This document shows, one piece after another, positions 1-64,000 of a stretch of 64,000 nucleotides of DNA. The notes beneath the pieces are model-generated. The model was not told the DNA's origin and made no database searches. It was given only the letters and a program-made list of their open reading frames with translations. This DNA comes from Mumia sp. Pv4-285. GTDB lineage: Bacteria; Actinomycetota; Actinomycetes; Propionibacteriales; Nocardioidaceae. Within the stretch, counting starts at the first letter, position 1. Every line of letters begins with the position of its first letter. Made by a program: the position numbers and the translations under genes. The stretch is taken from the NCBI RefSeq assembly GCF_041320275.1, contig NZ_CP162023.1:620001-684000 (forward strand). The letters are read 5' to 3'.

Positions 1-32
1 TACGCGGTGTCGGGATCGAGCTGCGTGGTCAT
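1..32 (-). CDS. Start of an unidentified gene cut by the window edge
   Basis: A minus-strand ATG at 32 opens a frame reading MTTQLDPDTA before the window ends. It lies 47 bases downstream of the mshD stop in the same direction, so it could be the next gene of that run. A weak AGGG purine stretch precedes it. Ten residues are too few to identify the product. Confidence 0.3.
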   Translation of the reverse strand, partial: MTTQLDPDTA

Positions 33-79
33 GACTCAACCCTGACAACCCGGATCAAGCCGGTGGGTCGGCGGCGACG

Positions 80-922
80 TCAGCCGGCGTCGTACAGGAC
101 GTCGCGGGCGGCCTCGACGAAGCCGAGACCGTGGTACGTCGCGAGCGCGGGCGTGTTGTCACCCTCGACGTACAGATCGATGCGGGCGACCCCGGTGCCG
201 ACGAGGTGGTGCAGGCCACGCAGGGTGAGCGCCTTGCCCAGTCCGCGGCCCTGCTCGGACGGGTCCACGCCGACGACGTAGACCTCACCGACGTCGCCAC
301 CCTGGGCCGGTGCCGGGTCGATCTTGGTCCAGTGGAAGCCGACCACCTCGCCGTCCCGCTCAGCGACGAACAGTCCTTCGGGGTCGAACCAGGGCTGCGC
401 CATCCGGGCGCGCAGATCGGCCTCGTCCATCGCTCCCTGCTCCGGGTGCGACGCGAACGCGCGGGCGTTCACGGCCAGCAGGCCGGCCGCGTCGGCGTCG
501 CGCCACGTGCGGAGGACGACGCCGTCGACGGGCCGCTCGGCGGGCAACGGGCTCGCGGTGTCGCGCTCGAGCACGAGCAGGGTGCGGGACGCAGTGAGGC
601 CGGCGGACTGTGCGAGCCCCTGGGCGGCCGGGAGGTCTCCGTGCGCCCAGAACCGTCGCTCGCCCCGGCCTCGCAGGTCCTCGAGGAGCGACCGTCCGAT
701 GCCCCGGCGTCGGTGCGAAGGCGCGACGTAAAGCTCGACAGGCGCGTCGGCGGCCGCGAAGGCGACACCCACCACCGTGCCGTCGTCTCTTACGACCTCG
801 TCGACCCGCGCTGCCTCTCCTGCGGAGACGGCGATGCGGCTCGCCTCGTTCAGCGGCGAGACTCCGTCGGCTTCGGCGACCTTTTCGGCGAGTGCGACAC
901 GAGGATCGACGGGCGAGGTCAT
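80..922 (-). CDS. mshD: Mycothiol acetyltransferase (mycothiol synthase) MshD
   Basis: Catalyses the last step of mycothiol synthesis, acetylating the cysteine amine of Cys-GlcN-Ins with acetyl-CoA in the cytosol. The 280-residue protein shows the MshD tandem-GNAT layout: an N-terminal acetyl-CoA loop RRRGIG (residues 71-76) and a C-terminal QGRGLGKA loop (224-231) followed by the NTPALATYHGLGF region. The ATG at 922 overlaps the stop of the upstream carboxyltransferase by ATGA, which fixes the start and implies translational coupling. glnR next to mshD matches mycobacterial gene order. mshA of the same pathway is at 43.9 kb. Confidence 0.93.
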   Translation of the reverse strand: MTSPVDPRVALAEKVAEADGVSPLNEASRIAVSAGEAARVDEVVRDDGTVVGVAFAAADAPVELYVAPSHRRRGIGRSLLEDLRGRGERRFWAHGDLPAAQGLAQSAGLTASRTLLVLERDTASPLPAERPVDGVVLRTWRDADAAGLLAVNARAFASHPEQGAMDEADLRARMAQPWFDPEGLFVAERDGEVVGFHWTKIDPAPAQGGDVGEVYVVGVDPSEQGRGLGKALTLRGLHHLVGTGVARIDLYVEGDNTPALATYHGLGFVEAARDVLYDAG

Positions 923-2373
923 GAGCGTCCTTCCTGAGCGGTGTGCTTCGAGCGCAGCGTACGGACCTGCATCGCCACCTCGGCGGCCACGGCGCCCGCG
1001 AGGGCCGCCGGATCCTCCTCGTCGCCGTCGAGCTCCCGGACGAGCACCTGCACCTTGCCGGCGGCGTACAGGTCCGACGCCGAGACCCGCTGCGACCGCG
1101 CCATCTCGGCCGCGTGGTCCGCGTTGCCGTGCACGATCGCCGACGCGCCCTCCGGCGGGAGCGGGGAGAGCCACGCGTTCTGGGTCGCGACCACGACGTC
1201 GGCCGGGAACAGCGCCAGCGCACCGCCGCCGCACCCTTCGCCGAGCAGGACGGAGACGGTGGGCACGGTCATCGTCGCCATCGAGGCGATGCACCGGGCG
1301 ATCTCACCGGCGATCGCCCCCTCCTCGGCCGCCTTCGAGAGCTCGGCGCCGGGCGTGTCGATGATCGAGACGAGAGGGAGTCCGAGCTCGTTGGCCAGCC
1401 GCATCCCGCGGCGGGCCTCACGCAGTGCGCCAGGGCCCATGGGCGCGCGAGCCTGCGCCCTGCGGTCCTGCCCGACGACGACGCAGGGTTCGCCGTCGAG
1501 CCGTGTCAGCGCGACGATCATGGCGCTGTCGCGCTCGCCCTCGTCGGTGCCCTGGAGCCGGATCGTGTCCTCTCCCGCGACCCGCAGCACGTCGCGCACG
1601 CCCAGTCGGTGCGGTGCTCGGGTGCGCTCGATCGACGCCCACGTGTCCAGCGCGGCGTCCGTCGCGGGCTCGCGGCGCTGGAGGGTCGACGGCTTCGGGG
1701 GATCGACGAGGATGCTCAGCGTACGGTCGACCAGGGCCGGCAGGTCCTCCGCCGAGACGACCGCATCGAGGATGCCGTGGTGGGCGAGGTTCTCGGCGGT
1801 CTGCACGCCTTCAGGGAACACGCTGTGGTTGAGCACCTCGTACACCTTCGGGCCGAGGAAGCCGACGAGCGCCGCGGGCTCGGCGACGGTCACGTGGCCC
1901 AGCGAGCCCCACGACGCGAAGACGCCGCCGGTGGTGGGGTGACCCAGATGGACGAGGTAGGGGAGTCCTGCCGCCTTGTGGTCCATGATCGCGCGGGAGA
2001 TGTCGATCATCCGGAGGAACGCGGGTGTGCCCTCCTGCATGCGGGTGCCGCCGGACGCGGTCGTCGCGAGCACCGGGATGCCCTCCGCGGTGGCGCGGCG
2101 TACGGCCGAGACGATCCGCAGGGCCGCGTCCTCGCCGATCGAGCCGGCCAGGAACCGGAACTCGCTCGCGACGACGGCGACCGGCCGGCCACGAACCGTC
2201 GCGCGGCCGGTGATCACCGACTCGTCGCGTCCGGAGCGCTCGGCGGCGCGGACGAGCTCGCGCTGATAGGTCTCGGGCCACCGGCTGATGTCGATCGGGG
2301 AGTCCCACGACGTGAACGAGCCGGCGTCGAGGACGAGCTCGACGAGGTTGGACGCCGTACGGCGTGCGCTCAT
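919..2373 (-). CDS. Acyl-CoA carboxylase carboxyltransferase, AccD3-like (fused beta/alpha)
   Basis: Transfers carboxyl from biotin to acetyl- or another acyl-CoA. The 484 residues join an AccD-like half (SGGTRMQEG oxyanion loop near residue 110) to an AccA-like half (GEGCGGGALA near 390). No N-terminal four-Cys zinc ribbon of classical AccD is visible. This resembles mycobacterial AccD3 more than the propionyl-CoA type. No biotin carboxylase or carrier gene lies beside it. It sits between glnR (5-base gap) and mshD (4-base overlap), probably one transcript. The acyl substrate cannot be read from sequence. Confidence 0.85.
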   Translation of the reverse strand: MSARRTASNLVELVLDAGSFTSWDSPIDISRWPETYQRELVRAAERSGRDESVITGRATVRGRPVAVVASEFRFLAGSIGEDAALRIVSAVRRATAEGIPVLATTASGGTRMQEGTPAFLRMIDISRAIMDHKAAGLPYLVHLGHPTTGGVFASWGSLGHVTVAEPAALVGFLGPKVYEVLNHSVFPEGVQTAENLAHHGILDAVVSAEDLPALVDRTLSILVDPPKPSTLQRREPATDAALDTWASIERTRAPHRLGVRDVLRVAGEDTIRLQGTDEGERDSAMIVALTRLDGEPCVVVGQDRRAQARAPMGPGALREARRGMRLANELGLPLVSIIDTPGAELSKAAEEGAIAGEIARCIASMATMTVPTVSVLLGEGCGGGALALFPADVVVATQNAWLSPLPPEGASAIVHGNADHAAEMARSQRVSASDLYAAGKVQVLVRELDGDEEDPAALAGAVAAEVAMQVRTLRSKHTAQEGRS

Positions 2374-2378
2374 CGGCG

Positions 2379-3143
2379 TCAGCGGGGGACGCGCAGCCTG
2401 CCGGCGGCTCGGGCATGCTCCGAGTCGTCGCTGGCGCTCTCCTGCGCGCCGGCGTCACGGCGGTCACGCGACTGGGCGACGAACCGGTAGCCGACGTTGC
2501 GGACCGTGCCGATCAGCGTCTCGTTGTCGGGGCCGAGCTTCGCGCGCAGACGACGCACGTGGACGTCGACCGTACGGGTGCCTCCGAAGTAGTCGTAACC
2601 CCACACCTCCTGCAGCAGCTGCTGGCGCGTGAAGACGCGGCCCGGGTGCTGCGCGAGGAACTTGAGGAGCTCGAACTCCTTGAACGTGAGGTCGAGCGAG
2701 CGCCCATCGAGACGAGCCGTGTAGGTGACGTCGTCGACGGTGAGGCCACCGGACTTGATCACGTGGGCGTCGGGGTCGTTGCCGGACTCGGCCGACACAC
2801 GGCCGATCGACAGCCGCAGCCGAGCCTCGACCTCCGCAGGACCCGCCGTGGTGAGGATCACGTCGTCCATGCCCCAGTCGGCCGCCACCACGGCGAGCCC
2901 GCCCTCGGTCACGATCAGGACGAGAGGGGAGTCGACGCCCGTCGTCCTGAGGAGGCGGGTGAGCCCACGCGCCTGGGCGAGGTCGGTGCGACCGTCGACC
3001 AGGACGGCGTCGCACGACGGCGCATCGAGGAGGGCGCTCGCCTCGGGCGGGAGGATCTTCACGTGGTGCGGGAGGAGCGCCAGCGCAGGCAGCACTTCGA
3101 TGGACGACTGCGTGCTCGGTGTCAGCAGGAGCAAGGTGGACAT
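2379..3143 (-). CDS. glnR: Orphan OmpR-type response regulator, GlnR-like
   Basis: The 254-residue protein has an N-terminal receiver-like domain (CDAVLVDGR strand carrying the Asp position) and a C-terminal winged helix (about 140-225: [34 protein letters not shown]). No sensor kinase is adjacent, as for actinobacterial GlnR, which controls nitrogen assimilation genes without classical phosphorylation. Gene order glnR-carboxyltransferase-mshD supports the name. The Ser/Asp-rich tail after residue 230 is not part of the fold. The ATG at 3143 follows AAGGG 8 bases upstream. Its leader carries a terminator-like hairpin. Confidence 0.82.
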
Positions 3144-3171
3144 CGCGTAACCCTTCTGCAGGTACAAAGAA

Positions 3172-3194
3172 AGCCCAGGGCTCTGCCCTGGGCT
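3172..3194 (-). promoter_or_regulatory. Terminator-like hairpin in the glnR 5' leader
   Basis: Perfect 9-bp inverted repeat (AGCCCAGGG, 5-base loop, CCCTGGGCT). Read on the minus strand it is followed at once by TTTCTTTG, the form of an intrinsic terminator, only 28 bases before the glnR ATG. No minus-strand gene lies upstream to be terminated, so an attenuator or 5' stabilising element for glnR is likely. Confidence 0.6.
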
Positions 3195-3208
3195 CCGTTG
3201 CTTGCTCC

Positions 3209-3236
3209 ACAATAGTCCACGTGACGGAAGCATCAA
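3209..3236 (-). promoter_or_regulatory. Candidate glnR promoter
   Basis: On the minus strand TTGATG (3236-3231), a 16-base spacer and TATTGT (3214-3209) resemble a sigma-A promoter. Transcription would begin near 3202 and enter the leader hairpin at once. The element overlaps the first codons of the divergent MoaD-like gene. Confidence 0.45.
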
Positions 3237-3640
3237 CTTCGGGTAACCAGGGCGCGGCCAGCAGTGCTGCCGTCACGGTGCGCTACTGGGCGGCCGCGCG
3301 CGCTGCCGCAGGTCGTGACGTGGATCACGTCCCACCAGGCACGGTTGCCGAGATCCTCGACGCCGTCAGCGTGTTGCACGCCGGCAACGAGCGGTTCATG
3401 CGCGTGCTCGAGATCTGCTCGATCCTGGTCGGCGAGGAGCCGCTCGGGGCCACCGACCCGGCCACCGTGGCGGTGCCGGCCGGTGGGCAGCTGGAGCTGC
3501 TGCCACCCTTCGCCGGAGGCGACGGTCGGCTGAGCGCCGGAGGCGACGGTCGGCTGAGCGCCGGAGGCGAGGCCGTACGCGGTCCCGCGCGCAGCATTGT
3601 CCTGTCCGACGGGGGACGCGGGCGACGAGACCGTACGTGA
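3221..3640 (+). CDS. MoaD/ThiS-family small sulfur-carrier-like protein with repeated C-terminal tail
   Basis: Ubiquitin-like fold typical of MoaD/Thi[15 protein letters not shown] at 18-31, [13 protein letters not shown] at 88-100. Family members normally end at the diglycine that is adenylated and thiocarboxylated. Here the frame runs on for 39 residues, with two copies of an 8-residue unit (AGGDGRLS) plus a third AGG, then a basic tail ending at 139. Diglycines fall at 99-100, 107-108 and 115-116. GTG at 3221 is the likely start. The stop overlaps the next gene (GTGA). The carrier may need tail cleavage to be active, or may be non-functional. Confidence 0.7.
3512..3570 (+). repeat. 24-bp in-frame tandem repeat in the MoaD-like gene
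   Basis: Two exact 24-bp units (3512-3535, 3536-3559) and 11 bases of a third, encoding [20 protein letters not shown]. The unit begins at the codons for the canonical Gly-Gly terminus, so each copy recreates an AGG end. Confidence 0.9.
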
Positions 3641-4461
3641 GCCGCATCCGCGAGGACGCGCGCTCACCCTTCGGGTTGACGTCGATCGCGCCCTCGGTGG
3701 CGACGTGCCTCATCACGGTGGTGCTCGTGCTCGCCGTCCTCGCCGGACCGGTCGTCGTGGCGGCGGCCGTCCTCGTCGTCCAGCTCATGCTCGCGGCCGT
3801 CCCGTCGCCCGCCGGCGTCAGTCGCACGCCGGTGCGCGCGCCGAAGGCGGTCCCGATCGCCGCGGCCGGGATCGTCGCCTCGTTGGTGACCCTGGCTCCG
3901 GGGGTCGTCGACGGTGCCGCCGGCACCCGAGCCACGGCATCGGCCGACGTGGCCGGCGGCTCGCTGGTGGGCATCGGGTTGGCGCTGCCGGTCCTGGTGC
4001 TCGCGGCGCTCCTCGGCCAGCTCCGTCGCCCTGCACCCCGACCTGATGTGGTGCCGGCGCTGGGTGAGGTCGTCGCGATCGGGGTGATCGCGCTGCTCGC
4101 GACCGGCTGGGTCGCCGCTGCGATCTCGCCCGTCGGTCGCCCCGCTGTCATCGTCGCCGCGGTCGTCACGGCGGTGGTCGTGGTCGCGGACCACGCTCAG
4201 CGGATCCGGCCGGTCGCGTTGGTCTGGGCCCTTGCTCTCGGTGCCCTGATCGGCATCGTGCTCGCGGCGCTCGAGGGTGCCAACACGGTCGTCGGGGGAG
4301 TCGCCGCCGTGGCGATCGGCTGTGCCGCCGCACTCGGCGGAGCGGTCGGTCGCCGTTGGCGCCCGCTCCCGCCGAACCGGTGGGCCGTCGAGGTGGTCGC
4401 GCCGATCGCACTCGCGGGGCCGGTGGTCTTCGTCGCGTCGCTGCTGTGGGCAGGCCTCTGA
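3637..4461 (+). CDS. Multi-pass membrane protein of unknown function
   Basis: 274 residues with about seven or eight hydrophobic segments (first at roughly 20-55, last at about 255-272), Ala/Val-rich, and no recognised catalytic motif. GTG at 3637 overlaps the stop of the MoaD-like gene, so the two are co-translated. The corresponding slot in mycobacteria (Rv0817c) also holds an uncharacterised exported or membrane protein. The function is unknown. Confidence 0.7.
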   Translation: MSRIREDARSPFGLTSIAPSVATCLITVVLVLAVLAGPVVVAAAVLVVQLMLAAVPSPAGVSRTPVRAPKAVPIAAAGIVASLVTLAPGVVDGAAGTRATASADVAGGSLVGIGLALPVLVLAALLGQLRRPAPRPDVVPALGEVVAIGVIALLATGWVAAAISPVGRPAVIVAAVVTAVVVVADHAQRIRPVALVWALALGALIGIVLAALEGANTVVGGVAAVAIGCAAALGGAVGRRWRPLPPNRWAVEVVAPIALAGPVVFVASLLWAGL

Positions 4462-4480
4462 CGGTTGCGGATGCTCGCGG

Positions 4481-5212
4481 TCAGCGTGCCCGGTACGCGG
4501 CGGCGACGAGGGGTTCGGCGACGGCGGGGTCCATCCGTCGTACGGCCTCGCGCACGGCAAGCACCGGTACTCGCCCGGGTCGGTCGGCGATCCAGGCGGC
4601 GACGAGCTCCGGACGCCGTTTCGCCGTCTCGCGGAGCACCCAGCCGATCGCCTTGCGGACGAAGAACTCCCGTTCGGTCAGCATCCCCTCGGCGTAGCGT
4701 CCGAACCGCGCCCAGTCGCCGCGCCCCTGCCGCAGCGCCGGCATGAGCGCGAGCAAGGCCGCACGGCGTACCCAGAAGTCGTCGTCGCTCGACCAGCGGT
4801 CGAGCGCGGCACCACACCGGACGCCGCCGGCACCGTCGTCGCAGATGACGGCCGCGACCTCGATCGACAAGGGGTCGACCAGCGCCCACGTGCCGGCCGA
4901 GCGGACCATCGTCTCGACGAGACCGAGGTCGTCGCACCCCAGCGTGCCCACGCCCTCGGACAGTACGAAGACGGCCGCGAGCAGGTGCTCGTACGTCTCC
5001 GAGTCCCACAGCGTGCGCGCCACGGCCAGCGTGTTCGTACGGTCGCGCACCAACCTCGACCGCAGCGTGGACCGCACGATGCTGCGCGTCCGCGGCACCC
5101 CGACCCCGAGATGCGTGCGGGTGCTCTTGAGGTAGCGCGCCTCGCCTTCCGAGCGGGACGGGTCGGCGCTCTTCGCGAGGGTTCGCGTGATCTCCGCGGC
5201 CGCGGAGATCAC
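4481..5212 (-). CDS. DNA alkylation repair protein, AlkD-like HEAT-repeat
   Basis: 243 residues of helical repeats with the AlkD signature: YLKS near the N-terminus, WDSETYEHLLAAVFVL, STWALVDPLS-type segment (AGTWALVDPLSIEV), DDDFWVRRAALLAL, EFFVRKAIGWVLRE. AlkD glycosylases remove bulky or cationic alkylated bases such as 3-methyladenine without base flipping. GTG at 5212 gives the usual length, but it lies inside a 34-bp palindrome and has no Shine-Dalgarno, so the start is uncertain. Divergent from the thioredoxin gene. Confidence 0.8.
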   Translation of the reverse strand: MISAAAEITRTLAKSADPSRSEGEARYLKSTRTHLGVGVPRTRSIVRSTLRSRLVRDRTNTLAVARTLWDSETYEHLLAAVFVLSEGVGTLGCDDLGLVETMVRSAGTWALVDPLSIEVAAVICDDGAGGVRCGAALDRWSSDDDFWVRRAALLALMPALRQGRGDWARFGRYAEGMLTEREFFVRKAIGWVLRETAKRRPELVAAWIADRPGRVPVLAVREAVRRMDPAVAEPLVAAAYRAR

Positions 5213-5216
5213 GCGA
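5183..5216. promoter_or_regulatory. 34-bp perfect palindrome at the alkD/thioredoxin divergence
   Basis: Every base from 5183 to 5216 pairs about a centre at 5199/5200; each half reads TCGCGTGATCTCCGCGG. It covers the presumed alkD start codon and ends just upstream of the -35 position expected for the thioredoxin promoter. A dimeric repressor site is the simplest reading. No T-tract supports a terminator. Confidence 0.65.
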
Positions 5217-5239
5217 CCTCGTCCGTCATGCCCGCACCG

Positions 5240-5251
5240 TACCCTTGGAGC
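5240..5251 (+). promoter_or_regulatory. Leaderless -10 element for the thioredoxin gene
   Basis: TACCCT (5240-5245) followed by six bases and GTG at 5252, the spacing expected when transcription begins at the start codon. GGAG is present but only one base from GTG, too close to serve as a Shine-Dalgarno. Confidence 0.55.
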
Positions 5252-5734
5252 GTGCCCCTCGGTGTCTCCGTCCTGCTCGTCGTGCTGGTGATGACCGGCG
5301 CGTTCGCGGCCGTCCACAAGCATCGAGACGGTCGTGTCCGCGCCATGCCGGCGCCGGTCGGTGAGGTGGACACGGATGCGCCCCGTGCCCCGCGGGCTGC
5401 GCGCCACGTGCTGAGCGTCGACGACATCGGTGCCGCGCTGGGCTCGGGCGCGACCCTGGTCCAGGTCTCGAGCGCGTTCTGCGCGCCGTGCCGATCGGCT
5501 CGGGTCCTGCTGACACAGGTGGCAGGACGCCGAGAGGACGTCGCGTACGTCGACGTGGACGCGGAGTCGCACCTCGACCTGGTGCGGAGGCTGAACGTCA
5601 TGCGGACCCCGACGATCATGGTGCTCGACCGTGACGGTGTGGTTGTCGGTCGTGCCTCCGGTGTCCCGCGGATGTCCGAGATCGAGGCGGTCCTGGACAG
5701 TGTCACCGCGTCGTCCATCTCAGATGGTGGATAG
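5252..5734 (+). CDS. Membrane-anchored thioredoxin-like protein
   Basis: 160 residues: an N-terminal hydrophobic helix (LGVSVLLVVLVMTGAFAAV), a linker, then a thioredoxin fold with active site CAPC (Cys77, Cys80) and the cis-Pro segment MRTPTIMVLD. It probably reduces disulfides or persulfides at the membrane, with the catalytic domain outside if the helix is a signal anchor. Gene order thioredoxin-DUF4395-rhodanese-DUF1416 matches mycobacterial thiX-cysA2-sseC2. GTG at 5252 is chosen from the -10 spacing; an in-frame ATG at 5228 would add eight residues. Confidence 0.82.
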   Translation: MPLGVSVLLVVLVMTGAFAAVHKHRDGRVRAMPAPVGEVDTDAPRAPRAARHVLSVDDIGAALGSGATLVQVSSAFCAPCRSARVLLTQVAGRREDVAYVDVDAESHLDLVRRLNVMRTPTIMVLDRDGVVVGRASGVPRMSEIEAVLDSVTASSISDGG

Positions 5735-5735
5735 G

Positions 5736-5754
5736 TGTCTCGCAATATGAGACA
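5736..5754. promoter_or_regulatory. Inverted repeat upstream of the sulfur-module leader
   Basis: TGTCTC (5736-5741) and GAGACA (5749-5754) around a 7-base AT-rich centre, two bases after the thioredoxin stop and about 29 bases before the -10 of the leader peptide. Position and symmetry fit a repressor or activator site; the regulator is unknown. Confidence 0.5.
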
Positions 5755-5782
5755 TCGACGTGACCCGTCGAGAAACGCCCCC

Positions 5783-5794
5783 TACTCTGGCGTC
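5783..5794 (+). promoter_or_regulatory. Leaderless -10 element for the leader peptide
   Basis: TACTCT (5783-5788), six bases, then ATG at 5795. No Shine-Dalgarno precedes the ATG. A clear -35 is not visible. Confidence 0.55.
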
Positions 5795-5875
5795 ATGCCT
5801 CGTACGACACACCTGACCAAGCGCCGCGCAGTGGACCACTGCCGCGTGCGCTCGGCACTGTGTCGAATGCGCTGA
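5795..5875 (+). CDS. Cys-containing leader peptide before sulfur genes
   Basis: A 26-codon frame, too short for most gene callers, reads MPRTTHLT then KRRAVDHCRVRSALCR and ends MR. It matches the pattern (R-R-x-V-D near the middle, S-A-x-C-R near the end) of the small putative leader peptides upstream of sulfur and cysteine genes in actinobacteria. Cysteines at 16 and 23 could make ribosome progress report Cys-tRNA supply, as proposed for mycobacterial cysteine-responsive uORFs. It begins at a leaderless start and lies 55 bases before the DUF4395 gene. Assignment rests on motif and context. Confidence 0.65.
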   Translation: MPRTTHLTKRRAVDHCRVRSALCRMR

Positions 5876-5930
5876 ACGAACCCAGCTCTCTGCCGCCGTC
5901 GTGCGGCTCCGTTCTGCGCCTGGAGTCTCG

Positions 5931-6416
5931 ATGTCCACCCTTCCCCACCCTGACGCGCGCCCTGCGAGCAGCGCCGCTCGCCGTCCCGGTCAGGTCGACC
6001 CACGCGGCCAGCGCTTCGCTGCCGCGCTGACAGCCGCCGTCCTCGCGGCCGCGCTCGTCACGATCGGCACGCCGTTCGCGACCGCGCTCGTGGCGGTCCA
6101 GCTGGCGGTCTTCGCGCTCGGTGTCACACTCGGCCCGGCCCGCACCCCGTACGCACGACTTTTCGCGCGAGTCGTGCGTCCGAGGATCGGGGCGCCCACC
6201 GAGACCGAGGACGCTCGTCCGCCGCGCTTCGCCCAAGCGGTCGGCGGCGTCTTCGCGCTGGTCGCCCTGCTGGCCTCCGTGGCCGGCGTGGTGCCGCTCG
6301 CTGCCGTCGCGGTGGGCTTCGCGCTCGCGGCCGCCCTGCTCAACGCGGCGACGGGGTTCTGCCTCGGCTGCGAGATCTACCTGGCTCTCCGTCGCGTCGC
6401 ACCGCAGCGCGCCTGA
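5931..6416 (+). CDS. DUF4395 membrane protein
   Basis: 161 residues with four predicted membrane helices (two at about 42-75, two at about 105-145) and a late GFCLGCEIY motif whose CxxC faces the end of the last helix. DUF4395 proteins regularly sit beside thioredoxin and rhodanese genes in actinobacteria, so transfer of reducing equivalents or sulfane sulfur across the membrane is a reasonable guess; biochemical function is unknown. ATG at 5931 has TGGAG six bases upstream. It is the first long gene after the leader peptide. Confidence 0.8.
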   Translation: MSTLPHPDARPASSAARRPGQVDPRGQRFAAALTAAVLAAALVTIGTPFATALVAVQLAVFALGVTLGPARTPYARLFARVVRPRIGAPTETEDARPPRFAQAVGGVFALVALLASVAGVVPLAAVAVGFALAAALLNAATGFCLGCEIYLALRRVAPQRA

Positions 6417-6479
6417 CCGTCGCACATCATCACCCGCCCGACATCACACCCGCTTGACAACAACTGTGGAGGTACAACC

Positions 6480-7328
6480 ATGAGCCGCGAAACTGCGCTC
6501 GTCACCGCCGACTGGGTCGACGAGCACCTGACCGACGAGAGCGTCGTCCTCATCGAGGTCGACGAGGACACCACGGCCTACGACAAGGGCCACATCGCCG
6601 GAGCGATCAAGCTCGACTGGAAGCACGACCTGCAGGACCAGGTCCGTCGTGACTTCGTCAACAAGGAGCAGTTCGAGGCCCTCCTCTCCGACCGTGGCGT
6701 GAGCAACGACCACACCGTCGTGCTCTACGGCGGCAACAACAACTGGTTCGCCGCCTACGCCTACTGGTACTTCAAGCTCTACGGCCACACCGACGTCAAG
6801 CTCCTCGACGGCGGCCGCAAGAAGTGGGAGCTCGACAGCCGCGAGCTCGTCGCCGAGGTCCCGACCCGTACGAAGACCTCCTACACCGCGACCGAGCAGG
6901 ACACCTCGATCCGCGCCTTCCGTGACGAGGTCGTCGCCGCCATCGGCGTCCAGAACCTGATCGACGTGCGCAGCCCCGACGAGTTCGCCGGACGGCTCCT
7001 CGCCCCGGCGCACCTCCCGCAGGAGCAGGCGCAGCGTGGCGGTCACATCCCCACGGCCGGCAACGTGCCGTGGAGCAAGGCAGCCAACGACGACGGCACG
7101 TTCCGGAGCAACGAGGAGCTCGAGGCGCTGTACGCCGAGGCCGGCCTCGATCGCAGCAAGGACACCATCGCCTACTGCCGCATCGGCGAGCGCTCGTCGC
7201 ACACGTGGTTCGTGCTGCAGGAGCTCCTCGAGATCCCGAACGTCAAGAACTACGACGGATCCTGGACCGAGTACGGCTCCCTCATCGGCGTGCCGGTCGC
7301 GCTCGGTGACGAGCCCGGGGAGGCCTGA
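6480..7328 (+). CDS. Thiosulfate sulfurtransferase (rhodanese), CysA type
   Basis: 282 residues with tandem rhodanese domains. The inactive N-terminal domain carries the DKGHIAGAIKLDW and HTVVLYGGNNNWFAAYAYWYF segments. The C-terminal domain carries catalytic Cys233 in CRIGERSSHTWF, the loop of actinobacterial CysA/SseA enzymes. It moves sulfane sulfur from thiosulfate or 3-mercaptopyruvate to thiol acceptors through a Cys persulfide. A GGAGG seven bases before ATG marks the start. The gene is followed after one base by DUF1416, its usual partner (mycobacterial cysA2-sseC2). Confidence 0.93.
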   Translation: MSRETALVTADWVDEHLTDESVVLIEVDEDTTAYDKGHIAGAIKLDWKHDLQDQVRRDFVNKEQFEALLSDRGVSNDHTVVLYGGNNNWFAAYAYWYFKLYGHTDVKLLDGGRKKWELDSRELVAEVPTRTKTSYTATEQDTSIRAFRDEVVAAIGVQNLIDVRSPDEFAGRLLAPAHLPQEQAQRGGHIPTAGNVPWSKAANDDGTFRSNEELEALYAEAGLDRSKDTIAYCRIGERSSHTWFVLQELLEIPNVKNYDGSWTEYGSLIGVPVALGDEPGEA

Positions 7329-7329
7329 C

Positions 7330-7638
7330 ATGTGCGGTGCGACGCGTGGCGGGCCGAGCCTCGCCGGAGTCGACCTGGAGAAGGAGACCGTCATCCAGGG
7401 CATCGTGACCAGGGACGGCGAGCCGGTCGGCAACGCCTACGTGCGTCTGCTCGACGCCACCGGTGAGTTCACCGCCGAGGTCCCGACCTCGGCGACCGGC
7501 CAGTTCCGCTTCTTCGCGGCGCCGGGCGAGTGGACGCTGCGCACGCTCGCGCCGCGTGCGGGGACGGTCGACCGCCTGGTCAGCGCCCAGCGTGGCAGCG
7601 CGGTCGACGTCGAGGTCGCGCTGGAAGCAGCAGCCTGA
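7330..7638 (+). CDS. DUF1416 protein (SseC-like), rhodanese partner
   Basis: 102 residues starting MCGATRGGPSLAGVDLEKETVIQG, the conserved opening of the DUF1416/SseC family, followed by a transthyretin-like beta sandwich (YVRLLDATGEFTAEVPT, GQFRFFAAPGEWTLRTLAP). The gene lies one base after the rhodanese stop and both end at a shared terminator. The family always accompanies CysA-type sulfurtransferases in actinobacteria. The conserved Cys2 may take part in sulfur transfer, but this has not been shown. Confidence 0.85.
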   Translation: MCGATRGGPSLAGVDLEKETVIQGIVTRDGEPVGNAYVRLLDATGEFTAEVPTSATGQFRFFAAPGEWTLRTLAPRAGTVDRLVSAQRGSAVDVEVALEAAA

Positions 7639-7643
7639 CGCCG

Positions 7644-7673
7644 CTGGTCGAGGCGACGAAGTCGATCGAGACC
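7644..7673. repeat. Intergenic palindromic repeat, copy A
   Basis: CTGGTCGA at one end and TCGAGACCA at the other enclose GGCGACGAAG, an imperfect dyad. A second element with the same ends lies at 7728-7769. Similar CTGGTCGA...TCGAGACCA elements recur in Nocardioidaceae intergenic DNA, to my recollection. Confidence 0.55.
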
Positions 7674-7679
7674 ACGAAA

Positions 7680-7706
7680 CCCCCGTCCGGTGATACCGGG
7701 CGGGGG
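7680..7706. terminator. Bidirectional rho-independent terminator
   Basis: Stem CCCCCGTCCGGT / ACCGGGCGGGGG with a GAT loop and one mismatch, followed by CTTCGTCGT, between the convergent DUF1416 and LCP genes. The T-tract is weak, as usual at high GC. Confidence 0.75.
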
Positions 7707-7727
7707 CTTCGTCGTACGCCCACCTTC

Positions 7728-7769
7728 GCTGGTCGAGGCCGGAGCGCCAGCGGAGGATCGAGACCAGCG
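7728..7769. repeat. Intergenic palindromic repeat, copy B
   Basis: Ends CGCTGGTCGAG and ATCGAGACCAGCG are inverted; the interior GCCGGAGCGCCAGCGGAGG is partly self-complementary. It shares its ends with the element at 7644-7673 and lies between the terminator and the LCP gene stop, so it may be a mobile REP-like palindrome. Confidence 0.55.
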
Positions 7770-7779
7770 GGATCTGCGG

Positions 7780-8886
7780 TCAGCTGACCTCGGTCTCGGT
7801 GCCGAGCTTCGCAGCGTCAGGGTTGAGCCGAAGGTACTTCTTGACCCTGTCGTTGCGGACCATGCGCCAGAGATCCTCGCCCTTGGCCTCGTCGAGCCGA
7901 ACGATGCTCTGGCCGTTCGCGGTGTCGTAACCAGCGGTCGGGACGGTCATGAAGTCGACGTTGTCGACGCTGACCCCGCGGAGGTTCCAGGCGAGGTCGG
8001 TGATGGTGCCGGTGTCGAACCCCTCGTCGATCGTCAGGTTGTTGGCGACCGAGGACACCGTCTTCTGCAGGGAGATCGGGTTGCTGACGTTGGCGCCGCT
8101 CATCATCTTCTTCAGCAGCAGCCGGATGAAGTTCTGCTGGCGCTGGATGCGGCTGAAGTCGCCGTCGGAGAGGCCGTAGCGGGTCCGGACGTACTGGAGG
8201 GCCTTCTTGCCCTTGAGCTTGTGCCAACCCTCCTCCCACGTGACCTTCTGGGACGAGTCGTAGAACGTCTCCGGGATGTACACCCGCACGCCCCCGACGG
8301 CCTCGGTCATGTCCTGGAAGCCGTCCCAGTCCATGATCACCATGTGGTCCATACGCAGGTCCGTGATGTGCTCGACCGTCGAGATCGCGCCTGCCGGGCC
8401 GTAGTTGGCGAAGGCGGCGTTGACCTTGTCCTCACCGCGCGGCTCGCCGGTCTCGTCGTAGATCGTGACGTAGGAGTCGCGGGGGATCGAGACGACCGAG
8501 ACGTTCTTCCGGTCGGCGGAGATGTGGGCGACCATGATCGTGTCGCTGCGGTGGATGCGGCCTTCCTTCCACCGCCCGTCCGAGCCGAGGTCGGCCTTGA
8601 TCGACGACTTGTTGTTGTTGCCGTCGGCCTCCGCATCGGCGCCGAGCACCAGGATGTTGAGGGCTTGGCCGGGTGCTGGGTCAGGGCGATTCTCTGGCTT
8701 GATCGACGCCCCGCCCTGAACCTTGTCGATATCGCCGAGGCTGCCCATCAGCCCGAGCGCGTAGGTCGCGGAGCCGATCAAGACGACGGAGAGGACGCTC
8801 GCGATGGAGACGCCGACCCAGTGTCTGCGCATCCACCCGCGGGGCTTCTCGGCGCGCCGTTTGCCGGCGCCGTCGTACTCGCTCAT
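7780..8886 (-). CDS. LytR-CpsA-Psr (LCP) family glycopolymer transferase
   Basis: 368 residues: a short basic cytosolic tail, one signal-anchor helix (about 24-48), then the extracellular LCP domain (about 75-300) with SDTIMVAHI, VVSIPRDSYV, AVGGVRVYIP and LQYVRTRYGLSDGDFSRIQRQQ. The Arg/Asp pattern that binds polyprenyl pyrophosphate is intact. LCP enzymes attach wall teichoic acid-type polymers, capsule or arabinogalactan to peptidoglycan. It may act on glycan made by the 11-24 kb locus, though it is not adjacent to it. An AGGGAGA precedes ATG at 8886. Confidence 0.9.
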   Translation of the reverse strand: MSEYDGAGKRRAEKPRGWMRRHWVGVSIASVLSVVLIGSATYALGLMGSLGDIDKVQGGASIKPENRPDPAPGQALNILVLGADAEADGNNNKSSIKADLGSDGRWKEGRIHRSDTIMVAHISADRKNVSVVSIPRDSYVTIYDETGEPRGEDKVNAAFANYGPAGAISTVEHITDLRMDHMVIMDWDGFQDMTEAVGGVRVYIPETFYDSSQKVTWEEGWHKLKGKKALQYVRTRYGLSDGDFSRIQRQQNFIRLLLKKMMSGANVSNPISLQKTVSSVANNLTIDEGFDTGTITDLAWNLRGVSVDNVDFMTVPTAGYDTANGQSIVRLDEAKGEDLWRMVRNDRVKKYLRLNPDAAKLGTETEVS

Positions 8887-8963
8887 CCGTCTCCCTGTCC
8901 AGCATGACGGCAGCCCAGACTCCTGGCCGGGGCTGCATCCTCCCTATTCTGCCTGATGAGTGG

Positions 8964-9428
8964 TCACGAGACGAAGCGACGTACGTCTCCCCGCCGCAGC
9001 TCGCTGCTGTCGAGGACCATCGTCACCGGTCCGTCGTTGACCAGCTCGACTGCCATGTCGGCTCCGAACACCCCGCGCTCGACGTGTGCCCCGAGGTCCT
9101 GGAGCGCACGACAGAACGCGTCGTACAGGGGCTCTGAGACCGGTCCGGGCGCTGCGTCTCCCCACGACGGACGGCGTCCCTTGCGGACGTCGGCGTACAG
9201 CGTGAACTGGCTGATCGCCAGCACGGGAGCGCCGACGTCGGAGGCCGACCGCTCGTCGTGGAGGATCCGCAGACCCCAGATCTTGGCAGCCAGGGCAGCG
9301 GCGTCGTCGGCGCTGTCCGTGTGCGTGACGCCGACCAGGACGAGGAGGCCCGGTTCGTCGATCGCGCCGACGACCGCACCGTCGACGCGCACGGACGCGG
9401 AGCTCACCCTCTGGACCACAGCACGCAT
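8964..9428 (-). CDS. dtd: D-aminoacyl-tRNA deacylase Dtd
   Basis: 154 residues with all family landmarks: [13 protein letters not shown] at the start, the [16 protein letters not shown] motif that forms one wall of the active site, and the C-terminal [11 protein letters not shown] motif with the cross-subunit Gly-cisPro. It hydrolyses D-aminoacyl-tRNA and glycyl-tRNA-Ala mischarging products as a cytosolic homodimer. ATG at 9428 gives the normal length. It is divergent from the nitrobindin gene. Confidence 0.95.
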
Positions 9429-9488
9429 CCGCACATTCTGACGGCTGAGACGCCGACAGTCACGACCTCTCGGATTCTGTGCCCCACC

Positions 9489-9500
9489 TAGACTGGAGGC
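9489..9500 (+). promoter_or_regulatory. Leaderless -10 element for nitrobindin
   Basis: TAGACT (9489-9494), GGAGGC, then ATG at 9501. The GGAGG touches the ATG and cannot act as a Shine-Dalgarno, which favours leaderless initiation. Confidence 0.55.
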
Positions 9501-10010
9501 ATGCCGTTCGAGATCCCCGAAGACCTCCACCCCGACATCCTCGGATTCGCCTGGTTGCTGGGCCAGTGGCACGGCAACGGGCGCGGAGACTACCCGACGA
9601 TCGAGCCGTTCGGCTTCGAGCAGGACGTCGCGTTCGCCCACGACGGCCGCCCGTTCCTCCACTACTTCAGCCGGACGTGGATCACCGACGAGTCCGGCGA
9701 GCGCGTCCGACCGGGAGCCCTCGAGACCGGGTTCCTCCGGCCTGGCGGCCCGATCGACAAGGCCAAGGGCCCGGTCGAGCTCATGCTCACGCACCCGACC
9801 GGCTTCGTCGAGGTCTACTTCGGCGAGATCGACGGTCCGCGGCTGACGATGCAGACCGACGCCGTGGTGCGCACTCCGACGGCCAAGGAGTACACCGCGG
9901 GCCAGCGCATGTACGGCCTGGTCGACGGCGACCTGATGTACGCCTACGACATGGCGGCGCAGGGACAATCCATGCAGTCACACCTTTGGGGGCAGCTGAA
10001 GCGTGTCTGA
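9501..10010 (+). CDS. Nitrobindin-like heme protein (peroxynitrite isomerase family)
   Basis: 169 residues forming a ten-stranded FABP-like beta barrel. [16 protein letters not shown] at 19-34 is the nitrobindin GxWxGxG signature. The late His in [10 protein letters not shown] is the expected heme ligand. Members bind ferric heme and isomerise peroxynitrite to nitrate. It corresponds to mycobacterial Rv0813c, and the following gene to Rv0811c. An 8-base overlap with ygfZ indicates coupling. Confidence 0.85.
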
Positions 10011-11019
10011 TCTCGACAAGCTCGACCAACGGGCGCCGCTCGACCAGCCGGCGACCATACGCCGCAGCCCTCTCCTCGACCTCCCCGGTGCCGTCGACGG
10101 CGAGGGCCTCGACCGCGGTGTCGCGGCCCACTACGGCGCCATCAGCCCCGAGCAGCGCTCGCTGGAGGCCGGCGACGCGTTCGTCGACCTCTCGCACCGC
10201 GACGTGGTGACGATCACCGGCCCGGACCGCCTCGGTTGGCTCCACTCGCTCACGACACAGGCACTCGAGACGCTGGCGCCCGGGACCCCGACGCAGGCTC
10301 TCGTCCTCTCGCCTCAGGGCCGTGTCGAGCACGCGTTCCACGGTGTCGACGACGGCGAGACCTTCTGGGCGCACACCGAGCCCGGCCGCGGCGCCGCACT
10401 CGCGACGTACCTCGACCGGATGCGTTTCATGATGCGGGTCGAGGTCGCCGACGCCTCCGACGCGTACGCCGTCCTCGGCCTGCCCCGACTGGCGTACGCG
10501 ATCGTGCCGCGCGCTGAGCTCTCCGCGGCACCGACGACGTACGGCACCCCGGTCGGCACCTGGGCGTGGGAGGCGCTGCGGATCGCCGCGGGCGTCCCGC
10601 GCTTCGGGCTGGACACCGACGACAAGGCCATCCCGAACGAGTACGGCTGGCAGTACGACGCCTCGACCGGCACTCCGGACCTGATGCAGGCGGTGCACCT
10701 GGCCAAGGGGTGCTACCGAGGGCAGGAGACGGTCGCTCGGATCCACAACCTGGGGCGTCCTCCTCGCCGGGCGGTCCTGCTCCATCTCGACGGCTCGGTC
10801 GAGCACCTCCCGGTGCACGGTGCCGAGGTCACGCTCGACGGGCGGACGATCGGGTTCGTCGGGTCCTCTGCTCGCCACCACGAGCTGGGCCCGATCGCGC
10901 TCGCGGTCGTCAAGCGCAACATCGCGGTCGATGCGACGCTGCTCGCCGACGGCGTGGCAGCCGCGCAGGAGGTGCTGGTCGACCCCGAGGTCGGGTTGCA
11001 CGTTCGGCCGACGCTGTGA
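10003..11019 (+). CDS. ygfZ: Folate-binding YgfZ/GcvT-like protein, Fe-S cluster maintenance
   Basis: 338 residues with the YgfZ signature KGCYRGQETVARIHN near 235-250 and GcvT-like tetrahydrofolate-binding segments (FVDLSHRDVVTITGPDRLGWLHSLTTQ; ALVLSPQGRVEHAF). YgfZ helps repair or assemble certain Fe-S enzymes using folate. GTG at 10003 overlaps the nitrobindin gene, so the two heme/Fe-S-related proteins are co-expressed. The 40-residue N-terminal extension with acidic and basic residues is not part of the core. Confidence 0.9.
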   Translation: MSDLDKLDQRAPLDQPATIRRSPLLDLPGAVDGEGLDRGVAAHYGAISPEQRSLEAGDAFVDLSHRDVVTITGPDRLGWLHSLTTQALETLAPGTPTQALVLSPQGRVEHAFHGVDDGETFWAHTEPGRGAALATYLDRMRFMMRVEVADASDAYAVLGLPRLAYAIVPRAELSAAPTTYGTPVGTWAWEALRIAAGVPRFGLDTDDKAIPNEYGWQYDASTGTPDLMQAVHLAKGCYRGQETVARIHNLGRPPRRAVLLHLDGSVEHLPVHGAEVTLDGRTIGFVGSSARHHELGPIALAVVKRNIAVDATLLADGVAAAQEVLVDPEVGLHVRPTL

Positions 11020-11030
11020 CGCCCGGTTGC

Positions 11031-11043
11031 TAAGGTCGCCCGC
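11031..11043 (+). promoter_or_regulatory. Leaderless -10 element for ugd
   Basis: TAAGGT (11031-11036), seven bases, then ATG at 11044, eleven bases after the ygfZ stop. No Shine-Dalgarno is present. Confidence 0.5.
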
Positions 11044-12357
11044 ATGCAGATCTCGGTCATCGGTTGCTCGTACCTGGGCGCCGTCACCTCGTCGTGCCTC
11101 GCGGCCATGGGGCACGACGTCGTCGGAGTCGACATCAACGAGCGGATCGTCGACGACCTCTCGGCCGGTCGCGCGCCGTTCTTCGAGCCGGGTCTGCAGG
11201 AGCTGCTGAGCGAGCAGGGCTCGACCGGCCGCCTCCGCTACACGACCGACGTGTCGGCGGTCGCGGGCAGCGCTGTCCACTTCGTCTGCGTCGGCACGCC
11301 GCAGCGGGTCGGTGAGAACGCCGCCGACCTGCGCCAGGTCGACAGCGCGATCGAGGGGCTGCTGCCGCACCTCCGTCCGGGTGATGTCGTCGTCGGCAAG
11401 TCGACGGTCCCCGTGGGCACGGCTGCGCGCCTCGCAGAGCGCATCGCCGAGGTCCAGCCCGAGGCGACGCTCGTCTGGAACCCGGAGTTCCTCCGGGAGG
11501 GCTTCGCCGTCGAGGACACGCTCCACCCCGACCGCATCGTGTACGGGGTCCCCGAGGGGCCTGCGGGTGAACGGGCGCGTGCGATCCTCGACGAGGTCTA
11601 TGCGGCGCCGCTCTCCGAGGACACTCCGCTCGTCGTGACGGACTATCCGACGGCCGAGCTCGTCAAGGTCGCTGCCAACTCGTTCCTCGCCACCAAGATC
11701 TCCTTCATCAATGCCATGGCCGAGCTGTGCGAGGTCGCCGGCGGCGACGTGACGGCGCTGGCCGACGCGATCGGCCACGACGACCGCATCGGTCGCAAGT
11801 TCCTCAATGCCGGTCTCGGGTTCGGCGGTGGCTGTCTCCCGAAGGACATCCGGGCCTTCATGGCGCGTGCGGGTGAGCTCGGGGCGGACGAGGCGCTGAC
11901 GTTCCTCCGTGAGGTCGACACGATCAACCTGCGCCGCCGCGACCGCGTCGTCGAGATGGCGCGCCAGATGCTCGACGGAGCCGTCGCCGGCCGGCGGATC
12001 GCGGTGCTCGGTGCCGCGTTCAAGCCCAACAGCGACGACGTACGCGACTCGCCGGCGCTGGACGTCGCGGCACGCCTGCACCTGCACGGCGCCGAGGTGC
12101 GTGTCACCGATCCGCACGCGATCCCGAACGCCCGCGGCATCCAGCCCGACCTGAGCTACGTCGCGTCGGTGGGCGAGGCGGTCGACGGTGCCGACCTGGT
12201 GCTGCTGCTCACCGAGTGGCGCGAGTACGCCGACCTCGACCCGGTCGTGCTCGCGTCGAAGGTGCGGGGCACGGCGATCGTCGACGCCCGCAACGTGCTC
12301 GATCCGGTCGCCTGGCGCGGCGCGGGGTGGACGTACCGCGGGCTGGGCCGACCGTAG
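11044..12357 (+). CDS. UDP-glucose (or GDP-mannose) 6-dehydrogenase
   Basis: 437 residues. N-terminal Rossmann loop GCSYLGAV (a GxGxxG variant), catalytic Cys264 in GFGGGCLPKD, the STVPVGT and NPEFLREG motifs, and a C-terminal UDP-binding domain (GAAFKPNSDDVRDSPAL). It oxidises a nucleotide hexose at C6 to the uronic acid with two NAD. UDP-glucose is the likeliest substrate. It opens the surface-glycan locus and supplies a uronic acid precursor. Its TAG stop abuts the stop of the convergent kinase gene. Confidence 0.9.
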   Translation: MQISVIGCSYLGAVTSSCLAAMGHDVVGVDINERIVDDLSAGRAPFFEPGLQELLSEQGSTGRLRYTTDVSAVAGSAVHFVCVGTPQRVGENAADLRQVDSAIEGLLPHLRPGDVVVGKSTVPVGTAARLAERIAEVQPEATLVWNPEFLREGFAVEDTLHPDRIVYGVPEGPAGERARAILDEVYAAPLSEDTPLVVTDYPTAELVKVAANSFLATKISFINAMAELCEVAGGDVTALADAIGHDDRIGRKFLNAGLGFGGGCLPKDIRAFMARAGELGADEALTFLREVDTINLRRRDRVVEMARQMLDGAVAGRRIAVLGAAFKPNSDDVRDSPALDVAARLHLHGAEVRVTDPHAIPNARGIQPDLSYVASVGEAVDGADLVLLLTEWREYADLDPVVLASKVRGTAIVDARNVLDPVAWRGAGWTYRGLGRP

Positions 12358-13770
12358 TCAGCTCCGGTGCATCCCTGCATCGGATCCGTCGCGCGGGTGT
12401 GCCTCCCTCGGTGGGTCGACGTGACCGTAGCCGTAGCCGTACCCCGACAGGCCGCCCTCCCGTGAGCGGGCGGGCGTCATCGTCATGACGGTGCCGAGCA
12501 GGCGGGCTCCGACGCCGTTCAGCCGGTCGACCGACTGCCGTACCTGGTCACGCGTGGTCTTCTTGCCGCTCACCACGAGGACCGCTCCGTCGCACTGCGA
12601 GGCCAGCACCGCCGCGTCGGTGATCGGCAGCAGCGGTGGCGCGTCGACGAGCACGATGTCGTAGGTCGCGCGAAGCTCACGCAGGGTGTCGGCCATCGCC
12701 TGGCTCTGCAGGAGCTCGGCCGGGTTCGGTGGGATGGGTCCGCTGGTGAGCACGTCGAGGAACGAGTTCGCGGTGGGCTGGACCGCCTCCGCCAGGGTCC
12801 GGCGTCCGATCATCACCGAGGTGAGTCCGATGCCGGAGGTGAGGCCCATGTAGTCGGCGACGCGCGGACGCCGCAGGTCGCCCTCGACGAGGACGACACG
12901 GTGCTGGGCGATCGCGAGCGTGAGCGCGAGGTTGATCGCGGTCGTCGTCTTGCCCTCCTCGGGGACGGAGCTCGTCACCACGATCGCCTTGCGAGCCGAG
13001 TCGACGTCGATGAACTGGAGGTTGGTCCGCAGCACCCGGAACGCCTCGGTCCGAGGTGCGAGGAGGCCGATCTGCGTGACCAGCGGGCTGCGGTCTGCCG
13101 TCGAGTCGTACGGGATCGTCCCCAGCAGGGGCGCGTCGGTCTCCGCCTCGAGGTCGGCGAGCGAGCGGACCGAGGTGTCGAGCGCCTCTCTCAACAGCGC
13201 GGCGCCGACGCCCACGAGGAGCCCGAGGAGCAGCGCGAGACCCAGGCTGCGCGGGATGTTCGGGCTCGTCGGGCTGTCGGGCAGGCTGGCCTGGTCGACG
13301 ACGGTCGCCTTGATCGGGGCGGCTTCGCCCTTCTCCGACGTCTCCAGGTCTCGGACATAGGAGGAGAACTCCGTGGCCACGGCCTCCGCGAGACGCTGGG
13401 CCTGCTCGGGATCGGGGTCGGTGACAGCGATCTCGAGGACGACCGTCTCAGGGACGACCGTCGCGCTGATCTGGGCGGACAGCTCGCTCGGTGACTCGTC
13501 CAGCTCGAGCCGGTTGACCACGCGCTGGGCGACCGCCTGCCCGGTGATGAGCGTCGCGTACGAGGCGACGCGCTGCTGGGAGAAGAGGCCCCCCTGATAG
13601 GCGTCGGCGCCGTCGGACTGAGGCGTCGAGACGAACAAGCGGGTCGTCGAGGTGTACTCCGGAGTGGCTCGCGCGACGAAGATCCCGGCGACGGCGAGCG
13701 CGACCACCACGCAGGAGGTGATCAGCAACCACCGCCTGCGCAGGATCTGCAGGAGCTCGTGAACCCCCAA
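12358..13770 (-). CDS. Polysaccharide chain-length/tyrosine autokinase (Wzz-BY-kinase fusion)
   Basis: 470 residues: an N-terminal Wzz domain with helices at about 15-33 and 178-196 bracketing an extracytoplasmic loop, then a cytosolic BY-kinase. Walker A is VPEEGKTTT, Walker A' VVLVEGDLRR, Walker B YDIVLVDAPPLLP. The C-terminal Tyr cluster is small (GYGYGYG). Such proteins control export and length of capsular glycans. The start is a TTG at 13770 preceded by GAGGGGGA; no better in-frame start is visible. An 85-base gap separates it from the methyltransferase upstream. Confidence 0.88.
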   Translation of the reverse strand: MGVHELLQILRRRWLLITSCVVVALAVAGIFVARATPEYTSTTRLFVSTPQSDGADAYQGGLFSQQRVASYATLITGQAVAQRVVNRLELDESPSELSAQISATVVPETVVLEIAVTDPDPEQAQRLAEAVATEFSSYVRDLETSEKGEAAPIKATVVDQASLPDSPTSPNIPRSLGLALLLGLLVGVGAALLREALDTSVRSLADLEAETDAPLLGTIPYDSTADRSPLVTQIGLLAPRTEAFRVLRTNLQFIDVDSARKAIVVTSSVPEEGKTTTAINLALTLAIAQHRVVLVEGDLRRPRVADYMGLTSGIGLTSVMIGRRTLAEAVQPTANSFLDVLTSGPIPPNPAELLQSQAMADTLRELRATYDIVLVDAPPLLPITDAAVLASQCDGAVLVVSGKKTTRDQVRQSVDRLNGVGARLLGTVMTMTPARSREGGLSGYGYGYGHVDPPREAHPRDGSDAGMHRS

Positions 13771-13855
13771 CCGTCCCCCTCGGCTCGGTTCGCAGGTGCT
13801 CCCTCACAGTAGGGCAGCACGGTGGTCGCGGCGAGTGGCGCGCGCAGCGGGACGC

Positions 13856-14587
13856 TCAGGTCGCCCGTGCGACGACGAGGAACTGCTGGAGGTGGCCGCG
13901 CGCGAGCCGACGGCCGGCGAGCCAGCGTTCAGCGGTGCGCATGCGCTGGGGGGTCGAGATGTTCCAGCGTGACCCCATCCACGGGAGGGCGCCGTAGTCG
14001 TGGTGCGCCACCACCACGAAGCCGTTCGACTCGAGGAGTCGCCGCGTCGCCGCGGGGGAGAGCGTCGGCGGGACGTTCCCGCTCAGAAGCCCGCGGAGTC
14101 GGTACGCGGCACCTGCGAGGCTCGTCGTGTTCCACTGGACGTTCATGACGAGGTGCCCGTCGGGCGAGAGAAGAGTGCGCAACGCCTGGAGAGCATCGCG
14201 ACGCAAAGACGGCTCGGCGTTCACGAAGAACCGGAACGCGGTCGCGACGTCGACGCGTGGCGGGACCTGATCGGGGCGTCCCTGAGTGAGGTCCGCGCGG
14301 ACCAGCGTCGCGCGCTGACAGCGTTCGCGGGCCCGGGAGAGCATCTCGTCGGAGACGTCCACCCCGACGGTCGTTGCGAAGACCGGCTCGCAGACGGCGG
14401 TGACCCGCCCCGTGCCGCAGGCGAAGTCGAGGCAACGCGTTGCGCCGGAATCCCGCAGGCCGTGCAGCACTCGCTCGATCAGCGGGCGCTCGACCTCGGT
14501 CCAGAGGTCGTGGTGGTAGCCGCTGCTCAGCGAGCGGTCGTACTGGGCTGCCTTCCCGTGGGAGGAATGGCTGAGGCGGTAGCTCAT
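13856..14587 (-). CDS. Class I SAM-dependent methyltransferase
   Basis: 243 residues with motif I CLDFACGTGRVT, acidic loop VGVDVSDEML, and DVATAFRFFVNAEPSLRRDALQALRTLLSPDGHLVMNV, a Methyltransf_11/25-type core. The location between glycan genes suggests methylation of a sugar, lipid carrier or other polymer component, but the substrate cannot be inferred. GAGGA overlapping the upstream kinase stop serves as ribosome binding site for ATG at 14587. Third gene of the O-antigen ligase-kinase-methyltransferase run. Confidence 0.8.
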   Translation of the reverse strand: MSYRLSHSSHGKAAQYDRSLSSGYHHDLWTEVERPLIERVLHGLRDSGATRCLDFACGTGRVTAVCEPVFATTVGVDVSDEMLSRARERCQRATLVRADLTQGRPDQVPPRVDVATAFRFFVNAEPSLRRDALQALRTLLSPDGHLVMNVQWNTTSLAGAAYRLRGLLSGNVPPTLSPAATRRLLESNGFVVVAHHDYGALPWMGSRWNISTPQRMRTAERWLAGRRLARGHLQQFLVVARAT

Positions 14588-14594
14588 CGTGTCC

Positions 14595-15326
14595 TCACAG
14601 AGTCTTCGCCCAGACGAACGCGGTGGCGCTCGCGATCGGACGGGGAAGGTCGGCACCTCGCACGAGATACGTACGCAGGTGCTCTTGCCCGGCCTCGACG
14701 ACAGCGTCCCACGACGGAACCGACCCCGACTCGGCGGCGTACCCGTCGAGAAATGCCTCCAGGAGGCGCCGCCGCGGGAGCCGCAACGCGGTCGCGTAGC
14801 GGATGATCGATCCGCGGCGGCCCAGCAGGCAGGAGGTCATGTGGGCGAGGTCGCGGATCGGCGGGCCCACGTCCCGGGGCTCGACGTACGGCGCGGGCGT
14901 CGGGTCGATGACCCCGATCGTGGAGTCGCTCAGCCGCACGAGGACGTTGGAGAAGCCGAAGTCACCGTGCAGGACGACGTGACCGGCCGTAACCGGGGTG
15001 GTGAGGGCATCGGCGAGCCATCGCCGCGTCACCTCGCTGTGTCCGTGGATCCGAGCCAGCACGCCGCCGGTGCGCGAGAACAGGGACGCGACGGCGCGAG
15101 GAGCATCCTTGCTCGCATCGAAGGCCGCCACGACGGGGACGAACCCCTCCAACCTGCTCATCCTCATGACGCCGGCCTCCTCGTCGACCGCGAGCGGACG
15201 GGGGACGACGAAGAGCCCTCCCGCGAACTCTTCGTATGCTCGCAGCTTGCGAGCCTCGCGGACGAGCTCTGCTCCGGGGCCGTGCTTGACCACGACGTCG
15301 CCCTCGACCCGTACCCGCACGATCAC
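14595..15326 (-). CDS. Aminoglycoside-phosphotransferase-fold small-molecule kinase
   Basis: 243 residues with kinase-like landmarks: VVVKHG (ATP-binding Lys), catalytic loop VLHGDFGFSNVLV and metal-binding IGVIDPTPAPYVEPRDVGPPIRDLAHM. It is not a protein-kinase sequence; APH/choline-kinase folds phosphorylate sugars, polyols or amines. GTG at 15326 overlaps the stop of the O-antigen ligase gene (GTGA) behind GAGGGGGG, which fixes the start. The substrate is unknown. Together with the methyltransferase it could make a capped or decorated glycan end, as in O-antigen chain terminators, but this is inference. Confidence 0.72.
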   Translation of the reverse strand: MIVRVRVEGDVVVKHGPGAELVREARKLRAYEEFAGGLFVVPRPLAVDEEAGVMRMSRLEGFVPVVAAFDASKDAPRAVASLFSRTGGVLARIHGHSEVTRRWLADALTTPVTAGHVVLHGDFGFSNVLVRLSDSTIGVIDPTPAPYVEPRDVGPPIRDLAHMTSCLLGRRGSIIRYATALRLPRRRLLEAFLDGYAAESGSVPSWDAVVEAGQEHLRTYLVRGADLPRPIASATAFVWAKTL

Positions 15327-16747
15327 GCCCCCCTCGAACCCGGTGCGGTACGAGTGCGCGAGGTCGGACGCAACACTGGATCGTCGGCGGCATTGGTCTG
15401 GGCGGTCGGTTCGACCAGCGCCCACGCGGTCGAGATTCCCAGCAGCGCCCAGAACACGCGCGAGTTCTCGACGTTCATCGCGAACGCGTGCGCGAGGACT
15501 CCGACGACGCCTGCGAGCAAGAACGCCGACACCGCATCGCGCGTCCGAGCGACCTTGCGCACGAGGAGGACGACGACGGGCAGGACGATCCCGAGGAAGC
15601 ACATGATCCCCAGGACGCCGGTCTCGGCAAGCAGGCTGAGGTAGGTGCTGTGCGCGATGGGAGCGACACCTGGCGGAAGCCCGACGCCCTCCCACGTTTG
15701 ATATTGACCGACACCCGCCCCGAGGAACGGGTGCGCCTCCCACATGTCGAGAGCGTCACGCCACAGACCGAACCTCTCGTCGCTCGACGCGGCAGCCCAG
15801 CCGCTTCCGATCCGGTCCACGGAGGGAGTTGCCAAGAGGGCGGGGAAGACGAAGAGCAGCGTGAGGGTGCTGGCGATGGCGAGCGCAGCCACTCGTACGA
15901 GGGCCCTGCGTGCCGTCCGTTGCCAGAGTGCGGCGAGGACGACGACGGTGAGGGCGACGACCGCGGCGAGGACGGCGGCGCGCGAGCCGGTCAGGGCGAG
16001 CGCGACGACCTGAGGAACGAGCGCGGCGATCAGCAGGGGCTTCCTGCTGATCACCCAGACGGCCAGCGTGATGCCGAGGGAGATGTAGAGGTACGAGGCG
16101 AAGAGGTTCGGGTTCTCGAAGGTGCCGGTGGCGCGGGAGTAGTCCGTCATGAACTCCAGCGGGCCGCCGACGAGGGTTCCGACGGACGCCACGACACTGA
16201 TCGAGGTCGCGGCGACGACCCAGATCGTCAGGAAGCGGTAGTCCTGCCGACCAAGCGCCCGTGCGGAGTACGTCGCGACGACGGCGAGATAGACGAACCC
16301 GATGACGACCTTCGTCGTGTCGAACACCCCGGCCAGTGCATCGGTCCCGTTGTCGCGTTGCGCCGCGAGAGACAGTCCGAGCAGGGCGACAGCGACGAAG
16401 AGCAGCGCACACACCCCGAGCGGCTGCAGGAACGCGCGAACCCGCTGGTCGAGCCGGAACGTGGGGAAGAACAGAAGTCCACCGAGCATCATCACCAGCC
16501 AGACGTCCGCGGGAGAGACGTTGACCTGAGTGCTCGTTCCGACGACGACGTTGATCGGCATCAGGACGACCAGCACGTCGAGCGCCGTCAGCCGCAGAAG
16601 GACCGCCGCGAGGACGGCGAGCGCGAGTGCCGCGACAACGGCGGCAGCGACGGGTGACTGGAAGGCGAGCACGGCGCCGGTCGCCGCGACCCCGAGCGGT
16701 ACGCAGGACCACAGAAGCGCCGTGGTGCTCTGTGTCCGCTGAGCCAT
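15323..16747 (-). CDS. O-antigen ligase/polymerase family membrane protein
   Basis: 474 residues with about 10-12 membrane helices and a large extracytoplasmic loop near 310-355 containing the Wzy_C-type H-x-x-x-G segment (AHPFLGAGVGQYQTW, then IAHSTYLSLLAETGVLG). Such proteins polymerise or ligate undecaprenyl-linked glycans at the outer face. Wzy polymerase and WaaL ligase cannot be separated by sequence alone; beside a Wzz protein a polymerase role is plausible. GGGAGGC nine bases before ATG at 16747 supports the start. Confidence 0.82.
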   Translation of the reverse strand: MAQRTQSTTALLWSCVPLGVAATGAVLAFQSPVAAAVVAALALAVLAAVLLRLTALDVLVVLMPINVVVGTSTQVNVSPADVWLVMMLGGLLFFPTFRLDQRVRAFLQPLGVCALLFVAVALLGLSLAAQRDNGTDALAGVFDTTKVVIGFVYLAVVATYSARALGRQDYRFLTIWVVAATSISVVASVGTLVGGPLEFMTDYSRATGTFENPNLFASYLYISLGITLAVWVISRKPLLIAALVPQVVALALTGSRAAVLAAVVALTVVVLAALWQRTARRALVRVAALAIASTLTLLFVFPALLATPSVDRIGSGWAAASSDERFGLWRDALDMWEAHPFLGAGVGQYQTWEGVGLPPGVAPIAHSTYLSLLAETGVLGIMCFLGIVLPVVVLLVRKVARTRDAVSAFLLAGVVGVLAHAFAMNVENSRVFWALLGISTAWALVEPTAQTNAADDPVLRPTSRTRTAPGSRGA

Positions 16748-16788
16748 CTGCGATGCCTCCCGCCGGAGCTCGTGGTGGACTCGCCGCC

Positions 16789-16848
16789 ACCCTAGTCAGG
16801 ATCCTCGGGACCGGCAGATCTGCCGGCCCCCACGATCCTGACTAGGGT
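16789..16848. promoter_or_regulatory. 60-bp nested palindrome between divergent glycan genes
   Basis: Perfect 15-bp outer arms (ACCCTAGTCAGGATC at 16789-16803, complement at 16834-16848) and a perfect 16-bp inner palindrome CCGGCAGATCTGCCGG (16811-16826) share one centre, 16818.5. The right end contains TAGGGT, the presumptive -10 of the glycosyltransferase gene, and the left arm holds the mirror-image TAGGGT on the minus strand. Confidence 0.7.
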
Positions 16849-16854
16849 CCCGTC
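16843..16854 (+). promoter_or_regulatory. Leaderless -10 element for the GT4 gene
   Basis: TAGGGT (16843-16848), six bases, ATG at 16855. The hexamer forms the end of the 60-bp palindrome, so a bound dimer would block initiation. Confidence 0.55.
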
Positions 16855-17958
16855 ATGCGGGTCCTCCACGTCGCCCCCGGTGACGCCATCGCGCGCATCC
16901 GCCCTCAGCTCGACGCCCAGCGGGAGCACGGCTACGACGTGCGCGTCGCCTGTGGACGGTCCTCCGACCGCAACTGGTCGAAGCTCGAGCCCTTCGATCC
17001 GCTGGACATCCCGTTCCCGCGTCGTCCGGACCCACGGCAGATCGCGAAGACACTGACTGCCCTCGTGCGGGAGTGTCGGCGGTGGCGCACGGACTACCTC
17101 CACCTCCATTCACCGGCGGTCGCACTCACGGTGCGCTGGGTGCCACGTGGGCTGTGGCCGACCGGGATGCGCGTGGTGTACACGGTGCACGGCTACGGCC
17201 ACCTCTGGCCGCCGCGGGGAATCACCGCACGAGGGGTGCAGCAGGCTGAGCGCATCCTCGCCGCCCGGACCGACCTCATGCTCTTCCAGAGCCGTGAGGA
17301 CCTCGCCGAGTCGCGAGCCCGCCGTTACCGCAGTCGGCTGCGCTATCTCGGCAACGGTGTCGAGGATGCGTGGTTCGACATGAGACCCCGGCCCCGCGTG
17401 GCCGACCGGCTCGAAGTCGTCTACGTCGGGCGGATCGTCGAGGAGAAAGGCGTGCGAGACCTCCTGGCCGCCGTCCAGGGACTCGATCGTGTCCGGCTCC
17501 ACCTCGTCGGCGAAGCGGAGCCGTCCGATCCAGCTCCGGTCGACCTCACCGAGGTCTCGAAGGGCAACGGCACCCCGACGCTCGTCCACGGCCGCGTCGA
17601 GCAGCCGCGCTTGCGGGAGCTCGTGGGTGCCGCCGACGTCCTCTGCCTCCCGAGCTACCGCGAAGGCGTCCCGCAGAGCGTGATCGAGGCGATGGCTGCG
17701 GGGAGACCGGCGATCGTCACCGATGTCAGAGGGTGCCGAGAGCTCGTCACGCACGAGCGCAACGGTCTCGTCGTGCCGACTCGCTCACCGGCCGCCCTAC
17801 GGGCGGCCCTGCGGCGGATGCGGGACATGCCGTCCGACGACTATCTCGCGATGTGCCGGGCCGCGAAGTTCTCCGTCGAGTCCGAGCGGCGCTTGGGCCA
17901 GGTCCACGCACGCCTCCTCGATGCCTACCAGGAGCTCGCCCCCGCCGCGGCCCGGTGA
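16855..17958 (+). CDS. Family 4 glycosyltransferase
   Basis: 367 residues with the GT-B fold. The C-terminal half carries VVYVGRIVEEKGVRDLL, VLCLPSYREGVPQSVIEAMAAGRPAIVTDVRGCRELV (the EX7E donor site) and NGLVVPT. The N-terminal half has HLHSPAVAL and YTVHGYGH. It adds a sugar from a nucleotide donor to a lipid-linked acceptor on the cytosolic face. It precedes the dehydratase-to-flippase operon by 65 bases. Donor and linkage cannot be deduced. Confidence 0.87.
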   Translation: MRVLHVAPGDAIARIRPQLDAQREHGYDVRVACGRSSDRNWSKLEPFDPLDIPFPRRPDPRQIAKTLTALVRECRRWRTDYLHLHSPAVALTVRWVPRGLWPTGMRVVYTVHGYGHLWPPRGITARGVQQAERILAARTDLMLFQSREDLAESRARRYRSRLRYLGNGVEDAWFDMRPRPRVADRLEVVYVGRIVEEKGVRDLLAAVQGLDRVRLHLVGEAEPSDPAPVDLTEVSKGNGTPTLVHGRVEQPRLRELVGAADVLCLPSYREGVPQSVIEAMAAGRPAIVTDVRGCRELVTHERNGLVVPTRSPAALRAALRRMRDMPSDDYLAMCRAAKFSVESERRLGQVHARLLDAYQELAPAAAR

Positions 17959-17983
17959 ACATGCGCTCACCCGTGCGGGTGGC

Positions 17984-17989
17984 TAGTCT
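17984..17989 (+). promoter_or_regulatory. Candidate -10 element for the aminosugar operon
   Basis: TAGTCT lies 35 bases before the GTG at 18024, which has GGAAGGGAG as ribosome binding site. A small hairpin (CACCCG TG CGGGTG, 17968-17981) precedes it. No -35 match was found, so initiation here is tentative. Confidence 0.35.
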
Positions 17990-18023
17990 GCGATGAGCCA
18001 ACCCTTTGGGGGAAGGGAGCTCG

Positions 18024-19850
18024 GTGGCTGTTGTGTCCCAACTGCTACGTCGGCATCGCACCGCGGTGCTCGTCGGTTTTGACGGACTCGCTTGGCTCGC
18101 GGCGACCGTCGCGGTCGTGATCGCGCGGTTCGACGGAGACCTGCGGGAGGTCAACCCACTCGGCACGGTGCTGCTGACCGCGATCCTGGCAGGCGTGTTC
18201 ACCGTGCTCGCGCGGGCCTTCCGCCTGCACAACGGGCGGGCGGTCACCGGCAGCATCGAGGAGGTCGCTCTGGTCAGCGGCGTCGCCCTCAGTGCTGGCC
18301 TCGTGGGGTTCTCGCTCAACTTCGTCACCGACCCGCTCTGGACGCCTCGTGCGGTGCCGATCGGTGCCACCGTCTGCGCGATCGCCATCATGGCCTGGGG
18401 TCGGGTGGCTTGGCGACGGTGGAACGAGCATGGCGCTCGATCGGTCCACCCTGGCGCGGCGCCGGTCCTGGTGGTCGGTGCCGGCGAGGGGGCGCGCCAG
18501 CTGATCCACGCGATCCGGCGTGATGCAGCTGTCGGGTGGGACCCGGTAGGGCTGATCGACGACGATCCGAGGAAGCGCCACCTGCGCATCGAGGGCGTCC
18601 CGGTGCTCGGGGGTCGAGGCGCGATCGCCGACGTCGTTCGCGACCGGGGCGTCGAGACGATCATCCTTGCGATCCCGTCGGCGCGGAGGAACCTCGTCCG
18701 CGCGGTTGCCGGCATCGCTGACGAGGTCGGCGTCGACGTGAAGGTTCTCCCGCCCGTGGCGGAGATCCTCGAGGGTCGGGTCGGTGTCGACGACGTGCGC
18801 GACCTCGACCTGACGGACCTGCTGGGTCGCGCTCAGATCCAGACCGACCTCAAGGGAATCGCGGACTGCCTCACGGGGCGCCGCGTCATGATCACCGGCG
18901 CAGGCGGCTCCATCGGGAGCGAGCTCTGCCTCCAGGTCCAGAGGCTCGGCCCGAGCCAGCTCGTCATGCTGGACCGCGACGAGTCCGCTCTGCACGCCAC
19001 TCAGATGGCCCTGCACGGCCGTGCGCCGATGGACACCGACGACATCGTCCTGGCCGACATCCGAGACGGCGACGCCATCGACGCGGTGTTCAGCTCCTAC
19101 CAGCCCGATGTTGTGTTCCACGCAGCGGCACTCAAGCACCTCCCCGTGCTTGAGCGGTTCCCCGGCGAGGCCGTGAAGACCAACGTCTGGGGAACGAAGA
19201 ACGTGCTCGACGCGGCGCGTGCGTCCGGCGTCGACCGTTTCGTGAACATCTCCACGGACAAGGCGGCGAACCCGATCAGCGTCCTCGGGTACACCAAGAG
19301 GGTCGCCGAAGGGCTCACTGCAGCGTGTGACCGCGACGGCGACGGGACTTACCTCAGCGTGCGGTTCGGGAACGTGCTGGGGAGTCGCGGATCGGTACTC
19401 ACGTCCTTCGTCCATCAGATCGCTGCGGGACTGCCGGTGACCGTCACCCACCCCGACGCGACTCGATACTTCATGACGATCGAGGAGGCGGTCGGCCTCG
19501 TGATCCAGGCGACGGCGATCGGGAACGGCGGCGAGGTCCTGGTGCTGGACATGGGCGAGGCCGTCAACATCCACGCCGTTGCACGTCGACTCATCGCGAT
19601 GTCGCACGCGTCGGTGGACGTCGAGTTCATCGGGCTGCGCCCAGGTGAGAAGGTGCACGAGGAGCTGTTCGGCGACGGTGAGGTCGACACGCGTCCGGAG
19701 CACCCGTCGGTCTCCCACGTCCGCGTGATGCCGCTCTCCTTCTCCGCCGTGCAGAGCCTCGACCCGTGGGCATCGCCACCTGCGGTCATCCGGGGTCTGC
19801 AGAGGCTGGCGCGTCAGCTCCCGCCCCGTCTCGTGGAGGAAGCGGGGTGA
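18024..19850 (+). CDS. Membrane nucleotide-sugar 4,6-dehydratase, PglF/WbpM/CapD type
   Basis: 608 residues: four N-terminal helices (to about 125), a CoA-binding-like Rossmann segment (VLVVGAGEGARQLIHAI), then the SDR catalytic domain (MITGAGGSIGSELC) with ISTDKAANP and LGYTKR. PglF/WbpM enzymes convert UDP-GlcNAc to the 4-keto-6-deoxy sugar. The catalytic Tyr position, Met in WbpM, appears to be Leu here. GTG at 18024 has a good ribosome site. The stop overlaps the next start (GTGA). The aminotransferase that follows supports a 4-keto product. Confidence 0.88.
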   Translation: MAVVSQLLRRHRTAVLVGFDGLAWLAATVAVVIARFDGDLREVNPLGTVLLTAILAGVFTVLARAFRLHNGRAVTGSIEEVALVSGVALSAGLVGFSLNFVTDPLWTPRAVPIGATVCAIAIMAWGRVAWRRWNEHGARSVHPGAAPVLVVGAGEGARQLIHAIRRDAAVGWDPVGLIDDDPRKRHLRIEGVPVLGGRGAIADVVRDRGVETIILAIPSARRNLVRAVAGIADEVGVDVKVLPPVAEILEGRVGVDDVRDLDLTDLLGRAQIQTDLKGIADCLTGRRVMITGAGGSIGSELCLQVQRLGPSQLVMLDRDESALHATQMALHGRAPMDTDDIVLADIRDGDAIDAVFSSYQPDVVFHAAALKHLPVLERFPGEAVKTNVWGTKNVLDAARASGVDRFVNISTDKAANPISVLGYTKRVAEGLTAACDRDGDGTYLSVRFGNVLGSRGSVLTSFVHQIAAGLPVTVTHPDATRYFMTIEEAVGLVIQATAIGNGGEVLVLDMGEAVNIHAVARRLIAMSHASVDVEFIGLRPGEKVHEELFGDGEVDTRPEHPSVSHVRVMPLSFSAVQSLDPWASPPAVIRGLQRLARQLPPRLVEEAG

Positions 19851-21022
19851 GGCGGCCGGCGACCGAGGCGCTGCCCGTCGTCCCCTTCGCACGCCCTGAC
19901 ATCGGCGAGGCGGAGATCGCCGCGGTGGTCCACGCCCTCCGTGAGGGTTGGGTGACGACCGGACCCGCGGCCGCCGAGTTCGAGGATGCCTTCTCTGCCT
20001 TCATGGGCAACGGTGTCGAAGCCGTGGCCGTGAGCTCGGCCACCGCCGGTCTCCACCTCGCCCTGGAAGCCTGCGGGATCGGTCCTGGCGACGAGGTGAT
20101 CGTGCCGACCTGGACGTTCACGGCCACGGCCGAGGTCGTCCGCTACCTCGGCGCCACGCCAGTCCTCGTCGATGTGGAGCCCAGGACGCTCAACATCGAT
20201 CGCGCGGCCTTCGCTGCCGCGATGACACCGCGCACGCGGGCGGTGATCGTCGTGCACTTCGCCGGTCTCGCGGCCGACACCGCCGGCATCGCCGCCCTGG
20301 CGCGCGAGCACGGGCTCAAGGTGATCGAAGATGCGGCCCACGCCCTGCCCAGCAGCCGTGATGGGGAGCTCGTCGGTGCCGCCGGCCAAGCGGACGCCAC
20401 AGTATTCAGCTTCTACGCGACGAAGGCAGTAACCACCGGCGAGGGTGGGATGCTCACGACGCGCGACCCCGGGATCGCCGCCCGGGTGCGCATCATGCGG
20501 TTGCACGGTATCGACCGCGACGCGTTCGACCGCTACCGGCGATCTTCGGCGTGGAGCTACGACGTCATCGCTCCCGGCTTCAAGAACAACCTCCCCGATC
20601 CTGCAGCGGCGATGGGCCGGGTACAGCTCGCTCGGGCGCACGCGATGAGGGACCAGCGAGAGCGCATCGCCGGACGCTACCTCGACGGGTGGGCGGACCT
20701 TCCGCTGGAGCTGCCGAGTCGAGCCGCACTCGGAGACCTTCATTCGTGGCACCTCTTCACCATTCGGCTGCGCGCCGACTCCGGGATCGGGCGAGACGCC
20801 TTCATCGACGCGCTCGCTCAGCGGGGGATCGGGAGCAGCGTCCATTTCATCCCGCTGCACCGGCTGACGTACTGGCGCCGGTCCCTCCACTTCGCGCCGG
20901 ATGCGTTCCCGGTCGCCGACGAGGTCTTCCCCAGGATCGTGAGCGTCCCCGTCTTCAGCGCGATGGCCGACAGCGAGGTCGAGCGCGTCACCCGGGCCGT
21001 ACGTGAGGTGCTGGAGGCGTGA
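19847..21022 (+). CDS. DegT/DnrJ/EryC1 sugar aminotransferase, PglE-like
   Basis: 391 residues. The PLP lysine is K193 in FYATKAVTTGEGGML, with the family segments GVEAVAVSSATAGLHLAL, DEVIVPTWTFTATAEVV and VIEDAAHALPS. It aminates a 4-keto nucleotide sugar with glutamate, the step after the PglF-type dehydratase. GTG at 19847 and the 4-base overlaps at both ends make the start secure. Ends in HFIPLHRLTYWR, typical for UDP-4-keto-6-deoxy-GlcNAc aminotransferases. Confidence 0.9.
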   Translation: MRRPATEALPVVPFARPDIGEAEIAAVVHALREGWVTTGPAAAEFEDAFSAFMGNGVEAVAVSSATAGLHLALEACGIGPGDEVIVPTWTFTATAEVVRYLGATPVLVDVEPRTLNIDRAAFAAAMTPRTRAVIVVHFAGLAADTAGIAALAREHGLKVIEDAAHALPSSRDGELVGAAGQADATVFSFYATKAVTTGEGGMLTTRDPGIAARVRIMRLHGIDRDAFDRYRRSSAWSYDVIAPGFKNNLPDPAAAMGRVQLARAHAMRDQRERIAGRYLDGWADLPLELPSRAALGDLHSWHLFTIRLRADSGIGRDAFIDALAQRGIGSSVHFIPLHRLTYWRRSLHFAPDAFPVADEVFPRIVSVPVFSAMADSEVERVTRAVREVLEA

Positions 21023-21630
21023 GGGCGGCCGTGGAGTCCGCGCTCGCGGGCATCGCCCTGGTGGTGACGGCTCCGCTCCTCCTGCTCATCGGACTCGTCG
21101 TCCGGGTCGAGACGCGTGGGCCCGCGCTGTTCCGCCAAGTCCGGATCGGCCGAGGAGGGCAGCCGTTCGAGATCGTGAAGTTCCGGACGATGCGCGCGGG
21201 GGCGGATGGGCGCGGTCTCGAGGTGACGGTTTCGGGCGACGCCCGTGTCACGAACGTGGGCCGATTCCTTCGCAGGACCAAGCTCGACGAGCTTCCCCAG
21301 CTGCTCAACGTCGTTCGGGGAGAGATGGGAATCGTGGGGCCACGTCCTGAGGTGCCGCGCTACGTCGCACTCTGGCCACCGGAGCTTCGTCACGAGATCC
21401 TCTCCGTCCCGCCGGGACTGACCGACCCGGCCACGATCGCCCTCCGCGATGAAGAGGTTGTCCTGTCGCAGCAGGTCGACCCCGAGCGCTACTACCGCGA
21501 GGTGCTGCTGCCGCGAAAGGCTCGGATGTATTCCTCGTACGTGCGTGACCGCAATGTCCGAGGCGATGTGCTCATCCTCGCGAAGACGGTTCGAGCCGTC
21601 GTGGTCCCGCGGGGCGCTGCCGGCCGATGA
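21019..21630 (+). CDS. Small PglC-like phosphoglycosyl transferase
   Basis: 203 residues: one N-terminal hydrophobic helix of the reentrant type, FEIVKFRTM, then the catalytic Asp-Glu pair in TKLDELPQLLNVVRGEMGIVGPRPE. Monotopic PGTs move a phosphosugar from UDP-sugar to undecaprenyl phosphate, starting glycan assembly. The usual KRxxD lead before the helix is not present (VRAAVES instead). It lies between the aminotransferase and the acetyltransferase with 4-base overlaps. The aminosugar made by this operon is the expected first sugar. Confidence 0.88.
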   Translation: MRAAVESALAGIALVVTAPLLLLIGLVVRVETRGPALFRQVRIGRGGQPFEIVKFRTMRAGADGRGLEVTVSGDARVTNVGRFLRRTKLDELPQLLNVVRGEMGIVGPRPEVPRYVALWPPELRHEILSVPPGLTDPATIALRDEEVVLSQQVDPERYYREVLLPRKARMYSSYVRDRNVRGDVLILAKTVRAVVVPRGAAGR

Positions 21631-22259
21631 CCCGATCGTCCGCGAAGGTCCGCCCAGCGAGCGAAGAGGATCTCGGGGCAATCGTCGAACTGCATCGAGC
21701 CTGTTTTCCCGGCTTCTTCCTCACTGATCTCGGTGCCACATTCCTGACCGAGCTCTACCGGGGGCTGCACGACCTTCCGTCCGGGGTGCTCGTCGCCGCG
21801 TACGACGATCGGCATCGTGTTCTGGGATACGCCGGCGGTTCTGGAGAGCAGCAGGACTTCTACCGAGAGCTGTTGCGGCGTCGAGGATGGAAGTTCGCGC
21901 TCGCCGCGTTGCCAGCCGTTGCGCGTCGGCCAACCATCGCCACGCGAGTTGCTCGGGGACGCACCCGGGCGCGGCGAGACGACGACACGCGAGCACCAGG
22001 TTGCCTCATGTCGTTGGGGGTGGATCCCAAACTTCAGTCGCGAGGCGTTGGCAGGGCGCTGGTAGGCGCCTTCGAAGAGGAGCTGCGCCACCGTGGATGC
22101 GCGGCGTACTGGCTGACGACGGACGAATCCGCCAACGACGCCGCCAACAACTTCTACACGCGCCTCGGCTTCCTGCGTTCACGCGTGGTCGTGACGCCGG
22201 AGGGGCGCCACCTCAATGAGTACACGAAGTCGCTGTCCGCTGATGGTGAGCGCCCATGA
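21627..22259 (+). CDS. GNAT N-acetyltransferase, probably of an aminosugar
   Basis: 210 residues. The acetyl-CoA loop is SRGVGRAL in LMSLGVDPKLQSRGVGRALV (about 130-150), followed by NDAANNFYTRLGF. It sits where PglD would act, after dehydratase and aminotransferase, yet PglD is a left-handed-helix enzyme; a GNAT doing this job recalls PseH and WecD. The middle (about 75-125) has an Arg-rich insert. ATG overlaps the preceding stop (ATGA). The 4-amino group acetylation is inferred from operon logic. Confidence 0.8.
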   Translation: MTRSSAKVRPASEEDLGAIVELHRACFPGFFLTDLGATFLTELYRGLHDLPSGVLVAAYDDRHRVLGYAGGSGEQQDFYRELLRRRGWKFALAALPAVARRPTIATRVARGRTRARRDDDTRAPGCLMSLGVDPKLQSRGVGRALVGAFEEELRHRGCAAYWLTTDESANDAANNFYTRLGFLRSRVVVTPEGRHLNEYTKSLSADGERP

Positions 22260-23527
22260 CCGCCAGCAACCGTCGTCTTCGGCTTCCCTCGGGTGCCGGG
22301 ATGATTGGAGCCTCTGCAACCATCGTTGCCCCGACCCTGGTCTCGGTCGGACTAGGGGCGCTCACGGCAATCGTGACGGCGCGTGAGCTCGGCCCGGAGG
22401 GGCGCGGCGAGATCTCGCTGGTGCTAGCGGTGGTGAGTATCAGCTCAGTCCTCCTCACGCTCGGCATCAACACGTCGGCACGGCTCGCTTTGGTGAGGCC
22501 CGAACACGGAGTCAGAGTGTCCGCCTACCTCGGAGCATCGATCCTGCTGGTCGCCGGGGAGGTGGTCCTCGTCGTCCTGGTCTTGATGGTGACTCCGCTG
22601 ATCGCGAGCTTCCAGTTCGCGGTAGGCGTGCTCTTCCTCGGAGCGCTGTATGCCGCGCTCTACCACTGCGCCGTCCTGGCGCGGGGCCTTCTGGTGACTT
22701 TCGGTGCTCTCTTCGCGACCTCGCTGTTCACGGCGGTCGGGCTGACGGTGACTTTCTCCATCTGTCTCGTGCTCGCCACCACGACGACCTCCGGCGTGAC
22801 TGCGTACCTCCTCGCGTTCGCTGTGGGACTCTCCGTCGAAGTCACGGGGCTGGTCTCCTTCGCGCGGCGCCGACGGCTGCTCACCATGCCCTCGGTGGAC
22901 CTTCGGCAGTGGCACGTACTCATCGGCCTGGGGCTTCCCGCACTGGGCGTCTCGGCTTCGCGGTCCTTCGTCTTCCGTTTTGACAGGTACCTCGTCGCAG
23001 TGTTTCTCGGCCTGGGTCCCGCAGGGATCTACTCCGTCGCCTCGACCCTGAGCGAAGCGCTCCGGATCGTACCGAGGGCACTCAGTGAGGTGGTGCTCCA
23101 TCGCATCGCCAGTGGTCGGAGTGATCACGGTGCCGTGGCGAGGGCGCGTGTCGTCCTGTTCATCGTCATCGCTCCCATGCTTCTTGGACTGGCTGTCTTC
23201 GCGCCGGAGGTGATCACGGTCCTCGTCGGACCTGAGTACCTTCCAGGGGTGACACCGCTCCGGATCCTGTTGATCGGAGAGGTTGCTGTCGCGTCGTTCT
23301 CCGTCGACCTGCACCACCTTGCGGGAATGGGGCACCTGGCCAGGGCAGGCACGCTCGGGATCATGGTCGCGGCCGCCGTCGTGATGCTTGATCTTCTGCT
23401 CATCCCGCTGCTGGGACTGCCGGGGGCTGCGCTCGCCAGCGTCGGCGGCTACTTCACCTTCGGAGTAGTCGCTCGTCTCGCCACGCGACGCGCAGTCCGC
23501 CGTGCTGATGTGGCAACAGCCGACTGA
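22256..23527 (+). CDS. Wzx-like lipid-linked oligosaccharide flippase
   Basis: 423 residues with about 12-14 membrane helices and the PST/MOP landmarks (TARELGPEGRGEISLVLAVVSI near the N-terminus; RFDRYLVAVFLGLGPAGIYSVASTLSEALRIVPRALSEVVL mid-protein). It moves undecaprenyl-linked repeat units to the outer leaflet. Last of five genes coupled by 4-base overlaps; a 117-base gap follows. The DNA here uses more A/T-ending codons than the flanking housekeeping genes, as often seen in variable glycan loci. Confidence 0.85.
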   Translation: MTASNRRLRLPSGAGMIGASATIVAPTLVSVGLGALTAIVTARELGPEGRGEISLVLAVVSISSVLLTLGINTSARLALVRPEHGVRVSAYLGASILLVAGEVVLVVLVLMVTPLIASFQFAVGVLFLGALYAALYHCAVLARGLLVTFGALFATSLFTAVGLTVTFSICLVLATTTTSGVTAYLLAFAVGLSVEVTGLVSFARRRRLLTMPSVDLRQWHVLIGLGLPALGVSASRSFVFRFDRYLVAVFLGLGPAGIYSVASTLSEALRIVPRALSEVVLHRIASGRSDHGAVARARVVLFIVIAPMLLGLAVFAPEVITVLVGPEYLPGVTPLRILLIGEVAVASFSVDLHHLAGMGHLARAGTLGIMVAAAVVMLDLLLIPLLGLPGAALASVGGYFTFGVVARLATRRAVRRADVATAD

Positions 23528-23644
23528 GAGGTCGTGCGAGCTGTTCGGGCCGGCGATCGAAGCAGATCCGGCTGTTGCCGCCTCCACGTACGAGTCGCGG
23601 CGTGCGACCCGCCCACTTACGCTCGACCAGTTGACGCCTAGCTC

Positions 23645-24631
23645 ATGCGGGGGAACATGCGGCTTCTGGTGACGGGTGGCGGAGGGTTCATCGGGTCCAA
23701 CCTCGTGCGCATTGCGATGAAACACCCCCGAGTGAGTGATGTCCGTGTGCTCGACGACTTCTCGACCGGTCGCGAGGAGAATCTCGTCGGTGTGCCGGTC
23801 GACCTTCAGCGCGGGTCGGTGCGCGATCCCTCCGCGCTCATGATGTCCCTGAGGGGCATCGACAGCGTGATCCATCTCGCCGCCATCCCGAGCGTTCCGC
23901 GATCGCTGGCCGATCCGCGCACCTCGTACGAGGTGAACGTCTCGGGCACTGTCGAGGTACTGGAGGCGTGTCGCGCCGTCGGCGTCGATCACGTGGTGGT
24001 CGCGTCGTCGAGCTCGGTGTACGGCGCAAACCCGGCCGAGTACAAGAACGAGCGTGGATGGGTTCGGCCGCTCAGTCCTTATGCGGCGAGCAAGCTCGCA
24101 GCGGAGCAGATCGCGCTGGCTTACCAGGAGTCGTTCGGTCTCAGCGTTTCCGCCTTCCGCTTCTTCAACGTCTATGGGCCTCGACAACCGGCCGGACACA
24201 CCTACTCCGCCGTCGTCCCAGTGTTCGTCGACGCGTTGCTTCGAGGGGCGCCTGTTCCCGTCCACGGTGACGGCGGGCAGACGCGTGACTTCACGTTCGT
24301 CGACGCCGTGTGTCGCGTGCTCATCGAGTCGGCGGTGACCGCGGGGGCGCACAGGGAACCGGTGAATCTTGCCTTCGGGACGCGCACGAGTGTCGTCGAG
24401 CTCATTGAGATGTTGGAGGCGGTGACGGGCAGAACGGCCACTATCGAGTGGCGCCCTCCGCGACCGGCCGACGTTCGAGCATCCCGCGCCGACGGTGGCC
24501 TCCTCCATCAGCTCTATCCCGTCGCCGAGCCGGTCCCGCTCCGAGATGGATTGCGCCGAACCGTGGACTGGTTCGCCACTCGTCCGACATCACACTCCTT
24601 CGATTCGTGGTCCAGCACGCTCCGCCCATAG
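23645..24631 (+). CDS. NAD-dependent 4-epimerase, UDP-GlcNAc/UDP-glucose type
   Basis: 328 residues of extended SDR: GGGGFIGSNL, DDFSTGREENL, HLAAIPSVPRSLADP, ASSSSVYG, catalytic YAASK, FFNVYGPRQ. The SVPRS and FFNVYGPRQP segments resemble WbpP/Gne-type epimerases of N-acetylated sugars. It supplies a galacto-configured donor for the glycan locus. Start is ATG 23645 or ATG 23657; the latter begins at the Rossmann motif and has GGGGGA upstream. Ends 12 bases before the helicase. Confidence 0.85.
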   Translation: MRGNMRLLVTGGGGFIGSNLVRIAMKHPRVSDVRVLDDFSTGREENLVGVPVDLQRGSVRDPSALMMSLRGIDSVIHLAAIPSVPRSLADPRTSYEVNVSGTVEVLEACRAVGVDHVVVASSSSVYGANPAEYKNERGWVRPLSPYAASKLAAEQIALAYQESFGLSVSAFRFFNVYGPRQPAGHTYSAVVPVFVDALLRGAPVPVHGDGGQTRDFTFVDAVCRVLIESAVTAGAHREPVNLAFGTRTSVVELIEMLEAVTGRTATIEWRPPRPADVRASRADGGLLHQLYPVAEPVPLRDGLRRTVDWFATRPTSHSFDSWSSTLRP

Positions 24632-24643
24632 ACTTGACCGGTT

Positions 24644-26413
24644 ATGACTGATTCCGCGCCGAATGAAGCGCAACCTTCTTTTGCTGACCTTCTCGCCGAC
24701 GAGCGACTGGTCCGCGCCCTTGCCGACGTCGGCTACGAGTCGCCGTCACCCATCCAAGCGGAGGCGATCCCTCCACTGCTCGACGGGCACGACATCATCG
24801 GTATGGCGCAGACGGGCACCGGCAAGACCGCTGCCTTCGCGCTCCCGATCCTCTCCGGCATCGATGTGACCCGCCCGGAGACCCAGGCCCTCGTACTCGC
24901 CCCCACCCGTGAGCTCGCGCTGCAGGTCGCCGAGGCGTTCGCCTCGTACGCGAAGCACCTGCCGGGCCTCAACGTGGTTCCCGTCTACGGCGGTGCCGGC
25001 TACTCAGAGCAGCTCGCCGGTCTCCGCAAGGGTGCGCACGTCGTCGTCGGCACCCCCGGTCGTGTGATCGACCACCTCGAGCGCGGCCGCCTCGACCTGA
25101 CGACGATCTCCTACCTCGTCCTCGACGAGGCCGACGAGATGCTCAAGATGGGGTTCGCCGACGACGTCGAGCGCATCCTGCGCGACACGCCGACGACGAA
25201 GCAGGTCGCCCTGTTCTCGGCGACGATGCCGTCGACCATCCGCCGGCTGGCCAGCCAGTACCTCAAGGATCCCGTCGAGGTGAAGGTCAAGTCGCAGACC
25301 GTCACCGCCAAGAACGTCCGCCAGCGTTGGCTGCTGGTCCCGCACTTCCGCAAGCTGGACGCCCTGAGCCGCTTCCTCGAGGTCGAGCCGCACGAGGGCG
25401 TCATCGTCTTCGTCCGTACGAAGTCGGCCACCGAGGAGCTTGCCGAGCAGCTTCGTGTCCTCGGGCACACCGCCCAGGCGATCAACGGCGACCTCGTCCA
25501 GGCCCAGCGCGAGCGCGCGGTCAACGCACTCAAGAGCGGGTCGCTCGACATCCTCGTCGCGACGGACGTCGCTGCCCGTGGGCTCGACGTCGACCGCGTC
25601 AGCCACGTCATCAACTACGACATCCCGCACGACCCCGAGGCGTACGTGCACCGGATCGGCCGTACGGGTCGCGCGGGCCGCAGCGGTGACGCCGTCCTGT
25701 TCGTCACCCCTCGCGAGCGCCGGCTCCTGAGCGTCATCGAGCGCACCACCGGTCAGCCCGTCACGCCGATGGACATCCCCACCGCCGAGCAGGTCAACGC
25801 CCGCCGGGTCGAGCTGTTCGAGGAGGCGATCACCAACGCGCTCGCGAGCCGTGACGTCCACCTCTACCGCGGCATGGTCGGCAAGTACGCCGAGGCGACG
25901 GGCGTCGACCCGCTCGACGTCGCCGCGGCGCTGGCCGTCCGTGCACAGGACGGTCGCACCTTCCTGCTCGACGCCAAGGACGACATCCAGCTCTCCGAGC
26001 GCGACAAGGGTCGTGACCGTGACCGGGGCGATCGTCCCGAGCGCCCGCAGCGCCCCACACCGGACGGCATGGCCGTCTACCGCCTCGCGGTCGGCAAGCG
26101 TCAGCGCGCCACCCCGAAGTCGATCATGGGCGCTCTCGCGAACGAGGGCGGCCTGGGCCGCTCCGACTTCGGCAACATCTCGATCCGGTTCGACCACTCG
26201 CTGGTCGAGCTGCCGGACCCGTTGCCGAGCGGCGCCCAGAACGCGCTCAGCCGGACGCGGATCGGCGGCGAGCTGATCCACCTCGAGCGTGACCGCGGTC
26301 CGCGTGGAGGTTCGGGATCGGGCGGTCCTCGTCGCAGCGGTGGCGGTCGGCCGTGGGACAACGCGGGCAAGGGCCCGGTACGGTCGGCCAGGGCACCACG
26401 ACGCAAGGGGTGA
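24644..26413 (+). CDS. ATP-dependent RNA helicase, DEAD-box (DeaD/CsdA-like)
   Basis: 589 residues with motifs in order: Q motif FADLLADERLVRALADVGYESPSPIQ, AQTGTGKT (I), PTRELALQV (Ia), TPGRVIDHL, DEAD at about 161-164 (II), SAT (III), RGLDVDRVSHVINYDIP (V), HRIGRTGRAG (VI). A DbpA-type RNA-binding domain (about 465-545) and a Gly/Arg-rich basic tail follow. It unwinds structured RNA in ribosome assembly and mRNA decay. TAGACT lies nine bases before ATG, so a very short leader is possible. Confidence 0.95.
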   Translation: MTDSAPNEAQPSFADLLADERLVRALADVGYESPSPIQAEAIPPLLDGHDIIGMAQTGTGKTAAFALPILSGIDVTRPETQALVLAPTRELALQVAEAFASYAKHLPGLNVVPVYGGAGYSEQLAGLRKGAHVVVGTPGRVIDHLERGRLDLTTISYLVLDEADEMLKMGFADDVERILRDTPTTKQVALFSATMPSTIRRLASQYLKDPVEVKVKSQTVTAKNVRQRWLLVPHFRKLDALSRFLEVEPHEGVIVFVRTKSATEELAEQLRVLGHTAQAINGDLVQAQRERAVNALKSGSLDILVATDVAARGLDVDRVSHVINYDIPHDPEAYVHRIGRTGRAGRSGDAVLFVTPRERRLLSVIERTTGQPVTPMDIPTAEQVNARRVELFEEAITNALASRDVHLYRGMVGKYAEATGVDPLDVAAALAVRAQDGRTFLLDAKDDIQLSERDKGRDRDRGDRPERPQRPTPDGMAVYRLAVGKRQRATPKSIMGALANEGGLGRSDFGNISIRFDHSLVELPDPLPSGAQNALSRTRIGGELIHLERDRGPRGGSGSGGPRRSGGGRPWDNAGKGPVRSARAPRRKG

Positions 26414-26415
26414 GG

Positions 26416-27564
26416 ATGTACGAGCTCGGCACCGTCGTCCAGCACTACGACTGGGGGTCGGCGTCCGTTCTCCCGGACATGCTGGGCGCCCCGGCTGACG
26501 GCGACCCGTGGGCGGAGCTGTGGATGGGCACTCATCCGCTCGGCGAGTCGACGGTCCGCCGCGCTGACGGTACGACAGTCCCGCTCAGCGAGGTCGTCGG
26601 CGAGACGCTCCCGTACCTGCTCAAGATCCTCGCGATCGCGAAGCCGCTCTCGCTCCAGGTCCACCCCGAGGCCGTCATGGCCGAGCGTGGTTTCGTGCGC
26701 GAGAACGAGCGGGGTGTCTCGCTCGACGCCCCGCACCGCGTGTTCAAGGACCCGCACCACAAGCCGGAGATGGTCTACGCACTGACTCCGTTCGAAGGCC
26801 TGATCGCGTTCCGGCCGACGGCGGAGGTGTGGCACGTCCTCGAAGGCCTCGAGTCACCTCTCGCGCAGCGGCTGAACGACGAGCTGCGCGCCGACCCGGG
26901 CTTCCCGGGTCTCGTGCGGATGGTCGGGCGGCTGCTCTCGCCGTGGATGGGTCCCACCCGCGAGGAGCTCGACGCCTTCGTCGCCGAGTGCCGCGAGAAG
27001 TACGCCGCGGGTGCCGACCGCCGGCGCGCGTACGAGACCGTCAGTGAGCTCGCCGCGCACCACGCCGGCGATCCGGGTCTCGTCGTCGCCGCCCTGCTCA
27101 ACCGCATCCGCCTCGACCCTGGTCAGGCGGCGTTCGTCGAGGTCGGCGTCCTGCACGCCTACCTGAGCGGGACCTGCGTCGAGGTCATGGCCGGTTCGGA
27201 CAACGTGCTCCGCGCCGGTCTGACCACGAAGCACGTCGAGCCGCACGCGCTGGTGGACTGCGTGCGGATGGGCATGGCCGACGCCCATGTGGTGACGCCG
27301 AAGGACGAGGGCGGAGTACGCGTCTTCGCGCCCGGAGTCGACGAGTTCGCGCTCGCCGTGGCGACGGTGGGCGGCGAGTCCGTGGCGACGATGCCGGGTG
27401 CCGGCCCGCGGATCGTGCTCTGCGTCGACGGAACCGTCACTGTCACCTCGGAGGAGGGCGCGCTGACGCTCACGCCGGGTCGCTCCGCGTTCGTCGCAGC
27501 CGCGGACGGCCCCGTACGCGTCGAGGGCGAGGGCACAGCGGTGCAGGCGTTCACGCCGCGCTGA
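26416..27564 (+). CDS. manA: Mannose-6-phosphate isomerase, class I
   Basis: 382 residues. Zn-binding and active-site segments are recognisable: YDWGS, ELWMGTHP, LLKILAIAKPLSLQVHP, DPHHKPEMVYALTPFEGLIAFRP, and the C-terminal cupin DNVLRAGLTTKHVE. It interconverts fructose-6-P and mannose-6-P, feeding GDP-mannose for glycans. GAGG overlapping the helicase stop precedes ATG at 26416 by only two bases after TGA, so the two genes are probably co-transcribed. Confidence 0.94.
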   Translation: MYELGTVVQHYDWGSASVLPDMLGAPADGDPWAELWMGTHPLGESTVRRADGTTVPLSEVVGETLPYLLKILAIAKPLSLQVHPEAVMAERGFVRENERGVSLDAPHRVFKDPHHKPEMVYALTPFEGLIAFRPTAEVWHVLEGLESPLAQRLNDELRADPGFPGLVRMVGRLLSPWMGPTREELDAFVAECREKYAAGADRRRAYETVSELAAHHAGDPGLVVAALLNRIRLDPGQAAFVEVGVLHAYLSGTCVEVMAGSDNVLRAGLTTKHVEPHALVDCVRMGMADAHVVTPKDEGGVRVFAPGVDEFALAVATVGGESVATMPGAGPRIVLCVDGTVTVTSEEGALTLTPGRSAFVAAADGPVRVEGEGTAVQAFTPR

Positions 27565-27572
27565 GCCCTACC

Positions 27573-27590
27573 GTGACCGGAACCGGTCAC
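27573..27590. promoter_or_regulatory. Operator-like palindrome upstream of the hydrolase -35
   Basis: GTGACCGG AA CCGGTCAC, perfect 8-bp arms, five bases upstream of the -35 hexamer. It shares the GTGACC...GGTCAC core with the palindrome at 27601-27616. Confidence 0.65.
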
Positions 27591-27595
27591 CGTCA

Positions 27596-27624
27596 TTGAC
27601 AGTGACCCAGGTCACTCCTAGCGT
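27596..27624 (+). promoter_or_regulatory. Sigma-A promoter of the secreted hydrolase
   Basis: TTGACA (27596-27601), 17-base spacer, TAGCGT (27619-27624). The -35 is a consensus match. Transcription would start near 27631, leaving a 64-base leader with GAGGAG five bases before ATG at 27695. Confidence 0.75.
27601..27616. promoter_or_regulatory. Operator-like palindrome between -35 and -10
   Basis: AGTGACC CA GGTCACT, perfect 7-bp arms, filling the promoter spacer. Its centre is 27 bp from that of the upstream palindrome. Binding here would exclude RNA polymerase, so repression is the simple reading. Confidence 0.65.
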
Positions 27625-27636
27625 CGGCTCGGGCTC

Positions 27637-27648
27637 TGAATCGTTTCA
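27637..27648. promoter_or_regulatory. LacI-family-like operator in the hydrolase leader
   Basis: TGAATCGTTTCA keeps the TGAA..CG..TTCA core common to LacI/GalR operators of actinobacterial sugar-utilisation genes, about 8 bases after the predicted transcription start. No LacI-family gene is in the window. Confidence 0.45.
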
Positions 27649-27694
27649 ACAGACAACCGTCGGCGACTCGGGGCCACCCGACCCGAGGAGTCCG

Positions 27695-30600
27695 ATGAGT
27701 TCCCGTCGTACCCGGCTTCACTCCACAGCCCCCGTCCTGCTCGCCGCCGCCGGTCTCGCTGCCGCGGCCCTCGCCGTTCCGGCCGGTTCGGTCGCGTCGG
27801 CCGCGCCGCCGGGGCATCCGTCCCCGACGGCGTCACCCGAGCTCACGGCCCGCACCTTCGCCGATCCCCCCACGTCGGTCCGTCCCAAGTACCGCTGGTG
27901 GGTCCCGCTCGCCTACACCGAGGACGGCGAGCTGGAGTCCGAGCTCCAGCAGATGAAGGACGCCGGCGCCGGTGGTGCCGAGGTCGCCGCCTTCTCCGTG
28001 GAGGGAAGCGGGAACAACACCAACCCCTTCCTCGAGACGTACGGCTGGGGCACGCCGCGCTGGGCCGAGAAGACCCGCGTGATGATGAAGGCCGCCCGTG
28101 ACCGGGACCTGAGCCTGGACCTCACCATCAGCCCGCGCTGGCCGGCCACCGTTCCCACCGTCGCCGACGTGAACGACGCGGCCGCGGCGCAGCAGATCGC
28201 GTTCGCCACCGAGTTCCACAAGGGCGGCACCGGTCGTACGGGCGCGCTTCCGCGCAATCTCAGCGTCACGGTGCCCTCCGGAGCACGGACCTCGCTGATC
28301 GCCGCCGTCGTGGCGAAGTGCGAGGACGCTGCGTGCGCGTCGCAGTCGGCGAAGCCGAAGCTGCTCGACCGCTCCAGCGTCGTGGACGTCACGCAGAAGG
28401 TCGACGGTACCGGCAACCTCGACCTCACCTTCGAGGGCGACGCGAACAGCACCTATGCGCTCATCGCGTTCTACCAGCTGCCGACCGGCCAGTCGCTCTC
28501 CGGCTACACGCCGACCGGCACCAACTACGTCCTCGACACGCTCAGCGTCGAGGGTGCCAAGGCGACGACGGACTTCTACGACGCCTCCATCCTCACCCCG
28601 GACGTCCGCAAGCTGCTCTCCCAGCTGCGGTCGGCCGACTTCTACGAGGACTCGCTGGAGATCGGCACTACCCAGAAGTGGACCTCCGACTTCGTCGCGG
28701 AGTGGACGAAGCGCCGTGGGTACTCCCCGGTCACCGTCCTGCCCGCCCTCGCCGGTGCCGGAGACCAGGGCATCACGTCGAAGCCAGCGTTCGACTTCGC
28801 CGACGGCTCAGGCGCGCGGGTCCGGACCGACTACCGCCAGACGTGGAGCGACCTCTACATCGCCAACCGCCTCGAGGTGCTCCGTGAGTGGGCGAACCGG
28901 CACCACATGCAGACGCGCGTCCAGACGTACGGCGGTCCGATCGACATCACCGAGGCGTCCGGGCACGTCGATGTCCCGGAGGGCGAGTCCCTCGCGTTCG
29001 GGCAGAGCGTCGCCGCCTACAGCAACGTCGAGGACTACAAGGTCGTCGCATCGGGCGCTCATCTCGCCGGGTCGCCGGTCGTCTCGGACGAGTGCTGCGC
29101 CTTCTCCAACCAGGTGTGGGCGTCGACCGTGGCCGACGCGACGGAGCGGTCGAACCTGCAGGCGGTCTACCGCGGCTTCGCCGGCGGTGTGAACCAGATC
29201 GTGTGGCACGGCTTCCCCTACCTCAACCGTGGGCCGGCCGGTGCGGGACAGCAGTCCACGTGGCCCGGCATGACCTACGGCGGCAACACCTCGTGGTCAG
29301 AGGCGTTCGGGAGCAAGAACAATCCCAGCTGGTCGGACTACCGGCCGGTCAACGACCATCTCGCCCGCATGCAGATGGTCCTGCGTCAGGGCAAGCCGCG
29401 CTTCGACCTCGCCGTCTACCGCCATGACTTCGGCCTCAACGGCACCGGCACCACCGGCACGGGGTCGGACAAGATCCTGCCGAGCTCGTCGGCAACGGCC
29501 GCCGCCGGATACACGTACGAGTACCTCAGCCCGGCGCAGCTGCGGAGCAAGGACGCCCGCTACGAGCACGGAGCGCTCTTCCCCGGTGCGTCTGCCTACC
29601 AGGCTGTCCTCCTCGACGAGCAGGACACGATGCCCGTCGACACGGCTGAGCGCCTCCTCGCCCTCGCGCGGCGCGGTCTCCCGGTCGTCGTGGTCGGAGA
29701 CCTGCCGACGTCCGTCCCAGGGCTCGACCACGGCGGCTCGGAGGACGCCGAGCTCCGGCGCGTGGTCGCTGGGCTCATCGCGCAGCGCAGCGTGGTGCGC
29801 GTCGACGACGAGCGCAAGGTCCCGGCCGCGCTCGAGCGCCTCCGGGTCGCGCCCGCGGCCGCTGCCTCGGTGCCCTCCGCAGACGTCCTTGCCGTACGGC
29901 GGCACGCGAGCGCGAAGGGCGACTCGAGCGACTACTACTACCTGTGGAACCAGACGGGCGCCCGCGCCCACCAGACGATGACGCTCGCCGGTGACGGCAC
30001 TCCGTACCGGCTGAACACCTGGACCGGCGAGATCACCCCGATCACGGAGTACGAGCGGCACCGGGGCGGGGTCACACTGGACGTGGACCTGGCGGCGCAC
30101 GACGCCGACGTCGTCGTGCTGACCGAGCGCCGCGACGGGACCTTCCACGGTCGTGGCCGCACCGGCGCCGACGGCACGTCGAAGGCCGGCCGTGGCGCCG
30201 ACCCTGTGGACATCGCGTCGTGGGACCTCACCGTCGACGGCTGGAGCCCGGGTGCCTCCGGACTCCCCGGCGACACCGCGCACACGCAGCTCGGGCCGGT
30301 CGCGATCCGGTCGGAGCAGGGCGAGCCGCTACCGGCCTGGACGTCGATCACACCTGAGAACGGCTTCGACGCCGACCTCGGCGACGTCTCGGGCGTCGGC
30401 ACCTACACCACGTCGTTCCGACTCGGTGAGGACTGGCGTCGCGTGAGGGAGGCACAGCTCGACCTGGGCCGCGCCGTCGACACCGTCAGCATCACCATCA
30501 ACGGCAAGGCGCTCCCTCCGGTCGACCAGGCGGACCTCGCGCACATCGAGGTGGGCAAGCACCTCCGCGTGGGAGAGAACACGATCAGCGTGAGGGTGGC

Positions 30601-31459
30601 CTCGACCCTCCTCAACGCGGTCCGAGTGGCACCAGGCACCGGCGCCTCCGGCCGCGCGAAGATGGACTACGGACTCCTCGGGCCGGTCCGGCTCACGCCG
30701 ACGTCGGGCGCGGACCCGTACCTCCTCGTCGAGCCGATGGAGCGAGCCGTCCCGCTCGCGTCCGGCGCGTCGAACCGGGCGCGGTTCCTGGTGACCAACC
30801 GGTCGTCGCGTCCGGTCGGTGCGGAGGTCGAAGCCGCTGCGCCGGCAGGCGTCACGGCGACGCCTCCGTCCGGCAAGGTCACCGTCCCTGCCGGTGACTC
30901 CCGTGTCGTCGAGGTCGTCGTACGCCACGACACGGCCACCGACGACTCGAGGCTCGGTGTCACGGTCGCGGCCGACAACGGTGCTCGGGGGGAGGCGACC
31001 GTCACCCTGAACCACACGACCAACCTCGCGGTGAACACCGACGGGGCGCCGTTCCCCGCGCTGCTGGCCGACGCGAGCCAGGACCGCTATCCGGCGCACC
31101 TCGCCGTCGACGGCGACGCGGCGACCTTCGCGGTCTCGTACGGGCGTGCCGCCGGCCAGGGGCCGACGCCGGAGCGGCCGTGGCACATCGGCGTGGATCT
31201 CGGGCTGCCCGCCGCGCTCGGATCCGTCACCGTGGGTGGGCGCTCGCTCTACGGCTCCCGCGACTACACCCTCGAGGTGTCCGACGACGGATCCACGTGG
31301 CGAACGGTCGCCACCGTCGTCGACGCCGCGAAGGAGGGCAGCACCATCGAGCTCGACGCCGTGAAGGCGCGCTACGTCCGCGCCCGGGTCACCAGGGCGT
31401 GGGACAACGGCACGGACGCGAACGTCCAGATGAGCGAGCTGGAGGTGCACGCACCCTGA
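27695..31459 (+). CDS. Secreted GH106-like glycoside hydrolase with C-terminal F5/8 discoidin domain
   Basis: 1254 residues. A Sec signal peptide (basic start, Ala-rich helix, cleavage near VASA-AP around 37) leads to an alpha-L-rhamnosidase-like GH106 region from about 45 (TFADPPTSVRPKYRWWVPL, MKDAGAGGAEVAAF), with FVAEWTKRRGYSPVTVLPALAG and a long mid-domain. Then come a galactose-binding-like beta sandwich (about 840-1005), an NEW3/Ig-like domain (about 1027-1085) and an F5/8 type C domain (about 1127-1254). It likely removes rhamnose or a related sugar from plant or microbial polymers outside the cell. ATG at 27695 has GAGGAG. Ends at a strong terminator. Confidence 0.8.
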   Translation: MSSRRTRLHSTAPVLLAAAGLAAAALAVPAGSVASAAPPGHPSPTASPELTARTFADPPTSVRPKYRWWVPLAYTEDGELESELQQMKDAGAGGAEVAAFSVEGSGNNTNPFLETYGWGTPRWAEKTRVMMKAARDRDLSLDLTISPRWPATVPTVADVNDAAAAQQIAFATEFHKGGTGRTGALPRNLSVTVPSGARTSLIAAVVAKCEDAACASQSAKPKLLDRSSVVDVTQKVDGTGNLDLTFEGDANSTYALIAFYQLPTGQSLSGYTPTGTNYVLDTLSVEGAKATTDFYDASILTPDVRKLLSQLRSADFYEDSLEIGTTQKWTSDFVAEWTKRRGYSPVTVLPALAGAGDQGITSKPAFDFADGSGARVRTDYRQTWSDLYIANRLEVLREWANRHHMQTRVQTYGGPIDITEASGHVDVPEGESLAFGQSVAAYSNVEDYKVVASGAHLAGSPVVSDECCAFSNQVWASTVADATERSNLQAVYRGFAGGVNQIVWHGFPYLNRGPAGAGQQSTWPGMTYGGNTSWSEAFGSKNNPSWSDYRPVNDHLARMQMVLRQGKPRFDLAVYRHDFGLNGTGTTGTGSDKILPSSSATAAAGYTYEYLSPAQLRSKDARYEHGALFPGASAYQAVLLDEQDTMPVDTAERLLALARRGLPVVVVGDLPTSVPGLDHGGSEDAELRRVVAGLIAQRSVVRVDDERKVPAALERLRVAPAAAASVPSADVLAVRRHASAKGDSSDYYYLWNQTGARAHQTMTLAGDGTPYRLNTWTGEITPITEYERHRGGVTLDVDLAAHDADVVVLTERRDGTFHGRGRTGADGTSKAGRGADPVDIASWDLTVDGWSPGASGLPGDTAHTQLGPVAIRSEQGEPLPAWTSITPENGFDADLGDVSGVGTYTTSFRLGEDWRRVREAQLDLGRAVDTVSITINGKALPPVDQADLAHIEVGKHLRVGENTISVRVASTLLNAVRVAPGTGASGRAKMDYGLLGPVRLTPTSGADPYLLVEPMERAVPLASGASNRARFLVTNRSSRPVGAEVEAAAPAGVTATPPSGKVTVPAGDSRVVEVVVRHDTATDDSRLGVTVAADNGARGEATVTLNHTTNLAVNTDGAPFPALLADASQDRYPAHLAVDGDAATFAVSYGRAAGQGPTPERPWHIGVDLGLPAALGSVTVGGRSLYGSRDYTLEVSDDGSTWRTVATVVDAAKEGSTIELDAVKARYVRARVTRAWDNGTDANVQMSELEVHAP

Positions 31460-31470
31460 CCTCCTGACGC

Positions 31471-31506
31471 ACGAAGGCCCGCCGGGGACTCCCGGCGGGC
31501 CTTCGT
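31471..31506. terminator. Strong bidirectional terminator
   Basis: A perfect 16-bp stem (first half ACGAAGGCCCGCCGGG) with a GACT loop, between the convergent hydrolase and cysN genes. The U-tract is short, as is normal at this GC. Confidence 0.85.
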
Positions 31507-31525
31507 CGTACGTCGGTAGCTGGTG

Positions 31526-32818
31526 TCAGCCGTTGATCATGCCCGCACCGACGGTGATGCCGGTGGCCTCGTCGATGAGGACGAACGACCCGGTCGTACG
31601 GTTCTTCTCGTACGGGTCGGTGAACAGCGGCGCCGTCGTGCGCAGCTTGACGCGCCCGATCTCGTTGAGCCCGAGCTCACCAGTCTCCTGGTCGCGGTGG
31701 AGCGTGTTGATGTCCAGCCGGTACTGGATCTCCTTGACCAGCGCACGGGCGTTGCGCGTCGTGTGCTTGATCGCGAGCTTCTGGCGCGGACGCAGCGGCT
31801 CGTTGGTCATCCAGCAGATCATCGCGTCGATGTCCTGCGTCGGGGTCGGCGCGTTCTGCGGGCGACAGATCATGTCGCCGCGCGAGACGTCGAGGTCGTC
31901 GGCGAGCCGGACCGTCACCGACATCGGCGGGAAGGCCTCGGTCACCGACTGGTCGAACAGGTCGATGGCCGAGATCGTCGTCTGGAAGCCGCTCGGCAGG
32001 ACCTGCACCTGGTCACCCGGCTTGAGCACACCGCCGGCGACCTGGCCCGCGTAGCCGCGGTAGTCGTGGAACTCGTCGGACTTCGGACGGACCACGTACT
32101 GGACCGGGAAGCGGGTGTCGACGAGGTCGCGGTCGGAGGAGACGTGGACGTTCTCGAGGTGGTGGAGCAGCGAGGTGCCCTGGTACCACGGCATGTTGGC
32201 GCTGCGCTCGACCACGTTGTCGCCCTGGAGCGCCGAGATCGGGATGATCGTCAGGTCCGGGATGGTGAGCTTGGCGGCGAACGTGTCGAACTCGTCGCGG
32301 ATCTTCTCGTAGATCGCCTGGTCGTAGTCGACCAGGTCCATCTTGTTGACCGCGAGCACGAGGTGCGGGACCCGCAGCAGCGAGAGGATCACCGCGTGGC
32401 GGCGGCTCTGCTCGGTCAGGCCCGTGCGGGCGTCGACGAGCACGAGCCCCAGGTCGGCCGTCGACGCACCGGTGACCATGTTGCGGGTGTACTGCACGTG
32501 GCCAGGCGTGTCGGCGATGATGAACTTGCGCCGGGGCGTCGCGAAGTAGCGGTAGGCCACGTCGATCGTGATGCCCTGCTCGCGCTCGGAGCGGAGCCCG
32601 TCGGTGAGCAGCGCGAGATCGGTGTAGTCGTAGCCCTTGTCCGCCGACGTCCTCTCGACGGCCTCGAGCTGGTCCTCGAAGATCGCCTTCGAGTCGAGCA
32701 GGAGCCGACCGATCAGCGTGGACTTGCCGTCGTCGACCGAGCCTGCGGTCGCGAACCGGAGCAGGTCCATGCGCGGTGCCTGGGTCTCGTCGGTGGTCTC
32801 GGTGGCGGTCGCGGCCAT
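31526..32818 (-). CDS. cysN: Sulfate adenylyltransferase large subunit (GTPase) CysN
   Basis: 430 residues. GTPase motifs GSVDDGKST (G1), GITIDVAYRYF (G2), DTPGHVQYTRNMVTGAS (G3) and NKMDL (G4) are intact, followed by EF-Tu-like beta barrels. GTP hydrolysis drives APS formation by CysD. No APS kinase domain is fused, unlike mycobacterial CysNC; a separate cysC lies upstream in the same direction. ATG at 32818 overlaps the cysD stop (ATGA). Confidence 0.96.
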   Translation of the reverse strand: MAATATETTDETQAPRMDLLRFATAGSVDDGKSTLIGRLLLDSKAIFEDQLEAVERTSADKGYDYTDLALLTDGLRSEREQGITIDVAYRYFATPRRKFIIADTPGHVQYTRNMVTGASTADLGLVLVDARTGLTEQSRRHAVILSLLRVPHLVLAVNKMDLVDYDQAIYEKIRDEFDTFAAKLTIPDLTIIPISALQGDNVVERSANMPWYQGTSLLHHLENVHVSSDRDLVDTRFPVQYVVRPKSDEFHDYRGYAGQVAGGVLKPGDQVQVLPSGFQTTISAIDLFDQSVTEAFPPMSVTVRLADDLDVSRGDMICRPQNAPTPTQDIDAMICWMTNEPLRPRQKLAIKHTTRNARALVKEIQYRLDINTLHRDQETGELGLNEIGRVKLRTTAPLFTDPYEKNRTTGSFVLIDEATGITVGAGMING

Positions 32819-33729
32819 CAGAAGTAGCCTTCCTTCTTGCGGTCTTCCATGGCGGCCTCGCTGAACCTGTCGTCGCCACGGGTCGCGCCGCGCTCGGTGA
32901 CGCGCGCGATCGCGATCTCGTCGATGATCTCGCCCGTGGTCGCCGCAGCGGAGTCCACGCAGCCCGTCAGGGTCATGTCGCCGACCGTGCGGAAGCGTAC
33001 GAGGCGCTCCTCGACGGTCTCGCCCGACTTCAGCGTGAGGTGGTCGCCCGCCGACAGCAGCATGCCGTCGCGCTCGACGATCTCGCGCTTGTGGGCGAAG
33101 TAGATCGACGGGATCTCGATCTTCTCGCGGTGGATGTAGTGCCAGATGTCGAGCTCGGTCCAGTTGGACAGCGGGAAGATCCGCATGTGCTCGCCACCGG
33201 AGATGCGGCCGTTGTAGAGGCTCCACAGCTCGGGACGCTGCATCTTGGGATCCCACTGGCCGAACTCGTCGCGGTGGGAGTAGACGCGCTCCTTGGCGCG
33301 TGCCTTCTCCTCGTCACGACGCCCACCGCCGAACGCAGCGGTGAAGCCGTGCTCCTCGATCGCGTGGAGAAGGGTGCCGATCTGGAGCCGGTTGCGGCTG
33401 GTCTTGCCGTCGTCGACCACGATGCCGTCGGCGATCGCCTGGTCGACCGAGGCGACGATCATCCGCAGGCCGAGACGCTCGACCCAGTGGTCGCGGGTCT
33501 GCAGCACCTCGGGGAAGTCGAATCCCGTGTCGACCTGCATCACGGGGAAGGGGACGCGCGCCGGGTAGAAGGCCTTCTCCGCGAGCCGAAGCATCACGAT
33601 GGAGTCCTTGCCGCCGGAGAACAGCAGGACCGGCTTCTCGAACTCGGCGGCCACCTCACGGAAGATGTGGATTGACTCGGCCTCCAGCTGGTCGAGCTGG
33701 CTGAGCCGGTAGTCGTGCATGGGGGTCAC
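32818..33729 (-). CDS. cysD: Sulfate adenylyltransferase small subunit CysD
   Basis: 303 residues of the PP-loop family: LLFSGGKDSIVMLRLAEKA (ATP pyrophosphatase loop), MQVDTGFDFPEV, GGGRRDEEKARAKER, LSNWTELDIWHYI. It forms adenosine 5'-phosphosulfate from sulfate and ATP with CysN, first step of sulfate assimilation. GTG at 33729 or ATG at 33720 may start translation. 54 bases separate it from the YhhN-like gene, so it probably belongs to one long operon beginning at cysC. Confidence 0.96.
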   Translation of the reverse strand: MTPMHDYRLSQLDQLEAESIHIFREVAAEFEKPVLLFSGGKDSIVMLRLAEKAFYPARVPFPVMQVDTGFDFPEVLQTRDHWVERLGLRMIVASVDQAIADGIVVDDGKTSRNRLQIGTLLHAIEEHGFTAAFGGGRRDEEKARAKERVYSHRDEFGQWDPKMQRPELWSLYNGRISGGEHMRIFPLSNWTELDIWHYIHREKIEIPSIYFAHKREIVERDGMLLSAGDHLTLKSGETVEERLVRFRTVGDMTLTGCVDSAAATTGEIIDEIAIARVTERGATRGDDRFSEAAMEDRKKEGYF

Positions 33730-33783
33730 CAGGGGTTCTCCCGTCGTTCCTGGGTTGTGCCGGTCTTGGCGCGAACGTTCATC

Positions 33784-34443
33784 TTATCGAGCCTTCTCAG
33801 CGGCAGGAAAAGACGCCGCATCGTGGATGTGCTCCGAGCGGTTGCTTCGGACGATACCGAGGGCGAGCAAGAGCTGGGCCGCCAGGTACGTCACCATCAC
33901 CCAGACGTCGCCGGGCTCTGGGCGGTCGACGCCGGCGACGTCCATCGCGATCAGGGTGTCGGACAGCAGGAAGAGGGCGCCGCCGACGCCTGCGGTGAGG
34001 CTCACCCCGAACGCGGTGACTGCCGTCGCCGTCAGCAGGAGCGAGTACACGAGGATCGGGATCTGGAGCTCGGGGGCCTCGTCGCCCAACGGACCCCACA
34101 GGGCGGCGATCGTCGCGGCCCAGGCCACGACCCCGGCCACCACGGCCCACCAGCGTCGGCGCAGGCCGGCCAGGGCGCCGTGCCGGACGAACCACGTGAC
34201 GAAGCACACGTGGGCTGCCCCGAACCCGGCCATCCCGACGACGAACAGGCCGTCGACCTCGAGCGCGACGTCGCCGACCCACGAGAGGAGCAGTGCGGCC
34301 ACGAGCAGCCTCGGGCCGCGCTGGCGTACGACCCACAGCGCGAGCGCGGGCATCAGGAGCGCCTTGGTCAGGGAGGCGGCGAGCCCGGCGTCGACGGCCA
34401 CCAGCACCACGTTGACGGCGCTGAGCGCGAGGAAGAGGATCAT
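33784..34443 (-). CDS. YhhN/TMEM86-family membrane protein (lysoplasmalogenase-like)
   Basis: 219 residues with about seven or eight helices and the family signature LLLSWVGDVAL (paired acidic residues within helix 3) and LLSDTLIAMD. Characterised relatives hydrolyse lysoplasmalogens, but many bacterial members have no known substrate. It overlaps the TauE/SafE stop (ATGA) and lies inside the sulfate activation genes, an unexpected place for a lipid enzyme. Confidence 0.78.
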   Translation of the reverse strand: MILFLALSAVNVVLVAVDAGLAASLTKALLMPALALWVVRQRGPRLLVAALLLSWVGDVALEVDGLFVVGMAGFGAAHVCFVTWFVRHGALAGLRRRWWAVVAGVVAWAATIAALWGPLGDEAPELQIPILVYSLLLTATAVTAFGVSLTAGVGGALFLLSDTLIAMDVAGVDRPEPGDVWVMVTYLAAQLLLALGIVRSNRSEHIHDAASFPAAEKAR

Positions 34444-35399
34444 GCGCGTTCCTCCTCGCTGGCACGTCGAGCGCGTTCGATGTCGCGCTTCTCCGCGAAC
34501 AGGTCGACGCCCTCGGGGAGCCCGATGCGGGCGCGGACCAGCGACCAGGCGATCGGGCCGAGGATCACCATCGCGGCGGCGATGATGCCGACCGCGACCG
34601 GGGGTACGCCGAGGAGCGAGAGGCCGGTCAGGCTGAGGACGACCACGATGCCGCGACGGACGATACCCTGCGGGACGCGGTTGGCGATGCGGGCGCCCAG
34701 GTACGTGCCGGGCGTCCCGCCGACGATCAGCGGGATCAGGATCTCGAAGTCGACGCCGGTCACGATCACATGGGTGATGGCGGCCGAGAGGACGAGCGGC
34801 ACGGCCTGGACGAGGTCGGTGCCGACGAGCCGTACGGCGGTGAGCGTCGGGTACAGCAGGAGCAGCGACACCATGATCAGGGAGCCCGAGCCGACCGACG
34901 TGACGCCGACGAGGAGGCCGCCGATCGCCCCGACGCAGAACGTCGGGAGGGGGCGTACGTGGGGGTCGTCGGTCGACGGCGGGCGACCGAGGCGGGTCGC
35001 GCGGACGTTGAGGTACGACCGCAGGGTGTACGTCGCCGCCGTGAGGAGGAGCGCGACGCCGATCGCGGTCTTCACGAACGCGGTCTGGTCCTCGTCGGCG
35101 CCGATGGACTCGATGATGAAGGCGCCGGCCGCGGCGGTCGGGACGGACCCGAGCATCAGCCATCCGGCGAGCCGCCAGTTCGGCGAACCGGCGCGGGCGT
35201 GGACGGTGGCGCCGACCGACTTGTTGACCGAGGCCGCGACGAGGTCGTTGGCGACCGCTGCCGTGGGGTTGATGCCCAGGAAGATGAGCGCCGGCGTCAT
35301 GAGGGCGCCGCCGCCCATGCCCGTGAGGCCGACGACGATCCCGACGCCGAAGCTCACCGCGAGGATCGAGAGCGCGGAGTAGGTGAGGACGTCGATCAT
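34440..35399 (-). CDS. TauE/SafE-family anion permease
   Basis: 319 residues with eight or nine helices and duplicated halves (LTGMGGGALMTPALIFLG; TSVGSGSLIMVSLLLLYP). The family exports or imports sulfite, sulfonates or organosulfur anions. Coupling by 4-base overlaps to cysC and the YhhN gene suggests a sulfur oxyanion substrate, either sulfate uptake or sulfite efflux. No ABC sulfate importer is in the window, so uptake is attractive but unproved. The C-terminus is a charged cytosolic tail. Confidence 0.85.
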   Translation of the reverse strand: MIDVLTYSALSILAVSFGVGIVVGLTGMGGGALMTPALIFLGINPTAAVANDLVAASVNKSVGATVHARAGSPNWRLAGWLMLGSVPTAAAGAFIIESIGADEDQTAFVKTAIGVALLLTAATYTLRSYLNVRATRLGRPPSTDDPHVRPLPTFCVGAIGGLLVGVTSVGSGSLIMVSLLLLYPTLTAVRLVGTDLVQAVPLVLSAAITHVIVTGVDFEILIPLIVGGTPGTYLGARIANRVPQGIVRRGIVVVLSLTGLSLLGVPPVAVGIIAAAMVILGPIAWSLVRARIGLPEGVDLFAEKRDIERARRASEEERA

Positions 35400-36553
35400 G
35401 CCTCGCTCCAGAGCCCGGCGTCGACGAGTGCGCGTACGACCTCGTCCAGGACGTCGGAGACCGTGCGTCCCGTGGTGTCGACGGAGACGAGGGCGTCGTC
35501 GGGCACCTCGTAGGGCGAGGAGATGCCGGTGAACTCAGGGATCACGCCTGCGCGCGCCTTGGCGTACAGGCCCTTGCGGTCGCGGCGTTCGCACTCCTCG
35601 AGCGGCGTGGCGACGTGGACGAGCGCGAAGGAGGCGCCGGCCTCCTCGACCATGCTCCGGACGAGTGCGCGGGTGGCGGCGAACGGTGCGATGGGGGAGC
35701 AGATCGCGACGCCGCGGTGGCGACCGATCTCGGCGGCCACCCACCCGATGCGGGCGATGTTGGTCTCGCGGTCCTCCTTGGAGAAGCCGAGGCCCTTGCT
35801 GAGGTGGTGGCGTACGACGTCGCCGTCGAGGCTGGTGACGGTGCGGCGCCCGTCCTCGAGCACCAGGTCGTACAGGGCTCGAGCGATCGTCGACTTGCCC
35901 GAGCCGGACAGCCCCGTGAAGAACACGACGAGACCGCGCTCGTCCAGCGGAGGCTGATCGGCAGTGACGACCGCCGCGACCGTGTCAGCGAGCTCGCCGG
36001 TGCCGGGGATCGCGAGGACCTCGTCGGCGTAGGCGCGGAGGACCTCGGCCGTGAGGCCGGCGTCGTCGGTCGCGTCGGGGCGGCGGGTGAGTGCGACCGC
36101 GACGACGGCGCGGTCGGGCAGCGCGGCCCGCGCGGCCCGGATGAGGGCGGGAACCGACAGCGTACGGCGAGGGTCGGCGCCGGTGCGCACGAGGAGGACC
36201 GCGCGACGCCCGGTGCGCGCCTCGGCGTCGGTGATCACGGCGACGTCCTCGACGGTCAACGGCTGCTCGACGAGCACGGCGAGCGCGTCCGGGTGCGCGG
36301 CGCGGACCTCGGCCGGCGCAAGGTGCAGCCGGCGGAACGGTCCGTACGCCGGGAGGTCGAGGGGATCGATCTTGCCCGTCTCCGCGTCGTACGTGGCGAG
36401 GGGGAGGCCCTCCGGGTCGAGGAGCTCGACCGGTCCGCTGAGGTCGCGCGGGACGGCCACCTCGAGGCGACGGTCGGCAGGCCACGCGCCCAGCAGCGCG
36501 AGCTCGAGGTCCGCGAGCTCGCGAGCGTCGGGGGTCCACTGGGCTCGGTTCAC
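35396..36553 (-). CDS. cysC: Adenylylsulfate kinase CysC with N-terminal sulfurylase-like extension
   Basis: 385 residues. The C-terminal half (about 205-385) is a full APS kinase: GLSGSGKST (about 213-221), TSLDGDVVRHHLSKGLGFSKEDRETNIARI, CSPIAPFAATR, GLYAKARAGVIPEFTGI. The N-terminal 200 residues resemble the PUA-like and catalytic start of Sat-type ATP sulfurylase (DLELALLGAW, LLDPEGLPLATYD) but lack the QxRNP and HxxH motifs. Phosphorylates APS to PAPS. GTG at 36553 is the best start. Heads the operon cysC-TauE-YhhN-cysD-cysN. Confidence 0.9.
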   Translation of the reverse strand: MNRAQWTPDARELADLELALLGAWPADRRLEVAVPRDLSGPVELLDPEGLPLATYDAETGKIDPLDLPAYGPFRRLHLAPAEVRAAHPDALAVLVEQPLTVEDVAVITDAEARTGRRAVLLVRTGADPRRTLSVPALIRAARAALPDRAVVAVALTRRPDATDDAGLTAEVLRAYADEVLAIPGTGELADTVAAVVTADQPPLDERGLVVFFTGLSGSGKSTIARALYDLVLEDGRRTVTSLDGDVVRHHLSKGLGFSKEDRETNIARIGWVAAEIGRHRGVAICSPIAPFAATRALVRSMVEEAGASFALVHVATPLEECERRDRKGLYAKARAGVIPEFTGISSPYEVPDDALVSVDTTGRTVSDVLDEVVRALVDAGLWSEA

Positions 36554-36634
36554 GAAGGCGATTGTGTCACGCGAGATTGAAAACAAACCGAGGTATGGGG
36601 AATTTGCGACCAGCGCGACGCGGTGATGCTGGCA

Positions 36635-36660
36635 GCTTGCATCTGCTTGCAGTTGCAAGC
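36635..36660. promoter_or_regulatory. Three-part operator upstream of the XRE-hbhA operon
   Basis: GCTTGCA at 36635-36641 and 36645-36651 (direct repeats 10 bp apart, one helical turn) and TGCAAGC at 36654-36660 as the inverted partner. It ends 11 bases before the XRE GTG, a typical place for autorepression. Confidence 0.6.
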
Positions 36661-36671
36661 ACTATGGAGGG

Positions 36672-37079
36672 GTGGCAAAGATCAGTGTGGGCAAGACCGT
36701 GGGCGACCTCGGCGGCTACCTCAGGGACCAGCGTCGTCAGGCGCAGCTCTCCCTCCGTCAGCTGGCCGACCTGACCGGTGTCTCCAACCCGTACCTGAGC
36801 CAGATCGAGCGCGGCCTCCGTCGGCCGTCGGCAGAGGTCCTCCAGCAGATCGCGAAAGCGCTGCGGATCTCCGCCGAGTCCGTGTACGTGCAGGCAGGCC
36901 TGCTCGATCCCGACGACTCCATGACAGGCGGCGGCGTCGAAGCGGCCATCGCGACCGACCCTCGACTCGTTGACCCGCAACGGCGCGCCCTGCTCGAGAT
37001 CTACCGCTCGTTCGTCGGCGAAGCACCCGCTGCTCCGGCCGGCACCGCCGACCAACCAGAGAAGGAGGCTCGTCCATGA
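36672..37079 (+). CDS. XRE-family transcriptional regulator
   Basis: 135 residues. HTH_3 domain at about 14-70 (LRDQRRQAQLSLRQLADLTGVSNPYLSQIERGLRRPSAEVLQQIAKAL) and an acidic/Pro tail. The same arrangement, an XRE gene overlapping an hbhA-like gene, occurs in mycobacteria (Rv0474-Rv0475). GTG at 36672 follows GGAGGG. It probably represses its own operon at the repeats 36635-36660. Confidence 0.87.
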   Translation: MAKISVGKTVGDLGGYLRDQRRQAQLSLRQLADLTGVSNPYLSQIERGLRRPSAEVLQQIAKALRISAESVYVQAGLLDPDDSMTGGGVEAAIATDPRLVDPQRRALLEIYRSFVGEAPAAPAGTADQPEKEARP

Positions 37080-37828
37080 GCATCCAGGACAGCATCACCA
37101 AGACCATCACCGGACTCCCCGCGACCGCGACGGCTCTCGTCGGCCAGGCCCAGGCCACCGCGACCGCCCTCGTGAGTCAGCTCGCCGACCTCGACCTCGA
37201 CGATCTCCAGAAGAAGATCGAGTCCGACGCCAAGGCGCTCCCCAGTCAGGCCGGCGCCCTGTACGCCGACGTGCTGAAGCGCGTGAAGGGCGTCGACGTC
37301 GACGACCTCTTCGACGGCCTCGAGGACAAGATCGAGGGCAAGCTCGAGGACATCGCCGAGGACGTCAAGGAGCTCGTCATCATGCTGGCCGCCGTCGCCC
37401 GCAACGCGGCGACGGAGGCGGCCTCCTCCTCGCCGCTGGCGAAGAAGGGCTCGGCCAAGAAGGCCCCGACCGCCGCTGACCCGGCGGCGGCCGCGGCGGC
37501 GGCTGCGGCGGCCACGCCGGCCGCGAAGAAGGCTCCGGCGGCCAGGAAGTCGGCGCCGTCGGCGAAGAAGGCTCCGGTCGCCAAGAAGGCACCGGCAGCG
37601 AAGAAGGCCCCCACCGCGAAGAAGTCGGCTCCGGCCGCGAAGAAGGCCCCCGCCGCCAAGAAGTCGGCTCCGGCGGCGAAGAAGTCGGCCCCGGCAGCGC
37701 CGGCGGTCAAGAAGGCCCCCGCCGCCAAGAAGGCACCGGCAGCCAAGAAGTCGGCACCTGCTGCCCCGGCGGCAGCCAAGAAGGCGACCGCGCCCACGAC
37801 GGACGCGCCGTCCTCCGACGCCAGCTGA
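37076..37828 (+). CDS. HBHA-like surface adhesin/histone-like Lys-Ala-Pro-rich protein
   Basis: 250 residues. Residues 1-115 form an amphipathic coiled-coil region (DDLQKKIESDAKALPSQAG, LEDKIEGKLEDIAEDVKELV). From about 122 to 240 the chain is repeats of AAKKAP and AAKKSA, a strongly basic low-complexity tail with an Ala-rich linker. It matches mycobacterial heparin-binding hemagglutinin in order and architecture. HBHA binds heparan sulfate and has also been tied to lipid bodies and membranes. No signal peptide is present. Overlaps XRE (ATGA). Confidence 0.82.
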   Translation: MSIQDSITKTITGLPATATALVGQAQATATALVSQLADLDLDDLQKKIESDAKALPSQAGALYADVLKRVKGVDVDDLFDGLEDKIEGKLEDIAEDVKELVIMLAAVARNAATEAASSSPLAKKGSAKKAPTAADPAAAAAAAAAATPAAKKAPAARKSAPSAKKAPVAKKAPAAKKAPTAKKSAPAAKKAPAAKKSAPAAKKSAPAAPAVKKAPAAKKAPAAKKSAPAAPAAAKKATAPTTDAPSSDAS

Positions 37829-37876
37829 GGCATCGGCACTCTCCGTACGAGCACCGTCGGGGTCTGTCTCTCGGGA

Positions 37877-37888
37877 TAGGCTCTGACG
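37877..37888 (+). promoter_or_regulatory. Leaderless -10 element for the DUF2516 gene
   Basis: TAGGCT (37877-37882), six bases, GTG at 37889; no Shine-Dalgarno. Confidence 0.5.
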
Positions 37889-38176
37889 GTGTTCGTACTC
37901 TTTTCAGTCCAGTCGCTCGTCGAGGCCCTCATCACCCTCCTGATGATCGGTGCCAAGGGCTTCGCGATGGTGGACGCCGTCTCGCGCACGCCGCAGGCGT
38001 TCGTCGCTGCCGACAAGCAGACGAAGCCGTTCTGGCTCATCGTGCTCGGGCTGTCCCTCGTGGCCAACCTCCTCATCTGGTACCCGCTCAGCATTCTCAA
38101 CCTCGTCGGCATCGTGGCGGCACTCGTCTACCTCGCGGACGCGCGCCCGGCGCTCCAGCAGGTCAGCGGCCGGTGA
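37889..38176 (+). CDS. DUF2516 small membrane protein
   Basis: 95 residues with helices at about 8-27 and 48-85; ends in DARPALQQV. It follows the hbhA-like gene in actinobacteria generally (Rv0476 in M. tuberculosis). It contains TKPFWLIVLGLSL, the conserved core. Function unknown. Its stop overlaps the next gene by GTGA. Confidence 0.8.
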   Translation: MFVLFSVQSLVEALITLLMIGAKGFAMVDAVSRTPQAFVAADKQTKPFWLIVLGLSLVANLLIWYPLSILNLVGIVAALVYLADARPALQQVSGR

Positions 38177-38532
38177 CGGCGTCGAAGCCACGTCCTGACG
38201 TTCCCGCGCAGCACGTCGGACCCCTCGACCTGGTCGCCTTCACGTGCGAGCTCGCGGCGATGGTCCTGCTCGGCTTCGCCGGATGGTCCCTCGGTGACGG
38301 CTGGTGGCGCGGCGCGGTGCTGGCGGTCGCCCTGGTCGCCGTCGCCGTGTGGTTCTGGGGGCGTTGGCTTGCGCCGACCTCGCCGCGCCGCGTCCCGATG
38401 CCCCACCGGCTGTGGGTGAAGGCGGGCTTCTACGTGGTGGTCGGCGTCCTCGGCACGCTCGCCGGCTACCCGGTGTGGGCGCTCCTGCTCGTCGCCGTCG
38501 CGGTGACCGCCGCGGTCCTGCGCCGCGACTGA
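38173..38532 (+). CDS. DUF2568 (YrdB-like) membrane protein
   Basis: 119 residues with four helices. FTCELAAMVLLGFAGWSLG is the family FxxELxxL opening; [14 protein letters not shown] is the conserved loop. GTG at 38173 overlaps the DUF2516 stop. No function is known. The four genes XRE-hbhA-DUF2516-DUF2568 end here. Confidence 0.75.
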   Translation: MTASKPRPDVPAQHVGPLDLVAFTCELAAMVLLGFAGWSLGDGWWRGAVLAVALVAVAVWFWGRWLAPTSPRRVPMPHRLWVKAGFYVVVGVLGTLAGYPVWALLLVAVAVTAAVLRRD

Positions 38533-38561
38533 CGCGCCGGCGACGCGCCGTACCAGAACTT

Positions 38562-38581
38562 CGTCGAACACCTGTTCGACG
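38562..38581. promoter_or_regulatory. LexA (SOS) box controlling alkB
   Basis: A 20-bp perfect palindrome centred on TCGAACACCTGTTCGA (38564-38579), an exact fit to the actinobacterial LexA consensus TCGAAC-N4-GTTCGA. It overlaps the -35 region of the -10 TATGCT at 38588, so LexA would block alkB until DNA damage. Confidence 0.88.
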
Positions 38582-38587
38582 TTGTCG

Positions 38588-38599
38588 TATGCTGGACGG
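38588..38599 (+). promoter_or_regulatory. Leaderless -10 element for alkB
   Basis: TATGCT (38588-38593), six bases, ATG at 38600, immediately after the LexA box. Confidence 0.6.
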
Positions 38600-39229
38600 A
38601 TGTCGGTGCAGTTCCAGGGCTCCCTCTTCGACTCGTCCGACGAGCCCACGCTGGGTCCTCTCGAGGGCCACGTCACCCGCCACGAGCTGTCTGCCGGGGC
38701 GTGGGTCGACGTACGCCCGCGCTGGGTCGACGGCTCCGACGAGCTCTTCACCCATCTCCACGACACCGTGGCGTGGCGTGCCGACGAGCGAGAGATGTAC
38801 GAGCGGGTGGTCGCCGTCCCGCGCCTGCTCGCGTGGTTCGGCGAACGAACCGTCTGGCCGCACGAGGTGCTCGACGAGGCGCGCGAGCAGCTCGGGGACT
38901 TCTACGAGCACGAGCTGGGGGAGCGGTTCGCGACGGCGGGGCTGTGCCTCTACCGCGACGGGCGCGACTCGGTCGCGTGGCACGGTGACCGCATCGGCCG
39001 GGGACGCTCCCAGAACACGATGGTCGCGATCCTGTCCCTCGGCTCGCCGCGCCGGCTCGCGCTTCGGCCCCGTGGAGGAGGCACGTCGCTCTCGTTCACG
39101 CTCGGGTCGGGCGACCTGCTGGTGATGGGTGGCACCTGCCAGCGCACGTGGGAGCACGCGATCCCCAAGACGGCCAAGCCGGTCGGCCCTCGCATCAGTG
39201 TCCAGCTCCGTCCGCGCGGCGTGCTCTAG
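38600..39229 (+). CDS. alkB: Alpha-ketoglutarate-dependent DNA repair dioxygenase AlkB-like
   Basis: 209 residues of the 2OG-Fe(II) oxygenase fold. Metal ligands are H128 and D130 (WHGD) and H186 (WEHAIPK); R198 and R204 in RISVQLR bind 2-oxoglutarate and substrate. It reverses N1-methyladenine and N3-methylcytosine by oxidative demethylation. The promoter carries a perfect LexA box and a leaderless start. Another alkylation repair gene, alkD-like, lies at 4.5 kb. Confidence 0.93.
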   Translation: MSVQFQGSLFDSSDEPTLGPLEGHVTRHELSAGAWVDVRPRWVDGSDELFTHLHDTVAWRADEREMYERVVAVPRLLAWFGERTVWPHEVLDEAREQLGDFYEHELGERFATAGLCLYRDGRDSVAWHGDRIGRGRSQNTMVAILSLGSPRRLALRPRGGGTSLSFTLGSGDLLVMGGTCQRTWEHAIPKTAKPVGPRISVQLRPRGVL

Positions 39230-39262
39230 GCCGCCGCAACGCACGAGGCCACGGCTCCTGGG

Positions 39263-39312
39263 ACGAAGCCACGCCTAGAGCGCGCGCTTCGAACCAGTAG
39301 ACGTGGCTTCGT
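39263..39312. terminator. Hairpin between convergent alkB and typA
   Basis: Perfect 11-bp arms ACGAAGCCACG (39263-39273) and CGTGGCTTCGT (39302-39312) around a 28-base loop. The loop is long for an intrinsic terminator, but no other stem lies between the two genes. Confidence 0.5.
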
Positions 39313-39330
39313 CAGGCTCAGCCCGTTGGG

Positions 39331-41205
39331 TCAGCCCTTGGGGCCGCGGCGCTTCGAACGGGCGCGCTCGCCGGCGTCGAGGATCACCTTGCGGATGCGT
39401 ACGGCGGTCGGCGTGACCTCGACGCACTCGTCCTCGCGGCAGAACTCGAGGCTCTGCTCGAGCGACAGCCTGCGCGGCGGGATCAGCTTCTCGAAGTTGT
39501 CGGAGGTGGCGGACCGGATGTTGGTCTGCTTCTTCTCCTTGGTGATGTTGACGTCCATGTCGTCGTCGCGGCTGTTCTCGCCGACGATCATGCCCTCGTA
39601 CACCTCGGTCGTGGGCTCGACGAACATGACGCCTCGCTCCTGCAGGCTCGTCATCGCGTACGCCGAGGCGGCGCCGGCGCGGTCCGCGACGAGCGAGCCG
39701 CTCGGGCGGGTCGAGATGTCGCCCAGCCACGGCTCGTACCCCTCGAACACGTGGTGCGCGATGCCGGTGCCACGGGTGTCGGTGAGGAACTCCGTACGGA
39801 AGCCGATGAGGCCCCGCGCCGGCACCACGAACTCCATGCGGACCCAGCCGGTGCCGTGGTTCGTCATCTGCTCCATGCGGCCCTTGCGGACGGCGAGGAG
39901 CTGGGTGACCGTGCCGAGGTACTCCTCGGGGCAGTCGATCGTCAGGCGCTCGACGGGCTCGTGGACCTTGCCGTCGACGATGCGGGTGACGACCTCCGGC
40001 TTGCCGACCGTCAGCTCGAAGCCCTCGCGACGCATCTGCTCGACGAGGATCGCCAGCGCCAGCTCGCCACGACCCTGCACCTCCCACGCGTCGGGACGCT
40101 CGGTCGGCAGCACCTTGATCGAGACGTTGCCGACCAGCTCGCGCTCGAGGCGGTCCTTGACGAGTCGGGCGGTGACCTTCGTCGCCTTCTCGCGCCCCGC
40201 GAGCGGCGAGGTGTTGGTGCCGATGGTCATCGAGATCGCCGGCTCGTCGACCTGGATCAGTGGGAGCGGCTGCGGGTTCTCGGGGTCGGCGAGCGTCTCG
40301 CCGATCATGATCTCGGGGATGCCGGCGACCGCGACGATGTCGCCGGGGCCTGCCTCCTCGGCGGGGACCCGCTCGAGCGCCTCGGTCTTGAGGAGCTCGG
40401 TGATCTTGACGCGCTCGACCGAGCCGTCACGCTTGCAGTACGCGACCTGGGCGCCCTTGCGCAGCGTGCCCTCGTGGACGCGGATCAGCGCGAGGCGGCC
40501 GAGGAACGGCGACGCGTCGAGGTTGGTGACGTGGGCCTGGAGGGGCGCATCCTCGGTGTAGGTCGGCGCGGGGACCGTGTCGAGGATCGTCTGGAACAGC
40601 GGGAGCAGGTCCTCGCTGTCCGGCATGCCTCCGTCCTCGGGCTGCTCCAGCGACGCGCGCCCGGCCTTCGCCGACGCGTAGACGACGGGGAAGTCGAGCG
40701 CGTCGGTGTCGGTGGCGTCGTCGAGCAGGTCCATGAACAGCTCGTACGCCTCCTCGACGACCTCGCTGATGCGCGCGTCGGGACGGTCGACCTTGTTCAC
40801 GACGAGGACGACGGGCATCTTGGCGTGCAGCGCCTTGCGGAGGACGAACCGCGTCTGCGGCAGCGGCCCCTCGGAGGCGTCGACGAGCAGGACGACACCG
40901 TCGACCATCGACAGGCCGCGCTCGACCTCGCCACCGAAGTCGGCGTGGCCGGGGGTGTCGATGATGTTGATCGTGACGCCGCCGTCGGGGGCGCCGGGGC
41001 CGGCGTACTGGACCGCAGTGTTCTTCGCGAGGATCGTGATGCCCTTCTCGCGCTCGAGGTCACCGGAGTCCATGGCGCGCTCGGCGAGCTGGTGGTGCTC
41101 GTCGTAGCTGCCCTGCTGCTGCAGCATCGCGTCGACGAGGGTGGTCTTGCCGTGGTCGACGTGCGCGACGATCGCGACGTTGCGGAGGTCGGAGCGAGTG
41201 GGCAT
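39331..41205 (-). CDS. typA: Translational GTPase TypA/BipA
   Basis: 624 residues. [30 protein letters not shown] opens the G domain; [44 protein letters not shown] and SAKAGRAS follow, then EF-G-like domains and the TypA-specific C-terminus ([35 protein letters not shown]). It binds ribosomes and supports assembly and growth under stress. ATG at 41205 is chosen because homology begins there; the frame extends 16 residues upstream. A Lys/Arg tail ends the protein. Confidence 0.96.
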
Positions 41206-41441
41206 GCGCTGACGTTCGGTCCTTGCGTGGGAGAGGCGCCGGACGGTACGCACGGCGCAGAGCGTCCTCCATCCTACCGGTCGGACCGCGATGCACCGCT
41301 TCGTGCGGCTCGTGCGACGTCCGGTGTGACGTGCGTCTCGCGTTCGCTCTGCGCATATTGCGATGACATGTGTCGGTGGATGGGGTCATGGTGGACGTTG
41401 GGCACCAGGTGGGTGTCGCACAGTCAGGAAGGCTGGCCAGC
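41206..41441. other. 236-base divergent spacer between typA and the MFS gene
   Basis: The longest spacer in the window. It should hold the promoters of both genes. I could not recognise a consensus -35/-10 pair, a strong dyad or a short gene. AGGAAGG at 41427-41433 is the MFS ribosome site. Confidence 0.5.
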
Positions 41442-43004
41442 ATGGCCGACACGCAACAGACCTCCGAGCACCCGGAGTACCCGGAGAACATCGACGCCGC
41501 GGTCCTCAAGATCGCCGGCGTCGTCATCCTCGGCGTCATCATGTCGATCCTCGACATCACCGTCGTCAACGTGGCGCTCCCGACGTTCCAGGAGGAGTTC
41601 GGCTCGGCGGCCGACCCGCTCGCCTACTCGCACGTCGCGTGGACGGTGACCGCCTACACGCTCGCGCTCGCGACCGTCATCCCGCTGACGGGCTGGGCCG
41701 CCGACCGGTTCGGGACGAAGCGGCTCTTCATCGTGGCCATCGGCCTCTTCACCGCAGGCTCGGTCCTGTGTGCGACCGCGGAGAGCATCAACACCCTGAT
41801 CGCCTACCGGGTCCTGCAGGGCCTCGGCGGCGGCATGATCATGCCGCTCGGCATGACGATCATGACCCGCGCCGCAGGACCGAAGCGCATGGGCCGTCTC
41901 ATGGCCGTCATGGGCATCCCGATGCTGCTCGGCCCGATCATGGGCCCGATCATCGGCGGCTACCTCATCGAGCACGCGAGCTGGCACTGGATCTTCCTGA
42001 TCAACCTGCCGATCGGCATCGCGACGATCATCTACGCCTGGTTCGCGCTGCCGGGTGACCGCCCGGAGCCGTCGGAGTCGTTCGACTTCGTCGGCATGCT
42101 GCTGCTGTCGCCCGGTCTCGCGCTGTTCCTGTTCGGCGTCTCGTCGATCCCCGAGAAGGGCACGTTCGCCGACCCGCAGGTCTGGGTGTCGATGGTCGTC
42201 GGTGCGGTGCTGATGCTGGCATTCGTCTGGCACTCGTTCCGCCCGGAGCATCCGCTCCTGGACCTGCGCCTGTTCCGCAACCGAGACGTCACCCTCGCGG
42301 TGATCATCATGTTCCTGTTCGTCACCGCGTTCTTCGGGAGCCTGCTCCTCGTCCCGACCTACTTCCAGCAGGTGCGCGGCGAGTCGACGCTCGACGCGGG
42401 TCTCCTGGTGGCCTCCCAGGGCATCGGTGCGATGGTGACGATGCCGATCGCCGGCCGGCTGGTCGACCATGTCCCGATCGGACGCATCGTCCCGTTCGGC
42501 ATCGTCGGCATCCTGATCGGCATGCTGCCGCTGACGCAGATCACCTCGACGACGAGCTATCCGACGATCGTGATCGCGCTGTTCGTGATGGGACTCGGCA
42601 TGGGCGCCACGATGATGCCGATGTTCACGTCCGCGCTGCGGAGCCTCAGGCCGCACGAGGTCGCGCGCGGCACGACGCTCATCAACATCAACCAGCAGAT
42701 CGCGTCGTCGACCGGCGTCGCGGTGATGTCGGTCCTGCTCACGAACTGGCTGCCCACCGAGAAGATCTGGTACGCCGTGGTGGGCACGTGGCAGAACCCG
42801 CAGCTGGTGCCGCAGCTCGGTGGCCAGGAGGTCGTCGACGGCCTCCTCGCTGACGCCGGGCAGGCGTTCGCCAACACGTTCTGGGTCGCGTGGGTGCTCG
42901 TGCTCATCACGCTGATCCCGGTCGCGCTGCTGCCCCGCAAGTACGAGGACGTTCCGGAGGCCACGGCCGAGGGCGTCGAGCCGGCGCCGCCGCCGATGCA
43001 CTGA
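41442..43004 (+). CDS. MFS drug-export permease, DHA2/EmrB family
   Basis: 520 residues with 14 predicted helices. Motif A is GWAADRFGTKRLF; motif C is the GIPMLLGPIMGPIIGGYLIEHASWHWIFLINLPIG segment of proton antiporters. MSILDITVVNVALPTFQEEFG opens helix 1. It exports hydrophobic toxic compounds by proton exchange. ATG at 41442 after AGGAAGG is preferred. The substrate is unknown, and no TetR or MarR regulator is adjacent. Ends in an acidic Pro tail. Confidence 0.9.
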   Translation: MADTQQTSEHPEYPENIDAAVLKIAGVVILGVIMSILDITVVNVALPTFQEEFGSAADPLAYSHVAWTVTAYTLALATVIPLTGWAADRFGTKRLFIVAIGLFTAGSVLCATAESINTLIAYRVLQGLGGGMIMPLGMTIMTRAAGPKRMGRLMAVMGIPMLLGPIMGPIIGGYLIEHASWHWIFLINLPIGIATIIYAWFALPGDRPEPSESFDFVGMLLLSPGLALFLFGVSSIPEKGTFADPQVWVSMVVGAVLMLAFVWHSFRPEHPLLDLRLFRNRDVTLAVIIMFLFVTAFFGSLLLVPTYFQQVRGESTLDAGLLVASQGIGAMVTMPIAGRLVDHVPIGRIVPFGIVGILIGMLPLTQITSTTSYPTIVIALFVMGLGMGATMMPMFTSALRSLRPHEVARGTTLININQQIASSTGVAVMSVLLTNWLPTEKIWYAVVGTWQNPQLVPQLGGQEVVDGLLADAGQAFANTFWVAWVLVLITLIPVALLPRKYEDVPEATAEGVEPAPPPMH

Positions 43005-43028
43005 GGCGCGACGCCCAGGCCGCCGGCG

Positions 43029-43772
43029 TCAGCCGCGGGCGACCTTCCAGGGAGCGGCCTGGGCGATCGGCTTGATCACCATCAGGTCGATGTTGACGTG
43101 CTGCGGCCGGGTGACCATCCAGCTGATGGCGTCGGCGACGTCCTCGGCGCTCAGCGGCTCGTCGACGCCCTCGTAGACCGCGTCGGCACGCGCCTTGTCG
43201 CCGCCGAAGCGTACGAGGGAGAACTCGTCGGTCTGCACCATGCCGGGCGCGATCTCGGTGACCCGGACGGGCTCACCGTTGAGCTCGAGGCGCAACGTCT
43301 CGGTGATCATCGCGACCCCGTGCTTGGCGGCCGTGTAGCCGGCTCCACCCTCGTACGCGAGGTGGCCGGCGATCGAACCCACGTTGAGGACCGTGCCCGC
43401 TCCGCTGGCACGCAACGCGGGGAGCAGCGCCTTCGTGACGCGGAGCGTGCCGAGGACGTTGGAGTCGTACATCTGCTGCCACGCGTCGGGGTCGGTGCGT
43501 TCGATCGGCTCCTGGCCGACCGCTCCGCCCGCGTTGTTGACGAGCACCGCCAGCTCGGGGCCGACTGCCGCGGCGAGCGCGTCGACCGACTCCTGGTCTG
43601 TCACGTCGCAGACGACGGCGGTGCCCCCGATCTCCGCGGCGATCGCCTCGACCCGGTCCGATCGCCGGGCGGCGCAGACGACGTGGAACCCGTCGGCGGC
43701 GAGGCGTCGTGCGGTGGCGGCACCGATGCCGCTGCTGGCTCCGGTGACGAGTGCGGTGAGTCTTTCGGCCAT
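43029..43772 (-). CDS. Short-chain dehydrogenase/reductase, YdfG-like
   Basis: 247 residues of classical SDR: TGASSGIGAATARRL (cofactor loop), VCDVTD, NNAGGAVG, catalytic Ser in VGSIAG and YTAAKHG. The Arg-rich second strand end (CAARRSDRV) suggests NADP(H). YdfG relatives oxidise serine, 3-hydroxyacids or reduce malonic semialdehyde. In mycobacteria the equivalent gene (Rv0484c) also lies divergent near mshA. Specific substrate unknown. Confidence 0.85.
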   Translation of the reverse strand: MAERLTALVTGASSGIGAATARRLAADGFHVVCAARRSDRVEAIAAEIGGTAVVCDVTDQESVDALAAAVGPELAVLVNNAGGAVGQEPIERTDPDAWQQMYDSNVLGTLRVTKALLPALRASGAGTVLNVGSIAGHLAYEGGAGYTAAKHGVAMITETLRLELNGEPVRVTEIAPGMVQTDEFSLVRFGGDKARADAVYEGVDEPLSAEDVADAISWMVTRPQHVNIDLMVIKPIAQAAPWKVARG

Positions 43773-43885
43773 GTCCGCATGCTGCCACGGGCCCGCCGCG
43801 CACTGGGAAGCGGCGTGCGGCGGGCTGAGGTCAGACGGGGATCACTCCCAGACGACGGCTCGCCCTCGTCCGACTCGGTCTCGAC

Positions 43886-43905
43886 CCGCCGACGTACGTC
43901 GGCGG
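43886..43905. promoter_or_regulatory. 20-bp palindrome at the mshA -35 region
   Basis: CCGCCGACGTACGTCGGCGG is self-complementary throughout. It ends 15 bases before the -10 TACGAT (43921-43926), so it covers the -35 position. A dimer bound here could control mycothiol synthesis. Confidence 0.55.
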
Positions 43906-43920
43906 TTGGTGGTGCGCGCC

Positions 43921-43933
43921 TACGATGGAGGTC
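43921..43933 (+). promoter_or_regulatory. Leaderless -10 element for mshA
   Basis: TACGAT (43921-43926), seven bases, GTG at 43934. An ATG inside the hexamer (43925) is in frame but would be untranscribed if this is the promoter. Confidence 0.55.
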
Positions 43934-45235
43934 GTGATCTCCCCCCACGTGCGCCGCATCGCCATGCTCTCGGCGCACACGTCGCCGCTCGAGCAGCCGG
44001 GCAACGGGGATGCCGGCGGCATGAACGTGTACGTCCTCGAGCTGGCACGTCGCCTCGCCGCCCGGTCCGTCGAGGTCGAGATCTTCACCCGGGCGACGTC
44101 CTCCGAGCAGCCCTCGATCGTGGAGGCGCTTCCCGGGGTGATGGTCCGCCACGTCCCGGCAGGCCCGTTCGAGGGCCTCGGCAAGCACGACCTCCCCGCC
44201 CAGATGTGCACCTTCGTGCGGGACGTCCTGCGGGCGGAGGCAAACCGCCCGGTCGGGTGGTTCGACGCGGTCCACTCCCACTACTGGCTCTCCGGTCAGG
44301 TCGGTCAGGTCGCCGCGGACCGGTGGGGAGTGCCGCTCGTCCACTCGATGCACACGATGGCCAAGGTCAAGAACGCCAATCTCGCGGCCGGCGACGCCGC
44401 GGAACCGGCAGGCCGTGTGGTCGGCGAGGAGCACCTCGTCGAGTGCGCCGACCGCCTGATCGCGAACACCGTCGACGAGGCTGACCAGCTGGTCGACCTG
44501 TACGGCGCCGACCCGGCCCGCGTCGACGTCGTCCATCCCGGCGTCGACCTGGACCGCTTCCGCCCCGTCGGTCAGGACCTGGCCCGCGCGACGCTCGGGC
44601 TTCCCCGCGACGCCGACGTGATCCTGTTCGCAGGGCGCATCCAGCCGCTCAAGGCACCCGACGTCGTCCTCGAGGCCGCCGCCCACCTGATGGCGCGCGG
44701 GCGGCGCGACCGCACGGTGGTCGCGGTGGTCGGTGGTCCGTCAGGCAGCGGGCTCGATCGTCCGACGGCGCTCGTCGAGCTCTCCGACCGGCTCGGCATC
44801 GCGGACCGGATCCGGTTCGTCCCGCCGGTCTCGCAGGACCGGCTCGCCCTCTGGTACGCCGCAGCGTCGATCGTCTGCGTCCCCTCGTACAACGAGTCGT
44901 TCGGGCTCGTCGCCCTCGAGGCGCAGGCCTGCGGTACGCCGGTGGTGGCCGCGAAGGTGGGCGGCCTCGCGACGGCGGTCCACGACGGCGTGACCGGGAT
45001 GCTCGTCGACGGCCACGATCCGGCCGACTACGCCGCAGCGTTCGCCCAGGTGCTCGACCAGCCCGGGCTGCACGCCTCGATGCAGAACGCTGCCGTGCAC
45101 CACGCTGCGCGCTTCGGGTGGGACGCGACGGCCGAGCGTACCCTCGCCACGTACGTGAAAGCGATTGCCGTGAAAGCGATGGCTGAGGGAGCGGTCGCCG
45201 ACGTGCGTCCGTTCCCCAACGCTGTCGGGCAGTAA
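43934..45235 (+). CDS. mshA: D-inositol-3-phosphate glycosyltransferase MshA
   Basis: 433 residues, GT-B family 4. N-terminal acceptor/donor loop [14 protein letters not shown] is diagnostic of Msh[33 protein letters not shown] and [23 protein letters not shown] follow. It joins GlcNAc from UDP-GlcNAc to inositol-3-phosphate, first step of mycothiol synthesis. GTG 43934 is chosen because the -10 fits leaderless initiation there; ATG 43925 would add three residues. Followed 16 bases later by the YbjN-like gene, as in mycobacteria. Confidence 0.95.
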
Positions 45236-45251
45236 CCAAGAGGAGGTCGTC

Positions 45252-45782
45252 GTGGTCCGTGCCGCCGGTGATGAGAGCGGGGAGCCGTGGTTGGCTGCCG
45301 CGACCATCCGCAGCGCGCTTGCTGCGGCTGAGCTGGAGCACGTCGAGTTCCGCCCCGGTGTCTTCGAGGTGACGATCCCCGGGACCCGCAAGCTGCAGAC
45401 GACGTGCCGCCTCGAGGTGGGCGACCATGCGCTGGGCATCCACGCGTTCGTCGCGCGCCGGCCGGACGAGAACCACGAGGCGGTGTACCGGTGGCTCCTC
45501 GAGCGGAACCTGCGGATGTACGCGGTGTCCTTCGCGATCGACAGCGCGGGTGACATCTACCTCGACGGCCGGATGCCGTTGCACGCGGTCACCGAGGACG
45601 AGGTCGACCGGATCCTCGGGTCGGTCCTGACCTACGCCGACGACTCGTTCAACACGATCCTCGAGCTCGGCTTCGCCACCTCCATCCGCAAGGAGTGGGA
45701 GTGGCGCCTCTCGCGCGGGGAGTCGACCCGCAACCTCGAGGCGTTCAAGCATCTGCTGGACAAGGAGTCAACCCAGGGTTGA
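45252..45782 (+). CDS. YbjN-domain protein
   Basis: 176 residues of the T3SS-chaperone-like YbjN fold: FEVTIPGTRKLQTTCRLEVGDHALGIHAFV, HEAVYRWLLERNLRMYAVSFAID, GDIYLDGRMPLHAV, then FNTILELGFATSIRKEWEWRL. AGGAGG at 45241-45246 precedes GTG. It always follows mshA in related genomes (Rv0487 in M. tuberculosis), but its role is unknown; a chaperone-like or sensor role is sometimes suggested. The stop codon lies within the first operator of the next gene. Confidence 0.83.
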   Translation: MVRAAGDESGEPWLAAATIRSALAAAELEHVEFRPGVFEVTIPGTRKLQTTCRLEVGDHALGIHAFVARRPDENHEAVYRWLLERNLRMYAVSFAIDSAGDIYLDGRMPLHAVTEDEVDRILGSVLTYADDSFNTILELGFATSIRKEWEWRLSRGESTRNLEAFKHLLDKESTQG

Positions 45783-45783
45783 C
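45767..45783. promoter_or_regulatory. Operator 1 of the HTH-ClpN gene
   Basis: GTCAACCC A GGGTTGAC, perfect 8-bp arms. It overlaps the -35 TTGACG (45779-45784). Centre-to-centre distance to operator 2 is 28 bp. Confidence 0.75.
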
Positions 45784-45813
45784 GGCACGAATGCGTCAAC
45801 CTAAGGTTGACGC
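45779..45813 (+). promoter_or_regulatory. Leaderless sigma-A promoter of the HTH-ClpN gene
   Basis: TTGACG (45779-45784), 17 bases, TAAGGT (45802-45807), six bases, ATG at 45814. Both hexamers are embedded in the paired operators, one of the clearest promoters in the window. Confidence 0.78.
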
Positions 45814-45815
45814 AT
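45791..45815. promoter_or_regulatory. Operator 2 of the HTH-ClpN gene
   Basis: ATGCGTCAACC TAA GGTTGACGCAT, perfect 11-bp arms, containing the -10 hexamer and ending within the start codon. Shares GTCAACC-N3-GGTTGAC with operator 1. Confidence 0.78.
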
Positions 45816-46551
45816 GACGGAAACTCCCCGTACGCAGGTCCCTGTCCGTCTCGACGACCTCATCGACGCCGTCAGGCGTGGGTACGACGATCCGCTCGAC
45901 CAGCTCGCCAGCGCGGTCGTCGCCGGGGAGCACCTCGGCGACATCGCCGACAGCCTCATCGGCCACTTCGTCGACCAGGCCCGCCGCACGGGCGCGTCGT
46001 GGTCGCAGATCGGGCAGAGCATGGGGGTCAGCAAGCAGGCCGCGCAGAAGCGCTTCGTGGCCCGGACGACCGCGTCGACGCCCGCCGTAGACATGTCGGC
46101 AGGATTCGGCCAGTTCTCGGAGCACGCGCGTCGCACGGTCGTGGTCGCGCAGGAGGAGGCACGGGCCGGCAGCCACGGCGAGACGGTGGTCGGCCACCTC
46201 GTCCTGGGGCTGCTCAGCCAGCCCGACGCGCTCGGGACGCGCGCGCTCGCAGCCCAGGTGGAGGCGGCTGCGGTCCGTGCGGCCGTCGCGAACGTCCTCC
46301 CCGATCCCGTCGACGACGTCCCGGCGTTGATTCCCTTCGACTCCGGTGCCCGCGAGGTGCTCGAGGGCACCTTCGCGCAGGCTCAGCGTCTCGGGCACTC
46401 CTGGGTCGGGACGGAGCACGTCCTGCTCGCCGTCCTCGACCACGCACCGGTCGGTGACGTGCTCGCCAGCACCGGCGTGGACCGCGCGGCCATCGAGGCG
46501 TTCGTGGTGGCAGACGTCGCCGAGCACGTCGACCAGGAGGGCGGCGCCTGA
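45814..46551 (+). CDS. HTH plus Clp N-terminal (double ClpN) domain protein
   Basis: 245 residues. A sigma-like helix-turn-helix (GASWSQIGQSMGVSKQAAQKRF, about 60-82) precedes two Clp_N repeats (FSEHARRTVVVAQEEARAGSHGETVVGHLVLGLL; ALIPFDSGAREVLEGTFAQAQRLGHSWVGTEHVLLAVL). There is no AAA+ ATPase domain, so it cannot unfold substrate itself; it may be a ClpC-substrate-sensing regulator. Autoregulation at the GTCAACC palindromes is likely from position. Confidence 0.82.
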   Translation: MTETPRTQVPVRLDDLIDAVRRGYDDPLDQLASAVVAGEHLGDIADSLIGHFVDQARRTGASWSQIGQSMGVSKQAAQKRFVARTTASTPAVDMSAGFGQFSEHARRTVVVAQEEARAGSHGETVVGHLVLGLLSQPDALGTRALAAQVEAAAVRAAVANVLPDPVDDVPALIPFDSGAREVLEGTFAQAQRLGHSWVGTEHVLLAVLDHAPVGDVLASTGVDRAAIEAFVVADVAEHVDQEGGA

Positions 46552-46553
46552 CC

Positions 46554-47570
46554 TCAGGCGTGCAGCCGGGCGAGGATCCGCTGCTCCGTCTCGCCGTCGA
46601 TACCGGCGGGCTGTCGCTCGGGATGGGTCGAGGGAATTGCGCCCTCGGTCCGGAGCCATGCCCAGGTGTCGGCGACGGTCTCCTCGACCGGGCGGCACCG
46701 CAGCCCCGCGGCGGCCGCCGCCGACGTGTCGCTCTCGTGCAGCCCGGCCAGCTCACCGGTCGGGGGCACCCAGATCGGGAGGTCGACCCAGCCGGTGACG
46801 CCCTCCTCGGCGAGCAGCTCCGGAGACGCCCACACCAGGCGCGCGTCGGCGCCCGTCGTCGCGAGGCACGCCTCGAGCAGCCCTCGGGTGGTCGTGTGCC
46901 CCGTCAGGCTCACGGCGTCGTACGTCCCGTCGCCGGCGCCGCCGCGTACGGTCAGCTCGGCGCGGTCCAGCATCCACGCGCCGAGGTCCCGCCCGTCGAC
47001 GTACTGCAGCGCGCGCTCGGGCGGCCCCGGCGCGAGCACCTCTCCGCCGTCGGCGATCCGGTTCAGCCACCACGGCAGACGACCGACCACCTCGTACGGA
47101 CCGATCACGAGTCCTGCTCGCGCGATCAGTGCACGGTCGGCGAAGGTGTCGAGGACGGCGATCTCGGCACCGCGCTTCGCCGCCGCGTAGTCGTCGGACG
47201 ACGCGCTGTCCGGGTCGCCCGCCACCACGGGCGCGTTCTCGTCGGCTCCCGGCGGGATCGGCCACGCGTACACCGAGCGGCTCGAGACGTAGCCGTAGTG
47301 CGCCACCCGCTCGTCCAGCAGACCCGCGGAGTCTCGGACGACGCTCGGCTCCTCGGACCACGTGTCGAGAACGGCGTCCCACGTGTCGCTGCCGAGGACG
47401 TCGGTGAACGCCGTGAGGTCCCGCCGATCGGCGAAGCGCCCGTCGACCCCGTCCGCGGGCGCGCCGCTGGCACCGCGGGTCACCGTGGTGACCTCGTGTC
47501 CGCGGGCGAGCGCGTCCTCGACGACGGCACGACCGACGTGGTGGGTTCCTCCGAGGACCAGCAGACGCAT
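46554..47570 (-). CDS. NAD-dependent epimerase/dehydratase family protein (atypical SDR)
   Basis: 338 residues: [33 protein letters not shown] is an isoflavone-reductase/CSP41-like Rossmann start (GGTxxVG). It has [11 protein letters not shown] and a YAAAKRGAE segment in place of YxxxK, and ends in [11 protein letters not shown]. Such reductases act on varied substrates, and none can be assigned. ATG at 47570 follows GAGGGTGAGGG. Converges on the ClpN gene with a 2-base gap. Confidence 0.75.
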
Positions 47571-47637
47571 GCCCTCACCCTCGCCGGGCGCCGTCTCGCC
47601 TCGCAAGGGCTTCTGCTCGCCGCGGAACCCGCGTGAC

Positions 47638-47650
47638 TAGGCTGAGCCGC
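47638..47650 (+). promoter_or_regulatory. Leaderless -10 element for gpmA
   Basis: TAGGCT (47638-47643), seven bases, ATG at 47651. It selects this ATG over an in-frame upstream GTG or TTG. Confidence 0.5.
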
Positions 47651-48400
47651 ATGAGCACGTACAACCTCGTCCTCCTCCGCCACGGCGAGAGCGACTGGAA
47701 CCAGAAGAACCTCTTCACCGGGTGGGTCGACGTCGACCTCACCGCGAAGGGGGAGGCCGAGGCTCACGCGGCCGCGCCGCTGCTCGCCGACGCCGGTCTG
47801 CTCCCGGACGTCGTGCACACCTCGCTCCTGCGCCGCGCCATCCGTACGGCGCAGATCGCGCTGGACGACGTCGACCGGCACTGGATCCCCGTCCGCCGCT
47901 CCTGGCGGCTCAACGAGCGCCACTACGGCGCGCTCCAGGGCAAGGACAAGAAGGCCACGCTGGAGGAGTTCGGCGAGGAGCAGTTCATGCGGTGGCGTCG
48001 CTCGTACGACGTGCCGCCGCCGCCGCTGGACGCCGACTCCGAGTTCAGCCAGTTCAACGACGTCCGGTACGCCGACCTCCCGCCGGAGGTGCGGCCCCGC
48101 ACGGAGGCGCTGGCCAACGTGCTCGACCGCTTCCTCCCGTACTGGTACGACGCGATCGTGCCCGACCTCCTGGTCGGCCGTACGGTCCTCGTCGCCGCGC
48201 ACGGCAACTCGCTGCGGGCCTTGGTGAAGCACCTCGACGACATGTCCGAGGAGGCCGTCGTCGGGCTGAACATCCCCACCGGGATGCCGCTGCACTACGA
48301 GCTCGACGAAGCCCTGCGTCCGGTCACCCCGGGCGGACGCTACCTCGACCCCGAGGCAGCGCGCGCCGCCGCCGAGGCGGTCGCGAACCAGGGGCGCTGA
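47651..48400 (+). CDS. gpmA: 2,3-bisphosphoglycerate-dependent phosphoglycerate mutase
   Basis: 249 residues. Phosphohistidine motif [18 protein letters not shown] (His about residue 11), [27 protein letters not shown], and second His in [16 protein letters not shown]. It interconverts 3- and 2-phosphoglycerate in glycolysis. Located between mshA-ybjN and senX3-regX3 as in mycobacteria (gpm1). Downstream TauE/SafE gene begins 12 bases later. Confidence 0.96.
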
Positions 48401-48412
48401 CACCTGAGCCCG

Positions 48413-49213
48413 GTGGAGATGGCGCTGGTCCTCCTGGCGGGGGTCGGAGCCGGAGTCATCAACACGATCGTCGGGTCTGGCACGCTGATCACGTTCCCGA
48501 CCCTGGTCGCGTTCGGTGTGCCACCGGTGACCGCGACGATGAGCAACGCCGTGGGGCTGGTGCCGGGCAACATCACGGGCTCGTTCGGATACCGCCGCGA
48601 GCTGGCCGGTCAGGGCTTCCTGGTCAAGCGCCTGCTGCCGGCGTCGCTCCTCGGCTCGCTCGTCGGCGCCTACCTGCTGCTGCACCTGCCCGAGGACGCC
48701 TTCATCGCCGTCGTGCCGGTGCTGCTCGTGCTCGCGCTGATCCTGGTGGTGGTGCAGCCGCCGCTGCAGAAGTGGCTCAAGGCGCGCAGGGAGGCGTCGG
48801 GAGCGGCAGCCGTCACGCTCGACACGATGAGCGCGCCGCGGACCGCTGCTCTCCTCGCGACGGTCTTCCTGTGCGGGATCTACGGCGGCTACTTCGCGGC
48901 GGCCCAGGGCATCCTGCTCGTCGGCATCCTCGGTCTCCTCGTCCCGCTGGCGCTCCAGCGGATGAACGCGCTCAAGAACGTGCTCGTCCTGGGCGTCAAC
49001 GTCGTCTCGGCGACGACGTACATCGTGGTCGCCACGTGGGGCGGCGGCACGCATCCGCTCGACTGGACCGCCGTCGGGCTGGTGGCGGCCGGTTCGCTGA
49101 TCGGCGGTGTGATCGGAGCAGGGGTGGGGCGCCGGCTCCCGCCGCTGCTGCTGCGGGGCTGCATCATCGTGCTCGGCCTCGTCGCGCTCTACACGATCCT
49201 CGGGATGCGCTGA
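48413..49213 (+). CDS. TauE/SafE-family permease (second copy)
   Basis: 266 residues with eight helices; halves carry VGSGTLITFPTLVAFGVPPVTATMSNAVGL and GGYFAAAQGILLVGILGLLV. Substrate unknown; family members move sulfite, sulfoacetate and similar anions. It shows low resemblance to the cysC-linked TauE at 34.4 kb. GTG at 48413 or ATG at 48419 starts it. It shares a short palindrome with phoU at the convergent stops (49211-49226). Confidence 0.83.
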   Translation: MEMALVLLAGVGAGVINTIVGSGTLITFPTLVAFGVPPVTATMSNAVGLVPGNITGSFGYRRELAGQGFLVKRLLPASLLGSLVGAYLLLHLPEDAFIAVVPVLLVLALILVVVQPPLQKWLKARREASGAAAVTLDTMSAPRTAALLATVFLCGIYGGYFAAAQGILLVGILGLLVPLALQRMNALKNVLVLGVNVVSATTYIVVATWGGGTHPLDWTAVGLVAAGSLIGGVIGAGVGRRLPPLLLRGCIIVLGLVALYTILGMR

Positions 49214-49223
49214 GGCGTACGCC

Positions 49224-49871
49224 TCAGATGTGCGGGACCTCGCCGGTGACCTGGTAGAACACCCGCCGCGCGATCGAGACGGCGTGGTCGCCCGTGCGCT
49301 CGTAGTAGCGCGCCAGCAACGCCACGTCGACCGCTGCCTCGACGCCACCGCTCCAGCTGTCACCGAGCAACCGGTGGAACATCGTGCGGTAGAGCCCGTC
49401 CATCTCGTCGTCGGCCGACAGCAGCGCCGCTGCTGCGTCGAGGTCGTGCGTGCCGAGGACGATCGCCACGGACTCGAGCATGCCGCCCGCGACGCGCGCC
49501 ATCTCGGCGACGGTCGGCCGTGCCGCGTCCGGAACGGCGGGATCGGGCATCCGCATCCGGGCGAGCTTGGCGATGTGGACCGCGAGGTCACCGATCCGCT
49601 CCAGGTCGCCGGCGATCCGCAGGCCGGCGACCACGCGCCGGAGGTCGGTGGCGACGGGCTGCTGGGTCGCGATCAGAGAGATCGCATCGCTCTCGCACGA
49701 CTCCCTCGCAGCATCGATGACCGCGTCGCCGCTGATCACCATCTCTGCGGCTCCGAGGTCGCCGTCGAGGAGCGCGGCGGATGCGCGGGCGAGCGAGAAC
49801 CGCACCGCCGTCGTCATCGCCACGAGGTCGGCGTCGAGGGCGTCTAGCTGGTCGTCGTAGAACTCGCGCAT
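49224..49871 (-). CDS. phoU: Phosphate signalling regulator PhoU
   Basis: 215 residues, all-helical, with two PhoU repeats; the metal-binding E/DxxxD signatures are ERIGDLAVHIAKLARM and YYERTGDHAVSIARRVFY. PhoU restrains the SenX3/PhoR kinase through the Pst transporter when phosphate is ample. Divergent from senX3, with a Pho-box-like repeat between them. TAGGGT lies six bases before ATG on the minus strand (49883-49878), so it too appears leaderless. pstSCAB is not in the window. Confidence 0.95.
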   Translation of the reverse strand: MREFYDDQLDALDADLVAMTTAVRFSLARASAALLDGDLGAAEMVISGDAVIDAARESCESDAISLIATQQPVATDLRRVVAGLRIAGDLERIGDLAVHIAKLARMRMPDPAVPDAARPTVAEMARVAGGMLESVAIVLGTHDLDAAAALLSADDEMDGLYRTMFHRLLGDSWSGGVEAAVDVALLARYYERTGDHAVSIARRVFYQVTGEVPHI

Positions 49872-49877
49872 GCTAGG

Positions 49878-49883
49878 ACCCTA
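49878..49883 (-). promoter_or_regulatory. Leaderless -10 element for phoU
   Basis: On the minus strand TAGGGT followed by CCTAGC and ATG at 49871. The nearest Pho-box repeat lies 10 bases upstream. Confidence 0.55.
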
Positions 49884-49892
49884 GAGAGCCAG

Positions 49893-49931
49893 GGTGAATG
49901 GGGCCCGACCTGCGGTGAACGGGCGGTGAAC
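49893..49931. promoter_or_regulatory. Pho-box-like direct repeats between phoU and senX3
   Basis: GGTGAAT (49893-49899), GGTGAAC (49914-49920), GGTGAAC (49925-49931); on the minus strand GTTCACC twice with 11-bp spacing and ATTCACC two turns on. This is the PhoP/RegX3-type Pho box known in actinobacteria. It is placed upstream of the phoU -10 and 61-99 bp before the senX3 -10. Confidence 0.78.
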
Positions 49932-49991
49932 TCTGGGGGAATGGGACCTTCTCGGTCCCTGCGGAATTCGGGCGGCGCGACGCGGCGTGCG

Positions 49992-50003
49992 TACGATCGA
50001 GGT
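49992..50003 (+). promoter_or_regulatory. Leaderless -10 element for senX3
   Basis: TACGAT (49992-49997), six bases, GTG at 50004. Confidence 0.55.
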
Positions 50004-51197
50004 GTGGATCCGAACATCGCGTTCGCGTTCGGCATCGCGCTCGGCCTGCTCATCGGGGCCGGCGTGGTGTGGGCGTGGCGCTACAGCGAGCGCCAGCAGG
50101 CGGACATCCCTGCACGCCCAGAGCCTGAGGTCCCCGCGGGCGCCGAAGCCGTCCTCGCGGTGCTGCGCTCCTCTGCCGTCATCGTCGACGCGGCCGACCG
50201 CGTCGTCAAGGCGTCCGCGCCGGCCCACGTCATGGGCCTGCTCCAGGACACCCGGCTCGAGCACCCGGTGCTGCGCGAGATGGTGCACCAGGTCCGCCGC
50301 GACGGACAGGTTCGCGAGGAGGAGATCGGGCTGGGCTTCGGACGCCGCGGACAGCGTCACGTCCTGGTCCGGGTCGCGCCGTTGACGTCGCGGCTCGTGC
50401 TGGTCCTCGTCGAGGACCGCACCTCTGAGCGCCGCGTGGAGATGATCCGCCGTGACTTCGTCGCCAACGTCAGCCACGAGCTCAAGACCCCCGTCGGTGC
50501 CCTCAACCTCCTCGCGGAGGCCGTCGGCGAGGCGCGCGACGATCCTGAGGCGGTCGTACGCTTCAGCGGCCGGATGAAGCGCGAAGGCGCACGCCTGACG
50601 CGGCTGGTCCAGCAGATCATCGAGCTCTCCCGCCTCCAGGGCGACGCCCTGATCGACGAGCCGCACGAGGTCGACGTCGCGGGGCTCATCGCGACCGCCG
50701 TCGAGCGCAACGCCGTCGACGCCGAGGTGCGCGGCATCGAGGTCGCGACGCGGACGGACGACCAGGTGTACGTCCTCGGTGAGGGCGAGCAGCTCCTCCA
50801 GGCCGTCAACAACCTCGTCGAGAACGCGATCGCGTACTCGGAGGTCGGCACGAAGGTCACCGTCGACGCGGCCCAGGTCGGCGGCGAGGTCCGCATCGCC
50901 GTGCGCGACCAGGGCATCGGCATCGGCCAGGCCGAGATCGACCGCATCTTCGAGCGCTTCTACCGTGTCGATCCGGCGCGCGCCCGCAGCACCGGAGGCA
51001 CCGGGCTCGGGCTGTCGATCGTCAAGCACGTCGCGGCGAGCCACGCCGGCACCGTCGAGGTGTGGAGCCAGCCCGGCCAGGGCTCCTCGTTCACGCTGGT
51101 CCTGCCGGCGGCCGCACGCACCGACGACCCCGACGACTTCGAAGCTCCCCCCGTACCGACGGCATCGTCCGTCCCCGCCCAGGAGGCCCGATCGTGA
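50004..51197 (+). CDS. senX3: Phosphate-sensing histidine kinase SenX3
   Basis: 397 residues: one N-terminal membrane helix (about 5-26), a PAS-like region (about 45-140), HisKA with His158 in FVANVSHELKTPVG, and HATPase (NNLVENAIAYS, RDQGIGI, GGTGLGLSIVKHV). It is the PhoR/SenX3 type, with PhoU nearby, and phosphorylates RegX3 when phosphate is low. GTG 50004 is chosen from the -10 spacing and because homology starts there. Its stop overlaps regX3 (GTGA). Confidence 0.95.
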   Translation: MDPNIAFAFGIALGLLIGAGVVWAWRYSERQQADIPARPEPEVPAGAEAVLAVLRSSAVIVDAADRVVKASAPAHVMGLLQDTRLEHPVLREMVHQVRRDGQVREEEIGLGFGRRGQRHVLVRVAPLTSRLVLVLVEDRTSERRVEMIRRDFVANVSHELKTPVGALNLLAEAVGEARDDPEAVVRFSGRMKREGARLTRLVQQIIELSRLQGDALIDEPHEVDVAGLIATAVERNAVDAEVRGIEVATRTDDQVYVLGEGEQLLQAVNNLVENAIAYSEVGTKVTVDAAQVGGEVRIAVRDQGIGIGQAEIDRIFERFYRVDPARARSTGGTGLGLSIVKHVAASHAGTVEVWSQPGQGSSFTLVLPAAARTDDPDDFEAPPVPTASSVPAQEARS

Positions 51198-51874
51198 CCC
51201 GTGTGCTCGTCGTCGAGGACGAGGAGAGCTACATCGACGCGCTCTCCTACGTGCTGCGCAAGGAAGGCTTCGAGGTCGCGATCGCGACGGACGGGCACGC
51301 CGCGCTCGAGGAGTTCGACCGCAGCGGTGCCGACATCGTCCTGCTCGACCTCATGCTTCCCGGCATCAGTGGCACCGAGGTGTGCCGCAAGCTCCGGTCG
51401 TCCTCGTCCGTCCCGGTGATCATGGTCAGCGCCAAGGACTCCGAGGTCGACAAGGTCGTGGGGCTCGAGCTGGGCGCCGACGACTACGTCACCAAGCCGT
51501 ACAGTCCGCGTGAGCTGGTCGCCCGCATCCGCGCGGTCCTGCGACGCGGTGCCGAGAGTGCCGTCGCCGACGACTCCGCGCTGGAGGTCGGACGGGTGCG
51601 GATGGACGTCGACCGCCACGTCGTGACCGTCGCAGGCACCGAGGTACGCCTCCCGCTGAAGGAGTTCGAGCTGCTCGAGCTCTTCCTCCGCAACGTCGGA
51701 CGCGTGCTGACGCGCGGGCAGCTCATCGACCGCGTGTGGGGGTCCGACTACGTCGGCGACACCAAGACGCTCGACGTCCACGTGAAGCGTCTGCGGGCCA
51801 AGATCGAGGAGGACCCGGCTCGTCCGACCACGCTGGTCACGGTGCGCGGGCTGGGCTACAAGTACGACGCGTAG
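51194..51874 (+). CDS. regX3: Phosphate response regulator RegX3 (PhoP-type)
   Basis: 226 residues. Receiver domain with EDEE acidic cluster, phospho-acceptor Asp52 (VLLDLMLPG), and KPY switch lysine; C-terminal OmpR winged helix (KEFELLELFLRN, GDTKTLDVHVKRLRAKIEEDP, RGLGYKYDA). Activates Pho regulon genes by binding GTTCACC-type repeats, such as those at 49893-49931. AGGAGG eight bases before GTG 51194 lies within senX3. Confidence 0.96.
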   Translation: MTRVLVVEDEESYIDALSYVLRKEGFEVAIATDGHAALEEFDRSGADIVLLDLMLPGISGTEVCRKLRSSSSVPVIMVSAKDSEVDKVVGLELGADDYVTKPYSPRELVARIRAVLRRGAESAVADDSALEVGRVRMDVDRHVVTVAGTEVRLPLKEFELLELFLRNVGRVLTRGQLIDRVWGSDYVGDTKTLDVHVKRLRAKIEEDPARPTTLVTVRGLGYKYDA

Positions 51875-51895
51875 GCCCGCGTCGGTGGTGGGTCC

Positions 51896-51907
51896 TAGGC
51901 TGACGCC
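51896..51907 (+). promoter_or_regulatory. Leaderless -10 element for the nfo mini-cistron
   Basis: TAGGCT (51896-51901), six bases, ATG at 51908. Confidence 0.5.
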
Positions 51908-51925
51908 ATGAGGCTGATCGCATGA
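51908..51925 (+). CDS. Five-codon leaderless mini-ORF coupled to nfo
   Basis: ATG at 51908 at exact leaderless distance from TAGGCT begins MRLIA and stops at TGA 51923-51925. That stop overlaps the nfo start (ATGA). The ribosome would load at the 5' end on this frame and reinitiate on nfo, which has no Shine-Dalgarno of its own. If transcription starts elsewhere, the frame is meaningless. Confidence 0.4.
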
Positions 51926-52719
51926 AGACCCGCATCGGGACCCACGTCGACCAGGAGCACCCCTTCGACGACGTCGAGCGCGTCGGCGCGGACGTCGCTC
52001 AGATCTTCCTCGGCGACCCGCAGAGCTGGAAATGGCCCAAGTACGAGTACGCCGGCGGCGCCGATGGGCTGCGTGACGACGCCGCGGCCCGTGACGTTCC
52101 GCTGTACGTCCACGCGCCCTACCTGCTCAACGTCGCGAGCCTCAACAACCGCGTCCGCATCCCGAGCCGCAAGCTCGTCCAGAACGCGGTCGACGGTGCG
52201 GCGGCGATCGGCGCCCAGGGTGTGATCCTGCACGGTGGCTACGTCGACTCCGAGGGCGACCTCGACAAGGGCTTCGACAACTGGCGCAAGGCCGTCGAGG
52301 CGATCGACGCCAAGGTGCCGGTGCTGCTCGAGAACACCGCGGGTGGCGACTACTCGATGGCGCGCCGGTTCGAGCGCATCGAGCGCACCTGGGAGGCGAT
52401 CCAGGCGGGTGGTGGAGGAGACTCGTGGGGGTTCTGCCTCGACACGTGCCACGCCTGGGCGGGCGGCATCGAGCTCGAAGGCATCGTCGATCGCATCACC
52501 GCCGTGACGGGCCGGATCGACCTCGTCCACTGCAACAACAGCCGCGACGCCTTCGGGTCGGGCGCCGACCGTCACGCTCACCTCACCGAAGGCACGATCC
52601 CGCCTGAGCTGCTCGTCGAGATCGTCGCCGCGGCGGGCGCGCCGGTGATCATCGAGACGCACGCCGACGACAAGACCGGCGACGACATCGCGTGGCTGCG
52701 CGAGCAGCTCGCCTCGTAG
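51922..52719 (+). CDS. nfo: Endonuclease IV (AP endonuclease)
   Basis: 265 residues, TIM barrel. Zn-ligand segments: [83 protein letters not shown]. It cuts 5' to abasic sites and repairs blocked 3' ends. ATG at 51922 overlaps the mini-ORF stop. It is not in the regX3 transcript if TAGGCT is its own promoter. Confidence 0.95.
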
Positions 52720-52761
52720 CCGACTCCCAGCCGGCCGACTGCGCCGCCGGACCGCGATGGC

Positions 52762-53328
52762 TCAGTGGTCCGCGGACTCCGCGTTGTCGTCGACCGCGAC
52801 GCCTTCCTCGGCCTCTTCGCCGGCTGGGTTGGCGGTGCTGCCCGGGGGCGTCGCCACATCGGCGTACATCGGAGTGCGGGTGACGACCGGCATCGGCAGC
52901 TGGACCTGGCCCGCGTTGGCGAAGGTGAACGTGGCCGTCACGAACTGCCCTGCGAAGAGGTCGTCGCCGGTGATGACGACCGACGGCTTCTGGCCGAGCG
53001 TGTAGAGGCGGCGGATCGGCAGCGCGACCGGGCCGTCGAAGGTCACCTCGACCGGCGTGCCGGCACGCGTGACGACCTCGACGCTCGTCAGCTGGTCGGT
53101 CTGGAGCGCCTGGTTGACCATGCCGGCGGACAGCGTGGCCGTGTCGTCGTCGTTCATCACGAAGAGCGCGTTGAGGATGTCGACGTCGCCGGAGCGGTCG
53201 TTGGTGCCGACTCCTGCCTGGTAGATCGCGCTGGTCTGTGCGTTGAAGCCGGTGCCGCAGCCCGCGAGGACGACGGCGAGAAGGCCGACGACGACGGCGA
53301 CGAGAGCACGGCGGGAGCGAGTGAGCAC
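52762..53328 (-). CDS. LpqE-like secreted lipoprotein
   Basis: 188 residues. Signal peptide with lipobox LAGC (Cys at about 24), then a beta-rich domain (NDRSGDVDILNALFVMNDDDTATLSAGMVNQ) and an acidic C-terminus. It lies divergent from carD as lpqE does in M. tuberculosis (Rv3584). A relation to the copper-chaperone-like PCu(A)C fold has been suggested for similar proteins, but the Met/His copper motif is not obvious here. GTG at 53328 starts it. Confidence 0.8.
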   Translation of the reverse strand: MLTRSRRALVAVVVGLLAVVLAGCGTGFNAQTSAIYQAGVGTNDRSGDVDILNALFVMNDDDTATLSAGMVNQALQTDQLTSVEVVTRAGTPVEVTFDGPVALPIRRLYTLGQKPSVVITGDDLFAGQFVTATFTFANAGQVQLPMPVVTRTPMYADVATPPGSTANPAGEEAEEGVAVDDNAESADH

Positions 53329-53462
53329 AGCCCGACCCTTTCTTTGCAGCGAGCGCGACCTGATGGCGCGGAGACGACGCCCAACAGCGTATCCGCGGAC
53401 CGCGCGGAGCGTGCGACGAGGTCGCCCCTGCCCTCGCGGGTGCCATCTGAAACGGACTTTGT

Positions 53463-53476
53463 CAAGTCACGACTTG
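53463..53476. promoter_or_regulatory. Inverted repeat in the lpqE/carD spacer
   Basis: CAAGTC AC GACTTG, perfect 6-bp arms, 80 bases before the carD ATG. Nearby CTTTGTC (53456-53462) and GACAAAG (53496-53502) pair across it. A TATCCT (53523-53528) could be the carD -10. Confidence 0.45.
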
Positions 53477-53555
53477 GCCTCTGACCTGCGTAAACGACAA
53501 AGAGCAGTCTTGGAGACCGTGTTATCCTGGTCACCTAAGAAAGGGCTATGGACAT

Positions 53556-54041
53556 ATGACTTTCACTGTTGGCGAAACGGTTGTCTACCCCAATCACGGT
53601 GCGGCGGTCATCGAGGACATCGAAGTCCGCACGATCAAGGGTGAGGAACGCCAGTACCTCGTCCTGCGCATCGTCGCCCAGAACGATCTCGTCGTACGCG
53701 TGCCGGCGTGCAACCTCGATCTGGTCGGTGTGCGTGACGTGGTGGACAAGGACGGCCTGGACCGCGTCTTCGGTGTGCTGAGGGCTGAGCACACGGAGGA
53801 GCCGACCAACTGGTCGCGACGCTACAAGGCGAACCTCGAGAAGCTCCACTCGGGTGACGTGATGAAGGTGGCCGAGGTCGTCCGCGACCTCTGGCGCCGT
53901 GAGCGCGACCGGGGTCTCTCCGCCGGCGAGAAGCGGATGCTCGCCAAGGCACGTCAGATTCTCGTCTCCGAGCTCGCGCTCGCCGAGAACACCAACGAGG
54001 ACAAGGCCGAGACGCTGCTCGACGAGGTGCTCGCGTCCTGA
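53556..54041 (+). CDS. carD: RNA polymerase-binding transcription regulator CarD
   Basis: 161 residues: [23 protein letters not shown] opens the N-terminal CarD_CdnL_TRCF RNAP-binding domain; W/R-rich helices [64 protein letters not shown] form the DNA-binding part. It stabilises open complexes at most promoters and is essential in mycobacteria. ATG at 53556 follows AAAGGG. A strong palindromic terminator follows. Confidence 0.97.
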
Positions 54042-54063
54042 CCTCCTAGTCCTTCAGGACTAC

Positions 54064-54097
54064 CGAAGCCGCCTCCGTGATCACGGAGGCGGCTTCG
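54064..54097. terminator. Terminator after carD
   Basis: 34-bp perfect palindrome (half CGAAGCCGCCTCCGTGA) with TCGTACGTCAGGTTTTGTTTTCT after it, the T-richest tail in the window. Confidence 0.85.
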
Positions 54098-54161
54098 TCG
54101 TACGTCAGGTTTTGTTTTCTCCTCTGTTTCGTGCCGTAATCCGACCGAAACGCATGCTGCT

Positions 54162-54173
54162 TACGGTCGCGGA
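54162..54173 (+). promoter_or_regulatory. Leaderless -10 element for the nirD-like gene
   Basis: TACGGT (54162-54167), six bases, ATG at 54174. Confidence 0.5.
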
Positions 54174-54527
54174 ATGACGACGTCGAGCGGGGTTGCGACC
54201 TGGGTCAAGGTGTGTGACGCCGGCGAGCTCGTCGTGGGCATCGGCGTGTCGGCCCTCGTCCGGGGCAAGCAGGTCGCGTTGTTCAAGACCGGGGAGCGTG
54301 AGCTGCACGCCGTCGGCAACCGCGACCCGTACTCCGGGACGCAGACGATGGCCCGGGGTCTGGTCGTCCAACGCGACGGCCAGACGTTGCTGGCGGCACC
54401 GACCGGGCGGGAGCTCTTCGACTTCGCGACCGGCCAGTGCGTCGACGACCCGATGGCCAAGATCGCGACCTATCCGGTCCGTGTGGTCAACGGCTTCGTC
54501 GAGGTCTGCATCATGGCGCGGAGCTGA
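54174..54527 (+). CDS. NirD-like Rieske-fold protein, nitrite reductase small-subunit family
   Basis: 117 residues matching NirD: WVKVCDAGELVVGIGVSALVRGKQVALFK, HAVGNRDPYSGTQTMARGLV, ELFDFATGQCVDDPMAKIATYPVRVVNGFVEV. The CxH...CxxH iron-sulfur ligands are absent, as in true NirD. No nirB lies nearby, so this is an orphan whose partner is elsewhere or absent. It is set between carD and ispF, an unusual position. Confidence 0.82.
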   Translation: MTTSSGVATWVKVCDAGELVVGIGVSALVRGKQVALFKTGERELHAVGNRDPYSGTQTMARGLVVQRDGQTLLAAPTGRELFDFATGQCVDDPMAKIATYPVRVVNGFVEVCIMARS

Positions 54528-54538
54528 CCGGGAAGCTG

Positions 54539-55024
54539 TCAGGCAGGGACGACGAGCGCGGTCGCGATCGCCGCCGCGCCCTCGCCGCGACCGGTGAGGC
54601 CGAGACCGTCGGTCGTCGTCCCGGCCACCGTCACCGGAGCACCGACCGCGTCCGAGAGCACCCGCTGCGCCTCGTCGCGCCGCGTTCCGACCTTCGGCCG
54701 GTTGCCGATCAGCTGCACGGCGACGTTGCCGATCTCGAACTCCGCCTCGCGCACCCTCCGCGCCGTCTCGGCGAGGAAGGCCACGCCGGACGCGCCCGAC
54801 CACTCAGGGTCGGCCGTACCGTAGTTGCTGCCGAGGTCGCCGAGACCGGCGGCCGACAGGAGGGCGTCACAGATCGCGTGGGCGACGACGTCGGCGTCGG
54901 AGTGACCGGCGAGGCCGACGGGCTCGTCGGGCCACAGCAGGCCCGCGCACCACATCGGTCGCCCGGCCTCGTACGCATGGACGTCGGTGCCGGTGCCGAC
55001 GCGGGGGATCGGGGAAGGGGCCAT
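54539..55024 (-). CDS. ispF: 2-C-methyl-D-erythritol 2,4-cyclodiphosphate synthase
   Basis: 161 residues. Zn ligands D14, H16 (TDVHAY) and H41 (GHSDADVV); the C-terminal [14 protein letters not shown] corresponds to the TT..LG.TGRGEG CDP-binding motif, with a Gly in place of the usual Lys. MEP pathway step producing the cyclic diphosphate. In mycobacteria ispD-ispF follow carD on one strand; here ispF is on the opposite strand and no ispD is in the window. Confidence 0.93.
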
Positions 55025-55042
55025 GCCCTCATCATGGCGCCG

Positions 55043-55261
55043 TCAGTCGCCGGCGAGCACCTCGGCGGCCGACACCGACCCGTGGCGGTCCTGGATGACG
55101 TCGGCCAGTCGCCGGAACTCGTCCTCGCTGAGCTCGACGCCGACCTCGTCGGCGCCACGCCGCAGCTCGTCCTCGACGGTGCCCTCCGTGGCGCCGTCCT
55201 GCCAGGAGGTGACGCGGTCGACGACGGTCTGGATCGCGGTGAGCCTGTCCTGTTCAGTCAT
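55043..55261 (-). CDS. Small acidic hypothetical protein
   Basis: 72 residues, helical, MTEQDRLTAIQTVVDRVTSW...VELSEDEFRRLADVIQDRHG. ATG at 55261 lies 49 bases from the C39 peptidase stop and 18 bases upstream of ispF. No family recognised. Codon third positions are G/C-rich as in real genes here, which supports coding. It might be co-transcribed with ispF. Confidence 0.5.
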   Translation of the reverse strand: MTEQDRLTAIQTVVDRVTSWQDGATEGTVEDELRRGADEVGVELSEDEFRRLADVIQDRHGSVSAAEVLAGD

Positions 55262-55310
55262 GCCAGTCCGTTACCCAGGGTTGCGTGAGGCATGCTCGAC
55301 GGCCGGTGGG

Positions 55311-56552
55311 TCACCAGTGGTGCCCGGGGAGCACGGGGAGTGGCTTGCCCGTCCTGATGACGTACGCGGTGCCGCCGCTGCCTGCGCGCCAGGCGCGTTC
55401 GAACTGCGCACGGCCGTACACCCGGCGGACGGTGCCGGTCCTCGGCGCGGCCGGGTCGTTGACGATGACGTTGCCGGCCGCGGTGAATCCCCGGATCACC
55501 AGGAGGTGCCCGGCCGTCGAGCGGATCGGCGCACCGCTCAGGCCCCCTCGACCGAAGCGGATCGACGCCACCAACGGGATCCCGGCCTTCACGAAGGCCT
55601 CGGCGTCGCGCAACGAGCCGAGCCGCGTGACGAAGGCGTCAGCGCCTCGGCTTCCGGCGTACGCCGTGTTGAAGCCCCAGTTGCCCGTGCCGCCGTAGCG
55701 GGTGTCGTACGTCCGTCGCGCACCGTGGACCACGAAGCGCTGCTTGATGCCCTTGCGGACCCACGCGTACTGGGCCTTCGTCGGCCCCTTGCCGAGGCTG
55801 CGCAGCACCATCGTGGTCGACGTCGGCGAGCACCAGGCCGCACCGCCACCGTCGTACTGGCGGTACTGGGAGCGGTGCAGCATCTGGGAGTAGCGGGGAA
55901 CGGCGATCTCGATCGTGCGCGTCATCGTCGTCGCGGAGACAGGGCGGGACGCCTTGGCGGCCGCGGAGGCGGCTGCGCCGACCGAGAGGACCCGTGGCCT
56001 CGAGCTCGTCCCCGCCGGGCGCAGAAGGGTCACCCTGACCTGCCACGCGGCGATCCGGGAGGAACCGTTCGCGCGAATGGTGTCCGTGACGACCCGTGCG
56101 ACGTCGTCGGCCTGGGCTGGGCCGGAGGACCTGCGGATCGCGGTCTCCTTGTCGGCCCACCGTGCGAGCGTGTCCCAGCTCCCCGTCCGTCCACCCGTGG
56201 TCCGTACGCGTACCGACACGACGACGACCGAGCGGCCCGGGGTGCGGGCGTTCCACGACGGCACGACCTCGTCGGCGGCGAAACCCGTCGTCGACCACGG
56301 CGAGGTCCAGCGCGCCTTCTCGTACGTGCGTCCGGCGAGCCTGGTGCGCCCGGTGGAGCGGGCGAATCGGACCGCACCCGCGGAGACGGTCGTCCCCGCC
56401 GTCGCCCCGGACGCGAGCTCGGAGGTGGTGGTCCAGCGCTTCGAGGCGATGCGTGTGCCCGCAGCCTCCGCCGGCGAGGCGAGCGCGCTGACCAGCGCCC
56501 CCGACACGACGAGGGCGAGCACCGCACGGGATCCGGCCGAGAGGTGGCGCAT
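55311..56552 (-). CDS. Secreted C39-family peptidase-like protein
   Basis: 413 residues. Signal peptide (residues 1-31, cleavage near AEA-AG). An N-terminal beta-rich domain of about 160 residues follows, then a C39-like papain fold from about 212: Cys241 in AAWCSPTSTTMVL, His349 in TAGHLLVIRGF and Asp366 in VNDPAAP. Similar proteins occur secreted in Streptomyces; substrate unknown. TAGCAT six bases before ATG on the minus strand suggests leaderless initiation, divergent from cysS. Confidence 0.83.
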   Translation of the reverse strand: MRHLSAGSRAVLALVVSGALVSALASPAEAAGTRIASKRWTTTSELASGATAGTTVSAGAVRFARSTGRTRLAGRTYEKARWTSPWSTTGFAADEVVPSWNARTPGRSVVVVSVRVRTTGGRTGSWDTLARWADKETAIRRSSGPAQADDVARVVTDTIRANGSSRIAAWQVRVTLLRPAGTSSRPRVLSVGAAASAAAKASRPVSATTMTRTIEIAVPRYSQMLHRSQYRQYDGGGAAWCSPTSTTMVLRSLGKGPTKAQYAWVRKGIKQRFVVHGARRTYDTRYGGTGNWGFNTAYAGSRGADAFVTRLGSLRDAEAFVKAGIPLVASIRFGRGGLSGAPIRSTAGHLLVIRGFTAAGNVIVNDPAAPRTGTVRRVYGRAQFERAWRAGSGGTAYVIRTGKPLPVLPGHHW

Positions 56553-56558
56553 TGATCG

Positions 56559-56564
56559 ATGCTA
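56559..56564 (-). promoter_or_regulatory. Leaderless -10 element for the C39 peptidase gene
   Basis: On the minus strand TAGCAT, six bases, ATG at 56552. Confidence 0.5.
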
Positions 56565-56585
56565 AGTCGGAACGGGCAAAGCCAC

Positions 56586-56598
56586 TACCCTGGTCAGC
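56586..56598 (+). promoter_or_regulatory. Leaderless -10 element for cysS
   Basis: TACCCT (56586-56591), seven bases, GTG at 56599. A T-box or leader can be excluded if this is the only promoter. Confidence 0.55.
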
Positions 56599-58056
56599 GT
56601 GACCCTGCGCCTCTACGACTCCGCGACGACGCGGACCGAGCCCTTCGTGCCCCTCGTCGACGGACGGGTGGGCATCTATCACTGCGGGCTGACCGTGCAG
56701 GGGCCGCCGCACCTCGGCCACATCCGCAAGGAGGTCGTCTTCGACGTCCTGCGGCGGTGGCTGACGCACGAGGGCTACGAGGTCACGCTGGTCGCGAACG
56801 TCACCGACATCGAGGACAAGATCCTGGCCAAGGGCGTCGAGCAGGCGCGACCGTGGTGGTCGGTGGCGTACGAGAACGAGCGTGCGCTGCACGACGCGTA
56901 CGACGTGCTCGGCTGCCTGCCTCCGACGTACGAGCCGCGGGCCACCGGGCACGTCCCCGAGATCCTCGAGCTCATCGCGACGCTGATCGACCGTGGTCAC
57001 GCCTACGTCGCTCCGGACGGCTCCGGCGACGTCTACTTCGACGTCCGCTCGTGGGCCGACTACGGCGAGCTGTCGAACCAGAAGGTCGACGACATGCGCG
57101 ACGCCGAGGACGCCGACCCGCGCGGCAAGCGCGACCCGCGCGACTTCGCCCTCTGGAAGGGGCACAAGGAGGGCGAGCCCGAGACGGCGTCGTGGGCCTC
57201 GCCGTGGGGTCGGGGCCGGCCTGGCTGGCACATCGAGTGCTCGGCGATGGCCGCCAAGTACCTCGGCGACGAGTTCGACATCCATGGCGGCGGCATCGAC
57301 CTCCGCTTCCCGCACCACGAGAACGAGCTCGCCCAGGCACGCGCGGCAGGGATGCCGTTCGCCCGGTCCTGGATGCACAACCAGCTCGTGCGGATCGGCG
57401 GCGAGAAGATGAGCAAGTCCGTCGGCAACTCGCTGCTGGTCAGCGAGGTCGTCAAGCGGTTCCGGCCGATCGACGTGCGCTACTACCTCGTCGCTGCGCA
57501 CTATCGCTCCGTCATCGACTACACCGAGGAGTCCCTCGCCGAGGCGGCGACGACCTTCCAGCGGATCGAGGGGTTCGTCCGCCGCGCCACCGAGGCCACG
57601 GGTGCGGCCACCGACCTCGTCGAGCTCGGTGGAGCCGTGACTCCTGGTTTCGCGGCGGCGCTCGACGACGACCTCGCGGTGCCCACCGCGTTGGCTCAGG
57701 TGCAGGAGCTGGTCCGCGAGGGCAACAAGCAGCTGGCCGCCGGCGAGAGCGAGCGTTTTGCCCTGGTCAGCACACTTGCTTCTGTACGGCGCATGCTGGA
57801 CGTGCTCGGGCTCGACCCGTTCGCTGCCCAGTGGGCTGACGGCGCCGACGGATCCGGCGCCGAGCGGAAGGCGCTCGGGACACTGATCGACGCGCTGCTC
57901 GAGCAGCGCACGGCCGCACGGGCCGAGAAGGACTTCGCCACCGCGGACCGCGTCCGCGACCAGCTGAAGGCGGCTGGGGTCGAGGTCGAGGACACTCCCG
58001 CAGGACCACGATGGTCCGTGGGCGGGGACGATGTGAACAAGGGACAGATGAGCTGA
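56599..58056 (+). CDS. cysS: Cysteinyl-tRNA synthetase
   Basis: 485 residues, class I synthetase. HIGH motif PPHLGHIRK with the first Zn Cys in YHCGLTVQ; the other ligands lie in [40 protein letters not shown] motif [12 protein letters not shown]-terminal DALR anticodon-binding helices. Charges tRNA-Cys. The alternative MshC paralogue is excluded by the full-length tRNA-binding domain, although MshC is about 410 residues with similar motifs. Overlaps the next gene by one base. Confidence 0.95.
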
Positions 58057-58997
58057 TGGCCGGTAACAGCCAGCGCCGCGGCGCGATCAACAAGGGCAAG
58101 AAGGGCGCGTCCGTCGGCACGGGCGGCCATCGTCGCCGCGGACTCGAGGGCAAGGGACCGACGCCGAAGGCCGAGGAGCGGCCCAACCACAAGAAGTACA
58201 AGATGGCACGCGCCGCCGAGAAGCGGCGCCCGCAGGCGCCTCGCAAGCGCGGCGACGAGGCCGAGTGGGCCGCCGGACGCAACTCGGTCGTCGAGCTGCT
58301 GCGCGCCGACGTGCCTGTGTCGACGCTGTACGTCGCCGAGGGCATCGACCGCGACGACCGCGTCACCGAGATCCTCGCGCTCGCCGTCGACAAGCGGCTC
58401 TCGATCCTCGAGGCCAGCAAGGCCGAGCTCGACCGGTTCACGGACCGGGCGGTGCACCAGGGGATCGCGGCCAAGCTGCCGCCGTACGAGTACGCGCACC
58501 CCGACGACCTGCTGGCCGCCGCGCAGGACGCCGGCGAGGTCCCGCTGATCGTCGTCGTCGACGGCATCACCGACCCCCGCAACCTCGGCGCGATCATCCG
58601 CAGCGCGTCCGGGTTCGGCGCGCACGGGGTCGTCATCCCGGAGCGCCGCTCGGCCGGCATGACCGCGTCGGCGTGGAAGACGTCGGCTGGCGCCGCGGCT
58701 CGGGTGCCCGTCGCGCGTGTCACGAACCTCACACGCCAGCTCAAGGCGTACGCCGAGGAGGGCCTGATGGTCGCCGGGCTCGCCGCTGAAGGCGAGGTGT
58801 CCCTGCCTGACCTCGACCTGGCAGACGGGCCGCTGGTGCTCGTCGTCGGCAGTGAGGGCAAGGGCATGTCGCGGCTCGTCGCGGAGACCTGCGACCTGCT
58901 CGTCTCGATCCCGATGGCGTCCTCGTTGGAGTCCCTCAACGCCGGCGTCGCAACCGGGATCGCGCTGTACGCGATCGACCAGAAGCGGCAGGCCTGA
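58056..58997 (+). CDS. rlmB: SpoU-family 23S rRNA 2'-O-methyltransferase, RlmB-like
   Basis: 313 residues. A basic, low-complexity N-terminal tail of about 65 residues (KGKKGASVGTGGHRRRGLEGKG), the L30e-like substrate domain (EWAAGRNSVVELL), and the SPOUT domain with DGITDPRNLGAIIRSASGFGAHGVVIP, VGSEGKGMSRL and IPMASSLESLNAGVATGIALY (trefoil-knot motifs 1-3). Methylates a 23S rRNA guanosine (G2251 in E. coli numbering). ATG at 58056 overlaps the cysS stop (TGATG), as in mycobacteria. Confidence 0.92.
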   Translation: MAGNSQRRGAINKGKKGASVGTGGHRRRGLEGKGPTPKAEERPNHKKYKMARAAEKRRPQAPRKRGDEAEWAAGRNSVVELLRADVPVSTLYVAEGIDRDDRVTEILALAVDKRLSILEASKAELDRFTDRAVHQGIAAKLPPYEYAHPDDLLAAAQDAGEVPLIVVVDGITDPRNLGAIIRSASGFGAHGVVIPERRSAGMTASAWKTSAGAAARVPVARVTNLTRQLKAYAEEGLMVAGLAAEGEVSLPDLDLADGPLVLVVGSEGKGMSRLVAETCDLLVSIPMASSLESLNAGVATGIALYAIDQKRQA

Positions 58998-59050
58998 CGC
59001 AGTTCCGGAGTTGCGGCCGCTCGCGATCCGCGCCACGGCTCGGGGCCACC

Positions 59051-59062
59051 TAGATTGGCGGG
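59051..59062 (+). promoter_or_regulatory. Leaderless -10 element for the ligase fusion
   Basis: TAGATT (59051-59056), six bases, ATG at 59063. Confidence 0.55.
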
Positions 59063-61591
59063 ATGACCGCTGAGCTGACCCTGGGTGCCGAAGAAGAGCT
59101 TCATCTCGTCGACCGCGACAGCCGGACGCTGTCCGCCTCGGCACCACAGCTGCTGTCGCGGCTGCCGGCCGAGAGCTTCTCGGCCGAGCTGCAGCGCTCG
59201 ACGGTGGAGACCAACACCGAGGTGGTCACGAGCCTGTCGGGCCTGCGCGAGGAGATCGTCCGGCTCCGTCGGCAGCTGATCGAGGTCGCCGAGGCCGAGG
59301 GTCTCGGTGTTGCCGCTGTCGGCACCGCGGCACGCTCGGCGCACGGGGAGGACTTCGAGCTCACGGCGACCGGCCGCTTCGGCCGCATGCAGGACCAGTA
59401 CCGGCTGCTGGTGGACGAGCAGCTCATCTGCGGCACGCAGGTCCACGTCGGAGTCTCCGACCGCGACCTGGCTGTGGAGATCGCGCAGCGCGTCAACCGT
59501 GACCTGCCGATCCTGCTCGCGCTGTCGGCGAGCTCGCCGTACTGGAACGAGCAGGACACCGGCTACGCGAGCATGCGGACGATGATCTGGGGGCGCTGGC
59601 CGACCACGGGGAGCCTCCCGCCGCTCGCCTCGGCGGAGGCGTACGACGAGCTCCTCGCCGACCTGGTGCGCACGGGGGTCATCGCCGACGCGAAGATGGC
59701 GTACTTCGACGTCCGGCCTTCGTCCCACGCGCCCACCCTCGAGCTGCGCGTCTGCGACGCGTCTCCGATCGTGGACGACGCAGTGCTGGTCGCCGGGATC
59801 TTCCGGGCCCTGGTGCGCGAGGCCGAGCAGGAGATCGAGCGGGGAGCTCCGTTCGTCCCGGTGTCTGGCCCGCTGCACCGCGCGGCGACCTGGCAGGCGG
59901 CACGCAACGGCCTGGCCGGGACCCTGCTGACCCCCGTGGTGCATCCTGAGCCGGTTCCTGCCGCCGATGCCGTCCGCGCCCTGGTCGCGCGCCTGCGGCC
60001 GCAGCTCGAGGACCTCGGGGACTACCAGGAGGTGGCCGAGCTCGCCGAGAGCACGCTCGCGCGGGGAAGCTCCGCAGACCGCCAGCGGGCCGCGTTCGCC
60101 GAGCGCGGGCAGCTCGACGACGTGATGGACCTGGTCGTCGAGGAGACGCACGGACCCCCGAGCGGCAAGCCCCCGCACGTCCCGGCGCTCCGCTCGTACC
60201 CGGCTCGGGCCGGCGACGAGGCCATCGGCCTCGGCGCGCGTCCGCGTGCCGTGTACGAGGACGTCATCGGGCACATCCGTGACCTCGACGCCCACCAGGT
60301 GGCCGATCTCGAGCGACGACGAGACGAGTGGGCCGAGCGCGAGGGGCTCATCGTCGCCGTCAAGGGCGAGACGAGCCGTTTCGACGTCGACCTGGTTCCT
60401 CGTGTGGTGAACGCGCACGAGTGGTCGATGCTGCGCGACGGGCTCGAGCAGCGGGCGAGGGCGCTGGAGGCGTTCCTCGAGGACGTCTACGGCGAGGCGC
60501 GAGTGGTCCGGGACGGGATCGTCGCCGAGTCGGACGTGGTCGGCTGCCCCGGGTGGCGCGACGACGGCCGCCGGCTCCCGCGGTCCGCGGTGCGTGCGCC
60601 GGTGATGGGATTCGACCTGGTGCGCGACGCGCGAGGCGAGTGGAGGGTGCTCGAGGACAACCTGCGCAACCCCAGCGGAGTCGCCTTCGCGGTCGCCGCC
60701 CGCGAGATGCTCGACGAGGTGATGCCCGACCTGCCTCGTCCGGTGGGGCTGGTCGACCCTCGCGCGTCGTTGCCGCTCCTCGGCGAGACCCTGCGGCGGT
60801 GTCTCCCGGCAGACGCCACGGGCGCGATCGTCCTGCTGGCGAGCGGACCCTCGAGCCTCTCGTGGTACGAGCACCAACGACTGGCGGCGGAGGCCGGCCT
60901 GGTGCTGGTCGGCGGGGAAGACCTCGTCGTGCGCGACGGCCGCGTGGTGCTCGCGAGCGATGGCACGCCGGTCGACGCCGTGTACGACCGGCTCGACGAG
61001 GAGCTGGGCGAGCTCCGGACCTCCGACGGTCATCTCGTCGGCAAGGAGATCATCGACGTGGCTGCGGCCGGCGGGGTGCTCCTCGCGAACGCGCCGGGCA
61101 ACGGGGTGGCCGACGACAAGGCGACCTATCGCGTCGTGCCGGAGCTCATCGGCTACTACCTCGACGAGAGCCCCCTGCTCGACTCGGTCCCGACCTATCG
61201 CACGGACGACGAGACGGAGCGCCGCCACGTGCTGGACCGGGTCGACGAGCTGGTGACGAAGCCCGTGGACGGGCACGGCGGACACGGCGTGCTCATCGGA
61301 CCGCTCGCGTCGGCCGCCGAGATCGCCGAGCGCCGCCGTGCCATCAGGGAGGACACGCACGGTTGGGTCGCCCAGGAGACGGTCTCGCTCAGCTCGCACC
61401 CGACGTTCGACGGGCCGTCGCTCCAGCCGCGGCGCGTGGACCTGCGCATCTTCGTCCACGTGACCGGCACGGGGCCGGGTGACGTCCGCGCCCTCCCGGT
61501 CGGCCTCACGCGAGTCGCCGGTCCGGGCAGCCTGATCGTCAACAGCTCGCAGGGCGGCGGCGCCAAGGACACCTGGATCATCACCGACTGA
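59063..61591 (+). CDS. Carboxylate-amine ligase (YbdK/GCS2) fused to circularly permuted ATP-grasp
   Basis: 842 residues with two catalytic modules. Residues 1-370 are GCS2/YbdK-type: LTLGAEEELHLVDRDSRTLSA, ETNTEVVTSLSGLREEI, CGTQVHVGVSDRD, YFDVRPSSHAPTLELRVCDASP. From about 385 to 842 lies a type-2 circularly permuted ATP-grasp (COG2308-like): GFDLVRDARGEWRVLEDNLRNPSGVAFA, YDRLDEELGELRTSDG, NAPGNGVADDKATYRVVPELIGYY, LVTKPVDGHGGHGVLIGPLAS, SLQPRRVDLRIFVH. Each could form an amide bond, so the enzyme may make a small peptide-like product. The product is unknown. The alpha-E and transglutaminase partners usual for COG2308 are absent. Confidence 0.87.
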   Translation: MTAELTLGAEEELHLVDRDSRTLSASAPQLLSRLPAESFSAELQRSTVETNTEVVTSLSGLREEIVRLRRQLIEVAEAEGLGVAAVGTAARSAHGEDFELTATGRFGRMQDQYRLLVDEQLICGTQVHVGVSDRDLAVEIAQRVNRDLPILLALSASSPYWNEQDTGYASMRTMIWGRWPTTGSLPPLASAEAYDELLADLVRTGVIADAKMAYFDVRPSSHAPTLELRVCDASPIVDDAVLVAGIFRALVREAEQEIERGAPFVPVSGPLHRAATWQAARNGLAGTLLTPVVHPEPVPAADAVRALVARLRPQLEDLGDYQEVAELAESTLARGSSADRQRAAFAERGQLDDVMDLVVEETHGPPSGKPPHVPALRSYPARAGDEAIGLGARPRAVYEDVIGHIRDLDAHQVADLERRRDEWAEREGLIVAVKGETSRFDVDLVPRVVNAHEWSMLRDGLEQRARALEAFLEDVYGEARVVRDGIVAESDVVGCPGWRDDGRRLPRSAVRAPVMGFDLVRDARGEWRVLEDNLRNPSGVAFAVAAREMLDEVMPDLPRPVGLVDPRASLPLLGETLRRCLPADATGAIVLLASGPSSLSWYEHQRLAAEAGLVLVGGEDLVVRDGRVVLASDGTPVDAVYDRLDEELGELRTSDGHLVGKEIIDVAAAGGVLLANAPGNGVADDKATYRVVPELIGYYLDESPLLDSVPTYRTDDETERRHVLDRVDELVTKPVDGHGGHGVLIGPLASAAEIAERRRAIREDTHGWVAQETVSLSSHPTFDGPSLQPRRVDLRIFVHVTGTGPGDVRALPVGLTRVAGPGSLIVNSSQGGGAKDTWIITD

Positions 61592-61976
61592 CGGCCAGAC
61601 ACAGGACGCGCCGCCACCATGACGGTGGCCGCGCGTCTGCCCCGTCGGCACGCACCAGCGGCGTCGCGTCGTCGGTGAGCTCGAACGGGTACCGCGTGAC
61701 GCGCAGCTGGACGGCGCGTGCTGGATCGAGAGCCTCCGGGAGCAGGCCCGCCTCGACCACGACGCGTACCGTCTCGCCGTTCTCGAGGGTGATCGAGGCG
61801 GGGACGCTCGTCGACCGTGCCATCGCCGCCTGCACGGCGTGAGTCCCAGGCGAGAGCGTGACTCTCACCCTCTCGCCCGGACGCAGCCGAGCGACGACGA
61901 CGCCGTCGAGCCGCAGGTCGGTGCGGACGAACCAGCCCGCGTCCCCGGTGCTGCGGACCAGGAGAAGCGTCGCCAT
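61581..61976 (-). CDS. Hypothetical beta-sandwich protein
   Basis: 131 residues: MATLLLVRSTGDAGWFVRTDLRLDGVVVARLRPGERVRVTLSPGTHAVQA looks like a PEGA/carboxypeptidase-regulatory-like fold. No signal peptide; the C-terminus is basic and ends SWWRRVLCLAVSR. It is 10 bases downstream of the membrane protein gene and overlaps the ligase stop tail-to-tail by 11 bases. Function unknown. Confidence 0.6.
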   Translation of the reverse strand: MATLLLVRSTGDAGWFVRTDLRLDGVVVARLRPGERVRVTLSPGTHAVQAAMARSTSVPASITLENGETVRVVVEAGLLPEALDPARAVQLRVTRYPFELTDDATPLVRADGADARPPSWWRRVLCLAVSR

Positions 61977-61986
61977 CGGATCTGCG

Positions 61987-62589
61987 TCAGCCGCGGCGGC
62001 GTCGGCCCGCGGACGCGATCGCGGTGCCGAGGAGCAGCGCCGCGACCGTCGGGAAGAGGACGATCCCGTAGAACGGCAGGTTGACCAGCGCGTACTCGTA
62101 GACGAACGACCAGTCCCTGATCTCCGCGCCGGCGCGGAAGATGTCGTTGCGGAGGACGACGACGGCGAGCGCGGGCAGGGCGCCCCACAGGACCGCAGCG
62201 ATCGCCGGGCCGACCGGCGAGAGCCGTCCCGCCGCCGCGACCAGCAGGAGCAGCAGCGCACTCACGGCGATCACCGCGAACGGCCAGAGCGCGCGATCGC
62301 TGCCGTCACGGAACTGGTTGATGTCGAGCCAGTAGCGCCCGAACGCCCAGTCGAAGCCGAGGTACGCCAGCGGTGGCAGGACGAGACCGGCGAACAGGCT
62401 CACGACGTGACGTGCGGCGCCGCCCGACGAGGTGTCGTCGACCTTCGGGATGCCGTAGGCGGGAGTGGAGTCGTACGGCTGCTGTTCCGGGGAGCCGGCG
62501 TGCTGCGGCCGGGACGGGGTGCCGTACGAGCTGGTGGGGGAGTCGTACGAGGTGCTGCGTGGTTCAGGGGTGTCGCCAGGTTGCGTCAT
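61987..62589 (-). CDS. Membrane protein of unknown function
   Basis: 200 residues. A 58-residue Ser/Pro/Tyr-rich cytosolic segment (YDSPTSSYGTPSRP) precedes four helices (about 60-82, 100-122, 125-145, 170-195). ATG at 62589 is divergent from the ABC transporter; TACGCT (minus, 62603-62598) lies eight bases before it. Tyr-rich flexible N-tails like this occur in actinobacterial DUF-type proteins near FHA or PknB, but none is here. Confidence 0.6.
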   Translation of the reverse strand: MTQPGDTPEPRSTSYDSPTSSYGTPSRPQHAGSPEQQPYDSTPAYGIPKVDDTSSGGAARHVVSLFAGLVLPPLAYLGFDWAFGRYWLDINQFRDGSDRALWPFAVIAVSALLLLLVAAAGRLSPVGPAIAAVLWGALPALAVVVLRNDIFRAGAEIRDWSFVYEYALVNLPFYGIVLFPTVAALLLGTAIASAGRRRRG

Positions 62590-62643
62590 GACCGCTGAGC
62601 GTAGTGGTCTCGGGGGCCCCCGTGCTGAGGGCGAGGGGTCCGA

Positions 62644-62649
62644 TAGCGT
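62644..62649 (+). promoter_or_regulatory. Candidate -10 element for the ABC transporter
   Basis: TAGCGT lies eight bases before ATG at 62658. The spacing is slightly longer than the other leaderless cases. Confidence 0.4.
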
Positions 62650-62657
62650 GGGCCGGG

Positions 62658-63577
<920 letters not shown>

Positions 63578-63581
<4 letters not shown>

Positions 63582-64000
63582 AGGCCGCGCTGACCTCCGA
63601 GCTCCGCAAGTGGCTCTCCACCCGGTTGTGGTGGGTCCTCCTCCTGGTGATGGCCGCCTACATGGCGTTCCTCGCGGTCGTGATGGCCTTCTCGGTCACC
63701 ATCGACCCCGGCGACGCCGGCGCGGGTGCGACGGTTCTTCAGGGCACCGACGCGGCGCTGACCGTCTACACGCTCGGCAACGCGCTCGGCTACGTCTTCC
63801 CGCTGCTCGCGGGGGCGATCGCGATGACGTCGGAGTTCCGCTACCAGACGATCACACCCGCGCTGCTCGCCGATCCGCGACGCAGCGTCTTCCTCGGTGC
63901 GAAGCTGCTCTCGGCCACGGTCATCGGGCTCGCGTTCGGGCTCGTCGGCACGCTGTCGAGCGTCGCCGCGGGCGCCCCGATCCTCGCGTGGCGTGGGGAC
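63578..64000 (+). CDS. ABC-2 type permease (partial, runs off the window)
   Basis: The first 141 codons are visible: MKAALTSELRKWLSTRLWW, helix 1 (about 20-42), a loop, helix 2 (about 68-86) with FPLLAGAIAMTSEFRYQTITPALLADPRR, which is the ABC2_membrane signature near an EFRxGT-like site, then helix 3. It pairs with the ATPase upstream by ATGA overlap. The C-terminus is outside the window. Confidence 0.9.

Follow-up and report, generated by a model that had tools for sequence, protein, structure and literature searches.

A five-gene Mumia operon that may start a surface polysaccharide from an acetylated FucNAc4N-type sugar

Introduction

FucNAc4N (AATGal) modules, represented by S. pneumoniae Spr1654, B. 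fragilis WcfR/WcfS and H. parainfluenzae PARA_02740-02760, combine a dehydratase, a DegT aminotransferase and a small phosphoglycosyl transferase (PGT). The sugar for which they are named carries a free 4-amine, and the available portions of PMC3989065 and PMC5936713 make no mention of a GNAT; the latter also describes the product of Spr1654 itself as unproven. Zwitterionic capsular polysaccharides of the FucNAc4N-started kind are reported, in the accessible part of PMC10167101, to modulate T cells. Bacillosamine pathways proceed through PglF-PglE-PglD-PglC in C. jejuni and EpsC-N-M-L in B. subtilis, where PglD is a left-handed beta-helix protein. In Neisseria, PglB unites a PGT and an N-acetyltransferase in one chain, the acetyltransferase being presumably PglD-like. 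GNATs that act on 4-amino nucleotide sugars are represented by PseH of the PseB-PseC-PseH pathway (pseudaminic acid) and WecD of the WecE-WecD pathway (Fuc4NAc), as set out in an excerpt of PMC4363471.

The operon considered here lies in the Mumia genome, one contig of 4.65 Mb, and was analyzed within a 64-kb stretch of DNA (the window). We consider it somewhat probable that this operon starts a Wzx/Wzy-type surface polysaccharide with a FucNAc4N-type sugar, the 4-amine of which would be acetylated by a GNAT beside the PGT at the membrane.

Results

A five-gene operon with overlapping reading frames

Inspection of positions 18024-23527 (+ strand) reveals five genes in the order PglF-like dehydratase, DegT aminotransferase, small PGT, GNAT and flippase:

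18024..19850, + strand, PglF-type membrane UDP-HexNAc 4,6-dehydratase, 608 aa (Pfam, PDB matches, motif)
19847..21022, + strand, DegT-family 4-aminotransferase of the Spr1654 clade, 391 aa (Pfam, PDB scores, tree, Phe at the ArnB Trp89 column)
21019..21630, + strand, small monotopic-type PGT of the PGLTDPATI subtype, 203 aa (Pfam, scores, loop)
21627..22259, + strand, GNAT N-acetyltransferase of an uncharacterised glycan-locus family, 210 aa (Pfam, relatives, structure search)
21846..21989, + strand, two-helix insert of the GNAT, codons 74-121, net charge +7 (alignment)
22256..23527, + strand, Wzx-type oligosaccharide flippase, 423 aa (Pfam Polysacc_synt PF01943, 50 bits)

All four junctions are 4-base overlaps, reading GTGA, GTGA, ATGA and ATGA in gene order, which together with the Pfam families confirms the preliminary description of five genes overlapped by 4 bases each. 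The dehydratase starts with GTG at 18024, with GGGAAGGGAG just before it. Rfam and tRNA scans of the 64-kb window returned no matches. The gene families likewise support, at the level of sequence, the earlier suggestion that the operon would synthesize a UDP-4-amino-4,6-dideoxy-HexNAc, transfer it to a lipid carrier and export it. A nitrogen-rich sugar, the first of a surface polysaccharide, is most likely made, attached to the membrane carrier and flipped by the products of these five genes.

Flanking genes

Genes on either side of the operon encode the following proteins:

7780..8886, - strand, LCP-family glycopolymer transferase (domain matches)
11044..12357, + strand, UDP-glucose/GDP-mannose dehydrogenase family protein (UGD; domain match)
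12358..13770, - strand, Wzz-type chain-length protein with a fused BY-kinase domain (domain matches)
13856..14587, - strand, SAM methyltransferase (Pfam on the longer frame 13859-14656)
14595..15326, - strand, weak APH-like protein (APH, 31 bits)
15323..16747, - strand, O-antigen ligase/Wzy-type membrane protein (PF04932)
16855..17958, + strand, GT4 glycosyltransferase, immediately 5' of the operon (Pfam)
23645..24631, + strand, NAD-dependent sugar epimerase/dehydratase (Pfam)

The UGD, epimerase and methyltransferase genes named in the preliminary description are real, and its 'kinase' is the APH-like protein, for which an NCBIfam search gave no match. The GT4 enzyme, the Wzy-type protein, the Wzz/BY-kinase and the LCP protein had been omitted there. 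The LCP protein might anchor the polymer to the wall.

A GNAT family with a cationic insert

The GNAT matches Pfam Acetyltransf_1 at 62 bits. A fold search yielded a generic GNAT match, RimI/YpeA-type sequence matches are weak, and neither PseH nor WecD appears among the best 50 of 594 structure matches (E <= 0.001). The cationic two-helix insert is present in all 57 aligned members, each with a positive net charge as computed within this family. A literature search for a link between GNATs and PGTs that included the available parts of PMC12802240 and PMC7716237, and that left most subscription journals outside its range, did not find a description of this family. The enzyme belongs to a widespread, little-studied family with no assigned reaction.

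We examined the loci of 80 GNAT relatives, 59 of which extend 5 kb on both sides of the gene. Within 5 kb of the GNAT, a DegT aminotransferase is found in 72 of the 80 loci, a PGT in 68 and both in 65; the corresponding counts for the 59 long loci are 57, 54 and 54. Among the long loci, L031 and L038 are without both partners, a PGT is missing from L054 and L101, and in L069 the PGT is as far away as 6.2 kb. In 51/80 loci no more than 150 bp separate the GNAT from the aminotransferase or PGT, and in two (L066 and L071) it is fused to the PGT, with opposite domain orders. The L066 fusion, from Pseudactinotalea terrae, reads PGT-GNAT and occupies 7284-8537 of that locus. Across 49 loci, GNAT tree distances track those of the aminotransferase (Spearman 0.40) more than those of GT4 (0.21). 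By record titles, the aminotransferase-PGT-GNAT core recurs in many phyla and is not peculiar to Mumia, which qualifies the 'not described' of the preliminary description.

This gene company bears on a rather unlikely alternative, in which the GNAT modifies a later sugar of the lipid-linked oligosaccharide or installs an O-acetyl or different acyl substituent. A free 4-amine would then remain on the starter, and the glycan would be zwitterionic. The frequent aminotransferase partner argues against this alternative, as FnlA+FnlB-like genes occur in only 25/80 loci, and so do the two PGT fusions, although GNAT-GT4 fusions in 5/80 loci would suit it. Several actinobacteria also place the GNAT with fnl genes, as the alternative would have it: FnlB-like and FnlC-like genes flank it in L181 and L189, and in L191, L193, L194 and L199 it lies directly 3' of an FnlB-like gene, on the strand opposite the aminotransferase. 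Also against the alternative, the Mumia operon has no WbuB-like GT4 and no genes of the fnl type, and some related aminotransferases have alternative N-modifying enzymes directly upstream. Coexistence with a PglD-family protein favors the alternative. In L084 and L085 the GNAT stands beside a PglF, a PglE-side aminotransferase, a PglC-loop-type PGT and a PglD-family protein (over cut-off for L084), and is therefore not needed there for that 4-amino group; Nostocoides has such a full PglF-E-C-D-like set next to the GNAT.

The preliminary description had the GNAT taking the place of PglD. It is indeed the sole N-acetyltransferase of the operon, and a whole-genome search with TIGR03570 gave no NeuD/PglD-family protein over cut-off (best 64 vs 160.8 bits). 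A strict replacement of PglD is a weak conclusion. Among 50 aminotransferase-first loci, GNAT and a PglD-like LbH protein occur together within 5 kb in one (L181); in L182 the LbH lies at 5.7 kb. The GNAT is absent from 35 of these 50 loci, which counts against acetylation of the starter by this enzyme. The LbH stands beside a second aminotransferase in at least four of seven LbH cases (L187, L188, L192, L196), so co-occurrence of GNAT and LbH provides no clean test of the swap. Hits of a hexapeptide-repeat regex were mostly noise in this high-GC DNA.

Sugar configuration

The dehydratase (Pfam Polysacc_synt_2, 333 bits, plus CoA_binding_3) finds its best PDB match in C. jejuni PglF (5BJU, 236 bits), ahead of the next family, CapE (144), and of 2GN4 (127), which we take to be PseB. 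Its motif ISTDKAANPISVLGYTKR aligns with ISTDKAVRPTNIMGCTKR. The PglF-type assignment is thus borne out, and a PseB/PseC/PseH pseudaminic route was rejected because the dehydratase is nearest PglF.

The aminotransferase is the genome's one full-length DegT match (DegT_DnrJ_EryC1, 379 bits), six more being partial at 20-33 bits. It scores 303 bits with ArnB, 218 with Spr1654 and 77 with PglE (1O61, with 4ZTC-level scores), and ArnB is also nearer than Spr1654 by tree distance (2.48 vs 3.02). The tree nevertheless unites it with Spr1654 in one clade (support 0.973) that excludes ArnB, 4LC3, PerA, 7B0M and PglE. An ArnB-type L-Ara4N product was rejected on this exclusion and on a Phe at the column of ArnB Trp89, a Trp said in the available text of PMC5936713 to exclude an N-acetyl group, though ArnB is the top-scoring solved relative. 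The enzyme is therefore not PglE-type as first described, which weakens the 'bacillosamine-like' label for its sugar. Since the clade holds Spr1654 and leaves out ArnB and PglE, it favors a FucNAc4N-type (galacto) sugar over bacillosamine, a configuration that sequence alone cannot prove.

The PGT matches Pfam Bac_transf at 171 bits and is one of two in the genome. Its loop, PGLTDPATIALRDEE, differs from those of both PglC and WbaP, with PGLTDPATI where PglC has PGITGLAQV. The term 'PglC-like' holds for its small-PGT architecture and fails for its subtype, given this loop and scores of 80 bits for WbaP and 70 for PglC, a small difference.

These assignments make it unlikely that the operon produces UDP-N,N'-diacetylbacillosamine (gluco) with the GNAT in PglD's role. 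The PglF-type dehydratase, the small PGT and a GNAT in the acetyltransferase's place are all consistent with such a product, and B. subtilis EpsC-N-M-L reportedly produces UDP-diNAcBac as well as using it (PMC10653937, in part). Family is also no safe guide to configuration, as certain aminotransferase profiles group enzymes with axial products together with enzymes with equatorial ones (PMC7725333, accessible portion). In contrast, the aminotransferase does not branch with PglE and PerA in the tree, the PGT loop differs from PglC and from the PGT of the PglD-bearing locus L084, and the 21 Spr1654-nearest aminotransferases beside GNAT relatives retain the Spr1654 Tyr in 20 cases and the His in all 21.

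Discussion

The analysis shows how the genes are arranged, to which families they belong and with which partners and fusions the GNAT recurs. From this we infer, for the FucNAc4N-type starter, each of the reactions, its galacto configuration, the nature of the acyl group and the point at which it is added. The membrane dehydratase would convert UDP-GlcNAc to a 4-keto-6-deoxy sugar, to which the aminotransferase would add a 4-amino group; the most likely product is UDP-FucNAc4N (2-acetamido-4-amino-2,4,6-trideoxy-galactose). The PGT would transfer the sugar-1-phosphate onto the carrier, undecaprenyl phosphate. Immediately before this transfer or immediately after it, the GNAT, probably held at the membrane next to the PGT by its cationic insert, would acetylate the 4-amino group, such that the starter becomes a neutral 2,4-diacetamido sugar. 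GT4 enzymes would then extend this sugar and the flippase export it. That the GNAT is a bystander for an amino acid, protein or antibiotic is highly improbable, as the generic fold and weak RimI/YpeA-type matches that would suit it are set against partner genes and fusions that recur in distantly related bacteria.

A bolder and doubtful proposal is that this membrane-hugging family acts once the sugar is on the lipid, on undecaprenyl-PP-FucNAc4N after the PGT step and before that of the second glycosyltransferase, and not on the nucleotide sugar, which would make it a switch from zwitterionic to neutral starters in many phyla.

If the acetylation of a FucNAc4N-type starter is correct, the GNAT family would gain a precise, testable reaction in surface glycan synthesis across many phyla, one that is easy to test because the GNAT has the same partners in widely differing bacteria. 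Whether a FucNAc4N-started glycan retains its positive charge could then be predicted from whether the GNAT is present, and an actinobacterial polysaccharide would have a diamino trideoxy sugar at its base.

Compared with known systems, the operon shares its first three enzymes with the FucNAc4N modules, of which only Spr1654 was compared by sequence, and differs from them in having a GNAT. With the bacillosamine pathways it has in common the order of chemistry and the PglF-type dehydratase, whereas its aminotransferase and PGT come from other groups and its acetyltransferase is a GNAT. It resembles the PseH and WecD pathways in the fold of that enzyme and differs in the PglF-like dehydratase, the PGT-started lipid-linked glycan and the cationic two-helix insert. 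The L066 and L071 fusions parallel Neisseria PglB, with a GNAT where the available part of PMC1976384 has a PglD-like domain.

The operon and its genomic setting

The preliminary description had proposed five coupled genes for synthesis of an amino sugar, its transfer to a lipid and its export. All five were found at the coordinates below, with four 4-base overlaps and clear Pfam matches, and this general scheme stands.

18024-19850, forward strand, dehydratase
19847-21022, forward strand, aminotransferase
21019-21630, forward strand, phosphoglycosyl transferase (PGT)
21627-22259, forward strand, GNAT
22256-23527, forward strand, flippase

The Mumia sp. Pv4-285 genome, a single contig of 4.65 Mb, contains one full-length DegT match and two PGTs; none of its proteins passes the cut-off for the NeuD/PglD family. 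Near the operon also lie genes for a GT4, a protein of O-antigen-ligase/Wzy type, a Wzz/BY-kinase and an LCP protein, a neighbourhood that fits a Wzx/Wzy-type polysaccharide, possibly one attached to the wall. The region 11044-24644, from the UGD/Wzz genes to a DEAD-box helicase, is a variable polysaccharide locus. Its gene content varies among the four Mumia genomes examined (the window and L015-L020, L-numbers denoting loci from other genomes), its edges are conserved, and M. xiangluensis resembles M. quercus in content. At E <= 1e-90 the aminotransferase is present in four of the six Mumia genomes compared (its own and genomes G021, G038, G049, G057 and G064) and absent from two. The stretch 27596-31459, near this locus, encodes a large GH106 rhamnosidase-like glycoside hydrolase that carries F5/F8 type C domains.

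Sugar identity

The top PDB match of the dehydratase is C. jejuni PglF (5BJU, 236 bits), against 144 bits for CapE and 127 bits for 2GN4, which we take to be PseB; its catalytic stretch ISTDKAANPISVLGYTKR aligns to ISTDKAVRPTNIMGCTKR of PglF. The natural reading, from family membership, is that it would act as a retaining 4,6-dehydratase on UDP-GlcNAc.

With phmmer, the aminotransferase scored 303 bits against ArnB, 230 against 4LC3, 218 against 6EWJ (Spr1654), 216 against perosamine synthase, 77 against 1O61, presumably PglE, and 75 against 4ZTC. The last is named PglE in PMC7725333. A tree was built from the window's own enzyme, six references and the GNAT-nearest aminotransferase of 71 loci, drawn from the 72 with one within 5 kb after a frame of <300 aa was left out. 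The window's enzyme and Spr1654 fall in one 63-tip clade (support 0.973) that leaves out ArnB, 4LC3, PerA, 7B0M and PglE and takes in 61 of the 71 GNAT-locus enzymes, the other 10 lying outside; despite this clade, ArnB is closer to the window's enzyme in tree distance (2.48) than is Spr1654 (3.02). Trp89 of ArnB is described in PMC5936713 as admitting only sugars without an N-acetyl group. Trp occupies this column in 0 of 72 aminotransferases, and the window's enzyme has Phe. A Ruminococcus aminotransferase adjoining a GNAT relative scores 489 bits against Spr1654, its next match 201.

On this evidence the sugar is more likely FucNAc4N-like (2-acetamido-4-amino-2,4,6-trideoxy-galactose) than bacillosamine-like, the latter having been the earlier proposal. 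This reading is limited in that the Spr1654 product is itself predicted (PMC5936713) and certain aminotransferase profiles do not separate axial from equatorial products (PMC7725333).

The GNAT family and its gene partners

The GNAT family and its link to the PGT, rather than the single operon, form the most interesting part of this analysis. A search of genome contigs with a six-sequence alignment gave 94 relatives, with record titles that name actinobacteria, proteobacteria, Geomonas, acidobacteria, Chloroflexi, planctomycetes, Firmicutes, spirochaetes and Bacteroides, and the best 80 were kept. Loci of Mumia and of Nocardioides type supplied the local profiles used to score neighbours, which we label with the assumed names WbuB and FnlA/B/C. 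Pfam agrees on example neighbours (GT4, epimerase with Polysacc_synt_C, Epimerase_2), the FnlA-like label coming from the local profile alone.

Within 5 kb of the GNAT, among the best 80 of 94, a DegT aminotransferase occurs in 72 loci, a PGT in 68 and both in 65; a WbuB-like GT4 occurs in 62 of these 80 loci and FnlA- plus FnlB-like genes in 25. When only the 59 loci flanked by 5 kb or more on each side are counted, the figures are 57 (aminotransferase), 54 (PGT) and 54 (both). An aminotransferase or PGT lies <=150 bp from the GNAT in 51/80 (best 80 of 94), and L183 reads PglF-aminotransferase-GNAT-PGT on a single strand. GNAT and PGT share one open frame, Pfam-confirmed, in Pseudactinotalea terrae (L066:7284-8537, PGT first, 417 aa) and an Eisenbacteria MAG (L071:7983-9212, GNAT first), and GT4 and GNAT are joined in five loci (L028, L069, L098, L102, L103; Pfam covered L098 and the L102 gene, seen as L023). 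These fusions to the PGT or to GT4 in different loci bracket the GNAT, with the PGT on one side and the following transferase on the other.

Searches that started from the aminotransferase, run at family, phylum, order and class level (E <= 1e-90), yielded 50 sites, each of which was examined; the GNAT was in the stretch at 15, some contigs being short, and all 15 are within the 30 with the closest aminotransferases. Since the gene immediately upstream of the aminotransferase encodes a methyltransferase in some GNAT-less loci (L140:8466-9164 and L143:964-1743, related aminotransferase-PGT pairs, by Pfam; L142, L144 and L148, judged by likeness), and a formyltransferase at L141:292-1128 (best NCBIfam score ArnA, under cut-off), there is a hint that this slot holds alternative N-modifying enzymes. 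In L187, L188, L192 and L196, aminotransferase-PGT pairs adjoin a cassette in which a hexapeptide acetyltransferase is combined with another aminotransferase and a putative oxidoreductase (called from its start sequence only); the cassette resembles a WbpB/D/E-like 2,3-diamino sugar pathway.

Alternative roles of the GNAT

The preliminary description placed the GNAT in the role of PglD; alternatively, it may be carried along by a cassette or may modify a different part of the lipid-linked oligosaccharide. Several placements point to these alternatives. In Nostocoides jenkinsii (L084, order WbuB-FnlA-FnlB-GNAT-FnlC) the GNAT stands beside PglF, a PglE-side aminotransferase (scoring 199 against PerA in the PDB, 168 against PglE and 85 against Spr1654), a PGT whose loop is of the PglC type and a member of the PglD family (178.8 bits to TIGR03570; cut-off 160.8), and L085 is closely related. 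L181 and L189 have the GNAT between FnlB and FnlC, whereas in L191, L193, L194 and L199 it follows FnlB immediately, on the opposite strand from the aminotransferase; L031 and L038, with long flanks, have neither aminotransferase nor PGT near it. Against these placements, GNAT tree distances over 49 loci track those of the aminotransferase with a Spearman correlation of 0.40 (partial 0.37 given GT4) and follow GT4 more weakly (0.21; partial 0.14 given aminotransferase), favouring the aminotransferase as companion, a modest difference with the species tree left uncontrolled. As a separate observation, L084:487-9748 joins a seemingly complete bacillosamine set to fnl-type genes and the GNAT.

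GNAT structure

The AlphaFold model of the GNAT (mean pLDDT 92.5, pTM 0.88) has two long helices at residues 74-121, and its Foldseek matches are general GNATs, WecD and PseH not being among the best 50 listed. In 57 aligned GNATs (the window plus 56 of the 80 loci), the insert of ~48 residues is net positive in all 57 (mean +7.7), and the remainder averages -1.1. Compared within this family, such charge suggests that the insert may form a membrane-facing hairpin.

Comparison with known systems

GNATs PseH and WecD acetylate 4-amino nucleotide sugars (PMC4363471), and FucNAc4N modules have been reported from H. parainfluenzae (PMC3989065). In a literature search of limited coverage, neither this GNAT family nor a GNAT-PGT fusion was found described. 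The operon PGT is a small PGT scoring 80 bits against WbaP C-domains and 70 against 8E37, the diNAcBac-1-P transferase PglC. Across 69 PGTs (68 loci and the window), loops are T-D in 39, T-G-L-A-Q in 5, and other or unread by pattern in 25; all five T-G-L-A-Q PGTs (L044, L049, L055, L084, L085) come from loci in which the aminotransferase falls outside the clade of the window's enzyme. The loop reads PGLTDPATIALRDEE here, whereas the same place is PGITGLAQV in PglC and PGMTGLWQV in WbaP.
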